Source of the DNA: a virus
Virus record (IMG/VR): IMGVR_UViG_3300046346_000045
Span: 1 to 37,537 of that record
Reading direction: 5' to 3' (one strand)
Length of the DNA stretch: 37,537 nucleotides
Part shown: positions 1-37,537 of the stretch, in pieces
How positions within the stretch are numbered: the first letter of the stretch is position 1
How the letters are laid out: each line of letters starts with the position of its first letter
Made by a program: the position numbers and the translations under genes
The notes under the pieces: model-generated
What the model was told of the DNA's origin: nothing
Databases searched by the model: none
Seen by the model: the letters and a program-made list of their open reading frames with translations, nothing else

Positions 1-1
1 G

Positions 2-571
2 TATCAACAACGAGCTGAGCAAGCAAATGCACAAAAGCAGATGCAAAGCCAGCAACAGGAACAGCAAGCGATGTCCTCTGGACCGTCTCAAGCTGAAGCC
101 GATGCAATCTATCAACAAGTTCAAGAAAGATTTAATAGGGAGATGCAAGACCGTCAATTCCAACAAGAAATGACGAATGTTGCAAACTCTTATCATTCTA
201 AAATGGACTATGGTCGAAAAGCTTATGAGGATTTCGATGAGATTACGAAAGATTTTGACCCAACAGCGTTTCCCCAGCTTGTGTATTTAGTAAGCGGATT
301 GGAAAATGCGGGGGACATAATTTATGACCTCTCAAAGAACCCTTCAAAACTCGCAACCCTAGATGCGCTTGCACAGCGGAGTCCTCGTATGGCTCAAGCT
401 GAACTTGGAAGACTATCTCAATCTATCTCGCATAATTCAAACGCGAGACAAGAGGCGGATCAATATTCCACGCAAGCACCGCTCAATCCATTACAACCTT
501 CCCGAGTTTCGGGGAGCAATGGAAAGATGAGTGTAAACGACTTGCGTAGCCAGCCTTGGCTTAAAGGTTAA
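2..571 (+). CDS. Scaffolding protein, C-terminal part (start lies off the window)
   Basis: This reading frame is open from base 2, so the protein begins before the window; the ATG at 41 is probably internal. The visible 189 residues start with a Gln/Ala-rich coiled-coil-like stretch and end in a charged helical region, as expected for the internal scaffold that guides assembly of a P22-like procapsid and then leaves. It sits directly before the coat gene, the P22 gp8-gp5 order. The N-terminus of what is surely the same gene ends the window at 37411-37537. The two parts are out of register by one base: base 37537 is codon position 1 and base 1 is codon position 3, so 1 + 3n bases are missing between them. 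Function is inferred from position and composition. Confidence 0.75.
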   Translation, partial: YQQRAEQANAQKQMQSQQQEQQAMSSGPSQAEADAIYQQVQERFNREMQDRQFQQEMTNVANSYHSKMDYGRKAYEDFDEITKDFDPTAFPQLVYLVSGLENAGDIIYDLSKNPSKLATLDALAQRSPRMAQAELGRLSQSISHNSNARQEADQYSTQAPLNPLQPSRVSGSNGKMSVNDLRSQPWLKG

Positions 572-618
572 ACAACATCTTCAGTGCTCCCTTTATTAAA
601 ACAAAGGGAGATTGAACA

Positions 619-1056
619 ATGGCAACGAATATTCTGCAACAGGTTATTACTTATAACGAAAGTAACCTTGCGCTTCTTTTAAACTCATTTTGCTTCTTAA
701 GCACCGCGAATAAAAAGTTCGTCGGTTTTAATGATGACATTCCAAAGAATCTTGGGGATACAGTATCGTTTGATCTGCCTCCTCGTTTCACCACCACTAA
801 TAGCTTGGTTGTAACATTCCAGCCTGCTGTTCAGCGCGTGCAAAATTTAACGGTTAACCAACAAGCGTCGACCGCTTATGAGTTCACTGCCCAACAATTT
901 ATTTTCAATGTCAGGGACTACATGAAAGTCTTTGGAAAAAGTGCGGTAGCTGAATTAGGAACTCAAGTTGAATCTAACGTTGCTCAATTAGCTGAGACCA
1001 ATACATATCGTTTCTATGGGGATGGAATTAATCCAATTAACTCATATTTGCAGCTT
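619..1056 (+). CDS. Major capsid (coat) protein, exon 1
   Basis: This encodes the first 146 residues of a P22 gp5-like coat protein, the main shell subunit. The frame appears to run on to a stop at 1078-1080, but those last codons are intron sequence. Spliced after CTT (1054-1056) to GCA at 1305, the frame gives a continuous 414-residue protein, close to the 430 of P22 coat. The start ATG at 619 has GGGAG at 606-610. The break falls after the segment ending INSYLQL. Assignment rests on position after the scaffold, length and general fit to the family. Confidence 0.85.
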
Positions 1057-1304
1057 TGCGACAGTAGAGCCGCTGCTTAGTAATAGGCAGATGAAACCGG
1101 GTGAACTCAGGGGATATCTCACGTAGACAATCCTGAGCCAAGCCTCGAAAGAGGAAGGTGCAACGACTAGAGCGAAAGCTCGTACATTCAAGTGAATGGA
1201 AGCGCCCGGCCCCTGAAAAGGGTGAAGATATAGTCTAATCTACCAGGCGACTGGTAGCTGCCGAAAGGCGGGTTAAGCCTAACGAACTTAATCGAATATA
1301 AATG
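1057..1304 (+). ncRNA. Self-splicing group I intron (subgroup IA-like), no internal ORF
   Basis: All core helices can be drawn by hand. P1 pairs 1053-1059 with 1064-1070, with the U1056-G1067 wobble exactly at the splice site. P3 pairs CCGGGTG 1097-1103 with CGCCCGG 1203-1209. P4 pairs CTCAGG 1106-1111 with CCTGAG 1132-1137. P6 is 1143-1146/1151-1154. P7 pairs GACTA 1165-1169 with TAGTC 1231-1235 inside the classic GAAGATATAGTC element. P7.1 is 1170-1173/1178-1181 and P7.2 is 1185-1189/1194-1198, which suggests subgroup IA. P8 is 1211-1214/1219-1222. P9 is a 6-bp stem, 1241-1246/1251-1256, with a GCGA tetraloop. The intron ends in G1304 (omega G). Removing 248 nt restores the coat frame. Confidence 0.93.
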
Positions 1305-2111
1305 GCAAATGCACTGGCTTTTTTCCGTAACTATGGCGCCGCTCAAAAGGACACCATGGGTTACCTATCAGATTTAACATTCCCATTGATTGTTAACTCT
1401 GGTTTGAATCAATTTACTTTAGATCGCGGGAATCGTGAGGCTATGTCATGGGAAATTGGTAACTTCAGCAAATGCGAATGGTATCAATCTAACCTTTTAA
1501 AGACTCATATCTCAGGTACTGAAGGGAATGCTGGCTCAACTCTAACCGTTGTTTCTACAACCTTAGATGCTAATGGTGCTGTGATTTCAATTACGTTCAG
1601 TGGTACCAATGCTGCGAATGACGTGAACTCAATCAAAGCTTACGATAAATTCCAGTTTAGTGACGGTGTAAGTGGGCAGCCTGACTTAAGATTCCTTACC
1701 TTTATTGGTCATAAGCCATCTCAGTCTCCGGTTCAGTTCCGTGCTACGGCGGATGCTATATCAACTGCTGGTTCTCAGGTAACGGTAAATATCTTTCCGC
1801 CACTTCAAGCGCCATCAGGACAAAGCCAAAACATCAATAATCCAATCGTTGCAGGTATGCAGGTAACTGTACTTCCTTCTCATCGCTGCGGTTTGATTAT
1901 GTCTGGAGACCCATTGTTCCTCGCTATGCCTAAGTTGCCGGAAGAAGTTCCATATCCTACAAGTGCTATGACAGACCCTGCATCAGGTGCAAGTTTGAGA
2001 CAGTATTATGGTTCTCTGTTCGGCCAAAACCAACGCGGCATGGTGCATGATGTCATATGGGGTTCCACACTCGTGGATGAGTACGCGATGATGGTAGCTT
2101 TGCCGTTGTAA
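1305..2111 (+). CDS. Major capsid (coat) protein, exon 2
   Basis: This encodes 268 residues forming the C-terminal two thirds of the coat protein. The apparent ATG at 1302 is the last base pairs of the intron plus one exon base; no ribosome site precedes it, and the true first exon codon is GCA at 1305. The domain contains a Gly/Ser/Thr-rich beta insertion around joined residues 200-290, where P22 coat carries its I-domain; that equivalence is inferred. It ends in hydrophobic MMVALPL. The HNH endonuclease gene follows. Confidence 0.87.
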   Translation, partial: ANALAFFRNYGAAQKDTMGYLSDLTFPLIVNSGLNQFTLDRGNREAMSWEIGNFSKCEWYQSNLLKTHISGTEGNAGSTLTVVSTTLDANGAVISITFSGTNAANDVNSIKAYDKFQFSDGVSGQPDLRFLTFIGHKPSQSPVQFRATADAISTAGSQVTVNIFPPLQAPSGQSQNINNPIVAGMQVTVLPSHRCGLIMSGDPLFLAMPKLPEEVPYPTSAMTDPASGASLRQYYGSLFGQNQRGMVHDVIWGSTLVDEYAMMVALPL

Positions 2112-2147
2112 TCAGTGTTTTTGAATGTTGTAGTTTTTTTGTAAATC

Positions 2148-2176
2148 TTCTCTTTCTTGCGTTCATTGTGTATAAT
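2148..2176 (+). promoter_or_regulatory. Candidate promoter for the HNH gene
   Basis: A perfect TATAAT lies at 2171-2176, 30 nt before the GTG start at 2206. The -35 region at 17-bp spacing (TTCTCT, 2148-2153) is a poor match, so activity is uncertain. It would let the endonuclease be expressed apart from the coat transcript. Confidence 0.4.
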
Positions 2177-2205
2177 AGCACACTAAATACAAGAGGAGAA
2201 GATGA

Positions 2206-2886
2206 GTGGCAAAGTTAAATTGTAGTAAATGCGGAGAACTAAAGACAGGCTCGTATGTTAAGGAGTCTTGGTGTTCAAAATGTGTTAACGCTCGAAGAGC
2301 AGAGCTTAGGGTAGAAAGAAGAAAAGAAAAAGATCTTCCTGCCTATGGTTCTGGACGAGATCCGAAATGCAAAAAATGCCGAATCCTTAAAGAGCCTAAA
2401 TACCAAGATAGCCCGTGGTGCAAAGCATGCAAATGTGCCAATGAGAAGGCTAGGTATGAAGCTAAAAAGCTTGCTGAAGGTTCCCCAAAAAGGATAGTCA
2501 ATCGTAATCCTATATGTAAATGTGGGGTTACGAAAGAACATAAGAATGATGCGTTTTGTGTTAAATGTACGACCGAAAAGAGACATGAACGTAAACGCAA
2601 AAGAGATATGGATCCTGAGCATGTAAAAAAAGAAAGAGCCGAAAAGGCTGCTATATTTAATAATGCCGCTCATAGAAGACAAAAAAGATTATGCAGAGCA
2701 GAGACAAGAAGATTAGAAGCAAAAAAGTTATTAAAAAGATTACCATGCGAAAGATGTGGGATTACAGAAACAGTCGACCCACATCATGTAGATTATACGG
2801 ATCCATGGAATGTAATATGGTTGTGTAAAAAACATCATACTGAAATTCATGTGGAGCTTAGAAAATTAGATAAGGAGAATAAATAA
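2206..2886 (+). CDS. Free-standing HNH homing endonuclease with zinc-knuckle repeats
   Basis: The protein has 226 residues and starts at GTG 2206 after AGAGGAG (2193-2199). Three tandem zinc-knuckle-like units have Cys pairs at 6/9 and 23/26, 55/58 and 72/75, and 104/106 and 118/121. They share the pattern CxKCgxxK...WCxxC and probably bind DNA. A highly basic linker (125-180) leads to the HNH nuclease core: C181-x2-C184, H193-H194, N202, C207, H210-H211, H215. It would nick or cut DNA at an intron-less coat allele or a neighbouring site. Unlike most intron endonucleases it lies after exon 2 and outside the intron. Its tail overlaps the ATG of the next virion gene, so it is inserted neatly in the structural operon. 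Confidence 0.88.
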   Translation: MAKLNCSKCGELKTGSYVKESWCSKCVNARRAELRVERRKEKDLPAYGSGRDPKCKKCRILKEPKYQDSPWCKACKCANEKARYEAKKLAEGSPKRIVNRNPICKCGVTKEHKNDAFCVKCTTEKRHERKRKRDMDPEHVKKERAEKAAIFNNAAHRRQKRLCRAETRRLEAKKLLKRLPCERCGITETVDPHHVDYTDPWNVIWLCKKHHTEIHVELRKLDKENK

Positions 2887-3632
2887 TGGCCGTAAATAAT
2901 CCAATCGTAAATGCTCGCATTAAATATGTGAACGGACTCGAAATGGCATGGGTAGATACCACGCATTTTACCGTAGCTGCCGGTGCTGCAAGTGATTCAA
3001 CAAATGTAGACGATATCATTTCATCTGCTTTAGTAACAAACACTATCTCATCAGTTGGTGTTAATGGCGCCGATGTTGCAGTTGCAATAGCTTCAACCTT
3101 TTATGCTGTGTATGTAATCGGAGACTCAACCGGATATAAAACCACTGCAAGTATTATCTCGTTAAGTGGCGTTCAACCTGCTTTACCTTCTGGGTATGAT
3201 ATGTTCCGTCGTGTTGGCTGGATTCTAACCGATAGCTCAGCTCATGTTCTTAAGTTCTGGCAGTATGGCCATAGTAGCTTCCGTGATATGTGGTATGACA
3301 CAGGTATTGCAACACCAGCAATTACAACATCTACAACATATGTAACTCAATCTTTAGCAGCTGGCGTACCTCCTTCATCGGTCGTAGAAGCTTACCTAAA
3401 AGTTGATTTTACAGCTAATGGCGCAACCAGTATTGCAACTTTTGCCCCATTTGGCTCTACAGCTTCAGTGGGAATGATTGTATTTGGTTATGGCGTTGCA
3501 GCAGCTCAGCAAGGGATGGTAACAGTACCTACTGCGCTTAATGCGACTGCTCCAAGCATTACACATAAGGAGACATCAGCATCTGATGCTCTGGTAATTC
3601 TTGTTGCTGGTTATCAAGATAGTTTGGCGTAA
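2886..3632 (+). CDS. Virion protein of unknown role (head decoration or fibre type)
   Basis: The protein has 248 residues rich in Ala, Ser, Thr and Val, with alternating beta-type patterns, no signal peptide and no membrane segment. Its segments (FYAVYVIGDSTGY, DMFRRVGWILTDSS) resemble a type of phage structural protein often found beside capsid and connector genes. Its role there is not clear to me. GGAG at 2874-2877, inside the end of the HNH gene, sets the start. Before the HNH gene arrived it would have followed the coat gene directly. Confidence 0.6.
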   Translation: MAVNNPIVNARIKYVNGLEMAWVDTTHFTVAAGAASDSTNVDDIISSALVTNTISSVGVNGADVAVAIASTFYAVYVIGDSTGYKTTASIISLSGVQPALPSGYDMFRRVGWILTDSSAHVLKFWQYGHSSFRDMWYDTGIATPAITTSTTYVTQSLAAGVPPSSVVEAYLKVDFTANGATSIATFAPFGSTASVGMIVFGYGVAAAQQGMVTVPTALNATAPSITHKETSASDALVILVAGYQDSLA

Positions 3633-3656
3633 AGAAGCTAAAGGGAGGGACCCGAT

Positions 3657-4364
3657 ATGGTATACACAACCAATGAGCTCATAACTAATGCTTTCTATGC
3701 ATCTGGCGTGGTTTCACGTGAATTTGAGACGGTTAGCGGACAACAAATCGGGGATGGCCTCAACTGGCTAAATGAAATTATTGATGAGAAGACGGTAGAC
3801 GATGGTATGGTTCCTTACGAATCTACTTACACGTTTACTGCAGTGCCAGGTCAGGAAATATACTCTATTCCGAACTTGATAGCAGTTGATACGCTTGTGT
3901 TCTTTTTGAATTCAGTGCGTTTCAGTATGGACTATAATAAGCGTAACAATTATTTTGGCTCTAATAGGGTTGAGAATATACAGACGCTTCCTTACCAGTG
4001 GTACTTTGAAAGAAAACTTGGTGGTGGTAATTTATATATTTACTTCACTCCAGATAAAGCCTACCCGATGGAATTACATGGGACATTTAGATTATCTGAG
4101 GTAGTTCTATTCCAGGACTTAAGCTTAACCTTGGATAGATTCTATATTACTTATCTTAAGTATTGCCTCGCAGATCGAATTTGCTCTGAATATAATTATG
4201 TAACCCCTCCTAATGTTGTTAAGCAATTAGGGAAATACGAAGGATGGATTGATAAGAAATCTAAGCTTCTTGATTTGCGTATTGATAAAATTTCCTCGCT
4301 TAATAGAGGCAATCAAACGTACTCTTGGGCATGGATCAATCTTGGTAGGGGCTTTAATCCTTAA
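3657..4364 (+). CDS. Head-tail connector / tail accessory factor, P22 gp4-like
   Basis: The protein has 235 residues (P22 gp4 has 166). The N-terminal helical part (TTNELITNAFYASGVVS, then GLNWLNEIIDEK) and the following beta segment TYTFTAVPGQEIYSI match the gp4 plan, in which the helices line the portal exit and the protein stabilises packaged DNA. GGGAGG precedes the ATG. It lies between the coat region and the gp10-like gene, the expected place. The extra length is C-terminal. Confidence 0.75.
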   Translation: MVYTTNELITNAFYASGVVSREFETVSGQQIGDGLNWLNEIIDEKTVDDGMVPYESTYTFTAVPGQEIYSIPNLIAVDTLVFFLNSVRFSMDYNKRNNYFGSNRVENIQTLPYQWYFERKLGGGNLYIYFTPDKAYPMELHGTFRLSEVVLFQDLSLTLDRFYITYLKYCLADRICSEYNYVTPPNVVKQLGKYEGWIDKKSKLLDLRIDKISSLNRGNQTYSWAWINLGRGFNP

Positions 4365-4396
4365 GGATTTATCAGTGGTTTTTAAATGGAGCTTAA

Positions 4397-5986
4397 ATGG
4401 GAACAGAGTTATCAACGCCAGCACCAGTCAATGTGGTTGGATCAAGCAAGTTCGGCGTCTGGCCTAAAATATCGCTTGAAAAAACATACAATATGTACAT
4501 CAGTGATGAATGGATGATATCTTTCCCTGGGTATAAGAAAGTGGCTCAACCAGCTGTTAGTGGAGAAGGCCGCGCTATATTTCGTTCCGTTCGTGGTGGA
4601 TTTTTAATAGCCGTTATTGGTTCTGGTGTTTATAGATTAAATGCCAACCTTGCTCCAATATTTATAAGAAATATCTCTACTATAACTGGTGAAGTATTCA
4701 TAGATGAAAATCTCGAAGGTCAGATATGCATTGTAGATGGGGCTAACGCTTATATATATTATTACCCTGGTGGGTTATTCCAGACCCAAGCATTAGTAGA
4801 TGTAAATGGAGATCCAATTATTCCAGGGTATGTTTCATATCATAATGAATTATTTCTAATCGCTCCTGCAAAAAGCAGTCTATTTAACCAGAAATGGTAT
4901 TCATTTGAATTTGCAACCACGACTACAATAACCGTTTTCTCTGAGCAAACTTTATCTACAAAGCCAGATAGAACTGTTGCTGTAAAGCGAATTCCAGGAC
5001 GCGGTAATAACGTTATCGTACTTGGAGAATCTGTTGCTGAGATTTGGACCTTTACGGGTGCCGAGCCAGTAGGTGGGGTTTCACGGATATACACTCGTGT
5101 ATCCTCTTATAATATTGATAATGGCTGCATATCCGTTTCAACGATTGCCTCCGGGGAAGATACGATTGCCTGGTTGGCGGTTAACGAATCTAACAGCCCG
5201 GTTATCATGGTAACCAATGGCGCCGAGACTAAGCAGATATCCACGGATGGTATAGATCATCTAATGGAGAGCATTCAATTTCCTGAGCAGTCTACTGCCT
5301 TCTTCTTTCGTCAAAATGGTCATTTGTTTTACCAGTTAACTTTCTTTAATCCTGTTGACAATTTAACCTTGATACACGATTTTACAAGCAGCCAGTTCTT
5401 TCATCTAGCCGATGAAAGCATGAATTTTCATATAGCTCGAGATATCGTTTATTTTAACGAGAAATCATACTTAGTCTCTATTAGAGATGCAGCTATTTAT
5501 GAGATTAGCGATGAATTTAACACATACAATTACTCAACGCTTCCAGATTCAGTCGGAGAGGAAATCCCAAGGATTAGAATATGCAAAACAATACGTAAAG
5601 AGGATAGCTCTACATTTAGATGTGGCATGTTCACATTTTGGATAGAACAAGGTGTAACCTCGTTTACCTCTAATGAAGGTTGCGATGGCGTTCTTATAAC
5701 AGAGATTGAAGAGGACACAATAATCTCAGAATCAGGACAGACATTACTTAGCGAAGATGGATCTTGTATGACAGATAATAATAGGCCTCGAGTAGACTTA
5801 TCCTTATCTAAAAATGGAAATCAATCGTTTAGCAATATTGTTGGTCGAGAACTAAATGAAATGTCACATTTTAGAAATCAAATAAGGTGGCATCGAATGG
5901 GCCAAGCAAATGAGCTAACAATTCAATTGAGATTTTGGGGATTAAATAGATTCGTGTGTTCAGACGGAATCGCGGAGATCTATTAA
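4397..5986 (+). CDS. Packaged-DNA stabilisation protein / tail hub, P22 gp10-like
   Basis: The protein has 529 residues (P22 gp10 has 472). It opens with a region typical of the family (SKFGVWPKISLEKTYNMYIS, then a FPGYKKV segment) and continues as repeated beta-strand blades. It would form the tail hub under the gp4 ring, closing the channel after packaging and holding the fibres. The start has GGAG 5 nt upstream. Its stop overlaps the ATG of the next gene by one base (TAATG). Confidence 0.85.
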   Translation: MGTELSTPAPVNVVGSSKFGVWPKISLEKTYNMYISDEWMISFPGYKKVAQPAVSGEGRAIFRSVRGGFLIAVIGSGVYRLNANLAPIFIRNISTITGEVFIDENLEGQICIVDGANAYIYYYPGGLFQTQALVDVNGDPIIPGYVSYHNELFLIAPAKSSLFNQKWYSFEFATTTTITVFSEQTLSTKPDRTVAVKRIPGRGNNVIVLGESVAEIWTFTGAEPVGGVSRIYTRVSSYNIDNGCISVSTIASGEDTIAWLAVNESNSPVIMVTNGAETKQISTDGIDHLMESIQFPEQSTAFFFRQNGHLFYQLTFFNPVDNLTLIHDFTSSQFFHLADESMNFHIARDIVYFNEKSYLVSIRDAAIYEISDEFNTYNYSTLPDSVGEEIPRIRICKTIRKEDSSTFRCGMFTFWIEQGVTSFTSNEGCDGVLITEIEEDTIISESGQTLLSEDGSCMTDNNRPRVDLSLSKNGNQSFSNIVGRELNEMSHFRNQIRWHRMGQANELTIQLRFWGLNRFVCSDGIAEIY

Positions 5987-6282
5987 TGGCTACCACTCAA
6001 ATACCCAGTCTGCCCCCTTTCTTCAACATGCGTTATACTGATGAGAAGGGAGATTTAACTGTAAATGCTCAGCTATATAACGATTTAATGTATCAAGTAT
6101 TAAATGAAGTAGTGGAATATTTTAATACAGGGTTGCAGTTACCAAGAAAAACAACAGCAGATATAACAGTGTATTTGAATGACATAAATATTCCAGTGGG
6201 GACCTTATGGTTCAACTCGAGTATAAGCAAGCTTCAGTTTAAAACCGGAGCCGGTACACTTGAAACAGTAACAAGCACTTAA
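5986..6282 (+). CDS. Small tail-region protein, unknown
   Basis: The protein has 98 residues. I chose ATG 5986, which overlaps the TAA of the gp10-like gene and has GGAG at 5974-5977, rather than an upstream GTG at 5956. The N-terminal half is Pro-rich then helical (PSLPPFFNMRY, LYNDLMYQVLNEVVEYF); the second half has short beta strands. It sits where P22 encodes gp26 and gp14, but it is far too short and lacks the long coiled coil expected of a tail needle. No function assigned. Confidence 0.65.
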   Translation: MATTQIPSLPPFFNMRYTDEKGDLTVNAQLYNDLMYQVLNEVVEYFNTGLQLPRKTTADITVYLNDINIPVGTLWFNSSISKLQFKTGAGTLETVTST

Positions 6283-6295
6283 AAGGAACTTAACT

Positions 6296-7000
6296 ATGTG
6301 GCCATTTGGTAATCAAAAAAATCCTCAAAACGAAGCAAATCAATATTTAAATAAAATTGAACCAATGCTTAACCAGCAATATGATCCGTATTTGAGCGCA
6401 GGAAGAGACCCATCTGCTTTGCAGAATCAATGGATGAGCGATTTTCAGCAATCTCCTGGCCAACGATTTGCCATGGATGAAGCTCTAAAGCAACAACGTG
6501 GTTATGCGCGTGGTCAAGGCATGGGCGGAACGGAAAGTCAGCAATTAGGCGCTGGTCGTTTAGCCGCCGCACTTCAAAATGATCAAATGCAGCAATATTT
6601 TAATAACAATAAAGGTTTATTTGACACTGGTTTTGGGGCTACACAAGCTTACACGGGCGATATGTCAAACTTATACGGCACTCAAGGCCAACTAGCATAT
6701 AACCAAGCTCGAGAAGATAACACAGGCTGGAATGACATCATGCAAGGCTTTCTTCAAGGCGCAGGCGGCGCAGCTATGGGGTTTGCTACAGGCGGCCTTC
6801 CTGGTGCTGGTATAGGCGCTCTTGGTGGATTTGCTGGAGGAATGGGTGGAGGCGATAAAAATGGATGGAATGTTGGTCAATTCGGAAATGCAATGAACAA
6901 CTCCAAATATGGAGGGTTTGCATCAAGAGGCCAGCAACAACAGCCGCAAAACATGCAAGGGTATGGATATAACAACCCCAACACCTCCCCACTATTTTAA
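6296..7000 (+). CDS. DNA ejection (internal virion) protein, P22 gp7-like
   Basis: The protein has 234 residues (P22 gp7 has 229). The Gln/Asn-rich helical N-terminus contains a QSPGQRFAMDEALKQQR segment. A Gly/Ala-rich hydrophobic stretch at about 150-185 (GAGGAAMGFATGGLPGAG) could enter a membrane, and the tail is low-complexity Gln/Asn. Such proteins are stored in the head and released first to build a DNA conduit across the cell envelope. Position, first of three genes before the fibres, supports this; sequence alone is suggestive. Confidence 0.65.
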   Translation: MWPFGNQKNPQNEANQYLNKIEPMLNQQYDPYLSAGRDPSALQNQWMSDFQQSPGQRFAMDEALKQQRGYARGQGMGGTESQQLGAGRLAAALQNDQMQQYFNNNKGLFDTGFGATQAYTGDMSNLYGTQGQLAYNQAREDNTGWNDIMQGFLQGAGGAAMGFATGGLPGAGIGALGGFAGGMGGGDKNGWNVGQFGNAMNNSKYGGFASRGQQQQPQNMQGYGYNNPNTSPLF

Positions 7001-7011
7001 GGAGAGAGATA

Positions 7012-8112
7012 ATGCCATTTCAGCCAATTAACTTTGCAAATATAGCCCCAATAGGAAAGCCTTGGGCTCGTGATTTTGCGGAAAACTTAAAAAAAGGAAT
7101 GGAGACATATAACCTTCCTCAAAAACTTCTGGGCGAAAGAGAACATCAGGCGCTTATGAATGCCTTTAATAGGGAAAAGGTTCAACAAGAACAAGCTGTA
7201 ACTCCATTCGCTGCTCAAAACGCTCAAAGTAATGCAACCATACAATCTAATACAGCGGAAAATGCTCCCCGCATGGCTCAAGCTCAATATGAACATTTAC
7301 TAGCACAGGCCATGAAGGATAAAGCATTGGGAGCTATTGGGGGTATGCAATTTCCTGGAGGGATGGGTTTAGTTCAAGGAGAGGAAGCGGCTAGAAGAAT
7401 GTGGGGGGAAAATGACCCTAGAACTTTAAGAGCAATTGAAAATAATGATGCCTTAATTAATCAACGTCGAACTGGGATTAGTAAGCTTCATAATGAAATT
7501 GATAATTTAAAATATGAAAATAACAATCCGAATATTACTCCTCAAAAGTATGCAGAAAATGAAGCAAAAATAAATCAACTTGAAAATGATGCATTTAATA
7601 AACAATCGGATTTAGATGTTCGTCAAAAAGGTCTTGGCGCTAAATTGATGGAGCAGACATGGGAAAAGTTTATTAAAGGCCCAAGTATGAAAGCTTTAAA
7701 AAGATATACGGGAGCACAAGGTCAACTTAGATATATGAAAGACCTTGGGGCATATAATTTATTCGGCATTAAGAGTGAAGATTTTAATAATCTTTTAGAA
7801 GCTAGAGGCGAACTATATACATTATCCGACCAATATATGAAAGCATTCCCAGGTTCTACTAATTATCAAAGAATGGAGAGTGTTCATAAACATATGGACC
7901 CATCTGGACCTATGATGCCCCCGGATGCATTGGAAAGGTATATTAAAAGTAATTGGGCTACAATTCAACCTGAGCTTAAAACATATTACAGCGTTCTTCA
8001 TGGTAAAAATCCATTACGTGGTGAAAAATCAGGGTCGTCTAAAGAAAAAGAAAATCCAAACTATGAAGGAAAAACTAGAAGTCTTGACTTAACTACAAGG
8101 AAGCTTTCGTAA
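7012..8112 (+). CDS. DNA ejection (internal virion) protein, P22 gp20-position
   Basis: The protein has 366 mostly helical residues. The N-terminal part contains a Gln/Ala/Asn-rich segment (about 50-110), followed by a predicted coiled coil at about 140-205 (IENNDALINQRRTGISK through the repeated N-x-x-L pattern). AAGGAGAGAG precedes the ATG. It lies between the gp7-like and gp16-like genes, as P22 gp20 does, but is shorter than P22 gp20 (471). Its stop overlaps the next start. Confidence 0.6.
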   Translation: MPFQPINFANIAPIGKPWARDFAENLKKGMETYNLPQKLLGEREHQALMNAFNREKVQQEQAVTPFAAQNAQSNATIQSNTAENAPRMAQAQYEHLLAQAMKDKALGAIGGMQFPGGMGLVQGEEAARRMWGENDPRTLRAIENNDALINQRRTGISKLHNEIDNLKYENNNPNITPQKYAENEAKINQLENDAFNKQSDLDVRQKGLGAKLMEQTWEKFIKGPSMKALKRYTGAQGQLRYMKDLGAYNLFGIKSEDFNNLLEARGELYTLSDQYMKAFPGSTNYQRMESVHKHMDPSGPMMPPDALERYIKSNWATIQPELKTYYSVLHGKNPLRGEKSGSSKEKENPNYEGKTRSLDLTTRKLS

Positions 8113-10124
8113 TGGGAATTCAATATATAAAAGCATCAAATGGAAAAACATATCCAGTAGACTCTAGTTTGTCAGATGAAGAAGCTATTGACTATGTAAT
8201 AAAGCAAATTAAAGGTCCAGAATCAAAAGAGAACCCCGTTAAAGCTAATGAAAGAATTGAGAACCTTGTAAAAAAAGATGTAGACAAAATAAATGCTGGG
8301 AAAAAACCAGATTCAAAATCTATTAAAGGACAACAAAAAAATGGATTTGAATATTCTGGCGATACCAAAGGACATCAAGCTCTTAATAAATTCCATGATG
8401 TGTTTAGAAACCTAGGTGCTGGCGCGGGGAAATCTTTCCAGAACGCACGAGATTTTGTACAGTCTGGCATAAAGTATGACAACCCAAAGTTACAACAAGC
8501 TCAGAAAAATGAAAGACGCCCAGATTATGAAAAAATATTAGGCGTGGATGATCGAAATCGGAATGAAGCAATACAAAAAGTGCCAGAGATAGCGGCATCC
8601 CTTTCTGTGCCTGGTTTGCGGCTCGGACGAGTTGCTGGGAATGTTGGCGGACGTGTTGTTGGGCCTGCTCTAAGAACAGGTCTAAATGCTGTAGGCGAAG
8701 GTGGGTTGCAGGCTGCGTTAGGAGCTGCATTTAACCCGGACGCTAGAGAAGAAAGCGCTAAAGAGCAAGGGTCTTATGGAGCCGGAGCTAGTGTCTTGTC
8801 AGATATGGTTATGGCTAATAACCCTCTGGGTAGAATCTTAAAACGTGTCCTTCCAGGAGCATTGGGAGCTTATGGGGGTTATAATATTCGCGGGGAAGAT
8901 ATTCCTACTTGGCAAAAAGTTGCTGGAGGTACCGTTGGAGCCGTAGCTGGGCATGGATTAGGCAATTTAGGAAGAAGAGCTTTTGGAGGCCGAGGCGAGC
9001 ATTTTGCGCAACCTCAAGCTCAAAGAATTATGGAAAACATGACTCCAGAAGATCTTGCTAGGCTACAGGCGGCAGAAGCGGCAGGGCAAAGAACGGGAGT
9101 TACAAGTCAGAGTGTTGGACAAAAAACTCAAAATCCAATTCATTTAGCTGACGAAGCTAGAATGGGAAGTAATGAGCAAAACATACAGACAATACATCAA
9201 AATCAGCAACAGCAGGTGCAAGAGTTAACTTCGGCTAAAGAAGCAACAGCTAGGATGCAAAAGCCTGAAGATAGAGCTATAACCCATCAATATTCCATTG
9301 CACACCAAAGTGCTACTCCTCAGCAAGTCGAAGGTGTGGTAGGACAACATCTTTCGGATAATCCGGTTTATCAAAAAGCACGGATAGAAACCTTTTCAAA
9401 TGCTTCTCAAAATTCTAGATTAAGAGGCGCTCCCGAATATTCTATGGCCCGTCAAGATCAGATTAAGCAAAATTTGGATACTGAAATAAGGAATATGCAA
9501 GATGCCCTAGAAAAAGGCGGTCATAATGCGCCTAGCCAATCAGATATTCAAGAAGTTGTAAGAATTAGAGATGAGCTTGTTAGGGATTTAGATAGCGTTT
9601 CTCAAGGCGGAGAGTATGCTAAAGCACGGCGTATGTATGAAAATAAAGTATTTGCTGATCAGGTTCATAATGATTCTCTTGAGCAGTTTAGAAATAAATT
9701 AGCTAATCGTGAACAGTTCCAAGAGTTAAGGAATTCAGCAAGAGGAAATCCTCTTTTACAGCAAAGATATGATGATTTAAGGACTATCTTTGGAAACATG
9801 AGGACATTAAATCCTCAAGACATGGCTGCAGCATTACAAAGAACATCATTATCTAGTTCTATTTCAAATCCTATGAGGACAGCCAGCGCATTAGTTAGAA
9901 GATTTATTGATGGAGATTACGAGCGCGCAGCTTTAGCTTTATCTTTAAATCCTAGGGCACTTCCTGAAATGCATCGATTAGCTCAAGTATCCGATCCTGC
10001 TAGAAGAGCAGCAGGTCTTGTTCGATTAGCAGGTAAATATTCGGGTCATACTAGCGCTAACGATTTGAATAAGGGTTACAAGTTTAAAAAGGAAGATTAT
10101 AAAAAGATGGAAGGGGAAAAATAA
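8112..10124 (+). CDS. DNA ejection (internal virion) protein, P22 gp16-position
   Basis: The protein has 670 residues (P22 gp16 has 609). The short N-terminal fold (about 1-40) ends in a motif with SDEEAIDYVIKQIKG. A Gly/Ala-rich, moderately hydrophobic region lies at about 165-300, with several possible membrane-inserting helices. The C-terminal half is helical and Gln/Arg-rich, with the segment LAQVSDPARRAAGLVRLAG near the end. I see no lytic transglycosylase motif. TAATG overlaps join it to the genes on both sides, so the three ejection proteins and the fibre are translationally coupled. Confidence 0.65.
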   Translation: MGIQYIKASNGKTYPVDSSLSDEEAIDYVIKQIKGPESKENPVKANERIENLVKKDVDKINAGKKPDSKSIKGQQKNGFEYSGDTKGHQALNKFHDVFRNLGAGAGKSFQNARDFVQSGIKYDNPKLQQAQKNERRPDYEKILGVDDRNRNEAIQKVPEIAASLSVPGLRLGRVAGNVGGRVVGPALRTGLNAVGEGGLQAALGAAFNPDAREESAKEQGSYGAGASVLSDMVMANNPLGRILKRVLPGALGAYGGYNIRGEDIPTWQKVAGGTVGAVAGHGLGNLGRRAFGGRGEHFAQPQAQRIMENMTPEDLARLQAAEAAGQRTGVTSQSVGQKTQNPIHLADEARMGSNEQNIQTIHQNQQQQVQELTSAKEATARMQKPEDRAITHQYSIAHQSATPQQVEGVVGQHLSDNPVYQKARIETFSNASQNSRLRGAPEYSMARQDQIKQNLDTEIRNMQDALEKGGHNAPSQSDIQEVVRIRDELVRDLDSVSQGGEYAKARRMYENKVFADQVHNDSLEQFRNKLANREQFQELRNSARGNPLLQQRYDDLRTIFGNMRTLNPQDMAAALQRTSLSSSISNPMRTASALVRRFIDGDYERAALALSLNPRALPEMHRLAQVSDPARRAAGLVRLAGKYSGHTSANDLNKGYKFKKEDYKKMEGEK

Positions 10125-12361
10125 TGGGACTAGATCCACACTATATAACCGATGGTCCTTTGGAAGAGGCATTTCTTGATAAAGATTCAGGGTTTCCACT
10201 TGCTGGCGGAACAATAACATTCTATCGGGATATATCTCGATCAACAAAAAAGACGGTTTACCAGCTTACCGGCGCACCTCCTAATTATGAGTATGTAGCT
10301 CTGGACAATAATCCGTTAACCCTAAACTCTATTGGGGTCGTTCAAAACGATGGAGGGGACAATGTCGTCATATATTATTATCCTTATCTTGATGACGGCG
10401 TCACTGCTGACCTTTATTATGTGGTGGTGAAAGATGCTGATGGAGTAGATCAGTTTACTCGTGAGGCATGGCCTAATGGTGTTGTTACAGATCAAATAGA
10501 CGGAGAATCTGGCGCCCCAGTCCAAAATCAGATATCAAATCCTCAGTTTACGAAGATTCTTATCAATGATGTTCCGGGACTGACCCCATCAACGACTACC
10601 TACACGGTAAGTTCAGCGACTAATCAGGTATTTGCTTTTGCCCCTGATTGGAATTTCATTATATCAGGCACTGGAACGGTCACCGTATCCCGTATTGCTA
10701 TAGCCGGAACTGCCCAGGTCCCAACTAGTCCACCATATGTTATCCAGGTCGCAGTAAGCTCAGGGGTAAGTTTTTGTTATCTTTCTCAGAGATTCAATAC
10801 AAACTCCGGTTTATGGTCTAGCACAACGGAGGAAACGCTATATTTGTCTACCGCACTGTTGGCGCGAAATGAGCTAGGCGCTGATACGTCTATTCAAATG
10901 TATTACAATGCTTCCTCTGGAACTGCAACTTTGGTTCCTATATTCGATGAGGCTATCCCTACTGGTGCTTCTTATACTTTGTATACTGGCTCTAGCGATA
11001 TCCCTATGCCCGTATCGGATAACTCAAATAGCGGTACATCGGGCTATGTCGATATTTATATATCCTTTTCGCCAAACTCGACGGTTCAAATTAGCAGCGT
11101 TCAGGTTGTTCCTAGCTTTAATGCTATAGCAGCTCCAGTATTCCAATATGATGAAGTTTCAGCAAATAGAGATCAAGCATTATTGGGAAGCTATTATATC
11201 CCTCGGAATGTTATTTCACCAATACCAAGCCTTCTTACCGCCTGGGACTTCCCTTTAAATCCGGCTCAATTTGGAGCGGTTCAAACTATAACATCAGGAA
11301 CGCCAGCTTATGTTTGGGATCAAACCATTTGTGATAGCGCATCGGGTAATGTCGCAGTAGCAAGAAATTCAATTACCAATGCAATTCAATTCACACCAGC
11401 CTCAGCTAATAGCGCTATGTATATGATTCAGTATCTTACTGGGGCTCAGGCAAAAGAGATGCTTTATACTAGGCTAAGCTCTAATATATCGGCTTATTTA
11501 ACAGCAAGCGCCGGTGTCGTTACAATTAAAGTTCAGTTGTTTTTAGGTACGGCTGCTTCGGTAGTTCCAATATTACCAGCATCTTTAGGGACGATTGCCA
11601 TAGATGGAACATTCACTAGGACAGCATCCGGATGGACGGAAATAGCCCGGAGCGGTTTAGATACAGCGCGTGCACAGGTTCTTGCAAATACTCCAGTATC
11701 ATCAAATGATATACAGTTTACTGGATGGGAAGCTATAGACTCTGGGCAACTATCTGATACGGATAAATTCGCGATGGTAGTTACACTATCTTGGACTACA
11801 GCGCCCGTTATTAATATTGGATCTATATCTTTGAATAAAGGAGATCTGCCAACAAGGCCAGCGGCTATGACAGCATCTGACGTTTTATCTCAATGCCAGT
11901 ATTATTATGAAAAAAGTTATAACCAAGGCGTCAATCCTGGGACGGCTAGTTTGCCTGGGCTCTTGCTGAGACAGCAAGGTGCAAACCCAACTAGTGATGG
12001 TACTCACACTGATATTGCCACTCGTTCCTTTGGGATTACCTATGATATACCTAAAAGAGTTGCCCCAACGGTAGTTCTATATTCGCCTGTAACTGGAGCG
12101 TCGGCTACGGTATCATACACATATTCATTTAATGGTGTAATTGAAACTGGAATTGGTTACCCATATGAGCAAGGGCTGCAAACAGGATCTAATCCTAATA
12201 TTATTGGATGGGTTCAGACTTCAAACGGAATGTTTGGTGTGTATTATTTCTCAAACTCCCAGATTCTAATACAAACAGTAGCTGGAGTTCAAAATGGTAC
12301 AGATGAAACATATATTACTTTTCATTTTACTGCGGACTGCAGGTTAGGGAAAATAGCTTAA
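10124..12361 (+). CDS. Tail fibre / spike with head-binding-type N-terminus
   Basis: The protein has 745 residues. Residues 1-120 contain PLAGGTITFYRDIS, a PLTLNSIGVV segment and YYVVVKDADGVDQF. This order resembles the head-binding domain of P22 tailspike (a GkIyI strand, then PLiiNaaGk, then a YDanG turn), which anchors a spike to the tail hub. The middle is beta-rich with possible carbohydrate-binding jelly rolls (about 380-580). The C-terminus (QCQYYYEKSYNQG to HFTADCRLG) is a fold seen at the tips of many fibres. It is the most likely main receptor-binding protein; no enzymatic residues are recognised. Confidence 0.75.
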   Translation: MGLDPHYITDGPLEEAFLDKDSGFPLAGGTITFYRDISRSTKKTVYQLTGAPPNYEYVALDNNPLTLNSIGVVQNDGGDNVVIYYYPYLDDGVTADLYYVVVKDADGVDQFTREAWPNGVVTDQIDGESGAPVQNQISNPQFTKILINDVPGLTPSTTTYTVSSATNQVFAFAPDWNFIISGTGTVTVSRIAIAGTAQVPTSPPYVIQVAVSSGVSFCYLSQRFNTNSGLWSSTTEETLYLSTALLARNELGADTSIQMYYNASSGTATLVPIFDEAIPTGASYTLYTGSSDIPMPVSDNSNSGTSGYVDIYISFSPNSTVQISSVQVVPSFNAIAAPVFQYDEVSANRDQALLGSYYIPRNVISPIPSLLTAWDFPLNPAQFGAVQTITSGTPAYVWDQTICDSASGNVAVARNSITNAIQFTPASANSAMYMIQYLTGAQAKEMLYTRLSSNISAYLTASAGVVTIKVQLFLGTAASVVPILPASLGTIAIDGTFTRTASGWTEIARSGLDTARAQVLANTPVSSNDIQFTGWEAIDSGQLSDTDKFAMVVTLSWTTAPVINIGSISLNKGDLPTRPAAMTASDVLSQCQYYYEKSYNQGVNPGTASLPGLLLRQQGANPTSDGTHTDIATRSFGITYDIPKRVAPTVVLYSPVTGASATVSYTYSFNGVIETGIGYPYEQGLQTGSNPNIIGWVQTSNGMFGVYYFSNSQILIQTVAGVQNGTDETYITFHFTADCRLGKIA

Positions 12362-12389
12362 CAACATTAATTAAAAAGGATTTTAAAAA

Positions 12390-12746
12390 ATGGCAACACC
12401 ATACATAGCGCAACAAACTGTAACCGACTTTGGCCTTCGGTTCGCCGATTTAAAATATAGCGCCAAACTTGCAATTACAACCGATACAACCCTGACGATT
12501 CCAGGGAATGCACCACGTTATAAAGCCGTCATAAAATGTGTAACCGCAGGTGAGGTATGGGTCGCAGCTAATGCAACCGCTGCCGCAACTGCAGGGACAA
12601 CTTTTGCTGCATCTACATCGGAGATGATTACGGGGAATTACCCTATTTGCAGGGAAGTAAAAGCGGGCGATGTATTACACTTTTTTAGTTCGACGGCAAC
12701 TACTGATGTAAGTGTTATACTGTATGCGTTAGGAACAAATAACTAA
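12390..12746 (+). CDS. Small virion protein, unknown
   Basis: The protein has 118 residues with beta-rich composition (TLTIPGNAPRYKAVIKCVTA, then an Ala/Thr-rich loop). It has no signal sequence or membrane segment. AAGGA lies 9 nt before the ATG. It sits between two fibre genes, so a fibre accessory or trimer-capping role is plausible but unproven. Confidence 0.6.
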   Translation: MATPYIAQQTVTDFGLRFADLKYSAKLAITTDTTLTIPGNAPRYKAVIKCVTAGEVWVAANATAAATAGTTFAASTSEMITGNYPICREVKAGDVLHFFSSTATTDVSVILYALGTNN

Positions 12747-12761
12747 ATATAGGGGGCCAGG

Positions 12762-14057
12762 ATGGCCGACAAGAAATTCAGTCAATTTACTTCTGGCGGT
12801 AATTGCCAGGTAGGCGACATAGTTGTTGGTCTTCGAACGGCTAATAATGCTCAATTTACCTTTCCGGGAACCGGGATAGAGGATGCTTCTGGTAACTTCC
12901 TCTTCGGCTATACAAGCATCGGGGCGACAGCGGTTAACCATGTTGAGTTTTCCAATGCTGCCACTACTTTAAACCCATCTATTTCAGCTGCTGGGTCCGA
13001 TACTAATGTTGGATTGCAAATATCCTCTAAAGGAACCGGAAGTCTGCTTTTAAATGATATTATGGTGGATTATTTAAATAACCTATCGGGTGTTGTCACG
13101 GCCGTCTTCGCGGGGTCAACAAGTGGAGCTGCAACATTGAAGGCTCAAGCAGTTGCTGGGACACCAACTTTACAACTACCTAATACCTCGGGAACATTAG
13201 CCTTATCAAGCTCTATACCAGCGCTTCCGTTGTCTCTTCCAAATGGGGGAACCGGAGCCGCTTTAACGGCGAATAATGGTGGTATATTTTACTCAAATGC
13301 CACAACAGGAGCGGTTCTATCTGGAACGGCCACAGCAGGCCAGGTATTGCGTTCTGGAGCATCATCAGCACCTTCCTGGAGTACAAGTACCTATCCGGAT
13401 ACAACGACGATTAATGGCGTATTATACGCAGTCGCAGGTAATACCGTGGGTCAAACCTCCGCGGTTAATAGCGGCGTCATGGTAAGCTCATCGGCTGGGG
13501 TCCCGGTTTTCTCAAATACAATGACGAATGGCCAGGTTATTATCGGCTCAACGGGCGCTCAACCTCAAGCTGCTGCATTAACTCAGGGAACAGGAATAAG
13601 CATAACTAATGGGGCAAATAGCATTACAATTGCCTCTACTGTTACATCAACGTTTTCTCAAGTATCGGTTTCGGTAACATCAGCTCAACTTCTGAATATA
13701 GTAGGGAATTCGGTCTTATTATTAGCTGCCCCTGGGGTTAATAAAAGCTATCTAGTTACTAGTGTATTTGTTGAATATGACTATAATTCGGCAGCATATG
13801 CATCAACCGGAAGTAATTTTTTTATTTCTTATGGAAATTCTGGAGCGGCTGGAGCTGCAACGGCTATCCCTCAAGTAGAATTCACAGCGACGGCAGATAG
13901 AATATTCTTTGCCTATCCAGATACTACTTTTGTTACTAGCGTATCGGGCAATATAACTAATCAGGGTTTATATTTATATAGTAACAACAATATGACGACG
14001 GGAGATAGTCCGATAGTTGTACACCTTACATATCAAATTATAACCAGCACATTTTAA
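12762..14057 (+). CDS. Tail fibre protein (KFSQFTSGG-type N-terminus)
   Basis: The protein has 431 residues. The N-terminus (KFSQFTSGGNCQVGDIVVGL) is a common phage fibre attachment motif. The middle is repeat-rich, with LPNGGTG, TAGQVLRSG and ASSAPSWS, a pattern widespread in fibre shafts. The last 130 residues form a module closely resembling the end of the fibre encoded at 16781-17890 (both have a YxxTTG/YASTG segment, FxATxxxxFxxYPDx, then NNMTxGDSxxxVxxxYxIxTTF or STF). This suggests module exchange between fibres. Confidence 0.8.
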   Translation: MADKKFSQFTSGGNCQVGDIVVGLRTANNAQFTFPGTGIEDASGNFLFGYTSIGATAVNHVEFSNAATTLNPSISAAGSDTNVGLQISSKGTGSLLLNDIMVDYLNNLSGVVTAVFAGSTSGAATLKAQAVAGTPTLQLPNTSGTLALSSSIPALPLSLPNGGTGAALTANNGGIFYSNATTGAVLSGTATAGQVLRSGASSAPSWSTSTYPDTTTINGVLYAVAGNTVGQTSAVNSGVMVSSSAGVPVFSNTMTNGQVIIGSTGAQPQAAALTQGTGISITNGANSITIASTVTSTFSQVSVSVTSAQLLNIVGNSVLLLAAPGVNKSYLVTSVFVEYDYNSAAYASTGSNFFISYGNSGAAGAATAIPQVEFTATADRIFFAYPDTTFVTSVSGNITNQGLYLYSNNNMTTGDSPIVVHLTYQIITSTF

Positions 14058-14071
14058 AAGGATTTTAATAA

Positions 14072-15577
14072 ATGCCAGTTCTAAATTATCAAGTGAATGC
14101 TCCAGGTTATGGCGGCATAAATCCAAAATTGGTATACATTTTCACGGATGACCCAATTGCAGTAGTCACGGCTACTTCGTACATTGATTGGATGGCGAAC
14201 CCAAATGGTATATATGAAGGAGATGTTGCGCTTATTGTTACTCAAGAAACTCCTACGTCCACATTGGGAGTTGCTTTTTATGAATTTGAACGCATTGGAA
14301 CGACCAATCATTGGAATTTAATACCTATTACGAATTCACCGGTTACTGTAACCACGGTTGAAGGAACCCTTAATCAAATCATTGCGACCCCTAATGTTGG
14401 GGATGTCGTGGTTTCTATTTATCCTAATCCTCAAATCCCGGGGATTGCATCTATTGGTCTTCCGCATGGGACTACAGCTCAAAGAGCAGGAATTATTGGA
14501 AGCATCAGATTTAATACGGATACTGGATTATTTGAAGGTACTCCAGATGGGATAACCTGGGTTGCTTTTGCTTCGGGAAGCTCGGGAGTATCAAGTGTTA
14601 CGGGAACAGCTAACGAGATTAACGTCTCCCCGACAACTGGAAATTCCGTAGTTTCAATATCAGATAATCCAATTATCCCCGGAACGGCTGAGGTTACATT
14701 GCCTGCTGGGAATACGGGAGCCAGGGGTAACCGACCCGGATCTATTAGATTAAATACGACAACAGGCTTTATCGAATTAACGAATGATGGGGTGAACTGG
14801 TATACGGTTCTTAATACGAATAACGGGGTGCAAAGCGTAACTGGAACGGCAAATCGTATTACAGTAACGGGAACAACCAATGCTGTAATTGATATAGCGG
14901 CAACTTATATCGGCCAAACAAGCATCACGACCCTTGGCGTTATTACAGCCGGAACATGGAATGCGAGCGTTATCACGGTTCCATTTGGGGGCACATCGGC
15001 CTCAAGCTTTACGGTTTTTGCTCCAATCTGTGGCGGCGTTACAACCACCTCAATTTTGCAATCAGCAGCGGCAGGAATTTCAAACGTAGGATACGTCCTT
15101 ACTAGCACAGGCGCGGCAAGCCTTCCGACCTGGCAGGTCGCTCCAGGAAATGGAGCATCGCAATATATTCGAGTTCCATTAACGGCAAATCAATTTATTG
15201 GTGGCGCAGGACCCGTGCAAATTCTTCCAGCTCCTGGTGCGGGGTTAATATATATAGTTACAGCATGGGCAATTGAAGTTGGAGTAGCTAATTTTACTGC
15301 CGGTCTCGGAGGAACATTTCTTCAGCTGCAAAATACCTCAGGTTTTGCTCCTGGAAACTTTGCATGTACAGGTTCTATTTCTCTTAATAATACGCAAGCA
15401 ATAGCTCCGGGAATGTACCCTGTAAGCCCGCAGGCAAGAGATCAAGCCGCCCATACCCCAATAGATGGAATATTAGCGAATACGCCTTTATATTATGGAT
15501 GCACAGGAGCGTTAACAGCAGGCATTGGAGCGTCAGCGGCGCTTCATATTTATTATACAGTGGTTGCTACTATATAA
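14072..15577 (+). CDS. Tail fibre protein (MPVLNYQVNAPG-type N-terminus)
   Basis: The protein has 501 residues. The first 90 residues (MPVLNYQVNAPGYGGINPK) form a domain shared with the two fibres at 15861 and 16781. The middle carries at least three related beta repeats, each with a V-(T/E)-GTxNxI segment followed by a (V/I)SI.xNPxIPG or similar segment and then a GSIRxNTxTGxxE block. The C-terminal 130 residues look like a receptor-tip domain of the same general plan as the other fibres. AAGGA precedes the ATG. Confidence 0.78.
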   Translation: MPVLNYQVNAPGYGGINPKLVYIFTDDPIAVVTATSYIDWMANPNGIYEGDVALIVTQETPTSTLGVAFYEFERIGTTNHWNLIPITNSPVTVTTVEGTLNQIIATPNVGDVVVSIYPNPQIPGIASIGLPHGTTAQRAGIIGSIRFNTDTGLFEGTPDGITWVAFASGSSGVSSVTGTANEINVSPTTGNSVVSISDNPIIPGTAEVTLPAGNTGARGNRPGSIRLNTTTGFIELTNDGVNWYTVLNTNNGVQSVTGTANRITVTGTTNAVIDIAATYIGQTSITTLGVITAGTWNASVITVPFGGTSASSFTVFAPICGGVTTTSILQSAAAGISNVGYVLTSTGAASLPTWQVAPGNGASQYIRVPLTANQFIGGAGPVQILPAPGAGLIYIVTAWAIEVGVANFTAGLGGTFLQLQNTSGFAPGNFACTGSISLNNTQAIAPGMYPVSPQARDQAAHTPIDGILANTPLYYGCTGALTAGIGASAALHIYYTVVATI

Positions 15578-15616
15578 ATGAATAAATGTATAGCAATGAT
15601 TTTAGGGAGCATAATG

Positions 15617-15838
15617 ATGCCAATAACTGCAATAATAATAGGAGCATTAATGTTATCGGGTGGTATCGTAATTTTATATTCTAAAATAATGCATAAAGAT
15701 GAAACAAAAGTAGAAAAAGCAATAGAATCAATTGCCGAATCAAATATAGAAAACGCATTAAATTTACCATCTGGTAGTTTAGAAGGGAAGCTAGATTTTA
15801 TGGTTCAACCAATAGAAGAAGAACCTAAAAAAGAATAA
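15617..15838 (+). CDS. Single-helix membrane protein (holin- or inner-spanin-like candidate)
   Basis: The frame is open from an ATG at 15578 with no ribosome site. AGGGAG at 15604-15609 fits starts at 15614 or 15617, so I chose 15617 (73 residues). One hydrophobic helix (about 3-24, ITAIIIGALMLSGGIVILY) is followed by a charged, helical, acidic tail. Phage genomes often carry such short proteins with a membrane anchor and a cytosolic or periplasmic tail near lysis genes. No lysin is beside it; it lies among fibres. Lysis is a guess. Confidence 0.6.
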   Translation: MPITAIIIGALMLSGGIVILYSKIMHKDETKVEKAIESIAESNIENALNLPSGSLEGKLDFMVQPIEEEPKKE

Positions 15839-15860
15839 CAAACATAAGGAGATAGGGAAA

Positions 15861-16766
15861 ATGCCAATTATAAGCGTTCAAATAAACGAGCCAGGTCAAG
15901 CCGGAGTTACGCCCGGTATGTGCAGAATTCTTACCAATGATACATTAGCTGAAGTTATAGTAACCGGATATTTAAATCATATTTTTGCTGAAAACATTCC
16001 GTTAATGAATGGTATGATGGCTCTTGTCCAAACAAAACCAACGCCTAACTCTTCTGTAACAAATGCAAGTTGGTTAGCCGTAACATTTGCATCAGGTAAC
16101 TGGTCATTAACTCCAACCGCTGTAGCTCCTGGCTCAATTGCAACTCCAACCATTGCGAATCATATCGCTGCATTTACTGATACCATTGGCTCATTAGGTG
16201 AAAATGTTTCGACTGCAATTAATGGTGGAAATATTCAAGCAGGTTTAAGTGGAACAGCGGGATTCCTAGCTTCTTTCCCAGCTACAGCATCAAAGGGTTC
16301 TTTACGTTTAACAGCAGTAGCAAACACAGGGGACACATTGGTTACATTATCAAATGTCGCTCATGGTCAAGCTTCTGTTTATTCAATACCAGATGCAGCT
16401 AATGCAGTAGGTCGAGTTCTTGTTGGCGCAACTGCAACCCCTTTTACAAGTGGACATTTATTGTCAGCTTCTGGGACTGGTGGACTTGTTGCAGATTCTG
16501 GAGTAGTAGCAGCAACTGTTCAATCATCATCAAATATTAAGGCTGTAACAACAGCAAGCATTGGTGGAGCTGGAGCAGGTCCTTTAACTGTAACACAGGC
16601 AGCGTGCACTTCTAGTAGCGTCATAATCTGTCAAGTTAAATCATCAAGTAATCCATGCTACGTAATTACAGTGGTTCCAGGTTCTGGAAGTTTTACAGTG
16701 ACTATGAATGCCGACCCAGGTGCTAGTTTAATATTAAGTTACGTTTTATTCGTAGCTGCTCAATAG
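15861..16766 (+). CDS. Fibre-like virion protein, paralogue with shared N-terminal module
   Basis: The protein has 301 residues. The N-terminus (MPIISVQINEPGQAGVTPG) aligns with those at 14072 and 16781: the pattern is MPxxxxxxNxPGxxGxxP, a short strand with TNDT, then VxGYLxHIxA and an ALVxTxPTPNSS segment. The middle is low-complexity Ala/Ser/Thr. The C-terminus (VTQAACTSSSVIICQVKSSS to GSFTVTMNADPGAS) is a common fibre-tip fold. GGAG precedes the ATG. Confidence 0.72.
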   Translation: MPIISVQINEPGQAGVTPGMCRILTNDTLAEVIVTGYLNHIFAENIPLMNGMMALVQTKPTPNSSVTNASWLAVTFASGNWSLTPTAVAPGSIATPTIANHIAAFTDTIGSLGENVSTAINGGNIQAGLSGTAGFLASFPATASKGSLRLTAVANTGDTLVTLSNVAHGQASVYSIPDAANAVGRVLVGATATPFTSGHLLSASGTGGLVADSGVVAATVQSSSNIKAVTTASIGGAGAGPLTVTQAACTSSSVIICQVKSSSNPCYVITVVPGSGSFTVTMNADPGASLILSYVLFVAAQ

Positions 16767-16780
16767 GATAGGAGATTTAA

Positions 16781-17890
16781 ATGCCAATTATCAGCGTCGA
16801 TGTTAATGCCCCGGGAATGTCCGGGGTAAAACCTAAGGCAATTTTTATTGATACAAACGATACTGCAGATGAAGTTGTAGTTGCGGGATATTTAGATCAT
16901 ATTATTGCTCAAGGGATTCCAATTGCCAATTGGGAAATTGCATTAGTTACAACGCGTCCAACTCCTAATTCATCTGATATAACCACAGCATGGTATGGTA
17001 TAACTTTTTCTAATGGTCAATGGAGTTTAGTAGCACAAGGTGGAGGAGGAGCAGGCGTTATTCTTCCAACTATAGTAAATAGTATTGCTGTATTTTACGA
17101 CACTGCAGGAACTATATCTTCTACCGCAGCAACTGCAACTAACGACGGCAATATACAGGCGTATGGTAACTTAATAGCAGGTAAAGTAGAAGGAACCCAA
17201 CCTGGGGAACTTCATGTGTATCCTGCAACTGAAAATTCAGGTTCTGTTATTGTAAAAGCTATAGATGTTACATCTGGAGATCATAGTTCAACTATAGTTA
17301 ACAGTGCAGATTTGACGCAAGCTAAAGTATATACTTTGCCTAATACTCAGAACTTTACCGATCCTCCTACTATTGCAGTGCTCGATAATTTCGGTGCTCC
17401 TACCTCTGGAAATTTAGCACTATGGGGATCACATACGGGCGCTTTGTATGATGGAGGGCCACCCTCTCCTACTATTTTCCTAGCTTCTCAAACTGCCAAT
17501 TTAACATCTGGAACATTAACTACTCTTGATGCTAGCGGCATTGAACTTGTACCAAATCCAAATCCTGGGTTTCCTGGATATGTATTATTAGTAAGTTATG
17601 TTGTAATCAAGTTTACATATGCAACCACTCCGTATGCAAATACGACTGGAAACTTTTATATGGCTTACGATTCAGCAGGAACAACAGTAGCATCAAAATT
17701 ATTGCCTCAATCTGTTTTTACCGCAACGGAAAACAGCTTATTTGTTATATATCCAGACCCAGCTATTAATGATTATCTATTATCTGCAACAGAAGGGAAT
17801 GGATTGTTTTTTGTTGCAGATAATAATATGACAGATGGAGATAGCGGAGTGCAAGTTACTGTTTATTACAGTATAGCTACTACCTTTTAA
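16781..17890 (+). CDS. Fibre-like virion protein, chimeric module arrangement
   Basis: The protein has 369 residues. Its N-terminal ~85 residues (MPIISVDVNAPGMSGVKPK) match the protein just upstream, while its C-terminal ~130 residues match the end of the fibre at 12762-14057. It is thus a hybrid of modules found in two neighbours. Its role is probably accessory fibre or alternative receptor binding. GGAG lies before the ATG. Confidence 0.72.
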   Translation: MPIISVDVNAPGMSGVKPKAIFIDTNDTADEVVVAGYLDHIIAQGIPIANWEIALVTTRPTPNSSDITTAWYGITFSNGQWSLVAQGGGGAGVILPTIVNSIAVFYDTAGTISSTAATATNDGNIQAYGNLIAGKVEGTQPGELHVYPATENSGSVIVKAIDVTSGDHSSTIVNSADLTQAKVYTLPNTQNFTDPPTIAVLDNFGAPTSGNLALWGSHTGALYDGGPPSPTIFLASQTANLTSGTLTTLDASGIELVPNPNPGFPGYVLLVSYVVIKFTYATTPYANTTGNFYMAYDSAGTTVASKLLPQSVFTATENSLFVIYPDPAINDYLLSATEGNGLFFVADNNMTDGDSGVQVTVYYSIATTF

Positions 17891-17910
17891 TATAATAGGA
17901 ACATTAAAGA

Positions 17911-18102
17911 ATGGAAAATCAAAATGGATCGATAATTTTGTGTTTGATGGTCGCTATTGCGTGTGCTTCTATTTATGCCGTTAGCTACTATGTTTGCAAT
18001 TCGGATGATAAAGAGGAGGAGCCCGCGCCTGTGGAACAAATTGATATATATATTAAGACAGGCAACTTCCTAGAACCTGAAGATAAATTTCTTTTTACTT
18101 GA
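17911..18102 (+). CDS. Small single-helix membrane protein, unknown
   Basis: The protein has 63 residues. A hydrophobic helix at about 8-28 (IILCLMVAIACASIYAVSYY) is followed by an acidic tail starting DDKEEEPAPVE. AGGA lies 12 nt before the ATG. It is the last gene of the rightward virion operon, just before the terminator. It could act in lysis (holin-like) or superinfection exclusion; nothing in the sequence decides. Confidence 0.55.
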   Translation: MENQNGSIILCLMVAIACASIYAVSYYVCNSDDKEEEPAPVEQIDIYIKTGNFLEPEDKFLFT

Positions 18103-18105
18103 ACC

Positions 18106-18122
18106 GGTGTCATTTTGTCACC
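18106..18122. repeat. 17-bp inverted repeat, operator-like
   Basis: GGTGTCATTTTGTCACC has arms GGTG/CACC, extended to CGGTG/CACCG by the flanking bases, plus an inner CA/TG pair. It shares 13 of 17 positions with the palindrome at 18326-18342. It starts 3 nt after the stop of the last virion gene. Confidence 0.4.
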
Positions 18123-18201
18123 GTCTGAAATCAGTCGTACGATTTTTTCGTATAACTGAAAATAGTTCGCCAACTCATGGTAAAACTGGATAAAATAATA
18201 G

Positions 18202-18229
18202 GGGTGATTATAATATTAATCACCCTTTT
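18202..18229. terminator. Bidirectional Rho-independent terminator
   Basis: A perfect 9-bp stem (GGGTGATTA 18202-18210, TAATCACCC 18217-18225) with a 6-nt loop is followed by TTTT on the + strand. On the - strand it is followed by TATTATTTTAT. It would stop both the rightward fibre transcript and the leftward transcript from the 18-20 kb genes. Confidence 0.85.
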
Positions 18230-18325
18230 GATTGGATGCGAGTTATCTTAGTTGGTTAACCTATGTTTTGTTTTGAAATTGAGTTAGGAAAAGATAGAGT
18301 TAGCTGTGATGCTTTAATTTGAGGT

Positions 18326-18342
18326 GGTTACAATTTGTAACC
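18326..18342. repeat. 17-bp palindrome, operator-like
   Basis: GGTTACAATTTGTAACC is a perfect inverted repeat of 8 bp per arm around one central base. It lies 15 bp from the end of the leftward gene at 18357 and is related to 18106-18122 (consensus GGTnnCAnTTTGTnACC). It may be a protein binding site. It has no U-rich tail, so it is not a good terminator. Confidence 0.5.
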
Positions 18343-18356
18343 GGTTGAAACGATAT

Positions 18357-18578
18357 TTATTCGGATTGCGGAAAAGTCGCTATGCCTTCTTTTAGCTTTA
18401 AACCGATTTGGTGCAAAGTCTCATCAATCTGAACTATTGCTTCTTGAGTGTCCGTTAAAGTCTCAGCTATCTCATTTAATGAGTAAACCTGGTTTCTTGT
18501 TTCAAGAAGAACTTTTATTAATTCTTTCTGGAAAATCTCTTCAGACCAAGGCATAGCATCGATATCTTTCGCTTCCAT
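18357..18578 (-). CDS. Small helical protein, unknown
   Basis: The protein has 73 residues, mainly helical and acidic, with heptad-like spacing in ELIKVLLETRNQVYSLNEIA and the following segment, so it may self-associate by coiled coil. It has its own strong promoter (18614-18642) covered by tandem repeats, which suggests regulated expression. No family recognised. Confidence 0.6.
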   Translation of the reverse strand: MEAKDIDAMPWSEEIFQKELIKVLLETRNQVYSLNEIAETLTDTQEAIVQIDETLHQIGLKLKEGIATFPQSE

Positions 18579-18613
18579 GTGAAATACCTATAATTGAATT
18601 ACGATAGAAAGCC

Positions 18614-18642
18614 ATTATACAACATGTGCCTTTTAGTTACAA
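18614..18642 (-). promoter_or_regulatory. Sigma-70 promoter for the leftward gene at 18357-18578
   Basis: On the - strand, TTGTAA (18637-18642) is followed by a 17-bp spacer and a perfect TATAAT (18614-18619). It is overlapped by the tandem 26-bp repeats at 18621-18672. Confidence 0.75.
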
Positions 18643-18672
18643 GTTCAACATGTAAGCAATCCTTACAAGTTC
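18621..18672. repeat. Two tandem 26-bp repeats over a promoter (operator candidate)
   Basis: The unit is AACATGT-N9-TTACAAGTTC, seen at 18621-18646 and immediately again at 18647-18672. All 17 defined bases are identical and the N9 differ. The first copy covers the spacer and -35 of the leftward promoter; the second reaches into the 3' end of the gene at 18663. The spacing of about 2.5 helical turns suits cooperative repressor or activator binding. Confidence 0.6.
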
Positions 18673-18848
18673 AGTTCGTCGGGATTTCCGACACACTGGC
18701 ATTCATTTTCATGTTTAAATTTTAAATACTTAATCATAAAATCTATCTTAATCTCATCTTCTTGGGTTACTGCAGGGAATGTCATTTCTTCTCCGAACTG
18801 AGAGGCTAATTGAAGCAACCATTCAAGAGCTTCTTTTTCTTCTTTCAA
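18663..18848 (-). CDS. Small acidic protein, unknown (TTG start)
   Basis: The protein has 61 residues and is helical and acidic. It begins with TTG at 18848; an in-frame TGA two codons upstream excludes a longer start. A 9-codon ORF (MNRKGILDS) ends with its TGA overlapping this TTG, so translational coupling is possible. No family recognised. Confidence 0.5.
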   Translation of the reverse strand: MKEEKEALEWLLQLASQFGEEMTFPAVTQEDEIKIDFMIKYLKFKHENECQCVGNPDELNL

Positions 18849-18876
18849 CTGTCAAGGATTCCTTTACGGTTCATTT

Positions 18877-19194
18877 TTAATGAGATACTTCATCATCACC
18901 CTCGTATCTTTGAGATCCATCATATGCAATTATTTCTTCAAGGGTGGAAATTACTAAGCCAGCCTTCTCTAAATCTTGCCGTTGCATTTTTAAAGTTTGT
19001 TCAAAAATAGAATATAATGTTAATTTTGCTCTTCTAGCGTCTTCTTGGCAAAAATTTTTCTGTGTAGACTGTGCATGGTGCATAATATTTATAGCAATTT
19101 CATAAGTTGCAATAAAATTCTCAATACTAATCGCGGTCTTTCCATCTCCGCACGGCTGAGTTACGGTGAACCCTTTAAACTTCTTTTTTTTCAT
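18877..19194 (-). CDS. Small helical protein, unknown
   Basis: The protein has 105 residues. A lysine-rich start (MKKKKFKGFTV) is followed by two or three helices and an acidic tail. The start lies 2 nt after the stop of the preceding gene (TAATTATG), so it is part of a leftward operon. No motif recognised. Confidence 0.6.
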   Translation of the reverse strand: MKKKKFKGFTVTQPCGDGKTAISIENFIATYEIAINIMHHAQSTQKNFCQEDARRAKLTLYSIFEQTLKMQRQDLEKAGLVISTLEEIIAYDGSQRYEGDDEVSH

Positions 19195-19196
19195 AA

Positions 19197-19469
19197 TTAG
19201 TACTTCGTATCCAAGCTATTATATTTAATCTTAGACTTATCATATTCGATGGCATCTAAAATATTATCCATATCGCTTTTAAGAATATCCGATATTATAT
19301 TAATAATGAACGTACTTAATAAAAGCGCAACTATCATATAGCTATTCATTTCAAATGTACCATCGGTATAGCAATGCCACGTCCAACCGGAAATTACAGC
19401 TACAAAGATAAATCGGATTCTATTATTTAATTTAGAATAAAACCGGAGTTTATCTACCTTTTTAATCAT
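19197..19469 (-). CDS. Small membrane protein with two transmembrane helices
   Basis: From ATG 19469 the protein has 90 residues; an earlier in-frame ATG at 19490 would add 7. The 19469 start overlaps the TAA of the preceding gene closely (ATGATTAA) and looks translationally coupled. Hydrophobic segments lie at about 20-35 (RFIFVAVISGWTW) and 45-62 (MIVALLLSTFIINIISDIL). The tail is charged. Holin, immunity or superinfection-exclusion roles are possible; it follows the double-glycine peptide genes, so an immunity role deserves thought. Confidence 0.6.
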   Translation of the reverse strand: MIKKVDKLRFYSKLNNRIRFIFVAVISGWTWHCYTDGTFEMNSYMIVALLLSTFIINIISDILKSDMDNILDAIEYDKSKIKYNSLDTKY

Positions 19470-19770
19470 CGTCTCTGAGAGTAATATCATCGCATATAAT
19501 TCTTGAGTATCTGTTGTTCATTAATATTTTTGGGCATTCATCATTTTCATCCCATATTATATCCGGATGATCATAGAATCTTTCTATGGCTACATCTGTA
19601 TCTGGCATACAATAAGTTGAAATCCAATAATCTATATCATCTTCTTCCCAAAATCTTTGTCCATTGATGATCTTACAATTTTTCGGGTATTCCCAATTCT
19701 TAACGAATCGATACATTCCGTTCTTGTTTTGATCTATTTTTTTCTTAACTTCCTTTTTATCTAATAGCAT
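19462..19770 (-). CDS. AlpA/MerR-like winged-helix protein
   Basis: The protein has 102 residues. The first 50 follow the AlpA/excisionase pattern: LLDKKEVKKKI, a MYRFVKN recognition segment, EYPKNCKII, then QRFWEEDDIDYWI. Such proteins bind DNA as regulators or excision factors. The C-terminal half is acidic and unlike the family. It lies just downstream of a double-glycine peptide gene in the same operon, so it may regulate this cassette. There is no integrase to partner. Confidence 0.55.
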   Translation of the reverse strand: MLLDKKEVKKKIDQNKNGMYRFVKNWEYPKNCKIINGQRFWEEDDIDYWISTYCMPDTDVAIERFYDHPDIIWDENDECPKILMNNRYSRIICDDITLRDDD

Positions 19771-19792
19771 CCTGCTCTCGATTATTTATTAT

Positions 19793-20098
19793 CTATTTGC
19801 CATCGGACGTCCACATTTTATATGAGTCTGCGAAAATCATCGCATACATGGTCCCTACTCCGGCGTACGTTCCACCAGCAACACAACCGTAAATTCCGCC
19901 TGTTCGTGCTCCGTTTAGGCACCCGAAAAATGCGGCGTTGCCCATCAATATTGCCATTAACCCGTAATCAATTTGAGATCCAGTTGGAGGGGCCGAATCA
20001 ATTGGGCTATAAGGTAAATCACCCCAGGCTGGAATATCCGAAGACCATCTACCAGCTCCTGAAACCATAGAGCAAATATCGTTATTCAGTTTCTTCAT
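19793..20098 (-). CDS. Double-glycine-leader, bacteriocin/microcin-like peptide precursor
   Basis: The precursor has 101 residues. The leader MKKLNNDICSMVSGA fits the class II bacteriocin/microcin leader (hydrophobic positions spaced through a short helix, ending VSG-A/G), with cleavage expected after residue 15. The core of about 86 residues is Gly/Ala-rich and hydrophobic, with several GxxxG-type motifs (GGIYG, GGTYAGVG) and two Cys (about residues 59 and 71) that could form a disulfide. This resembles pore-forming class II peptides. AGGAAG precedes the ATG, inside the end of the upstream gene. No C39-peptidase transporter is in the window, so export would rely on the host. Confidence 0.7.
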   Translation of the reverse strand: MKKLNNDICSMVSGAGRWSSDIPAWGDLPYSPIDSAPPTGSQIDYGLMAILMGNAAFFGCLNGARTGGIYGCVAGGTYAGVGTMYAMIFADSYKMWTSDGK

Positions 20099-20453
20099 AA
20101 AGTCTTCCTTCTTTTACTTTTTCAACAACCTCTTCGTGCCCTTTTTCGGCTTCTTCCCATGTAACATATCGATCGCAATATGAGTCATGTAAATCTCCCT
20201 TAAACACCATAGTTTCAAAAAGAATAGGCGGCCCCATTCCCCAGTTATGGTCTCTTTCAAGAAAAACGGTTGAAACTACACAATCATCTACAACGGTTCT
20301 TCCTACAATCTTTAACTCCGGATGTTCCATATATTGCTTAGCATGTTCTAAGGTTTGCCCACGCTTTGGCACCTTCCCTTCAAGATAATAAGAGCTTGAA
20401 AGAATGCTCTCCGTAAAAACCTGTAATTTTTCTAATGCTTCTTCTGGACTCAT
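20082..20453 (-). CDS. Conserved-looking 123-aa protein between two leader peptides
   Basis: The acidic protein has 123 residues: a helical N-terminus, a central beta region (VSTVFLERDHNWGMGPP, ILFETMVF) and a helical end (TWEEAEKGHEEVVEKV). It looks like a small protein type I have seen in phages and bacteria without a known function. Its ATG overlaps the TGA of the upstream peptide gene (ATGA), and its 3' end overlaps the start of the next. Tight coupling to both peptide genes makes immunity or maturation a fair hypothesis, but its wide occurrence would argue against a dedicated role. Confidence 0.65.
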   Translation of the reverse strand: MSPEEALEKLQVFTESILSSSYYLEGKVPKRGQTLEHAKQYMEHPELKIVGRTVVDDCVVSTVFLERDHNWGMGPPILFETMVFKGDLHDSYCDRYVTWEEAEKGHEEVVEKVKEGRLYEETE

Positions 20454-20704
20454 CCTGTATACAACTCCGGATAAATGGTTTTCATAATCAGAGTGTAATG
20501 AGCATAGGCTAATAAGTCGCTTCGCATGCTATGGAAACTCTCTCCAGCATCAATACGCGCCTGGAGTTCCGGAGGGGTTGACCCATCAAATTGGGGGGTA
20601 AAAACGACGTAATTATAATTATTTATACTACTATAATCTTCACCTGACATTTTAAGCCCGGCACCTGATACATGGCTTAAATCTTCTTTATTTATTAACT
20701 TCAT
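20450..20704 (-). CDS. Double-glycine-leader peptide precursor
   Basis: The precursor has 84 residues. The leader MKLINKEDLSHVSGA matches that of the 19793-20098 product in length and pattern (Leu and Val spacing, VSG-A end). The core of about 69 residues is polar, with aromatic residues (SSINNYNYVVF) and a C-terminal amphipathic helix, and has no Cys. It is therefore not a classic pore-former; a signalling or two-component partner role is possible. AGGA precedes the ATG. It is the first gene of its operon, after a terminator. Confidence 0.65.
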   Translation of the reverse strand: MKLINKEDLSHVSGAGLKMSGEDYSSINNYNYVVFTPQFDGSTPPELQARIDAGESFHSMRSDLLAYAHYTLIMKTIYPELYTG

Positions 20705-20726
20705 GGATTATCCTTATTGTAAAATA

Positions 20727-20751
20727 AGGGGACATAAGTAGTGCGTCCCCT
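20727..20751 (-). terminator. Terminator/attenuator before the leader-peptide operon
   Basis: On the - strand a perfect 7-bp stem (AGGGGAC / GTCCCCT) with an 11-nt loop is followed by TATTTT. It separates the recombination operon from the peptide operon 23 nt before its first ATG. That close position would also suit attenuation. Confidence 0.65.
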
Positions 20752-20765
20752 CACAAAAAGATTAC

Positions 20766-20800
20766 CATTAAATAGCCAAAAAGATAATATTTATTTAATG
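20766..20800. repeat. 9-bp inverted repeat
   Basis: CATTAAATA (20766-20774) and TATTTAATG (20792-20800) are perfect inverse complements separated by 17 nt. They lie between the lipoprotein gene and the terminator at 20727. It could be a weak second terminator or an operator. Confidence 0.45.
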
Positions 20801-20811
20801 ATTTGGATAAC

Positions 20812-20976
20812 CTACTTTTTAGTAGCTATTTTGATCTCGTATTTCTGCCCATGACCCAGGTCGGGTCTATAGGTTACCTCTTTAGTGTACCCGGTATTTG
20901 AGCATCCGAAGAGCCAAGCCAATATGAACAGGATGCCAAGTAACTCTAAAAATGAGTAAGCGGTGTGTTTTTTCAT
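20812..20976 (-). CDS. Small lipoprotein, outer-spanin-like
   Basis: The 54-residue product starts at ATG 20976 with GGGG 6 nt upstream. A basic N-terminus (MKKH), a hydrophobic helix (FLELLGILFILAWL) and a lipobox LFGC with Cys25 form a lipoprotein signal peptide. Only about 30 mature residues follow. Short outer-membrane lipoproteins of this kind are the usual form of phage o-spanins, which fuse the envelope membranes during lysis. No inner partner is recognised beside it unless the 22-residue peptide upstream takes part. Confidence 0.7.
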   Translation of the reverse strand: MKKHTAYSFLELLGILFILAWLFGCSNTGYTKEVTYRPDLGHGQKYEIKIATKK

Positions 20977-20986
20977 TTAATTACCC

Positions 20987-21055
20987 CTATAAAAAAGCAA
21001 GAATAAGTACGTAAGCGACATACGCAATAAAGCACCAAAACATAATAGCAATCAT
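20987..21055 (-). CDS. 22-residue hydrophobic membrane peptide
   Basis: This micro-ORF starts 1 nt after the recT stop (TAGcATG) and ends 10 nt before the lipoprotein start. The product begins MIAIMFWCFIAYVAYV and is hydrophobic throughout, enough for one membrane span. The exact intergenic fit suggests it is translated. It could be a toxin-like or lysis-related peptide. Conservation would be the deciding evidence. Confidence 0.5.
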   Translation of the reverse strand: MIAIMFWCFIAYVAYVLILAFL

Positions 21056-21056
21056 G

Positions 21057-21881
21057 CTATTGCCCCATTCCAGCTAATTTATCGGCTAATCGGTCTGCCT
21101 GGCTAGCCTGCTTTTGCATTTCAAAGACATTAGTATCAATATTAGCCTCTACTAGCGCGGCTTTTCCAATTACATCTAGGTTCTGCCCGTCATATTCATG
21201 AGCTTCATCGAAAGATATTCCAGCATTTAAGTTAACTGAAGTAGGAGCAAGCTTCAAGATACGGCGAATAACCGTCTTTTGCGCCATTTGATCATAATCA
21301 GATATCCATGGTCCTTCATTTGGAGTTTTAGAGCGCGCTCGTACTTTTTCTATATCTTCAATATCCATGAAATCAAAATGTTTCTCTCCATCTTTCATGG
21401 TTACTATTGCGTAGTACCCTATTGCTTGACCTTTATTTCCTATTTTTCTTTTATGAATAATTAAATCTTTATTGCCAAGTTCAATTGAAAATTCATCGTT
21501 TCCATATACTGTAAATGCTTTTATTGTGGATATTACACCTGTTCTATATGCCATCTCTATCATACCTCTATACCCTAATTGGACTGTCAGTTTTGTAGTT
21601 CTTGTGTCTCCGTCCCACCTTGGAATTAGGTATACCATTCCGGCTATGCCTGGCTCGAGTCCCATCTGAGCGCAGGACATTATAGCACCACATATAGATT
21701 CAACGGTGCATTTATTTAATTTTTGGCTTTTTGATAACTCTACATAGAAAAGACGGATCAATCGCTTAGCGCACATTTCGTTTGGAACTATATTAGATAG
21801 GAGATCTTCCATCTTAACTAAAGTTCCATATGCTGGTATTACTATCTTTGTTGATACTTCATTTGTTGCTACTTCGTTCAT
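21057..21881 (-). CDS. recT: RecT-family single-strand annealing protein
   Basis: The protein has 274 residues. Typical RecT core segments are present: SICGAIMSCAQMGLEPG (about 62-78), a VYLIPR strand, KLTVQLGYRGMIEMAYRTG (about 95-115), and the downstream DYDQMAQKTVIRR helix (about 210). RecT coats and anneals single strands made by a partner exonuclease. Its start overlaps the stop of the YqaJ exonuclease gene by 4 nt, the usual recE/recT-type pair. They would drive recombination and concatemer formation during replication. Confidence 0.93.
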   Translation of the reverse strand: MNEVATNEVSTKIVIPAYGTLVKMEDLLSNIVPNEMCAKRLIRLFYVELSKSQKLNKCTVESICGAIMSCAQMGLEPGIAGMVYLIPRWDGDTRTTKLTVQLGYRGMIEMAYRTGVISTIKAFTVYGNDEFSIELGNKDLIIHKRKIGNKGQAIGYYAIVTMKDGEKHFDFMDIEDIEKVRARSKTPNEGPWISDYDQMAQKTVIRRILKLAPTSVNLNAGISFDEAHEYDGQNLDVIGKAALVEANIDTNVFEMQKQASQADRLADKLAGMGQ

Positions 21882-22810
21882 GTTACTTCTTGCCCTTCTT
21901 GTTGTTGTTTAAATATAAATCGTCGTGATGCTGCACCGGTTTTTACATACTTATTATGCAATTCTTCATTCTCTTCTTTGAATGCTTGCATATCAAATCT
22001 TCTGGATTCCGCAGCTTCTTTCCATGTAGCTGCTATTTTACCAGAGGTTGTTAGCAAAGTATCTTTTTGTCCCATATATATCTTAATTTTATCCTCTAAT
22101 TTATCCTTTAATTCAGAGGCTTTTTTGATAGATTCCCTAACATGGTTAAGTTTCTCTAGATTTTCCTCTATGTCATTATCAGCTGTCACCTGGTCTTCGA
22201 TAGAACGATACCCATAAAGACTCAAAACCTCCGCACCATTTGATGGCGTAGGAGCAATATTTTTAGTTACACACTTCCAAAATTCCCGATATTTCCTAAG
22301 CATCATTTCTTCTAATTTCGGATTGCGCTCTATCGTGTAATACCTGAAGTCATTACCTCGTATTAGAACTGCGACATGTGCTTTTTGAACGTTGGCAACC
22401 AGCATGTAATGAGATATCTGCAGAAGATAATGATCCGGAATTTGATTATGATTCGTTTGTCCCCATCCTTCATCATGAGATGCGGTTTTAGCTTCGAATA
22501 TTGCATCATCTCCGACTCTTCCATCTATATTCCCTGCTAAGTAGGGAATCTCAGGATGAACGATAAGGTTATTATCAATCGTTACCTTTAGTCCTGTTTC
22601 ATGCTCAAACCAAGCTTTTACCGCGGGCTCAAGAAAGTTTCCAGCTTTAATATAAGGATTATCCGAGATATCTTTTCGGTGGATTTGTCTTGTCTTTTCC
22701 TGCCAAAGTTGAACAATGTTTCCCCACGGAGATACACCGCAAATTACCGCGGCATCGCTGCCGCATATATAATTTAATCTCTCTTCTAATTGCTCTGACG
22801 TTAGGCTCAT
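21878..22810 (-). CDS. YqaJ-type (lambda-exo-like) 5'-3' exonuclease
   Basis: The protein has 310 residues. The PD-(D/E)xK catalytic set is visible: GSDAAVICGVSPW (17-29), E61 in FLEPAVKAWFE, D96 in GNIDGRV, E106-A-K108 in IFEAKTAS, and Q131 in YLLQISHY. It resects double-strand ends to give 3' tails for the RecT-like partner. The C-terminal third is a charged coiled coil. ATGA overlaps couple it to the genes on both sides. Confidence 0.93.
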   Translation of the reverse strand: MSLTSEQLEERLNYICGSDAAVICGVSPWGNIVQLWQEKTRQIHRKDISDNPYIKAGNFLEPAVKAWFEHETGLKVTIDNNLIVHPEIPYLAGNIDGRVGDDAIFEAKTASHDEGWGQTNHNQIPDHYLLQISHYMLVANVQKAHVAVLIRGNDFRYYTIERNPKLEEMMLRKYREFWKCVTKNIAPTPSNGAEVLSLYGYRSIEDQVTADNDIEENLEKLNHVRESIKKASELKDKLEDKIKIYMGQKDTLLTTSGKIAATWKEAAESRRFDMQAFKEENEELHNKYVKTGAASRRFIFKQQQEGQEVT

Positions 22811-22968
22811 CTAATACGCTCCGCAGCTGATGTGAAATCTTTCTTTATACAATGAAAAGCATGCTCTACCTTTTTAAAATCTTTATATACACCAAAAAGA
22901 ATTTGACATATTTTTTTAGAACAAAGATACAAACCTACACATGAAATTAAAAATAATATTGGTGCCAT
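22807..22968 (-). CDS. Small membrane-anchored protein upstream of the exonuclease
   Basis: The 53-residue product starts at ATG 22968 with GAGGG 4 nt upstream. Residues 3-28 are hydrophobic (ILFLISCVGLYLCSKKI); the rest is basic and helical. Its TGA overlaps the exonuclease ATG, so it is a real coupled gene. Function unknown. Confidence 0.6.
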   Translation of the reverse strand: MAPILFLISCVGLYLCSKKICQILFGVYKDFKKVEHAFHCIKKDFTSAAERIR

Positions 22969-22989
22969 TTTCCCTCTTCTCCTTTTGTT

Positions 22990-23091
22990 TTAATCTTCGT
23001 CATCATCTATATAATCTTCTTCTTCAAACCAAACGCAAATTCGGCTACAATCATTTTCTTCTGTATATTCATCATAATATTCCATACCCAT
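22990..23091 (-). CDS. 33-residue acidic protein, unknown
   Basis: The product starts at ATG 23091, overlapping the TAA of the upstream gene (TAATG) with GGAGGTGA 8 nt before. It is strongly acidic and aromatic (MEYYDEYTEENDC), ending in a run of Asp/Glu. Small acidic phage proteins of this kind often mimic DNA or bind nucleases, but nothing here proves that. Confidence 0.5.
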   Translation of the reverse strand: MGMEYYDEYTEENDCSRICVWFEEEDYIDDDED

Positions 23092-23231
23092 TATTCTTCA
23101 CCTCCGTTTGAATCGCCCATATCCATTAATTGACGATCGTCTTCCCTATCCTCGTACATAAAAAAGAAATTCAGCATCTCATTCTGATAGTCACTAATTC
23201 TTTGGTTTAACTCTGCCTGACTCGTATTCAT
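23091..23231 (-). CDS. Small acidic protein, first gene of the leftward recombination operon
   Basis: The 46-residue product starts at ATG 23231 (MNTSQAELNQRISDY) with GAGGG 9 nt upstream. A longer frame from 23300 is rejected because that ATG lies inside the promoter spacer. It is helical and acidic. No family recognised. Confidence 0.6.
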   Translation of the reverse strand: MNTSQAELNQRISDYQNEMLNFFFMYEDREDDRQLMDMGDSNGGEE

Positions 23232-23278
23232 CTTTCTGCCCTCATGATTTTGGTCTTCATTATTGTCGACCTGAAACA

Positions 23279-23307
23279 AGAATACATTGCCGCCATGCAT
23301 TTGTCAA
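23279..23307 (-). promoter_or_regulatory. Strong leftward early promoter
   Basis: On the - strand a perfect TTGACA (23302-23307) is followed by a 17-bp spacer and TATTCT (23279-23284). It should drive the genes from 23231 through the exonuclease and RecT-like genes to the lipoprotein. It stands back-to-back with a rightward promoter across an A/T-tract (23308-23340). Confidence 0.85.
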
Positions 23308-23332
23308 TATTTATTTTAAGAAAAAATATTTT

Positions 23333-23361
23333 TTGGTTTTTTTTACCTTACCTGCTATACT
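23333..23361 (+). promoter_or_regulatory. Rightward promoter for the gene at 23396
   Basis: An extended -10 (TGcTATACT, hexamer 23356-23361) and a weak -35 TTGGTT (23333-23338) lie 17 bp apart. It lies 35 nt before ATG 23396. Confidence 0.65.
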
Positions 23362-23395
23362 CCCTGCATTACATACACCAATTTTGGAGATAAAA

Positions 23396-23587
23396 ATGAA
23401 AACAGAAATGAAGAGCGTTAACTTTACCGTTCGCATGACAGAAAAAGATGTGGCAAAAATTAAGCGCATTTGCTATAGAGACGAGCTGAAACCTGGTGTT
23501 TTTGCTTATGCAGCAATCATGGATGGCGTGGAAAAGCTTATTGAGAGGCAGAAAATCCATGGCGTTCAATGCATGCAACCATTGTGA
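23396..23587 (+). CDS. Small basic protein, ribbon-helix-helix-like regulator candidate
   Basis: The product has 63 residues and starts at 23396 (GGAG 6 nt before), not at the upstream ATG 23333, which lies in the promoter. Residues 6-16 (KSVNFTVRMTE) look like the DNA-contacting strand of Arc/CopG-type proteins, followed by two helices (KDVAKIKRICYR and AYAAIMDGVEKLIE). Placed divergently from the leftward early promoter, it is a good candidate for a phage switch regulator. Fold assignment is by eye only. Confidence 0.55.
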   Translation: MKTEMKSVNFTVRMTEKDVAKIKRICYRDELKPGVFAYAAIMDGVEKLIERQKIHGVQCMQPL

Positions 23588-23793
23588 GAATTGGTCTCTA
23601 AGCCGAATTGATTGCTTCTGCAGGCGCATATAAGCCACTCTAAGGGCACGGAAAACATTTCCCCTGTGTCTAGGGTGAGCTCGAGGAAATCTTGCATCTC
23701 GCTTGATTGTATTTCGTAGGAATCAGGAGGCTCGTAGTATTCCTCTGACTCGAAGTCCTCTTTCTTGTCGCTTAGAAGTTTGAAAAATGACAT
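23566..23793 (-). CDS. Acidic protein, unknown; convergent overlap with the RHH-like gene
   Basis: The product has 75 residues from ATG 23793 (MSFFKLLSDKKEDF), chosen because GGAG lies 9 nt upstream; the frame extends five codons further to 23808. It is acidic, with a Tyr/Pro-rich stretch (EYYEPPDSYEIQ) and a C-terminal Cys/His group. Its 3' end overlaps the + gene by 22 bp, so the two transcripts could interfere. No family recognised. Confidence 0.5.
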   Translation of the reverse strand: MSFFKLLSDKKEDFESEEYYEPPDSYEIQSSEMQDFLELTLDTGEMFSVPLEWLICACRSNQFGLETNSHNGCMH

Positions 23794-23870
23794 ATAATTA
23801 CACTCCATGTGTTAGATACCATAAATTTAGTATTACACAGAAACGCAAAAATTAAATAGAAGGATAAAAA

Positions 23871-24323
23871 ATGAAAGATGACTCAAATGTGATCTCGTTA
23901 AACAAAAATAATCACGGATACAAAGTGAGCGAGGTTTCTTCGGGGGAGTTATTTTCTTTGGTAGTTTCTAAACTACAATTAGAATGGGGTCGTCATCCTG
24001 AAAAAAATGATATTGCACGATTTATTGGTCTGAATCGGAATCAGCTTAATTGCATGCTATTTTTTAATAACCAGCGCGGGCAGAAGGACGCTATGTTTAA
24101 GGATGCTATACCATTTTTGAAAATGGAATCATCCAAAATACACAAATTTTTACACAGTGCTCATAAGATTATAGATGAGAAACAAAATTATATTAGACTT
24201 TTAGATTTTGTTGGTTACTTTAGAAGTGAAAGGTATAGAAAAATTCGAGAGGATCCGGAATGGTATGGTTCTTTTATGACTTTTGAACAGGAAGAACAGT
24301 TTAAAGAATTGATGAGGTATTGA
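23871..24323 (+). CDS. HTH-like protein, unknown
   Basis: The product has 150 residues and is basic and helical. The segment ELFSLVVSKLQLEWGR followed by PEKNDIARFIGLNRNQL reads like a helix-turn-helix (about 30-65). The C-terminal half has two long helices. GAAGGA lies before the ATG. It begins the rightward run leading to the replication initiator and may be a regulator or replication accessory. Confidence 0.55.
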   Translation: MKDDSNVISLNKNNHGYKVSEVSSGELFSLVVSKLQLEWGRHPEKNDIARFIGLNRNQLNCMLFFNNQRGQKDAMFKDAIPFLKMESSKIHKFLHSAHKIIDEKQNYIRLLDFVGYFRSERYRKIREDPEWYGSFMTFEQEEQFKELMRY

Positions 24324-24325
24324 AA

Positions 24326-24478
24326 ATGGACGAAAAAAAGCCGGTTATAACTAATAAGAGGACTTTGGCTCATGAGGGCTTCGATATTCTTAAAAATTAC
24401 AACCGGCACAACAACACATTAGACGGAGACCGCATGAGAACCAAGTTAAGCATCCAAGGAATTAAATGCAAAAGATAG
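24326..24478 (+). CDS. 50-residue basic protein, unknown
   Basis: ATG 24326 starts 2 nt after the stop of the preceding gene, with GAGG 8 nt upstream inside that gene. The product is basic (Lys/Arg/His-rich; starts MDEKKPVITNKRT) with no recognisable domain. Confidence 0.45.
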   Translation: MDEKKPVITNKRTLAHEGFDILKNYNRHNNTLDGDRMRTKLSIQGIKCKR

Positions 24479-24496
24479 TTTTCTTTAATTACGATC

Positions 24497-24533
24497 TAAC
24501 GTAATATGAACGACGTTATATATTTAATATAAC
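24497..24533. repeat. Nested inverted repeats in AT-rich leader of the initiator gene
   Basis: TAACGT (24497-24502) pairs with ACGTTA (24513-24518). GTTATAT (24515-24521) pairs with ATATAAC (24527-24533) around ATTTA. The two palindromes share bases, so only one can form at a time. Possible initiator autoregulation site or secondary origin element. Confidence 0.5.
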
Positions 24534-24545
24534 ATAAAAATTTTC

Positions 24546-24578
24546 CCCTAAACCAAATTTAGTACGTTTGATTTAGGG
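24546..24578. repeat. 12-bp hairpin before the replication gene
   Basis: CCCTAAACCAAA (24546-24557) and TTTGATTTAGGG (24567-24578) pair at 11 of 12 positions around a 9-nt loop. It ends 28 nt before the initiator ATG. There is no U-tract after it on the + strand, so it is more likely a leader regulatory hairpin than a terminator. Confidence 0.5.
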
Positions 24579-24606
24579 CCAGACATTCCCAACAACAGGA
24601 AAGCCA

Positions 24607-25533
24607 ATGTTAATGCATCAGACTACACAAAGCAACCTTTCAGCGCAATTTTCTAGCTATTTACCTCAAAACAGCCATAATTTACCCGATATTAAAGTAA
24701 TCTATCGCACTCAGGAAGAGATAGAACATCTTGAGACGATACGGTACGCCATACTCCAGCATAAAAAATCACGCAGACGACTAGCTGCAGGTATTCTCCT
24801 AAAAATAATCGGTTGGAGAGAAATGGAAGGTAAAAGGGGCGAGTGCGTCACCAGGCAGGAGAAGTTCGGCAAGGAAATACGTAAGTTCGGATATGACAAG
24901 GATCTAACCGCAAGACAAATAAAAAGGGTCATGGAATCATTAGTGAAGCATGGACTTATTCGATGTGAGCGTAGCGATAGGTTTGATTATAGGTCCGTAT
25001 ATAGATGTGAGACGACCAGCTTAGGACGAGACGCATACTTCCTCTACATCAAAAATAATGAGGGTCCAATCCAGATAAAAGCGCTCGACTTACCCACAAA
25101 ATCTGTGGATAACGATTGTATAACTCAAAAAAATTGCGGTACCGAAATAAAAATGGCACCTCGAAATCCTCTAAATTTGGTCAAAAATTGGTCAAAATCG
25201 GGCCAATTTCAAAAAAATGGCACCTCTAATATTAATATTAATATCTATAAAAGAAATATTAATATTAATATGGGATGTTCAAAAATTGAACAAATAACAA
25301 ACCATATCTTTTCTTTTTTCCATAAACCATACCTCGAACCCGGAGAAAAAATGATGAGGACACCAAAGGACTGGGCTAAAAACGGATTAGCACGACAAGC
25401 ACATGAGGTTACGTTAGATCTTCTCTGCAACAAGGAGATGAGCGAAGAAGAACATCGAAGCAAATACGACGAATTGTTCTTTAAGCAACTAGCTAAGATA
25501 CAACGCAAAAGGAAGAGAGAAGACAAGACATGA
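24607..25533 (+). CDS. Phage replication initiator (winged-helix, origin within the gene)
   Basis: The basic protein has 308 residues. A winged-helix-like region lies at about 78-140 (TRQEKFGKEIRKFGY, then a segment with TARQIKRVMESLVKHG, then IRCERSDRFDYRSVYRC), similar to the N-terminal part of phage replication proteins that bind iterons. The middle (about 160-222) is low-complexity because its DNA holds the origin repeats. The C-terminus has a helical domain with DWAKNGLARQAH. AGGA precedes the ATG. By analogy with lambda O, it would bind the internal origin and pass DNA to the DnaB encoded downstream. Confidence 0.75.
   Translation: MLMHQTTQSNLSAQFSSYLPQNSHNLPDIKVIYRTQEEIEHLETIRYAILQHKKSRRRLAAGILLKIIGWREMEGKRGECVTRQEKFGKEIRKFGYDKDLTARQIKRVMESLVKHGLIRCERSDRFDYRSVYRCETTSLGRDAYFLYIKNNEGPIQIKALDLPTKSVDNDCITQKNCGTEIKMAPRNPLNLVKNWSKSGQFQKNGTSNININIYKRNININMGCSKIEQITNHIFSFFHKPYLEPGEKMMRTPKDWAKNGLARQAHEVTLDLLCNKEMSEEEHRSKYDELFFKQLAKIQRKRKREDKT
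25177..25197 (+). repeat. Iteron pair TTGGTCAAAA, 11-bp period
   Basis: Two perfect 10-mers at 25177 and 25188 are one helical turn apart. A related inverted copy (GGCCAATTT, 25201-25209) follows. They are likely initiator binding sites. Confidence 0.65.
25228..25271 (+). repeat. Two 17-bp AT-only palindromic repeats (unwinding element)
   Basis: AATATTAATATTAATAT occurs at 25228-25244 and 25255-25271, 27 bp apart. The last 16 bases of each copy are self-complementary. They encode an Asn-Ile alternation in the protein, which suggests DNA rather than protein selection. Confidence 0.7.
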
Positions 25534-25645
25534 CCGGAGCTTTTAGGGTGAGATTATCGCATTATAAGCAAATATGGAATTTGCAATATTGGGGCTTTGT
25601 AAGCTAAAGTAAATTATGAACACATCAAATTTGGAGAAAAGAGAA

Positions 25646-25834
25646 ATGAACCTATTAACTCAAGATTTAGTTTCCGAAGTTTCAGGCGGAGCCCCAGGCG
25701 ATTTCGAGTATTACGGGGAATATGTACTGGAGGAGCTTGAAAGCGGTTTGCAGAGACTTTCTATGTTCATGGTTATGGAAGGAGAGCTTATGCTAGAACA
25801 AGACGCTAGCGGGGCCCTAGTAAGTTTAATTTAA
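25646..25834 (+). CDS. Double-glycine-leader peptide precursor (third copy)
   Basis: The precursor has 62 residues from ATG 25646 (GGAG 10 nt upstream); an in-frame ATG at 25616 has no ribosome site. The leader MNLLTQDLVSEVSGG is a textbook double-glycine leader, followed by APGD. The core of about 47 residues is acidic and amphipathic, with two Met-rich helical stretches (SMFMVMEGELMLE), no Cys and net negative charge. It looks more like a signal or modified-peptide precursor than a cationic pore-former. It stands alone with a terminator just downstream. Confidence 0.7.
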   Translation: MNLLTQDLVSEVSGGAPGDFEYYGEYVLEELESGLQRLSMFMVMEGELMLEQDASGALVSLI

Positions 25835-25841
25835 GAACGGT

Positions 25842-25884
25842 GCGCAGTGCGAGTTTCTTAACTATTTTCTCCCGCTGCGCTTTT
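25842..25884 (+). terminator. Rho-independent terminator after the third leader peptide
   Basis: The 12-bp stem (GCGCAGTGCGAG 25842-25853, CTCCCGCTGCGC 25869-25880) has one mismatch and one G-U pair. It has a 15-nt loop and is followed by TTTTATT. It starts 8 nt after the stop codon. Confidence 0.8.
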
Positions 25885-25902
25885 ATTCTAAAAGGAGTTA
25901 GA

Positions 25903-26295
25903 ATGAAACATGAAGAGTCACTTAGTCAGATAGCACTACTAGAGTGGTTCAAGTTGCGTTACCCTACTTTGGGCGGTTTGCTGGTTGGTTATCCGGCGGG
26001 TGTCTATTTAGGGATAACGCAACGCGTTAGGATGAAGGCTATGGGTTTGACGCCCGGCTTTCCTGACCTGATGCTTTTAGTGCCAAAGGTTTTTGAGATA
26101 TATCATCCTGGTTCTCCCCCTAAAAGGGAGCGGCATTTTATACCTGGAATGTTTATAGAAATGAAATCGGCAAAGGGGAAATTGTCTAAAGTTCAGAAGG
26201 AATACCATGAGAAATTAAGAGTGTGGAATTATACCATTGTCATTGCATACAGCTTTGAAGAAGCACAAGAAGAGATTAAAAAATATTTAGAATAG
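25903..26295 (+). CDS. VRR-NUC domain nuclease
   Basis: The protein has 130 residues from ATG 25903 (AAAGGAG 6-8 nt upstream); the frame extends back to 25840 but that part spans the terminator. The VRR-NUC/PD-(D/E)xK signature is complete: a GYPAGVYLG segment, GFPDLMLL with the catalytic Asp, FIEMKSAKG with E-x-K, then a KVQKEYHEKL helix with the conserved Gln. Phage members are thought to act as structure-specific (Holliday-junction type) nucleases that resolve recombination or replication intermediates. Confidence 0.9.
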   Translation: MKHEESLSQIALLEWFKLRYPTLGGLLVGYPAGVYLGITQRVRMKAMGLTPGFPDLMLLVPKVFEIYHPGSPPKRERHFIPGMFIEMKSAKGKLSKVQKEYHEKLRVWNYTIVIAYSFEEAQEEIKKYLE

Positions 26296-26318
26296 ACGCC
26301 ATCCATGGCTTAGGATTT

Positions 26319-26588
26319 TTATTCCTCTTCCTTTTTTCTCATTAATTTTTGTGAGTCTGCATAATGCCAACTTTCCATTCTTTTAAATGTAATTGGCTTT
26401 ATTTTCTTCGATCTACAGAAATCTAAATATATTAAATATAAATTATTAGCTGCTTCTCGTTCTATTATTATTTCTGCATATATAGATGAAGAATCGTTAT
26501 AGATATTGCTTATTGCAGTTCCTATCATTGATGTAAACTCTTCTGCAGTTATTAGGCTTCTTAATGAACTTTCTACTTCGTAAAACAT
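26319..26588 (-). CDS. Small helical protein, unknown
   Basis: The product has 89 residues and is helical (SSLRSLITAEEFTSM and NNLYLIYLDFCRSKK), with a basic/acidic end. It is the last of four leftward genes whose starts and stops nearly touch (26588 to 26592). It faces the VRR-NUC gene. No family recognised. Confidence 0.55.
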   Translation of the reverse strand: MFYEVESSLRSLITAEEFTSMIGTAISNIYNDSSSIYAEIIIEREAANNLYLIYLDFCRSKKIKPITFKRMESWHYADSQKLMRKKEEE

Positions 26589-26589
26589 T

Positions 26590-26739
26590 TTATTTTTCCT
26601 CGTTGTTGTTTAATTCTTCTTTTTCAATAACTTTATCAAGCAAAGGCTTTAATGACTCATCAATTTCGACCATTTTTGAGAATTTTATAAATCTCAATAT
26701 ATCTAGGTCTGTGAAATTATTTTTATTTTCTTTTTTCAT
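26590..26739 (-). CDS. 49-residue helical protein, unknown
   Basis: ATG 26739 has AGGA 8 nt upstream. The product begins MKKENKNNFTDLDILRF and is charged and helical. It fills the gap between two genes with 1-3 nt on each side, which supports it being real. Function unknown. Confidence 0.5.
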   Translation of the reverse strand: MKKENKNNFTDLDILRFIKFSKMVEIDESLKPLLDKVIEKEELNNNEEK

Positions 26740-26742
26740 TTT

Positions 26743-27141
26743 TTATTCCTTAGTATTATTTATTGATTTCAATGCAGCTAAAGTCCTTTCCATATATGCT
26801 CCTTCTTTTATAATTTCAAAAAAGTCCTCATCCCCCTCAAAATAAGGATTCATTTCAGCACTCGTAAAATCTTCTGTTTCATCAAGCATAACCTGTAAAT
26901 CTTCATAATATTTATTATATATTTCCTCGTATTTATCACGTTCTTCTTTAGTAACATCTTCTGATTCAAAATAATCCATTTCTTCCCCAGTTTGCTGATA
27001 AACAGTCCCCTCAAGTTCCGAATCCTCATGTGAGCATTCAAATCTCATTCTTTTATGAGCTTCGAATTCATGGTACATCTCAAACAAAGTTCCTTCTAAA
27101 TAATCCATTAAATCTTGTGTCATTTCTTGTGCATCACTCAT
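26743..27141 (-). CDS. Acidic protein, unknown
   Basis: The product has 132 residues from ATG 27141, which lies 2 nt after the preceding stop. It is very acidic and Tyr/Glu/Asp-rich (KEERDKYEEIYNKYYEDL), mostly helical. Its charge would allow DNA mimicry or binding to a basic host protein; this is only a suggestion from composition. Confidence 0.55.
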   Translation of the reverse strand: MSDAQEMTQDLMDYLEGTLFEMYHEFEAHKRMRFECSHEDSELEGTVYQQTGEEMDYFESEDVTKEERDKYEEIYNKYYEDLQVMLDETEDFTSAEMNPYFEGDEDFFEIIKEGAYMERTLAALKSINNTKE

Positions 27142-27143
27142 TT

Positions 27144-27338
27144 TTATACCAACCCATTTTCCATATCTATACAAAACTGCTCATACATATTTGCAACGAT
27201 TCTATTTGTTCTCTCTCTTTTCTTTGTAGGTGCTCCGCAATTCAATTGATATATATGAACTGGAGTAATCATAAATCTATTCCAAAGTCTGTTTAAAAAT
27301 TCTGGGTGGTTGTGAAACTCGTCTGCTGTTGTAATCAT
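27144..27338 (-). CDS. Small basic protein, unknown
   Basis: The product has 64 residues from ATG 27338 (MITTADEFHNHPEFL); AGGG lies 9 nt upstream, better than the ATG at 27353. It contains ITPVHIYQLN and TKKRERTNRIVANM, which suggest a small HTH-like or nucleic-acid-binding protein, but no family is certain. First gene after the leftward promoter. Confidence 0.55.
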   Translation of the reverse strand: MITTADEFHNHPEFLNRLWNRFMITPVHIYQLNCGAPTKKRERTNRIVANMYEQFCIDMENGLV

Positions 27339-27386
27339 TTTTTCGGCCCTCATGTTGTTTAAGCGTTATTGCTTCGACTTGAGATA

Positions 27387-27415
27387 AGTATACTTCAAGC
27401 ATGGCCGCAATGCAA
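27387..27415 (-). promoter_or_regulatory. Leftward promoter for the 26.3-27.3 kb genes
   Basis: On the - strand TTGCAT (27410-27415) is followed by a 17-bp spacer and TATACT (27387-27392). Confidence 0.75.
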
Positions 27416-27457
27416 CTATTTTTATTAAATATTTGTAAAATAATTTTTTGGAGTTCT

Positions 27458-27474
27458 GACTTTATGGTAAAGTC
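27458..27474. promoter_or_regulatory. 17-bp operator-like palindrome over the rightward promoter region
   Basis: GACTTTA-TGG-TAAAGTC is a perfect 7-bp inverted repeat. It lies at the -35 position relative to the TATATA run at 27483-27490, in front of the gene at 27507. It is a likely repressor or activator site in this divergent control region. Confidence 0.55.
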
Positions 27475-27506
27475 TTAGTACGTATATATAAGATAAGGAT
27501 GTTTTT

Positions 27507-27785
27507 ATGGACTTAAGAAAAGGAAGTGAAGTCAAAGAGGGTAAGCGCCGTTGCTTTAGATGTTCCGGTAGAAAGAAAATGTACCAGCTCGGCAAGACCG
27601 CAGTCTGGACTCATGATAATTCAGGTGGCGTACTTAAGGATTGCCCGCTATGCTGTGGTACAGGACTCATAGATAAAACTGCACCGAAAATAGATGAAGA
27701 GAAAATTGAGGAACTAAAAGATGGCAAAAAAAGACGCTCCAATAGAAAAACAAAAGAAGTCACCTCCTTCGAAAAAGAATATTAA
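27507..27785 (+). CDS. Zinc-binding protein with DnaJ-like CxxCxG motifs
   Basis: The product has 92 residues. C16-F-R-C19-SG with KKMY and C46-P-L-C49-CGTG form a two-part zinc ribbon like those in the DnaJ Cys-rich domain. The rest is basic and charged. AGGATG precedes the ATG. Its 3' end overlaps TerS by 65 nt. Short phage proteins of this type are common; their role is not known. Confidence 0.6.
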   Translation: MDLRKGSEVKEGKRRCFRCSGRKKMYQLGKTAVWTHDNSGGVLKDCPLCCGTGLIDKTAPKIDEEKIEELKDGKKRRSNRKTKEVTSFEKEY

Positions 27786-28350
27786 ACCTGAAAGAAAGAA
27801 AGTTCATACCGAAGCTCAGGAAGCATATTATGCTAAAAAGAGTGAAGCATGTAAACAGCTTAAGGCTGAGATTGCAGCTCATAAACCAGCCACAGGACGA
27901 CCTATTATATTTACAGAAGAGCTGGCAGAATATATTTGCGATAGAATTGCATCTAGCCCTAAGAGTGTTAAAGCTCTTTGCGCAGAAGATGAAAACATGC
28001 CAAATCAGTGCTCAATTAATCTTTGGTGCTGGAAATATCCTACGTTTTTCGTCCATTATCAGTTAGCTAAATCACAGCAAGCTCACTGGATGGCAGACGA
28101 TTGTGAGGATATTGCAAAGGAAATTGATTACATAACTGACCAACAAGGCACGCAAAGAGTTGACCCAGGCTTCATTGCTTCACGACGCCTAATGGTAGAT
28201 ACAAAGAAATGGCACGCATCTAAACTTGCTCCTACTGTGTTCGGTGATAGAAAGGCAGTTGAAGCATTGCAAGGCGAAAACGAAAGCATTAAAGCTGAAC
28301 TCATGGCTCTGAAATTACAGCTAGCAGAAGTTAATAAGAAAGAATATTAA
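27721..28350 (+). CDS. Terminase small subunit
   Basis: The protein has 209 residues. After a basic N-terminal tail (1-60), residues 62-185 follow the terminase small-subunit pattern: GRPIIFTEELAEYICDRIA, a helix-turn-helix with CAEDENMPNQ and SINLWCWKYP, an AKSQQAHWMADD helix, and RRLMVDTKKWHASKLAP ending in FGDRK. It recognises phage DNA and regulates the large subunit. It lies 4.6 kb from the large subunit, separated by small genes and dnaB. Its stop overlaps the next ATG. Confidence 0.85.
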   Translation: MAKKDAPIEKQKKSPPSKKNIKPERKKVHTEAQEAYYAKKSEACKQLKAEIAAHKPATGRPIIFTEELAEYICDRIASSPKSVKALCAEDENMPNQCSINLWCWKYPTFFVHYQLAKSQQAHWMADDCEDIAKEIDYITDQQGTQRVDPGFIASRRLMVDTKKWHASKLAPTVFGDRKAVEALQGENESIKAELMALKLQLAEVNKKEY

Positions 28351-28775
28351 TGCATATTAATTATGACAATTGCGCTTTGGCTGTATTTTACATAAAGCGT
28401 ATCATTTTAAACCTTGAAACGGACATAGAGTTCAAAAGGTACGCTGATGGGAAATATTTCTTTATGCTTGGCGATATAGACTGGATGATGGAATGGGCCG
28501 AACACTTTATTAGGAATATGTTTGGCGATAAAAAAGAAAGAACCGAAAATTACATAAATGAATATTTGGAAAGACCCGTTGGTGATAAGTTTTGCGAAAT
28601 ATCTTGCAGAAGAGCTATAGCCAACTTGAAGAAAATGCTCTTGTTTATTGAGCTGGACATTCTATGTGAAGAAAAGGAACATAAGAATAGACATGCAGGG
28701 ATAGATATTATTTTAGACGAGCTCGAATGGGCCCATATAGAGATTCAAAAAACATATTTTACACAAGGCGAATAA
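28350..28775 (+). CDS. Helical protein, unknown
   Basis: The product has 141 residues: acidic, helical, with several Cys and aromatic residues (DIDWMMEWAEHFIRNMF; FCEISCRRAIANLKKM). It begins in the TerS stop (TAATG). First of a run of small overlapping genes; no family recognised. Confidence 0.6.
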   Translation: MHINYDNCALAVFYIKRIILNLETDIEFKRYADGKYFFMLGDIDWMMEWAEHFIRNMFGDKKERTENYINEYLERPVGDKFCEISCRRAIANLKKMLLFIELDILCEEKEHKNRHAGIDIILDELEWAHIEIQKTYFTQGE

Positions 28776-28787
28776 GAAGGAAGAATA

Positions 28788-29042
28788 ATGAGTATTTCAG
28801 ATCAAGACTTTATAGATATGTTTGAGAAAGACAAAGAGATTGTGGATAAAGAGATAGGAGAGATTCTTACTCTTTTACAAATTTTTGTTCCAGAGTTTAG
28901 GAAGCTAGACGAGAATCTAACCAAGAAAGATTATATCTACTTTAGCTTGATGATCTCAAAGATAAAACATGCTTATGCAAACTTTAATGAAGCAATCTCT
29001 CTGTTCGCCTTGATTGAAGGTAAAGAGAAGAAGGCATATTAA
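28788..29042 (+). CDS. Small acidic helical protein, unknown
   Basis: The product has 84 residues: an acidic N-terminus (SDQDFIDMFEKDKEIVDK), then amphipathic helices. GAAGGAAG precedes the ATG and the stop overlaps the next start (TAATG). Function unknown. Confidence 0.6.
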   Translation: MSISDQDFIDMFEKDKEIVDKEIGEILTLLQIFVPEFRKLDENLTKKDYIYFSLMISKIKHAYANFNEAISLFALIEGKEKKAY

Positions 29043-29368
29043 TGGGTAATGATGAAGTTTCCGATCCAGAAGGAGAACTGCCATGGTGCCCTACTATTGA
29101 AGATATAGAGGACGCAATAGAAGAGTTCGATGTATTAGAACATTATAATCACGTTCCTGATGATGATTATGCAGAAATGTCCTATGGATATTATAGGAGT
29201 ATATTAAGGGTCTATAAATGGTTTAAAGAAGAGCACGATAAGTATCGAGATTGCGCAATAGCATGCTGGCGAAAGGAAGGCATCCTTGTAGAGAGGATCA
29301 AATGGCTTGAGATAGAGAAAGAAAATCTAGAAGAACAATTGCTTGAAGCTAATAAGAGAAAAGAGTAA
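29042..29368 (+). CDS. Acidic protein with C-terminal coiled coil, unknown
   Basis: The product has 108 residues. The N-terminal half is strongly acidic and Tyr-rich (DDDYAEMSYGYYRS); the C-terminus is a coiled coil (IKWLEIEKENLEEQLL). It overlaps both neighbours by one base. Function unknown. Confidence 0.6.
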   Translation: MGNDEVSDPEGELPWCPTIEDIEDAIEEFDVLEHYNHVPDDDYAEMSYGYYRSILRVYKWFKEEHDKYRDCAIACWRKEGILVERIKWLEIEKENLEEQLLEANKRKE

Positions 29369-29754
29369 TGGAACAATTCACAAAGCAAATGAAGCTTGCA
29401 TATAAAGTCTTGAAGCAGCTTCAGAAACTAATTCGAGAAAGCATAGAGCATGAAGAGCCTTATACCTCTGAGCAGCACTTGCAAGACTTAATCGATGAGT
29501 TCGAGGTGTACTTCCAGCAGGCATACTACGATGTTGAAGCAGAGAAGGACATGAAGTGGAGGGATAAGCTTGCATGTAAAGATGAGATTATAAAATCATT
29601 ACATATTAAAGTAGAAAAGCTCTCTACAGGAGAAGCTCTAACTTTTGCAGATATTGATGCAGCCAAGGCAAAGATAAAAATGAGAGGCGATTGCTATGCG
29701 AGTCCAAAAGAAGTTGTTTTAGAGATTATAAAGAGATATGAGGAAAGTAAATGA
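29368..29754 (+). CDS. Helical protein, unknown
   Basis: The product has 128 residues, charged and helical (QMKLAYKVLKQLQKLIRE; a central segment with DVEAEKDMKWRDK). TAATG joins it to the gene before and a 4-nt overlap to the gene after. Function unknown. Confidence 0.6.
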   Translation: MEQFTKQMKLAYKVLKQLQKLIRESIEHEEPYTSEQHLQDLIDEFEVYFQQAYYDVEAEKDMKWRDKLACKDEIIKSLHIKVEKLSTGEALTFADIDAAKAKIKMRGDCYASPKEVVLEIIKRYEESK

Positions 29755-29966
29755 CTAAAGGTTTAAAACTAAAGTATATAGAAACATTAGTAATTATGTG
29801 CGAGCAGTTTATATGTCAATTAAAGATTGAGCATATTAATGCAAAAGATGGTGTAGATGTAGATGATTGCGCTCTTTTAGAAGATTACTTTTCAATGAGA
29901 TGGAGATTAAAGGCTCTTTCTAATGATGAAACATATAACGAATATAAGGATTCTTACGAAAAATGA
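29751..29966 (+). CDS. Small helical protein, unknown
   Basis: The product has 71 residues with 4-nt overlaps at both ends (ATGA). Helical, with a central acidic turn (DGVDVDDCALLEDYF). Function unknown. Confidence 0.55.
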   Translation: MTKGLKLKYIETLVIMCEQFICQLKIEHINAKDGVDVDDCALLEDYFSMRWRLKALSNDETYNEYKDSYEK

Positions 29967-30355
29967 CGACTAAAGAAGAACGAATTGAAGCCCTAATTAA
30001 CGAAGCGATTGCAGAATACAAATCAGAATCAGGCGAGAAAGCCCTTGATATGACCGAATACAAAGATGATGTGTGGAAGAATTTACGTATCGAATGTGCT
30101 CAGAAAGAAGATGTCGAGGATTCATGCAAATGGCTCTTCGGTGTTGTTGCGAACTACCTGAGAGACCGATTCAATGACCAAGGTGTCTACGATGTCCTAC
30201 TTTGCATATCTAGGAAAGGTGACTTTGATTCATCAGACGAAGCTAATGCCCGACGAACCATGCTTAAAGAAGCCCAACAGAAGTTGCAAGACAAACTAAA
30301 AGCTGGCACTGAAGCTATCGAGGCTGAGTATGCACCGGAAGAGGAAGTGCATTAA
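29963..30355 (+). CDS. Acidic helical protein, unknown
   Basis: The product has 130 residues. The N-terminal helix (TKEERIEALINEAIAEY), a central part with EDSCKWLFGVVANYLRDRF and the acidic C-terminus are visible. It overlaps the next ATG by one base. No family recognised. Confidence 0.6.
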   Translation: MTTKEERIEALINEAIAEYKSESGEKALDMTEYKDDVWKNLRIECAQKEDVEDSCKWLFGVVANYLRDRFNDQGVYDVLLCISRKGDFDSSDEANARRTMLKEAQQKLQDKLKAGTEAIEAEYAPEEEVH

Positions 30356-30795
30356 TGAAGCTTGATACGTCACAACCTAAAGATTGGGATAAGTTTATTT
30401 CTGATTTGGAGGTAACAGGGATAGAAAAGCTTATATTGCAGAATTGCATCGTAACTTTTTGGCATTTTCCAACCATAGTTTTGACTCTTGAACCTCATCA
30501 GCAGCCATTTATATCACAAGAACGTGAAGAATCTTTGAGGGTTAAGATTGGGGAATATTATGAATATAATTCAATTTCATTAAGGATCGAAGTAAAAGAT
30601 ACTTACAAGGAAAAGCATTTAAATGTAAACCAATTAATCCTTATTTTAAAAAGATTGGAAACCGAGCTTAAGCATTTGAAATATTATTCTCCACTAAGTG
30701 ATTTTCGTATTTCTGAGGATAAGCAAGAAAGTATAAAACGTTGTCGTGAATGCATCAATAATCTCGATGATAGATTTAAAGATTTTGGATTTTGA
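30355..30795 (+). CDS. DNA polymerase III tau domain V-like protein (tentative)
   Basis: The product has 146 residues. Residues 9-85 follow the pattern of the C-terminal domain of DnaX/tau: W-x-x-F/L-I-x-x-L-x-(V/L)-x-G at 10-22 (DWDKFISDLEVTG), an LxxNC segment, a strand TIVLTLEP, a helix with EREESLRVKIGEYY, then SISLRIEVK. In bacteria this domain binds the alpha subunit of polymerase III. Encoded one gene upstream of dnaB, it could tether host polymerase to the phage helicase. The last 55 residues are an added helical region. Recognition is by eye, so it needs a profile search. Confidence 0.5.
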   Translation: MKLDTSQPKDWDKFISDLEVTGIEKLILQNCIVTFWHFPTIVLTLEPHQQPFISQEREESLRVKIGEYYEYNSISLRIEVKDTYKEKHLNVNQLILILKRLETELKHLKYYSPLSDFRISEDKQESIKRCRECINNLDDRFKDFGF

Positions 30796-30813
30796 TTAAA
30801 CAAGGAATAAATA

Positions 30814-31023
30814 ATGGCGCCAGACGAAGAGTTAACAGAAACACAAAAGATAGAAGCTTGTTTCCCTAAGCAGGAGCTACCGTATGAGCAACATCTGCTC
30901 ACAGCATTAGCATCCCTTAAGGAGTTAGAAGAAAACGTTTGGAGTGTAAATTATGAGCTTGCTCAAACAAACAAAGAGCTTCAGGGTATTAAAGAAGCAA
31001 TTTGGGCCATCACAGAAAGATAA
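30814..31023 (+). CDS. Small coiled-coil protein, unknown
   Basis: The product has 69 residues; the C-terminal half has heptad spacing (LKELEENVWSVNYELAQT). AAGGA lies 9 nt before the ATG. Immediately upstream of dnaB; a loader or helicase-accessory role is conceivable from position only. Confidence 0.55.
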   Translation: MAPDEELTETQKIEACFPKQELPYEQHLLTALASLKELEENVWSVNYELAQTNKELQGIKEAIWAITER

Positions 31024-31051
31024 AATATACACTTTAAGCAGGATGCTAATC

Positions 31052-32407
31052 ATGGAAGAAGACACAACGCTACAACACATGAGGATTCCTCCTCACTCTA
31101 TTGAAGCTGAACAAGCCGTGCTTGGCGGTTTAATGCTAACGACATGCGAAGACTCTTTGCACTTGGACTCAATAGAACGGCTTAGGCCTACTGTTTTCTA
31201 TCGCATAGAGCACCAGCTAATCTATAGGTCTATGATGCATCTCATGAAAGCTGGAATACCTATTGACGTAATAACGGTATCACAACACCTCAAGGACACT
31301 AATAAACTGCATGATGTTGGTGGTCTTGCTTATCTTGGTGAGCTTCATCATAACACTCCAAGCGCTGCCAATCTTGGCACCTACGCTAATGTTGTTTATG
31401 AGCATTATGTTCGAAGAGCGGTAATAAATGCCGGAACTAACATGGTAGAGTCCGGCTTCGATATCAAGGGTAGGACAACCGCTGAAGTTCTCGACCTAGC
31501 AGAGCAAAAGATATTTAATATCTCGCAGCATAGCAACAAGGTGGTTGGGCCTGAAGATGCAAAAGATATTCTTGCGCGGTCAATAACGCAGATACATCAT
31601 AGAATGCAGAACCAGGGCAAGATTACTGGTCTTGAGACTGGCTTTAGGGACCTGGACAAGATAACCACAGGCTTAAATCCAGGAGAGCTTATAATCATTG
31701 CTGGCCGACCTTCCATGGGTAAGACTTCCTTTGCCATGAATATTGCCGAATATGCATCAATAAAGAGCGATAAGACCGTACTTTTCTTTAGTATGGAGAT
31801 GTCCGGAGAGGATATATTAACTCGAATGCTCTCATCTATTGGTCGTATCGACCAGAACAAATTGCGTACCGGCATATTAAATGAAGAAGACATGGCAAGA
31901 TTTAGTAGTGCAGTTCCAATCATAACCAACGCAAAACTTAAGATTGACCATTCAGCATCATTATCTCCAATGGAAGTTCGCGCTCGTTCTCGCCGTATAG
32001 CTCGGGAATGCGATCTAGGACTTATCGTTGTTGATTATATAGGGCAAATGCAGATTCCTGGACATACGAGGGGCCGAGTCGAGGAAATATCCGAGATATC
32101 GCGGGCATTAAAATCATTAGCTAAAGAACTTAAAGTGCCGGTTATCGCCCTATCTCAGTTAAACCGAAGCCTAGAAGCTCGACCTAACAAGCGCCCTATC
32201 ATGTCAGACCTTCGGGATTCAGGGGCCATCGAGCAAGATGCGGACCTTATCGCCTTTGTGTACCGAGATGAGATTTACAATGAGGATAGTCCAGATAAAG
32301 GAACGGCCGAGATTATCATTGGCAAGCATCGCAATGGGCCTATAGGTACGATACACTTAACATTTGTGGGACAGTACACACGATTTGATAATCTTATGAC
32401 AGGATAA
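31052..32407 (+). CDS. dnaB: Replicative DNA helicase, DnaB family
   Basis: The protein has 451 residues from ATG 31052 (AGGA 9 nt upstream); the frame runs back to 30953 through the previous gene, which is not credible. The N-terminal DnaB domain begins RIPPHSIEAEQAVLGGLML. The RecA-like core has Walker A GRPSMGKT at about 217-224, Walker B LIVVDYIGQM near 322, and the KSLAKELKVPVIALSQLNR motif followed by SDLRDSGAIEQDAD. It unwinds DNA at the phage fork. No separate phage primase or loader is recognised. Confidence 0.95.
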   Translation: MEEDTTLQHMRIPPHSIEAEQAVLGGLMLTTCEDSLHLDSIERLRPTVFYRIEHQLIYRSMMHLMKAGIPIDVITVSQHLKDTNKLHDVGGLAYLGELHHNTPSAANLGTYANVVYEHYVRRAVINAGTNMVESGFDIKGRTTAEVLDLAEQKIFNISQHSNKVVGPEDAKDILARSITQIHHRMQNQGKITGLETGFRDLDKITTGLNPGELIIIAGRPSMGKTSFAMNIAEYASIKSDKTVLFFSMEMSGEDILTRMLSSIGRIDQNKLRTGILNEEDMARFSSAVPIITNAKLKIDHSASLSPMEVRARSRRIARECDLGLIVVDYIGQMQIPGHTRGRVEEISEISRALKSLAKELKVPVIALSQLNRSLEARPNKRPIMSDLRDSGAIEQDADLIAFVYRDEIYNEDSPDKGTAEIIIGKHRNGPIGTIHLTFVGQYTRFDNLMTG

Positions 32408-32415
32408 AGTAAATT

Positions 32416-32922
32416 ATGAATAAAGACTCAATCACTCTTGACGATATACTTGTAGCTAAAAAAATGATTAAAGAGCGAGAAGGGAAAAAGCATGGAGTAT
32501 CATATGATTATGGTCTTGATTTTGTTATTACTCCAAAAGAAGATGGTATAGAGGTTGAGCTTCCTAAAATTCCCAAGTTAATACGATCTCTAGAAAAACT
32601 GGAAGATGTTTTTAATGAAATAATGCTTGTTGCAAATAAGAAATCTAATGAATCTTTAATAGAACAAAAACGGTCTATTATAATGAGGATAGAATGGTTG
32701 CAAGAAGCAATAGAAGAGGCATACTCTCTGCCTTCTAAGACAGAGTTATGCAAGATGGTAAACGAATGTATTGGGCATATGGAAAGTATACAAAGAGATG
32801 CGGATTGTTATGAAAAAAGAGCTAATAGATACTACCAGAAATATCAAAATGAAATGAAAAGACAAAATCCAGATTATGATGAATTCGAAGATGATGATGA
32901 ATTAGATGCTGACTGGGATTAA
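32416..32922 (+). CDS. Acidic coiled-coil protein, unknown
   Basis: The product has 168 residues: helical with coiled-coil character (about 55-150) and an Asp/Glu-rich C-terminus (YDEFEDDDELDADWD). It lies between helicase and large terminase, 8 nt on each side. No family recognised. Confidence 0.6.
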   Translation: MNKDSITLDDILVAKKMIKEREGKKHGVSYDYGLDFVITPKEDGIEVELPKIPKLIRSLEKLEDVFNEIMLVANKKSNESLIEQKRSIIMRIEWLQEAIEEAYSLPSKTELCKMVNECIGHMESIQRDADCYEKRANRYYQKYQNEMKRQNPDYDEFEDDDELDADWD

Positions 32923-32930
32923 AATGAAGA

Positions 32931-34502
32931 ATGACAAAGAAAATAGATCTGGAAAAGGAAACTCTGGTCTCGGAGCTTCAAGGAAGTCTTCTCGAGTTCT
33001 GCAAGGTGTTCTACCCACTGCTGACGGGACGCGATTTTATAATTTCGCATCCTATTGGACGGGAGGCTCATGCAATTACAATATCTCGAGCGCTTACTCG
33101 AGCGGCAAGACTCCAAATTCCAAGTATGAGACTTATAATCAATGTCCCCCCAGGTCACGGTAAGTCGACTTTCCTCTGTATGTGGGTGGCTTGGACTTTG
33201 TCTAAGTATCCTGATTCCCGTTATCTTTACATTTCTTATTCCAAGTCTCTTGCGGCTAAACATACTGAAACAATTAAACGCATTATTGGTCTTAGGCATT
33301 ATAAATACTTGTTTGATGTTAGTATTCGCTGGGACTCTAAAGCTAAGGAATTCTTTCAAACTACTGCTGGTGGTTCTATTGCAGCTTTTGGTTCTGCTGG
33401 TGCTATCGTTGGACAAGATGGCGGTTTGCCTGGGTTGGACCGATTTAGTGGCGCCGTGATAATGGATGACTCTCATAAGATTGATGAAGCTCATTCAAAT
33501 ACTATTCGAGAAGGCGTTATTGAGAATTACAGAGAGACAATTCAGCAACGTGCTCGTGGCGTCAATGTTCCCTATATTTACATTGGGCAAAGAGTTCACG
33601 AGGCTGACCTTGCGGCTTATCTCATTGAAGGTAAAGATGGTTATGAGTGGGAGAAGATAATACTGCAAAGCGTAGATGGATGCGGAAATGCATTGTATCC
33701 TGAAGCGTTTCCATTGGAATCATTACTAATTAAGCAAGAAAAAGACCCTTATGTATTTGCCTCTCAGTTCCAGCAGAATCCTATTCCAGCAGGTGGCGGT
33801 CTCTTTAAACCAGAGTGGTTTGTTACTCTAGATGAAGAGCCCGAGATGCTTATTACATTTATTACTTGTGATACGGCAGAGACGGATAAGAGTTGGAATG
33901 ATGCGACTGTTTTCTCTTTTTGGGGCATCTATGAAATTGTTAACTTTGGCAAGAAATCTGGAGAAATTGGGTTACATTGGCTTGACACTATTGAGCTCAG
34001 GGTTGAACCAAAAGATCTAAAAGACTCCTTTATAGATTTTTATACTGAATGCACACGACATAGATTGCCCCCTCTTATGGCGGCTATAGAAAAGAAATCC
34101 ACTGGCGTTACTCTCGTAAGCGTTTTGAAAGAATTGCGAGGAATAACCATAAGAGAAGTGGAGCGAACCAGGGCATCAGGAAGTAAAACGCAGCGGTTTT
34201 TGGAAATTCAGCCATACGTAGCCTCCAAATTAATATCTTTCACTAAAGGCGCAAAACATATAGACCATTGTATCAAGCACATGACTTCAATAACAGCTAA
34301 CGATTCTCATCGTCATGATGATATTGCCGATACTTTTGCCGATGCAATCAGACTGGCACTAATTGATAAGACGGTATATAGTATAGATAAGAAAGGTAAC
34401 ACACGGAGTGATATCTTAAGTAAGTTGAATAAGACATTCAATGATAGGTTAACTGCAGGGAACGCAATAAACTATGACAGAGGTCGCAAAGAAGTATTCT
34501 GA
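32931..34502 (+). CDS. Terminase large subunit
   Basis: The protein has 523 residues. Packaging ATPase: Walker A VPPGHGKS at about 72-79, Walker B VIMDD at 176-180. RNase H-like nuclease: first Asp in FITCDTAETDKSWNDATVFS (about 310-329) and a late acidic motif HRHDDIADTFADAI near 460. It cuts concatemers and drives DNA into the head. The ribosome site is weak, so it may depend on coupling to the gene before. Its last 29 nt overlap the portal start, as often seen in such modules. Confidence 0.95.
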   Translation: MTKKIDLEKETLVSELQGSLLEFCKVFYPLLTGRDFIISHPIGREAHAITISRALTRAARLQIPSMRLIINVPPGHGKSTFLCMWVAWTLSKYPDSRYLYISYSKSLAAKHTETIKRIIGLRHYKYLFDVSIRWDSKAKEFFQTTAGGSIAAFGSAGAIVGQDGGLPGLDRFSGAVIMDDSHKIDEAHSNTIREGVIENYRETIQQRARGVNVPYIYIGQRVHEADLAAYLIEGKDGYEWEKIILQSVDGCGNALYPEAFPLESLLIKQEKDPYVFASQFQQNPIPAGGGLFKPEWFVTLDEEPEMLITFITCDTAETDKSWNDATVFSFWGIYEIVNFGKKSGEIGLHWLDTIELRVEPKDLKDSFIDFYTECTRHRLPPLMAAIEKKSTGVTLVSVLKELRGITIREVERTRASGSKTQRFLEIQPYVASKLISFTKGAKHIDHCIKHMTSITANDSHRHDDIADTFADAIRLALIDKTVYSIDKKGNTRSDILSKLNKTFNDRLTAGNAINYDRGRKEVF

Positions 34503-36645
34503 TAGGCTCGTCGAACTAAAGAAAACTGTGGAAGAATCCCAGGAGTACTTTAGTGAGAACGTAAACCGATTTAACGAGTTCATGAGATTCGTATTTAAGT
34601 CATCAATGAATCAACAGGAAGTTGCAGCATTACTTACAACCGGTCGCCCTACTATCGAGTTTAATATTCTCGAGGCATATATTTCAAGGTTACGTGGTGA
34701 GTTCGCTAAACAGCAACCAGCCATCAATGTTAGAGCCGCTGACGGCGTTCCCCTTTCCTCACTTACACCGGAATTCACAGAAACTCTTAAGGTCCTAGAA
34801 GGGCACCTTGGCGCTATCTTCTCCGAATCATCCAATGACATGCTCGCTTATAACCTAATGACTGACCAACTTGCAGGCGGCTTTTCCGTTGTTAAGGTAA
34901 TGACCGACTACGTTAATGAAATGAGCTTTGAACAGAAGATATGCGTTACACGAGTTTTTGACCCAACATTATGTTTTTTTGATCCACTAGCAAGAGAGAG
35001 CCATAAGGGAGACGGTCGTTATTGCGGCGAGCTTTCCCCTGTGACTCGTAAAGCGTTTGAGGAGCAGTACGGCAAGGAAGCCACTAAGCTTATGACCTTT
35101 ACACGAAGTATGGCCGGATTTAACTGGTCATTCAAAAATGAGATGGAAGACATCATTCTTGTATGTGATTTGTATGAGAAGAAATGCAAGAAAGAAAAGA
35201 TTATCAAGTTATCAAATGGACACGTTGTTACTGAGAAATCTTACAAAAAATTCCTGGAAATGTGGGAGCAAGAATCTCATATAGAACAGCCTCCTATGCC
35301 GGTTGGCGAACCAAGAATGACAACGATTGAAACTATTTGTCGATATCGCATTTGCGAGTCTCAGGTGCTAGAATATGTTGAAACGGATTTTAAACACCTC
35401 CCTCTCGTTTTCGTAGACGGTAACTCTGTCATGATAACGGAGTCTGGTTCAACAGGACAAATGACACGCCCTTATGTCTATCACGCTAAAGGAATCCAGC
35501 GACTCAAAAACTACGCTGGTCAGTCTTTGGCGAATGAATTGGAAAATACGATTCAGCATAAGTTCATTGTGGCCATCGAGTCAATCCCAGAGGATTACCA
35601 AACGGCATACCAAAATGTTCAGAAAGCGGACACTTTGGTGTACAATCATTTTCTTGATAGTCGCAGCCCGGACGTACAATTACCTCCCCCTCGTGAGGTT
35701 AATAGAACCCCAATTCCCCCCGAAATTAGCCAGACGTTTAGAATGTCAGATGAGATAACACAGGTCATCCTTGGTTCATACGATGGTGCAGCGGGACAGA
35801 ATCAAAATACAATGAGCGGTATAGCTTTTGCTCGGTCGGCACTCCAAAGCAACAACGCATCTATGCCTTATGTTATAGGTTACATTAAAGCACTTAATCG
35901 TGTAGCTCAGATTGTCCTTGACCTAATACCAAAATATTACAGAACACCACGAAGCCTCCCTATTCTTTTGCCAGACGGTAAACGTTCACACATGGAGATT
36001 AATAAGAAAGGCTCCATCTATATGAACTATGACCCGAACTCGTTGGAAGTTAAGGTTGAGACGGGCGTTAATTTTGCAATGCAGAAGGAAATCGCATTAA
36101 ATACCATTATCAGCTTAATGCAAGCTTCCCCTGATTTTGCGGAGTTTATGGGACAAAACGGAACCCAGATTCTTCTCGACAACATTGAGATTCGAGGTAT
36201 CGAGGGCATCAAAGAGAAAGCCGCAGAGTACGAGAAGCAGAAAGCCGCTCAGAAACAACAAGAACAACAAGCTCAAGTTCAGATGCAGCAAGCTCAAGCT
36301 CAGCAGATGCAAGAACAGGCTCAGATAGAGAAGCAGAGAGCTCAAATTGATATGGCTCAAGCTCAACGTGCCCTACAAGCACCAAGTATCGAACAGCTGG
36401 GCCTAATGTCCATCCAAGAGAAGGCTCGACTTGATGCAGCGCAAATGGCATTGAAAGAAAAAGATTCTGAGACTAAGTTCATCGAGACCATGGCTAAAAT
36501 CGAACTCCAAGGAATGGAGATTGACCAAAAAGCACACCAACAAGAATCTGAGAATGTAAGAGAAGTCTTGCGTGACTTAACGTCAATGGCTGACACGTTC
36601 GAGCGGGTAAATGAAAAAAATAAGGAGATGACGCATGAAAGGTAA
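34474..36645 (+). CDS. Portal protein, P22 gp1-like
   Basis: The protein has 723 residues (P22 gp1 has 725). The N-terminal part (about 45-75) has the segment RPTIEFNILEAYISRLRGE, typical of the P22 portal family; residues 1-540 form the ring. Residues 590-720 are Gln/Ala-rich heptads, matching the long helical barrel that extends inside the P22 head. It is the docking site for terminase and later the DNA channel. The start overlaps the terminase gene by 29 nt. Confidence 0.93.
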   Translation: MTEVAKKYSDRLVELKKTVEESQEYFSENVNRFNEFMRFVFKSSMNQQEVAALLTTGRPTIEFNILEAYISRLRGEFAKQQPAINVRAADGVPLSSLTPEFTETLKVLEGHLGAIFSESSNDMLAYNLMTDQLAGGFSVVKVMTDYVNEMSFEQKICVTRVFDPTLCFFDPLARESHKGDGRYCGELSPVTRKAFEEQYGKEATKLMTFTRSMAGFNWSFKNEMEDIILVCDLYEKKCKKEKIIKLSNGHVVTEKSYKKFLEMWEQESHIEQPPMPVGEPRMTTIETICRYRICESQVLEYVETDFKHLPLVFVDGNSVMITESGSTGQMTRPYVYHAKGIQRLKNYAGQSLANELENTIQHKFIVAIESIPEDYQTAYQNVQKADTLVYNHFLDSRSPDVQLPPPREVNRTPIPPEISQTFRMSDEITQVILGSYDGAAGQNQNTMSGIAFARSALQSNNASMPYVIGYIKALNRVAQIVLDLIPKYYRTPRSLPILLPDGKRSHMEINKKGSIYMNYDPNSLEVKVETGVNFAMQKEIALNTIISLMQASPDFAEFMGQNGTQILLDNIEIRGIEGIKEKAAEYEKQKAAQKQQEQQAQVQMQQAQAQQMQEQAQIEKQRAQIDMAQAQRALQAPSIEQLGLMSIQEKARLDAAQMALKEKDSETKFIETMAKIELQGMEIDQKAHQQESENVREVLRDLTSMADTFERVNEKNKEMTHER

Positions 36646-36823
36646 GAAGAATTTCATTAAGGATGCCATAAAAAAGCCAGGCGCCTTACATGAAATGTTA
36701 CACGTGAAACCCGGTAAGAAAATACCAGAGGCCAAACTTGAGAAGGCAGAAAAGAGTAAGAATCCACTAATGCGTAAGAGAGCTAACTTAGCAGAGACTC
36801 TTGGCAAGTTAAGGAAAAAATAA
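36635..36823 (+). CDS. Small basic protein after the portal, unknown
   Basis: The product has 62 residues, Lys-rich: FIKDAIKKPGALHEML, GKKIPEAKLEKA, then MRKRANLAETLGKLRKK. This type of short protein is common in phages (often with KPGALH), but its role is not known. It overlaps the end of the portal gene by 11 nt, with AAGGAG upstream. Confidence 0.75.
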   Translation: MKGKKNFIKDAIKKPGALHEMLHVKPGKKIPEAKLEKAEKSKNPLMRKRANLAETLGKLRKK

Positions 36824-36824
36824 T

Positions 36825-36977
36825 ATGCCATTAATCAAGGGTCCGAAGGCAAGAACTAAACCAGGAATGGCGGCTAATTATAAAGCTGAGGCTTCCACTA
36901 AGCCAAGGAAGCAAGCCATAGCCATAATGTTATCTCTTGCGGGAAAATCTAAAAAGAAATATAAATCGAAGAAGTAA
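36825..36977 (+). CDS. 50-residue basic protein with KQAIAI-type motif, unknown
   Basis: ATG 36825 starts 1 nt after the previous stop, with AAGGA 10 nt upstream. The product begins MPLIKGPKARTKPGM and has KPRKQAIAIMLSLAGKSKKK near its end; many phages and plasmids encode short proteins with this KPxKQAxAIAL pattern. Function unknown. Confidence 0.7.
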   Translation: MPLIKGPKARTKPGMAANYKAEASTKPRKQAIAIMLSLAGKSKKKYKSKK

Positions 36978-36978
36978 T

Positions 36979-37036
36979 CCCCTCCCCTTCCGTGAAAATT
37001 AGCAGAATTAGCAACATTAGCGGGAGTAGGGGGGGG
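36979..37036 (+). repeat. C-tract/G-tract hairpin enclosing three 9-nt repeats
   Basis: CCCCTCCC (36979-36986) can pair with GGGGGGGG (37029-37036), eight pairs including one T-G. The loop holds ATTAGC at 36998, 37007 and 37016, an exact 9-nt period. It sits just after the portal operon. There is no U-tract after the G-run, so ordinary termination is doubtful; protein binding or G-rich structure is possible. Confidence 0.5.
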
Positions 37037-37041
37037 TAAAC

Positions 37042-37173
37042 ATGTATAGAAAAGGACGATTATCTATGTATGACCGGTCCGACATGTATAGGAAATTGGG
37101 GTTTTGTATATGTATCTATAATCAGTCGCTATTCTTTCAAAAGAAAGTTGACTTTATGTTATTGGATATCTAA
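37042..37173 (+). CDS. Possible 43-residue ORF
   Basis: ATG 37042 follows a G-run that could act as ribosome site. The product has a repeated MYRK motif (MYRKGRLSMYDRSDMYRK). It runs into the promoter at 37148-37176, which argues against its second half being selected as protein. Low confidence. Confidence 0.25.
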   Translation: MYRKGRLSMYDRSDMYRKLGFCICIYNQSLFFQKKVDFMLLDI

Positions 37174-37176
37174 ACT
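37148..37176 (+). promoter_or_regulatory. Promoter ahead of the tRNA-like element and scaffold gene
   Basis: TTGACT (37148-37153), a 17-bp spacer and TAAACT (37171-37176). A CTTTC-AAAA-GAAAG hairpin (37134-37147) abuts its -35. It could start the scaffold-coat late transcript. Confidence 0.65.
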
Positions 37177-37199
37177 GGTATTAGAAGTATTTAAATTAC

Positions 37200-37283
37200 C
37201 TGCCTGTACCTCAGTTGGTTAGAGGGGATTTTGGAGTTAAAGCCTCCGGGGTCAAGTCGTTGGTTCGATTCCAACCAGGTGGA
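37200..37283 (+). tRNA. tRNA-like element, anticodon uncertain
   Basis: The acceptor stem is CTGCCTG (37200-37206) with CAGGTGG (37276-37282), seven pairs including two G-U. TA is at positions 8-9. The D arm is CCTC/GAGG with loop AGTTGGTTA (37209-37225). The T arm GTTGG-TTCGATT-CCAAC (37259-37275) is canonical. The middle is not: a 5-bp stem TGGAG/CTCCG (37232-37236, 37244-37248) with loop TTAAAGC leaves about eight extra bases after the D arm. The alternative GATTT/AAAGC stem gives a long variable region and no U33. No CCA is encoded. It is either an atypical tRNA or a decayed or repurposed one. Confidence 0.55.
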
Positions 37284-37395
37284 TCAGACAGTGCACGGTC
37301 ACTCTAAACGCCGGATTACTTTTCGACTTAAGGATTAAGTCGACGAACTCATCGAAAGAGGCTCAACCGCGCACAGCGGGTAACAAGTGCAAAAA
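37284..37395 (+). promoter_or_regulatory. Structured leader between tRNA-like element and scaffold gene
   Basis: The stretch contains a perfect 9-bp hairpin TCGACTTAA-GGA-TTAAGTCGA (37323-37343) and a CCGC-GCACA-GCGG hairpin (37367-37379) just before the scaffold start. There is no ORF and no U-tract. It may be an RNA-processing or translational control leader. Confidence 0.45.
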
Positions 37396-37410
37396 ATGGA
37401 AGGTATGTTT

Positions 37411-37537
37411 ATGGATGAACAAAATTTAGGAAGCGGAGCTTCGCCTGAAATGCAACAACCCGGAGAGATGTCTGAAAAGACGTTTACCCAGGCTGATGTT
37501 AATGCGCTTATTGGCCGTGAAAAGCAGATAGCCGCTC
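37411..37537 (+). CDS. Scaffolding protein, N-terminal part (cut by window end)
   Basis: Forty-two residues are visible, acidic with FTQADVNALIGREKQIAA, a segment found at the start of many P22-type scaffold and related phage structural proteins. ATG 37411 is preferred: GGAAGGT lies 6 nt upstream, while the in-frame ATGs at 37396 and 37405 have no such site. The frame is open to the last base. The remainder is the frame at 2-571. Confidence 0.8.
   Translation, partial: MDEQNLGSGASPEMQQPGEMSEKTFTQADVNALIGREKQIAA

Follow-up and report, generated by a model that had tools for sequence, protein, structure and literature searches.

The coat protein gene of this virus is almost certainly interrupted at positions 1057-1304, between codons 146 and 147 and in phase 0, by a self-splicing group I intron of IA2 type. 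In sister viruses the same gene is, on comparison of their sequences, a repeated landing site for this intron lineage. The intron itself is ordinary; the surprise lies in the repeated, multi-site and endonuclease-poor occupation of head genes. The window referred to below is the whole stretch of DNA analysed, an IMG/VR virus record of 37,537 bases, and its relevant features are:

2-571, + strand: head scaffolding protein, truncated by the end of the record so that its 3' part remains (phrog_8865, E 1.7e-7)
619-1056, + strand: coat exon 1, codons 1-146 (half-gene match to phrog_283 major head protein, E 3e-10)
1057-1304, + strand: group I intron without ORF, 248 nt (RF00028, 83.3 bits; intronless alleles)
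1305-2111, + strand: coat exon 2, 268 codons and stop (half-gene match to phrog_283, E 9e-5)
2206-2886, + strand: free-standing HNH-type endonuclease gene (phrog_2340 endonuclease, E 1e-7)

Coat gene and limits of the intron

The coat is of P22 type, as indicated by its match to the phrog_283 profile (E 1e-18 for the intact, intronless homologue of locus L002) and by the scaffold gene just upstream. The P22-type set is extended by portal and large terminase genes, which lie at the opposite end of the record, and by a head closure gene at 4397-5986. No homologue of the spliced coat was detectable in the annotated phage collection; the prokaryote genome collection yielded six coat relatives (metagenome bins), in which no introns were seen. 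An AlphaFold model of the coat (mean pLDDT 43) was too poor for use.

The HNH-type gene begins 95 nt past the coat stop, before the next gene. No association between this gene and the introns was seen, the gene being present in intronless kin and missing from several carriers. Other observations on the neighbourhood concern a tRNA-Leu (gag) at 37200-37283, near the record end; a stretch that matches coat residues 5-32 with 54-68% identity and precedes the coat gene by about 1.4-2.4 kb in L006, L013, L016 and L138; and two to three tandem paralogues of a gene of about 250 aa after the coat in L021, L007, L029, L040 and L041.

An ORF-less group I intron in the coat gene had been proposed from inspection of the sequence, and the covariance search bears this out: RF00028 matches positions 1047-1257 (+) over the full model with 83.3 bits against a gathering threshold of 50 (E 6.2e-20). 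It is the sole Rfam family reaching its gathering threshold within the window, and this is its single match in the entire record. Excision of 1057-1304 joins 438 and 804 coding bases (146 and 268 codons) into a frame of 414 residues, exactly as the original prediction had calculated. The limits of the intron are exact because the DNA of intronless L002, whose coat is 96% identical to that of the window, runs uninterrupted through the 146/147 junction: it reads ...ttacagcttgcaaatgct, compared with ...ttgcagctt joined to gcaaatgca in the window. Loci L003, L004 and L034 are likewise intronless and contiguous at this point, and coat identity to such relatives is 95-96%. Contig L035 has the same core sequence and splice ends as the window intron, which argues against an assembly artefact.

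Inside 1057-1304 no ORF of at least 60 aa was found, only the ends of the exon ORFs running in (the exon-2 ORF call begins at the ATG 1302-1304, the 3' end of the intron), and the homing endonuclease that marks a mobile group I intron is not encoded in it.

Ribozyme fold and splicing

The helices P1, P3, P4, P6, P7, P7.1, P7.2, P8 and P9, which the original prediction had paired by eye, were all located on the sequence, as were the U-G pair at the 5' splice site and the G at the 3' end; P2, P5, P6a, P9.1 and P9.2 were added. Their positions are:

1053-1070, + strand: P1, exon GCUU (1053-1056) with guide GAGC (1067-1070)
1073-1090, + strand: P2, whose 5' strand region holds the in-frame stop TAG 1078-1080
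1097-1209, + strand: P3 (1097-1103 with 1203-1209), enclosing P4-P6a, the P7 5' strand, P7.1 and P7.2
1106-1158, + strand: P4, P5, P6 and P6a (helix placement and covariation)
1165-1235, + strand: P7 (1165-1169 with 1231-1235), guanosine-binding helix, pseudoknotted with P3
1170-1198, + strand: P7.1 (1170-1181) and P7.2 (1185-1198), both with compensatory changes
1211-1222, + strand: P8 (helix placement and covariation)
1241-1292, + strand: P9, P9.1 and P9.2 (helix placement and covariation)
1304, + strand: terminal G of the intron, 3' splice site (excision arithmetic and comparison of intron ends)

None of 200 dinucleotide shuffles folds as well as the intron (z -4.1). Across nine related coat introns 95% of the cells are paired, and two-sided compensatory changes affect 32 of 68 pairs (68 cells), a level reached by none of 500 shuffles; the signal is lost when the alignment is slid by 1-3 columns. 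The structure thus combines P3-P8 and P4-P6 domains, the P7 pseudoknot and covariation, to which P7 and P5, being invariant across the nine introns, contribute no signal. P1 pairs little in this count, as expected of a helix whose exon strand differs from intron to intron. In all 12 coat introns the exon ends in U, the intron ends in G and at least four P1 pairs can be formed with the intron's own exon, the U.G pair included, the best-scoring P1 register not being unique in L144 and L185. In the window, U1056.G1067 lies at the 5' splice site and three further pairs follow within the intron.

The presence of P7.1 and P7.2 is a hallmark of subgroup IA. From their location between P7 and P3 we take the window intron to be IA2-like.

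On this model, the ribozyme would fold within the coat transcript with the guide GAGC paired to exon GCUU, a guanosine bound in P7 would attack after U1056, and the freed exon would attack after G1304, yielding a coat mRNA of 414 codons. The window intron is a predicted splicing element; the original prediction further suggested that its splicing efficiency might limit virion yield. A point against this reading is P10, for which a loose 4-bp match starting at nucleotide 6 of exon 2 is all that the window intron offers.

The reading frame of exon 1 ends at TAG 1078-1080 in P2, ahead of P3. Such an early stop is a common property of the 12 coat introns: in each of them the frame of exon 1 runs into a stop within the first 25 nucleotides of the intron (1-25), P3 beginning at about nucleotide 44, and it is kept although the insertion phases comprise 0, 1 and 2. 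Early in-frame stops have been viewed as helping intron folding (PMC3984707). In the window, UAG 1078-1080 would halt ribosomes before P3, and may in this way let the core fold.

Related introns in coat and other head genes

A search with the coat protein gave 45 loci, most of them intronless. Further coat introns were reached by means of a pattern made from P7-P7.2 alone and two more intron patterns, and the ten carrier records compared below comprise the window and three records reached through the coat gene, the remainder being reached through intron sequence. Apart from the window site, the coat insertions are:

Codons 46/47: L021, L022, L026 and L027, 247-nt intron
Codons 46/47: L050 and L144, found by intron patterns
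Codon 144: L040, 7 nt upstream of the window site
Codons 43/44: L054/L058 and L055, found by intron patterns
Codon 143, phase 1: L171 and L185, found by intron patterns
After codon 5, junction inferred: L145, on a distant P22-like branch
Near codon 19: L196, on a distant P22-like branch
Codons 90/91: L041, unrelated 203-nt insert (L041 1476-1678)

Judged by its sequence signature, this intron subfamily is present at about seven positions of phrog_283 coat genes, with a guide that matches its own exon in each case. RF00028 gives exactly one match, located in the coat, in each of the ten carrier records, and none in 12 intronless kin. L186, whose coat is more distant, has two introns. The L041 insert gave no RF00028 match in the Rfam search; a P1 with U.G and compact group I-like helices, without P7.1 and P7.2, can be drawn for it by hand, and in ctn9Y15 (L227) the P22 coat gene is interrupted by a relative of it.

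When 61 intron cores were placed in a tree, the window intron fell into a single clade of eleven phrog_283 introns (support 99/93); L185 adjoins this clade and L186 lies elsewhere. The tree shows, as far as core sequences go, that related introns occupy different coat sites and that most of them have a common ancestry. If the clade is right, the lineage has changed site several times, because its related members stand at different sites. As for the order of site changes within the coat introns, AU tests of site-by-site monophyly were not significant.

The same 61 near-complete cores point beyond the coat of P22 type when their flanking ORFs are grouped into BLAST clusters and a single member of each is compared with PHROGs. 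Most of these compact relatives, for which intron sequence was the sole search criterion, appear to lie in major head genes of four families: 45 of 61, namely 16 in phrog_1328, 14 in phrog_283, 11 in phrog_371 and 4 in phrog_1357, counts that are assigned by cluster rather than gene by gene and are inflated by near-identical phages. One core is in a portal gene and 15 are elsewhere, seven of the latter from the annotated phage collection. Near phrog_1328 head genes, three introns are present in L181 and two apiece in L176 and L184; these, like the pair in L186, stand within or beside one major head gene. That scan also gave interrupted relatives, in which an ORF separates the two halves of the core; most of these are beside DNA polymerase-like sequence.

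Origin and movement of the intron

The ORF-less lineage would have occupied the coat gene repeatedly, at several sites, with its guide adjusted at each of them. The candidate modes of movement are intron-intron recombination, reverse splicing and collaborative homing.

The first of these is a possibility that we entertain tentatively: a P1-P2 module tied to the hot spot at codons 143-147 would have been joined to a core of the 46/47 type. The window core is nearest to that of L021 (91% identity), whose intron sits 300 nt away in the gene; its identity is 88-91% to the 46/47 introns L021, L026 and L050 and 80-82% to L040 and L171, which stand at the 143-144 sites. In the P2 region, on the other hand, identity reaches 86-90% with L040 and L171 and 52% with the 46/47 introns. 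Pairwise Fisher tests of L040 and L171 against L021, L026 and L050 give p values from 1e-6 to 9e-5, but in the group-wise maximum-chi-square permutation test p is 0.10; the informative columns are few and partly paired, hence not independent, and a common P2 could also be favoured by the in-frame stop. The mosaic of P2 and core is therefore suggestive. Between the window and L021 the core (91%) is more alike than the coat DNA (69%), which ribozyme constraint could explain.

Ectopic reverse splicing is doubtful. Here excised intron RNA would enter coat mRNA at a guide match of 4-6 nt, be copied into DNA and recombine with the genome. It agrees with the presence of related ORF-less introns at about seven dissimilar sites, and late coat mRNA is presumably abundant. 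Besides, the 5' exon tetramer AGGU and its guide are common to the 46/47 introns, L145 and L196, at non-homologous sites, and AGCU and its guide to L055 (43/44) and to L171 and L185 (codon 143); such sharing at unlike sites was the criterion used for fungal rDNA (PMC1299323). A guide match is, however, needed for splicing whatever the route of arrival and does not discriminate; reverse splicing was not demonstrated in genetic crosses (PMC1299323), and no reverse transcriptase was found in any of the 25 records searched, where divergent genes may escape and some records are fragments.

Collaborative homing, in which a free-standing endonuclease (here the HNH-type gene product) cuts intronless coat alleles and so spreads an ORF-less intron, is unlikely. 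It is a known mode for ORF-less phage introns (PMC3984707), the HNH-type gene stands right behind the coat, and RecT and YqaJ recombinases are encoded by the record. Nevertheless, relatives of the HNH gene occupy the same downstream spot in intronless L003, L018 and L046, while carriers L021, L026, L040 and L041 have none there, and seven unlike sites could hardly be addressed by one endonuclease. Searches covered HNH, HNH_3, GIY-YIG, LAGLIDADG_3 and phrog_2340: of the carriers, the window and L145 alone gave a homing-type endonuclease, and GIY-YIG was absent from 25 records and LAGLIDADG_3 from 17, with the provisos that divergent genes may escape and that some of the records are incomplete. 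The exons show no rise in identity close to the intron site when compared with L002, L003, L034 and L021, and no co-conversion tract was seen around codon 146 in these comparisons. The two recombinase genes lie at 21057-22810 (-) of the window and could serve intron recombination.

That the insertion is no intron at all but a decayed sequence, with the coat made as two polypeptides or reduced to a pseudogene, is very improbable, for although two separate ORFs are visible, compensatory changes run throughout the intron, excision restores the frame exactly and the guide changes together with the exon.

The group I intron being retained as the reading of 1057-1304, a broader proposal is that an ORF-less IA2 lineage specialised on head genes hops between coat sites without an endonuclease, by reverse splicing at the RNA level or by swaps of 5' modules; this is speculative and we hold it with little confidence. 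In any case the coat introns offer a natural series of site changes in a single-copy gene and a test bed for ideas on intron movement without endonucleases.

Comparison with known systems

An intron in the major capsid gene of P22-like phages had been called uncommon in the original prediction. A narrow search of open-licence papers turned up none on an intron in a P22-like coat gene, which is weak evidence of novelty, whereas capsid introns as such are published: in mycobacteriophage LittleE, where RT-PCR proved the case (PMC3706429), in Tuc2009, cited as a further case in a passage of the same paper, and in crAss-like phages, whose MCP gene contains group I introns, sometimes several per gene (PMC7886860). 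The forecast that gene callers would report two broken coat genes is matched by the head genes of C72C1 and ctn9Y15, annotated as split CDS; in ctn9Y15 (MW202674.1) the label 'P22 coat protein' is given twice, to two CDS around the intron. What appears as two broken head genes can thus be one spliced gene, which is a warning for annotation.

The closest phage relatives outside head genes are IA2 introns that interrupt genes for DNA polymerase, nrd and terminase, for example in Pseudoalteromonas phage pYD6-A and in Acinetobacter and T4-like phages. They share the core with P7.1 and P7.2, and the best matches reach about 70-77% nucleotide identity over 50-210 nt. Those introns stand in replication or packaging genes and that of the window in the coat; several of the polymerase and nrd introns carry or adjoin HNH-type ORFs, whereas the window intron is ORF-less. 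Phage C72C1 (OQ984150.1) has an intron of the same subfamily (76.6% identity in an alignment covering 60% of the intron), which likewise splits a head gene and has no forward ORF annotated within it, but the head protein is of another family (phrog_1328) and the intron is unannotated in the record. The inserts of ctn9Y15 and L041 are group I-like and also in P22-type coats, but of a different type, about 203 nt in L041, with P7.1 and P7.2 not seen and with that of L041 missed by RF00028.

In LittleE (Cluster J; PMC3706429), as in the window, the insertion is in the major capsid gene, but it measures 819 bp, has an endonuclease ORF and occupies a single site in an HK97-type capsid of another family; its splicing was demonstrated by RT-PCR and protein sequencing, whereas the window intron is known from its sequence. 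The MCP introns of crAss-like phages belong to unrelated phages and were recognised by their endonuclease domains (PMC7886860). Finally, the fungal rDNA introns for which reverse splicing was proposed (PMC1299323) likewise stand at unlike sites that share the guide-pairing nucleotides only, although their host is a nuclear structural RNA and that of the window intron a single-copy phage mRNA.

Follow-up and report, generated by a model that had tools for sequence, protein, structure and literature searches.

The window analysed here, a virus sequence of 37,537 nucleotides (IMG/VR record IMGVR_UViG_3300046346_000045), encodes three small precursors with 15-residue double-glycine leaders. Two of them, pep1 and pep2, form with a small membrane protein a cassette that is repeated in related environmental phages and whose members diversified together, and the leaders are constrained at particular positions. 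We regard the chances as evenly balanced that the phage carries a microcin-like system of two peptides and an immunity protein but no exporter for it, in which case the leaders would serve a C39-peptidase ABC exporter (PCAT).

Three leader peptides and their constrained positions

All three open reading frames lie where the sequence-only reading had placed them, with the leaders that it had given (Table 1). The longest frame of pep3 begins at 25616; we prefer the ATG at 25646 because a GGAG-containing stretch precedes it and because the resulting leader matches the length of those in relatives. A strict leader pattern (M, L/I at −12, V/I at −4, S/A at −3, G at −2, G/A/S at −1, peptide of 45-130 aa), composed only after the leaders had been viewed, matches three times in the window when any start codon is allowed. 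Dinucleotide-shuffled versions of the window (n = 150) gave a mean of 0.0067 matches and a maximum of 1, and residue shuffling inside each of the 56 gene products gave an expectation of 0.004. The cores also have the properties first described for them: pep2 is Gly-rich (17%) and contains two Cys, and the pI is 4.7 for pep1 and 4.1 for pep3. The pep2 core is acidic too (pI 4.4).

Table 1. Positions of the leader peptides and neighbouring genes in the window
Feature	Coordinates	Strand	Leader (positions)	Description
pep1 precursor	20450..20704	(-)	MKLINKEDLSHVSGA (20660-20704)	ORF; 15-aa double-glycine leader and 69-aa acidic core
pep2 precursor	19793..20098	(-)	MKKLNNDICSMVSGA (20054-20098)	ORF; 15-aa double-glycine leader and 86-aa core
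pep3 precursor	25646..25834	(+)	MNLLTQDLVSEVSGG (25646-25690)	ORF; 15-aa double-glycine leader and 47-aa acidic core
97-aa small membrane protein	19197..19490	(-)		Candidate immunity protein (alternatively holin); position after pep2
102-aa ORF	19462..19770	(-)		Between pep2 and membrane protein; weak AlpA/excisionase-like match
123-aa ORF	20082..20453	(-)		Between pep1 and pep2; outside conserved cassette
54-aa lipoprotein-like ORF	20812..20976	(-)		Upstream of pep1; cassette membership uncertain
VRR-NUC domain protein	25903..26295	(+)		pep3 neighbour; PF08774

With related contigs included, the count rises to 25 leaders in 11 phages: eight of pep1, eight of pep2 and nine at the pep3 locus, four of the last having come from a relaxed pattern. 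All 25 can be read as 15 residues long, a length for which the start codons of G009 pep1, L061 pep1 and G007 pep3 were picked. In each of them −12 is L/I, −4 is V/I, −2 is G and −1 is small, and the endings GA, GG and GS are all present. The VSG(A/G) end on which the sequence-only reading had relied persists in the looser form (V/I)xG(A/G/S), VAGA, VAGS, VYGG, VGGA and ICGA occurring as well; in G013 and G014, which are more distantly related, no such leader peptide was seen. Leaders of class II microcin precursors are described as 15-18 aa long (PMC10233263) or as 15-20 aa long with the endings GG, GA or GS (PMC13174018).

Across six close pairs, leader pN/pS is 0.10 at −12 and at −4 to −1 versus 0.51 elsewhere (Fisher p 0.0003); for the position set taken from the literature (−12, −7, −4, −2, −1) the values are 0.19 versus 0.44 (p 0.006). 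Unconstrained leaders had been named beforehand as a finding that would speak against export, and what we see is position-specific constraint. The pep3 pair G000-G001 shows little of it, with a whole-leader pN/pS of 0.95, and the pooled pN/pS of the cores is 0.19. The leader pattern and its constraint fit recognition by a C39 peptidase exporter. In the LahT protease, leader positions −12, −7 and −4 occupy hydrophobic pockets (PMC6363468). Among 21 leaders, −12 is L/I and −4 is V/I in every case, and −7 is L in seven and T in seven. The poor conservation of −7, which is important in LahT, counts against reading the peptides as C39/PCAT substrates. The proposed search with leader profiles came out negative, which the sequence-only reading had named as a result against it: TIGR01847, a model of 15 positions with hits in six of the 14 control genomes, above its cut-off in one, had no match in nine records (E 10), none of 19 N-termini matched NCBIfam, and the peptides have no convincing match in Pfam, NCBIfam or PHROG.

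A cassette of two peptides and a membrane protein

The double-glycine reading holds in that the leaders are conserved and, with no C39 domain found in the virus records searched, use of a host exporter would follow naturally; it does not hold in treating the three peptides as one equivalent set, since pep1 and pep2 belong to a cassette with the membrane protein and pep3 occupies a separate locus. The cassette is present in eight contigs, six of which, the window included, were found by routes other than the peptides. Orthologs in seven other contigs are 28-75% identical to pep1 of the window and 28-79% identical to its pep2. Both Cys of pep2 are retained in all eight contigs, and the pN/pS of the pep1 core is 0.21 versus G001.

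A small membrane protein comes after pep2 in 8/8 cassettes, directly in six; in the window and in L061 a single small ORF intervenes. A tblastn search with the protein of the window matched only G001, G012 and G018; the membrane proteins of the other four cassettes are tied to it only by position and by a weak alignment of 17-27%. They are 60-97 aa long, and hydropathy gives two hydrophobic regions in seven of the eight and one in the window's own. In size, place and membrane location, the protein resembles the immunity proteins of class II microcins, which are adjacent, 51-216 aa long and membrane-located (PMC10233263), and it is a candidate for this function.

Pairwise identities within the cassette correlate closely (r 0.94-0.95; membrane protein versus pep2, r 0.95), compared with r 0.72-0.80 against exo and r 0.35-0.43 against the neighbouring recT. 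The cassette is more divergent than exo and sits in the exo-recT strand cluster, away from the structural genes. Three further small ORFs lie within or beside it. The lipoprotein-like ORF has a counterpart in 7/8 cassettes. ORFs similar to the 123-aa ORF are found elsewhere in G001, G013 and G011, and the ORF that G001 carries at this site is dissimilar. The 102-aa ORF matches AlpA/excisionase weakly, at E 0.16 in Pfam and E 0.0083 in PHROG, and tblastn found no homolog of it in the 12 relatives compared.

At the other locus, leader peptides lie upstream of the VRR-NUC gene in 9 of the 11 contigs that have a VRR-NUC homolog. PF08774 was matched at E 3.1e-6 by one of the 50 window proteins scanned, and the same protein matches a PHROG resolvase. 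pep3 itself is small and acidic, and it adjoins this gene rather than a membrane protein gene.

Cores, export and known systems

Across contigs, pep1 precursors of 82-87 aa contain cores of 67-72 aa, and pep2 precursors of 96-101 aa contain cores of 81-86 aa; judged on these residue counts, both cores are small in the way of class II microcin cores (about 5-10 kDa). Many pore-forming bacteriocins are unlike these mostly acidic or neutral cores. Gly accounts for 10-17% of the six pep2 cores counted and for 3-7% of pep1; the microcin mean of 23.8% (PMC10233263) lies above the pep2 range. AlphaFold2 places helices at residues 45-67 and 69-99 of pep2 (mean pLDDT 57.8) and predicts a disordered N-terminal half, so that the Gly-rich, two-Cys C-terminal half is a predicted helical hairpin. 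Among the four PDB matches that Foldseek returned for this model, the microcin E492 complex ranks first by probability (0.44), at a non-significant E of 9.2 and with chain A assigned as the microcin from its length. In a second comparison microcin E492 reached Z 5.2, level with an unrelated chain at 5.3, the query being a low-confidence model.

As the sequence-only reading had claimed, a domain search found no C39 peptidase domain in the window, and none was found in 20 virus records (the window and 19 others, many of them fragments). Together with the conserved leaders, this suggests that the peptides would be exported through the host's own exporter. No integrase was recognised in the window phage, and for such a phage the gain from killing other cells is not obvious. 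The pep2 query found no relative among bacterial genomes or plasmids.

The exporter of sublancin, SunT, is encoded alongside the peptide on the Bacillus subtilis prophage SPbeta. Sublancin is alike in that it is encoded by a phage and has a cognate immunity protein (a candidate here), but SPbeta is temperate and the product glycosylated and Gram-positive (PMC6391423), whereas searches of the phage studied here revealed neither an integrase nor a C39 domain. Microcin V, microcin E492 and their relatives, which are class II microcins from Enterobacterales (PMC10233263, PMC9746304, PMC8021565), share with the phage system a 15-aa leader with a GG/GA end, a small precursor (about 100 aa for pep2), an adjacent small membrane protein and, for pep2, a disordered half beside a Gly-rich hairpin predicted to be helical. 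The phage system differs in having two precursors side by side, in being phage-borne and in its lower Gly content; no PCAT domain was found in the phage records, no sequence similarity was detected, and the system is known from its genes. CdzC/CdzD/CdzI, a two-protein glycine-zipper bacteriocin of the Gram-negative Caulobacter, likewise combines two small precursors encoded side by side (86 and 84 aa, close to the sizes given above) with a small membrane immunity protein, but it relies on CdzAB, a type I exporter of its own, and includes an RTX-like signal region (PMC5380434); pep1, moreover, is not Gly-rich. The Nap peptides of Neisseria gonorrhoeae are several GG-motif peptides with a candidate immunity protein; they sit on a horizontally acquired bacterial island, mediate autolysis of the producer and have short, cationic cores of 16-36 aa (PMC11798529), whereas the phage cores are longer and acidic or near-neutral.

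From the genes we infer export by a borrowed host transporter, toxicity and immunity, which would most likely operate as follows. An infected cell would produce the peptides, the source of pep1 and pep2 being an operon-like cluster that has exo and recT upstream of it. A host PCAT would grip the leader via the hydrophobic residues at −12 and −4, cleave past the GG/GA/GS motif and send the cores out. Jointly, pep1 and pep2 would act as a two-peptide, microcin-like bacteriocin, the Gly-rich helical hairpin of pep2 entering the inner membrane of the target cell, and the small membrane protein encoded downstream of pep2 would shield the producing cell. pep3 would be a third exported peptide, encoded at its separate locus.

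Alternative roles and biological meaning

The same genes could instead form a lysis cassette of lipoprotein-like ORF, pep1, pep2 and a holin-like membrane protein, in which the peptides break the envelope either once exported or while still in the cytoplasm. We consider this unlikely, yet it stays a serious rival given that an endolysin was not recognised: among 50 window proteins, no endolysin, holin or spanin was found with Pfam (E 0.01; 15 families) or among the PHROG matches listed (1e-5; 25 of 29 families). Of the 11 records tested for lysozyme PF00959, one matched, that of G013, and searches of this relative had turned up none of the peptides; lysin families besides PF00959 were tested through the window scans only. 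A class II holin would likewise be a small membrane protein with two segments, PHROG links the lipoprotein-like ORF weakly to an Rz-like spanin (only E 0.33), and bacteriocin-like GG peptides cause autolysis in Neisseria (PMC11798529). Against this role, lysis from within needs no C39 export leader, yet the recognition positions are strongly constrained; these genes share their strand cluster with exo and recT and not with the structural genes; and an unrecognised endolysin elsewhere is likely, because the function of about 87% of PHROG families is unknown.

That cluster, and a divergence exceeding that of exo, would suit exported peptides that act at the envelope, be it that of the infected cell or of its neighbours, to block superinfection or to disable cells used by rival phages, the phage's own host being protected by the membrane protein. 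Superinfection exclusion proteins, however, normally require no cleavable export leader. Microcin E492 binds ManYZ, discussed too as the DNA entry route of lambda, but in the context of the immunity protein susceptibility to lambda is described as unaffected (PMC8021565); we judge a role against other phages distinctly unlikely. It is very unlikely that the cores, above all that of pep3, carry signals from one infected cell to another or keep host peptides from the exporter by competition, although Gram-positive quorum peptides use double-glycine leaders as well (PMC6363468) and pep3, with its nuclease-gene neighbour, would suit such a role best. A decoy needs no conserved cores, which is at odds with their pooled pN/pS. 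Pheromones are usually shorter than the 67-86 aa of the pep1 and pep2 cores, and these two travel with a membrane protein. Highly improbable, finally, is a likeness of the leaders unrelated to C39 export, with the N-terminus serving another protease or as a partner-binding helix. The unmatched leader models, the variable −7 position and the failure to find a C39 exporter in the phage records speak for it; the 15-aa length and the −12, −4, −2, −1 pattern nevertheless repeat across three unrelated cores, and GG, GA and GS swap as C39 enzymes permit.

Extending the two-peptide microcin reading to the infection itself, we hold tentatively that phages without a recognised integrase may have their host secrete a two-peptide microcin, with its immunity protein, and a third peptide through the host's own exporter, either to attack neighbours or rival phages during infection or to replace a conventional endolysin. 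The 25 leaders provide a defined peptide set for further work, and the reading is testable with existing laboratory tools. Export of double-glycine peptides is a known bacterial trait of competition and signalling, and the published phage example found, sublancin, is prophage-borne. The cassette would matter also if it were a peptide-based lysis system. If the microcin-like reading is true, a phage lineage without a recognised integrase borrows a host exporter and is itself the carrier by which a bacteriocin-like cassette spreads, and phages could alter bacterial competition around the infected cell.

Leader positions and their constraint

The three precursor ORFs that the sequence-only reading had claimed for the window, pep1, pep2 and pep3, were all found there as described. 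A strict leader pattern occurs three times in the window; 150 dinucleotide-shuffled versions average 0.0067 occurrences, and shuffling of residues inside each of the 56 gene products gives 0.004. Counted back from the cleavage site (-1 being the last leader residue), Gly at -2, Leu or Ile at -12, Val or Ile at -4 and the Met are present in all 21 leaders collected from the window and related virus contigs (8 of pep1, 8 of pep2 and 5 of pep3). Position -3 is Ser in 19 leaders and Ala in 2, position -1 is Ala in 13, Gly in 7 and Ser in 1, and Leu occupies -7 in 7/21; the remaining positions are highly variable. The leader scan leaves out contigs G002, G003, G005, G010 and G015 (4.6-12.4 kb), except for the ORF list of L004; L004/L005, a near-identical fragment of the window, was left out of the counts, and L068, 87% identical to the pep3 of G012, stands outside the leader count. 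For pep1 of G009 (GTG) and L061 (TTG), and for pep3 of the window and G001, 15-residue starts were picked within longer ORFs, so leader length is not independent evidence there. A Shine-Dalgarno-like sequence precedes many of the phage leaders.

Constraint was measured as uncorrected proportions in six close ortholog pairs. At -12 and -4 to -1, a set picked after the leaders had been inspected, amino acids change at 3/62 sites, against 34/131 in the rest of the leader (Fisher p 0.0003), and pN/pS is 0.10 against 0.51 elsewhere in the leader (pS 0.46 and 0.51). The set fixed by the literature, from a study of LahT (-12, -7, -4, -2, -1), gives 0.19 against 0.44 elsewhere (p 0.006); excerpts of that study describe binding of leader residues -4, -7 and -12 by LahT (PMC6363468). 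Pooled pN/pS is 0.19 for the cores and 0.39 for whole leaders, with the pep3 pair of the window and G001 being lax (0.95 in the leader, 0.53 in the core). The low values in the cores and at the recognition positions therefore indicate that both are, on the whole, under selection. The sequence-only reading had also looked to a leader model for support, which did not materialize: TIGR01847 matched nothing in 9 records and 19 N-termini. We conclude, judging from sequence comparison, that the peptides are real and conserved, and that they carry C39-type leaders under matching constraint.

Features of the window and of related virus contigs
Feature	Position	Strand	Remark
Three fibre-like genes	window 14072-17890		at 14072, 15861 and 16781; N-termini related to one another
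Small membrane protein	window 19197-19490	-	candidate immunity protein, alternatively holin
Excisionase-like ORF	window 19462-19770		weak match
pep2	window 19793-20098	-	15-residue leader
pep1	window 20450-20704	-	15-residue leader
Lipoprotein-like ORF	window 20812-20976	-	upstream of pep1
pep3	window 25646-25834	+	15-residue leader
VRR-NUC gene	window 25903-26295	+	downstream of pep3
DnaB gene	window 31010-32407		
tRNA-Leu(GAG)	window 37200-37283		single gene near record end
Leader-like stretch	L031:1916-2080 (G004)		ISGG ending; directly before pep1; core very short; lacks a start codon where a 15-residue leader would begin
PF00239 resolvase	G014:C1:5789-6193		E 2.2e-38
Lysozyme-type ORF (PF00959)	L041:8965-9384 (G013)		directly after fibre gene

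A cassette of two peptides and a membrane protein

A TerL scan returned 18 loci on 17 contigs, and 12 relatives were set against the window in a gene-by-gene comparison; L003 was dropped as a relative, its match being 16 residues only, in a GC-rich phage. Among the 12, five contigs carry exo and recT and extend past recT (G001, G004, G007, G009 and G012), and pep1, pep2 and the small membrane protein are present in 5/5 of these as well as in the window; G016 appears to stop within recT. Two further cassette contigs, G018 and L061, were found via the peptides themselves, giving a total of eight. A counterpart of the lipoprotein-like ORF lies upstream in 7/8 cassettes. The pep1 and pep2 genes have a four-base overlap in G004, G007, G012, G018 and L061 and a longer one in G009, and are separated by another ORF in G001 and the window. 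The peptide search found none of the leader peptides in G013 and G014 (TerL 64-69%); the former, a relative without a detected cassette, has a lysozyme-type ORF, and the latter, a distant relative, a PF00239 recombinase.

Across 28 pairs, which are not independent, identity in any one of pep1, pep2 and the membrane protein tracks identity in the others (r 0.94-0.95); the corresponding values for the cassette are 0.72-0.80 with exo and 0.35-0.43 with recT. The correlation with the lipoprotein-like ORF is 0.68-0.82 (21 pairs); because the membrane protein tracks this ORF and exo about equally well, membership of the ORF in the cassette is uncertain. The cassettes fall into two types, one in the window, G001, G012 and G018 and the other in G004, L061 and G007, with G009 more distant. 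Membrane proteins of the two types share only 15-30% identity, and tblastn with the window protein did not find those of the second type; their common origin is thus argued from position and a weak alignment. While the TerL of G004 is 92% identical to that of the window, its pep2 is only 29% identical, which argues for a cassette with its own history. The leader-like stretch in G004 is possibly a decayed leader peptide gene.

None of the window's three peptides matched a family in NCBIfam or Pfam (E 10) or in PHROGs (E 1). Matches of pep2 to an SMK toxin subunit (Pfam E 0.67 in 1/6 members, PDB E 0.22), and of the L061 pep2 to a peptide synthase (PDB E 0.09) and, once, to a Vibrio phage (E 0.7) were taken as chance. 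A pep2 profile, of which one pattern only was usable, found no relative among bacterial genome contigs, the L061 pep2 had no match among plasmids, and named phages gave none to window pep1, window pep2 or G012 pep3. Two Cys are kept in 8/8 pep2 sequences, the C-terminal half of which is Gly-rich (Gly percentages and pI figures leave out G007 and G004). AlphaFold2 predicts a disordered first half of pep2 and helices at 45-67 and 69-99 (mean pLDDT 57.8). With this model, Foldseek gave top probability (0.44, E 9.2) to a chain of the microcin E492 complex among the 4 PDB chains listed, and a second comparison with that chain yielded Z 5.2 and rmsd 4.4 over 55 aligned residues, tied by an unrelated respiratory chain at 5.3. 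The predicted likeness to microcin E492 is a hint only. For pep1, a small mixed fold is predicted (mean pLDDT 70.7), and its model had no useful match in the PDB; nor did a membrane protein profile find any PDB sequence.

The pep3 locus

A leader peptide lies upstream of VRR-NUC in 9/11 contigs with a VRR-NUC homolog (the window, G001, G004, G006, G007, G008, G009, G012 and G016), and the search of this region found none in G013 or L061. In 7/11 a leader peptide lies within 500 bases upstream of VRR-NUC, a placement never produced by 300 codon-block shuffles of each contig; in G006 and G012 the distance exceeds 1 kb. Detection of the leaders of G008, G009, G004 and G007 needed patterns less strict at -3, and for G007 a GTG start was fitted as well, which makes these four the weaker cases. 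All four have short cores, those of G007, G008 and G009 being alike by eye.

Host, lifestyle and the role of the cassette

The window, a virus record of 37,537 bases from a tailed phage, is nearly complete: a relative's 240-aa scaffold protein has matches at both ends, its residues 1-41 at 37405-37536 and its residues 52-240 at 2-568. It encodes a P22-type portal (PF16510) and proteins of the RecT, YqaJ, Sf6-type small terminase, VRR-NUC and DnaB families. Genes similar to its three fibre-like genes are present in several relatives. Scans of 18100-26400 gave 22 promoters against 29.2 in shuffles and 5 terminators against 5.8, both below expectation, and we draw nothing from them.

TerL has at least one match among bacterial genome contigs, a relative (64%) on L054, a 36.8-kb contig in a MAG labelled uncultured Bacteroidetes; no leader peptide was found in 21.5 kb of that contig. 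Phage contigs are easily misbinned. The window DnaB is 39% identical to its match in that MAG, as against 52.5-54.2% over 96-100% of its length to plasmid DnaB in the 12 of 1,330 rows listed (Pseudomonas, Halomonas, Legionella), beyond which 3 records stand at 60-80%. For both reasons we do not rely on the Bacteroidetes label. A gammaproteobacterial host is our guess from DnaB, a gene that phages can acquire; a homolog occurs in only 2/12 relatives compared. The tyrosine integrase domain PF00589 was found in 0/11 records and the resolvase domain PF00239 in 1/12 (G014), and the weak excisionase-like match in the window would allow for a temperate past.

Could the cassette, with its possible holin, serve phage lysis? 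No endolysin, holin or spanin was recognized in the nearly complete window by Pfam or among the 25/29 PHROGs families listed, and PF00959 occurs in 1/11 records only, that of G013. It is for these reasons that we keep the lysis reading, at a low probability. Class II microcin precursors are described in excerpts of three papers as having leaders of 15-18 aa that end in GG or GA; their immunity proteins are membrane proteins encoded next to them, and they are exported via PCAT, the ABC exporter with a C39 peptidase (PMC10233263, PMC9746304, PMC13174018). Caulobacter has a bacteriocin made of two proteins, for which the immunity protein sits in the membrane (PMC5380434), and sublancin and its immunity protein are encoded by prophage SPbeta (PMC6391423). 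Excerpts of a metagenome survey dealing with ribosomal peptides and phages showed no phage-encoded leader peptide (PMC11118758), and among the open-licence PMC papers listed, at most 15 per search, titles and abstract openings yielded no report of an exporter-less double-glycine or microcin cassette in a phage. A C39 domain was looked for in 20 virus records, of which many are fragments, and was found in none. Our best reading, to which we give an even chance, is that these phages carry a two-peptide microcin-like cassette with a candidate immunity protein, the products of which would be exported by a PCAT of the host.

Follow-up and report, generated by a model that had tools for sequence, protein, structure and literature searches.

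Replication origins inside the gene of their own initiator are known from phage lambda and the RepA_N plasmids, and host DnaA boxes are known from iteron plasmids and ColE1. In lambda, ori is located within gene O, where a mid-gene array of iterons is adjoined by an AT-rich stretch (PMC5043065). In rep of the RepA_N-type plasmid pSK41, the N-terminal domain of the initiator binds repeats located midway in the gene, and the central part of the protein, encoded by the origin, is a dispensable linker; DnaA boxes were not detected in the staphylococcal plasmids (PMC5703833). P1, F, RK2, and pSC101 combine iterons bound by their own initiator with host DnaA boxes and a DNA-unwinding element (DUE) (PMC4980987). 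In E. coli, ChIP-seq has demonstrated that DnaA prefers closely spaced pairs of boxes (PMC11317965). In the DARS elements, box I is oriented opposite to boxes II and III with equal spacing in both loci, and the head-to-head contact is prominent (PMC5742627); a DARS is also present in the ColE1 origin, where such an element was first found (PMC5835720).

In the phage lineage described here, an initiator-gene origin and host DnaA boxes appear to occur together. We analyzed a complete 37,537-bp virus record (IMGVR_UViG_3300046346_000045), referred to as the window, along with related phage contigs. Judged from sequence comparisons, the origin very probably lies inside the phage's own initiator gene, and a participation of host DnaA in origin function seems reasonably likely. 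Taken together, a theta-type iteron/DUE origin in the initiator coding sequence, joined by a host-DnaA module, is probably the best description of this locus. What the present analysis would add to the known systems is a DnaA-box pair of fixed geometry that appears to be independent of the initiator. No description of a phage combining an in-gene origin with host DnaA boxes was found in searches of a collection of open-licence papers.

An earlier note on this DNA had drawn a parallel to lambda O. With regard to architecture the parallel holds, as in both cases the origin elements are located inside the initiator gene, with mid-gene iterons followed by an AT-rich unwinding stretch. It does not extend to detectable homology: Pfam gave no lambda O-like family for the window initiator or its relatives, and hhalign of the window initiator against lambda O returned a probability of 0.3%, whereas lambda O itself matches PF04492 and phrog_277. 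In addition, the iterons here comprise about 14 bp as opposed to 18 bp and are differently spaced, and no P-like loader gene was identified in this phage. The same note had stated that the lambda origin does not use host DnaA boxes, and none occurs at ≤1 mismatch in the lambda O-P region. Repeats inside the initiator gene are likewise shared with the RepA_N plasmids; the window initiator had no Pfam match to the RepA_N N-terminal domain at E≤0.01. Compared to P1, F, RK2, and pSC101, the phage initiator family and the iterons differ, a single inverted pair of boxes with fixed spacing is present, and the predicted origin is coding.

The initiator gene and related phages

The portal (phrog_156), the Sf6-type small terminase, the scaffold, and the head-closure proteins indicate that the window phage is a P22-like podovirus, and RecE- and RecT-like genes are located on the minus strand. 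The sister contig L021 joins genes from opposite ends of the window, so that the record probably represents a nearly complete, circularly permuted genome. GC skew along the window, proposed earlier as a check on the origin, was confounded by gene orientation. The relatives are uncultivated contigs that were reached by a terminase search, as searching with the initiator itself gave almost nothing: no match was obtained for the window initiator by tblastn against phage records or by a DNA-level search, nor for the L145 initiator in phages and plasmids. Scanning genome contigs with the terminase and with the initiator yielded neither a host nor a prophage. In one relative (L153:7024-9648), the large terminase gene is split into halves about 1.07 kb apart, the break following residue 177; an intron, an intein, or a homing-endonuclease insertion is possible. 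Contigs spanning the interval from the recombination genes to the terminase are available for ten phages (the window, L004, L021, L145, L146, L147, L148, L151, L152, and L153). Initiators homologous to that of the window are encoded in L145, L146, L147, L148, and L153 and are 24-40% identical overall.

The window initiator is encoded by an ORF of 308 aa on the plus strand (24607-25533) that matches phrog_428, 'replication initiation protein' (E=1.5e-5), and weakly phrog_2514. It shares 46% identity with its L145 counterpart across residues 1-211 and 42% with that of L146 across residues 1-234. Residues ~1-160 constitute the conserved N-terminal part, probably a winged-helix DNA-binding domain, and the origin DNA encodes residues ~162-222. 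A profile search of the PDB returned only weak matches to transcription regulators, and AlphaFold models were poor for the window initiator (pLDDT 35) as well as for the L021/L004 initiator. The window initiator lacks a C-terminal domain of ~150-170 aa that is present in L145, L146, and L153. The initiators of L004 and L021 showed no relationship to the window family in profile comparison; that of L021 matches a DnaD-like helicase-loader family, and that of L004 weakly matches another initiation family. In L004, a short leader ORF (4871-5002) is located 5' of the swapped initiator gene and resembles the first 25-30 residues of a window-type initiator; it looks like a remnant of the old initiator gene's 5' end that survived the swap. 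Judged by eye, L021 has a similar short ORF at 3948-4043.

The 3' end of the window initiator gene contains a small conserved gene encoding 60 aa that shares its reading frame (25351-25533, plus strand); it makes up initiator residues 249-308 and has its own GGAG and ATG at 25351. By tblastn, residues 249-303 matched separate ORFs in L004, L145, and L146. The small gene is thus separate from the initiator gene in the relatives, and in L021 it is duplicated (5101-5433 and 5430-5639). Its product is characterized by the motif DW...G..R.AH...Y...FFKQ...IQR and had no match in Pfam or PHROG. The contig L007 matches the window across 12.3 kb from position 25226 with a single mismatch, which makes an assembly error at the fused 3' end unlikely, though both records may share source material.

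Iterons and an AT-rich tract in the coding sequence

The homologous initiator genes contain iterons of the form AAAAATGTC(CGG/ACC)TC. In the window, the two 14-bp repeats reported in the earlier note are exact copies of AAAAATGGCACCTC on the plus strand at 25149-25162 and, 64 bp further on, at 25213-25226; the sequence occurs exactly twice in the record. Alignment further suggests a candidate decayed first iteron, AAAAAAATTGCGGT, at 25127-25140 on the plus strand, 22 bp ahead of the next one; L147 and L148 show the same distance. Including the window, five phages that encode homologous initiators have such iterons. L145 has AAAAATGTCCGGTC at 935 and 990, spaced by 55 bp, and L146 has AAATGTCACCTC at 1296 and 1360, with the same 64-bp spacing as the window. 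Three copies each are present in L147 (AAAAATGTCCGGTC at 3805, 3827, and 3882) and L148 (AAAAATGTCACCTC at 79, 101, and 156), and the two phages share a spacing of 22+55 bp despite differing iteron sequences. At most one iteron-like element was found in L153. Two short repeats at an 11-bp distance had also been noted before; they are copies of TTGGTCAAAA at 25177 and 25188 (25177-25197, plus strand), again exactly two in the record. As this repeat comprises only 10 bp and the relatives show just loosely similar sequence at the corresponding alignment column, its conservation is not claimed. The earlier note had made its proposal depend on conservation of the repeats in phages that keep the protein; the iterons are conserved in this way, but the TTGGTCAAAA pair is not clearly so.

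The window repeats are read in different frames, with the 14-mers at offsets 542 and 606 and the 10-mers at 570 and 581 from the ATG. Hence, they do not represent repeated peptides, and the protein does not account for them. In L147 and in L148, the three copies fill all three reading frames, and one DNA word in L148 is translated into the three peptides KMSPQ, KCHLE, and KNVTS. This pattern bears on the possibility that the stretch is a mere low-complexity protein linker, in which the repeats would have arisen from repeated residues and codon bias in the absence of any origin. The NININ peptide can indeed yield AT repeats by itself. Accordingly, when synonymous codon shuffles of the initiator ORF were used as a chance test, repeats of ≥14 arose in 276 of 5000 shuffles if AT repeats were allowed, and because of these AT repeats the longest-repeat statistic is uninformative. 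Out-of-frame, GC-containing 11-mer repeats were as numerous as observed in only 1 of 2000 shuffles, the iterons of the relatives and the window were matched in 0-8 of 2000, and a DnaA-box pair at ≤1 mismatch arose in 5 of 5000. A mere linker is very improbable, since iterons in different frames are conserved at repeated spacings between phages whose proteins are 24-40% identical, and since the DnaA pair also occurs outside coding DNA. The view that DNA rather than protein is selected here is borne out by the recurrence of iterons, spacings, AT-rich tract, and DnaA element in the relatives. The different frames of the iterons support the view that the origin-encoded part of the protein is a spacer that owes its sequence to the DNA. 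L004 has repeats of its own, 42 bp apart and 5' of its weakest 50-mer; these are in frame, so that the DNA-level argument is weaker for this phage.

In all five phages with iterons (the window, L145, L146, L147, and L148), the last iteron leads straight into an AT-rich tract. In the window, this predicted DUE is located at 25222-25271 and contains two palindromes at 25229-25244 and 25256-25271; both had been described previously, with a length of 17 bp that has to be corrected to 16 bp. A nearest-neighbour scan identified 25222-25271 as the least stable 50-mer and 25227-25306 as the least stable 80-mer of the entire 37.5-kb record. Within the initiator gene, the tract following the last iteron also has the lowest stability of any 50-mer in the window, L147, and L148; in L145, L146, and L153, the weakest 50-mer is located elsewhere.

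Initiators often bind their own operators. The iterons might therefore be regulatory sites for the initiator, acting in autoregulation or transcription control, with the origin elsewhere, for example near a lone second exact TTATCCACA on the minus strand at 28841-28849, inside the ORF 28788-29042. The position of the sites in the middle of the gene, adjoining the DNA with the lowest stability in the record, argues against this reading, as does the lack of any second inverted DnaA-box pair at ≤1 mismatch elsewhere in the window, and we regard it as quite improbable. The favored explanation is still an origin within the initiator gene.

The inverted DnaA-box pair

The inverted DnaA-box pair proposed earlier for the window, with one exact box, is present at 25090-25112; like all other elements of the putative origin, it lies inside the 308-aa ORF. 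Box I (TTACCCACA, 25090-25098, plus strand) has one mismatch and is the same in L153. Box II (25104-25112, minus strand) is an exact TTATCCACA, read as TGTGGATAA on the plus strand, and is located 5 bp from box I. These calls assume the DnaA specificity of the host. An inverted pair with a spacer of exactly 5 bp occurs, once per record, in eight of the ten phages covering the region (the window, L004, L021, L145, L146, L148, L151, and L153), and a control with the reversed pattern gave no hit in 13 records. L147 has a single box, and no pair was found in L152.

The position of the pair varies. A good mid-gene pair within the lineage is confined to the window and L148, where it is located 117-123 bp 5' of the last iteron, so that DnaA boxes stand beside the iterons and the predicted DUE; L145 and L147 hold one box at this internal position. 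In L004, L021, L145, L146, and L153, the pair is found at the 3' end of the initiator gene or beyond it, and 5' of the small conserved gene. In the more distant L151, which has a different initiator-like gene (4830-5519), it follows that gene at a distance of about 1.5 kb. Translation of the internal pair gives a partly conserved peptide, TKSVD, and selection at the protein level could thus contribute there. The pair has been kept in L004 and L021 despite their unrelated initiators, indicating that its reader is probably host DnaA.

We compared the pair with boxes assigned by us from the sequence at known E. coli loci. DARS1, located between bioD and uvrB, reads TTATCCACT-5-TGTGGATAA-3-TGTGTATTA and DARS2 reads TTATTCACC-5-TGTGGATAG-3-TGTGAAGAA; the ColE1-type origin contains TTATCCACA-5-AGGGGATAA. 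The window and seven relatives share with the DARS core that boxes I and II are inverted and 5 bp apart. In contrast, box III, which in DARS has the orientation of box II and lies 3 bp beyond it, is absent in the window. As the third box is absent or displaced, we describe the geometry of the pair as DARS-like without calling the pair a DARS. The pairs preferred by DnaA in E. coli were modelled as tandem boxes 2-3 bp apart, unlike the inverted phage pair with its 5-bp spacer (PMC11317965).

This geometry raises the question whether the pair is a DARS-like element carried by the phage rather than a loading site. ADP-DnaA would be loaded and ADP released, which would supply the phage origin with ATP-DnaA or upset the timing of the host. 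Spacing and orientation equal those of boxes I and II in DARS1, DARS2, and the ColE1 origin; the arms of the L151 pair are identical to the two of DARS1 and are followed by a third box at 3 bp, L153 has a weak third box at 3 bp, and the place of the pair is retained when the initiator changes. However, a convincing box III is absent in the window, L021, and L148, the third box is located at 4 bp instead of 3 bp in L004, L145, and L146, and no regulatory flank was identified. We consider this function unlikely, if conceivable. Equally tentative is the broader idea that a portable DARS-type module, situated in or after the initiator gene, outlives initiator swaps and that the phage might use it to recharge or capture host DnaA at its own origin.

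The pair might also act as a single-stranded hairpin with a DnaA box (A-site) that loads the helicase in the manner of the ABC-primosome, a mechanism known in vitro (PMC6127211). With arms of 9 nt and a loop of 5 nt, such a hairpin would be perfect in L148 (predicted -7.3 kcal/mol). Predictions are weak in four other phages (-2.5 to -4.0 kcal/mol), no compensatory change occurs among the eight sequences, and 8 of 72 cells are unpaired, all of which makes a hairpin improbable. The reading adopted below is that host DnaA binds the pair.

Inverted pairs were also collected from viral contigs in general. Among at least 131 pairs at no fewer than 120 loci, spacers peak at 2-7 and 13-17 bp, and those of 8-12 or 18-20 bp are almost absent, with the caveat that contigs may be kin. 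About one helical turn separates the two peaks, which suggests that the rotational relation between the boxes has to stay constant. A general role of 5-bp pairs as markers of phage origins was considered and dropped, as equally spaced pairs at 12 other viral loci had inconsistent neighbourhoods.

Proposed mechanism and helicase supply

Based on the arrangement of these elements, initiation might proceed as follows. The N-terminal domain of the initiator would bind the AAAAATG(T/G)C..TC iterons, and host DnaA would bind the inverted, 5-bp-spaced pair beside the array, as suggested by the boxes and their persistence after initiator replacement. Initiator and DnaA together may then melt the adjacent tract at 25222-25271, where the lowest duplex stability was computed. 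Finally, DnaA and/or the initiator would recruit a helicase, presumably host DnaB in most relatives and phage DnaB in the window. The lineage represents a natural experiment in which the initiator and the iterons changed while the 5-bp geometry of the DnaA pair stayed. Head-to-head pairs of DnaA boxes are otherwise known from DARS, and their role thereby becomes testable on a small replicon.

The window encodes a DnaB-type replicative helicase on the plus strand (30953-32407; Pfam DnaB_C, 2.6e-102). A phage DnaB is also present in L021, L008, and L009; none was detected in the remaining relatives, among them two 38-39 kb records. For the majority of relatives, which lack their own DnaB, a host factor bringing host DnaB would be useful. 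The patchy distribution indicates that the helicase gene is a variable gene in this lineage.
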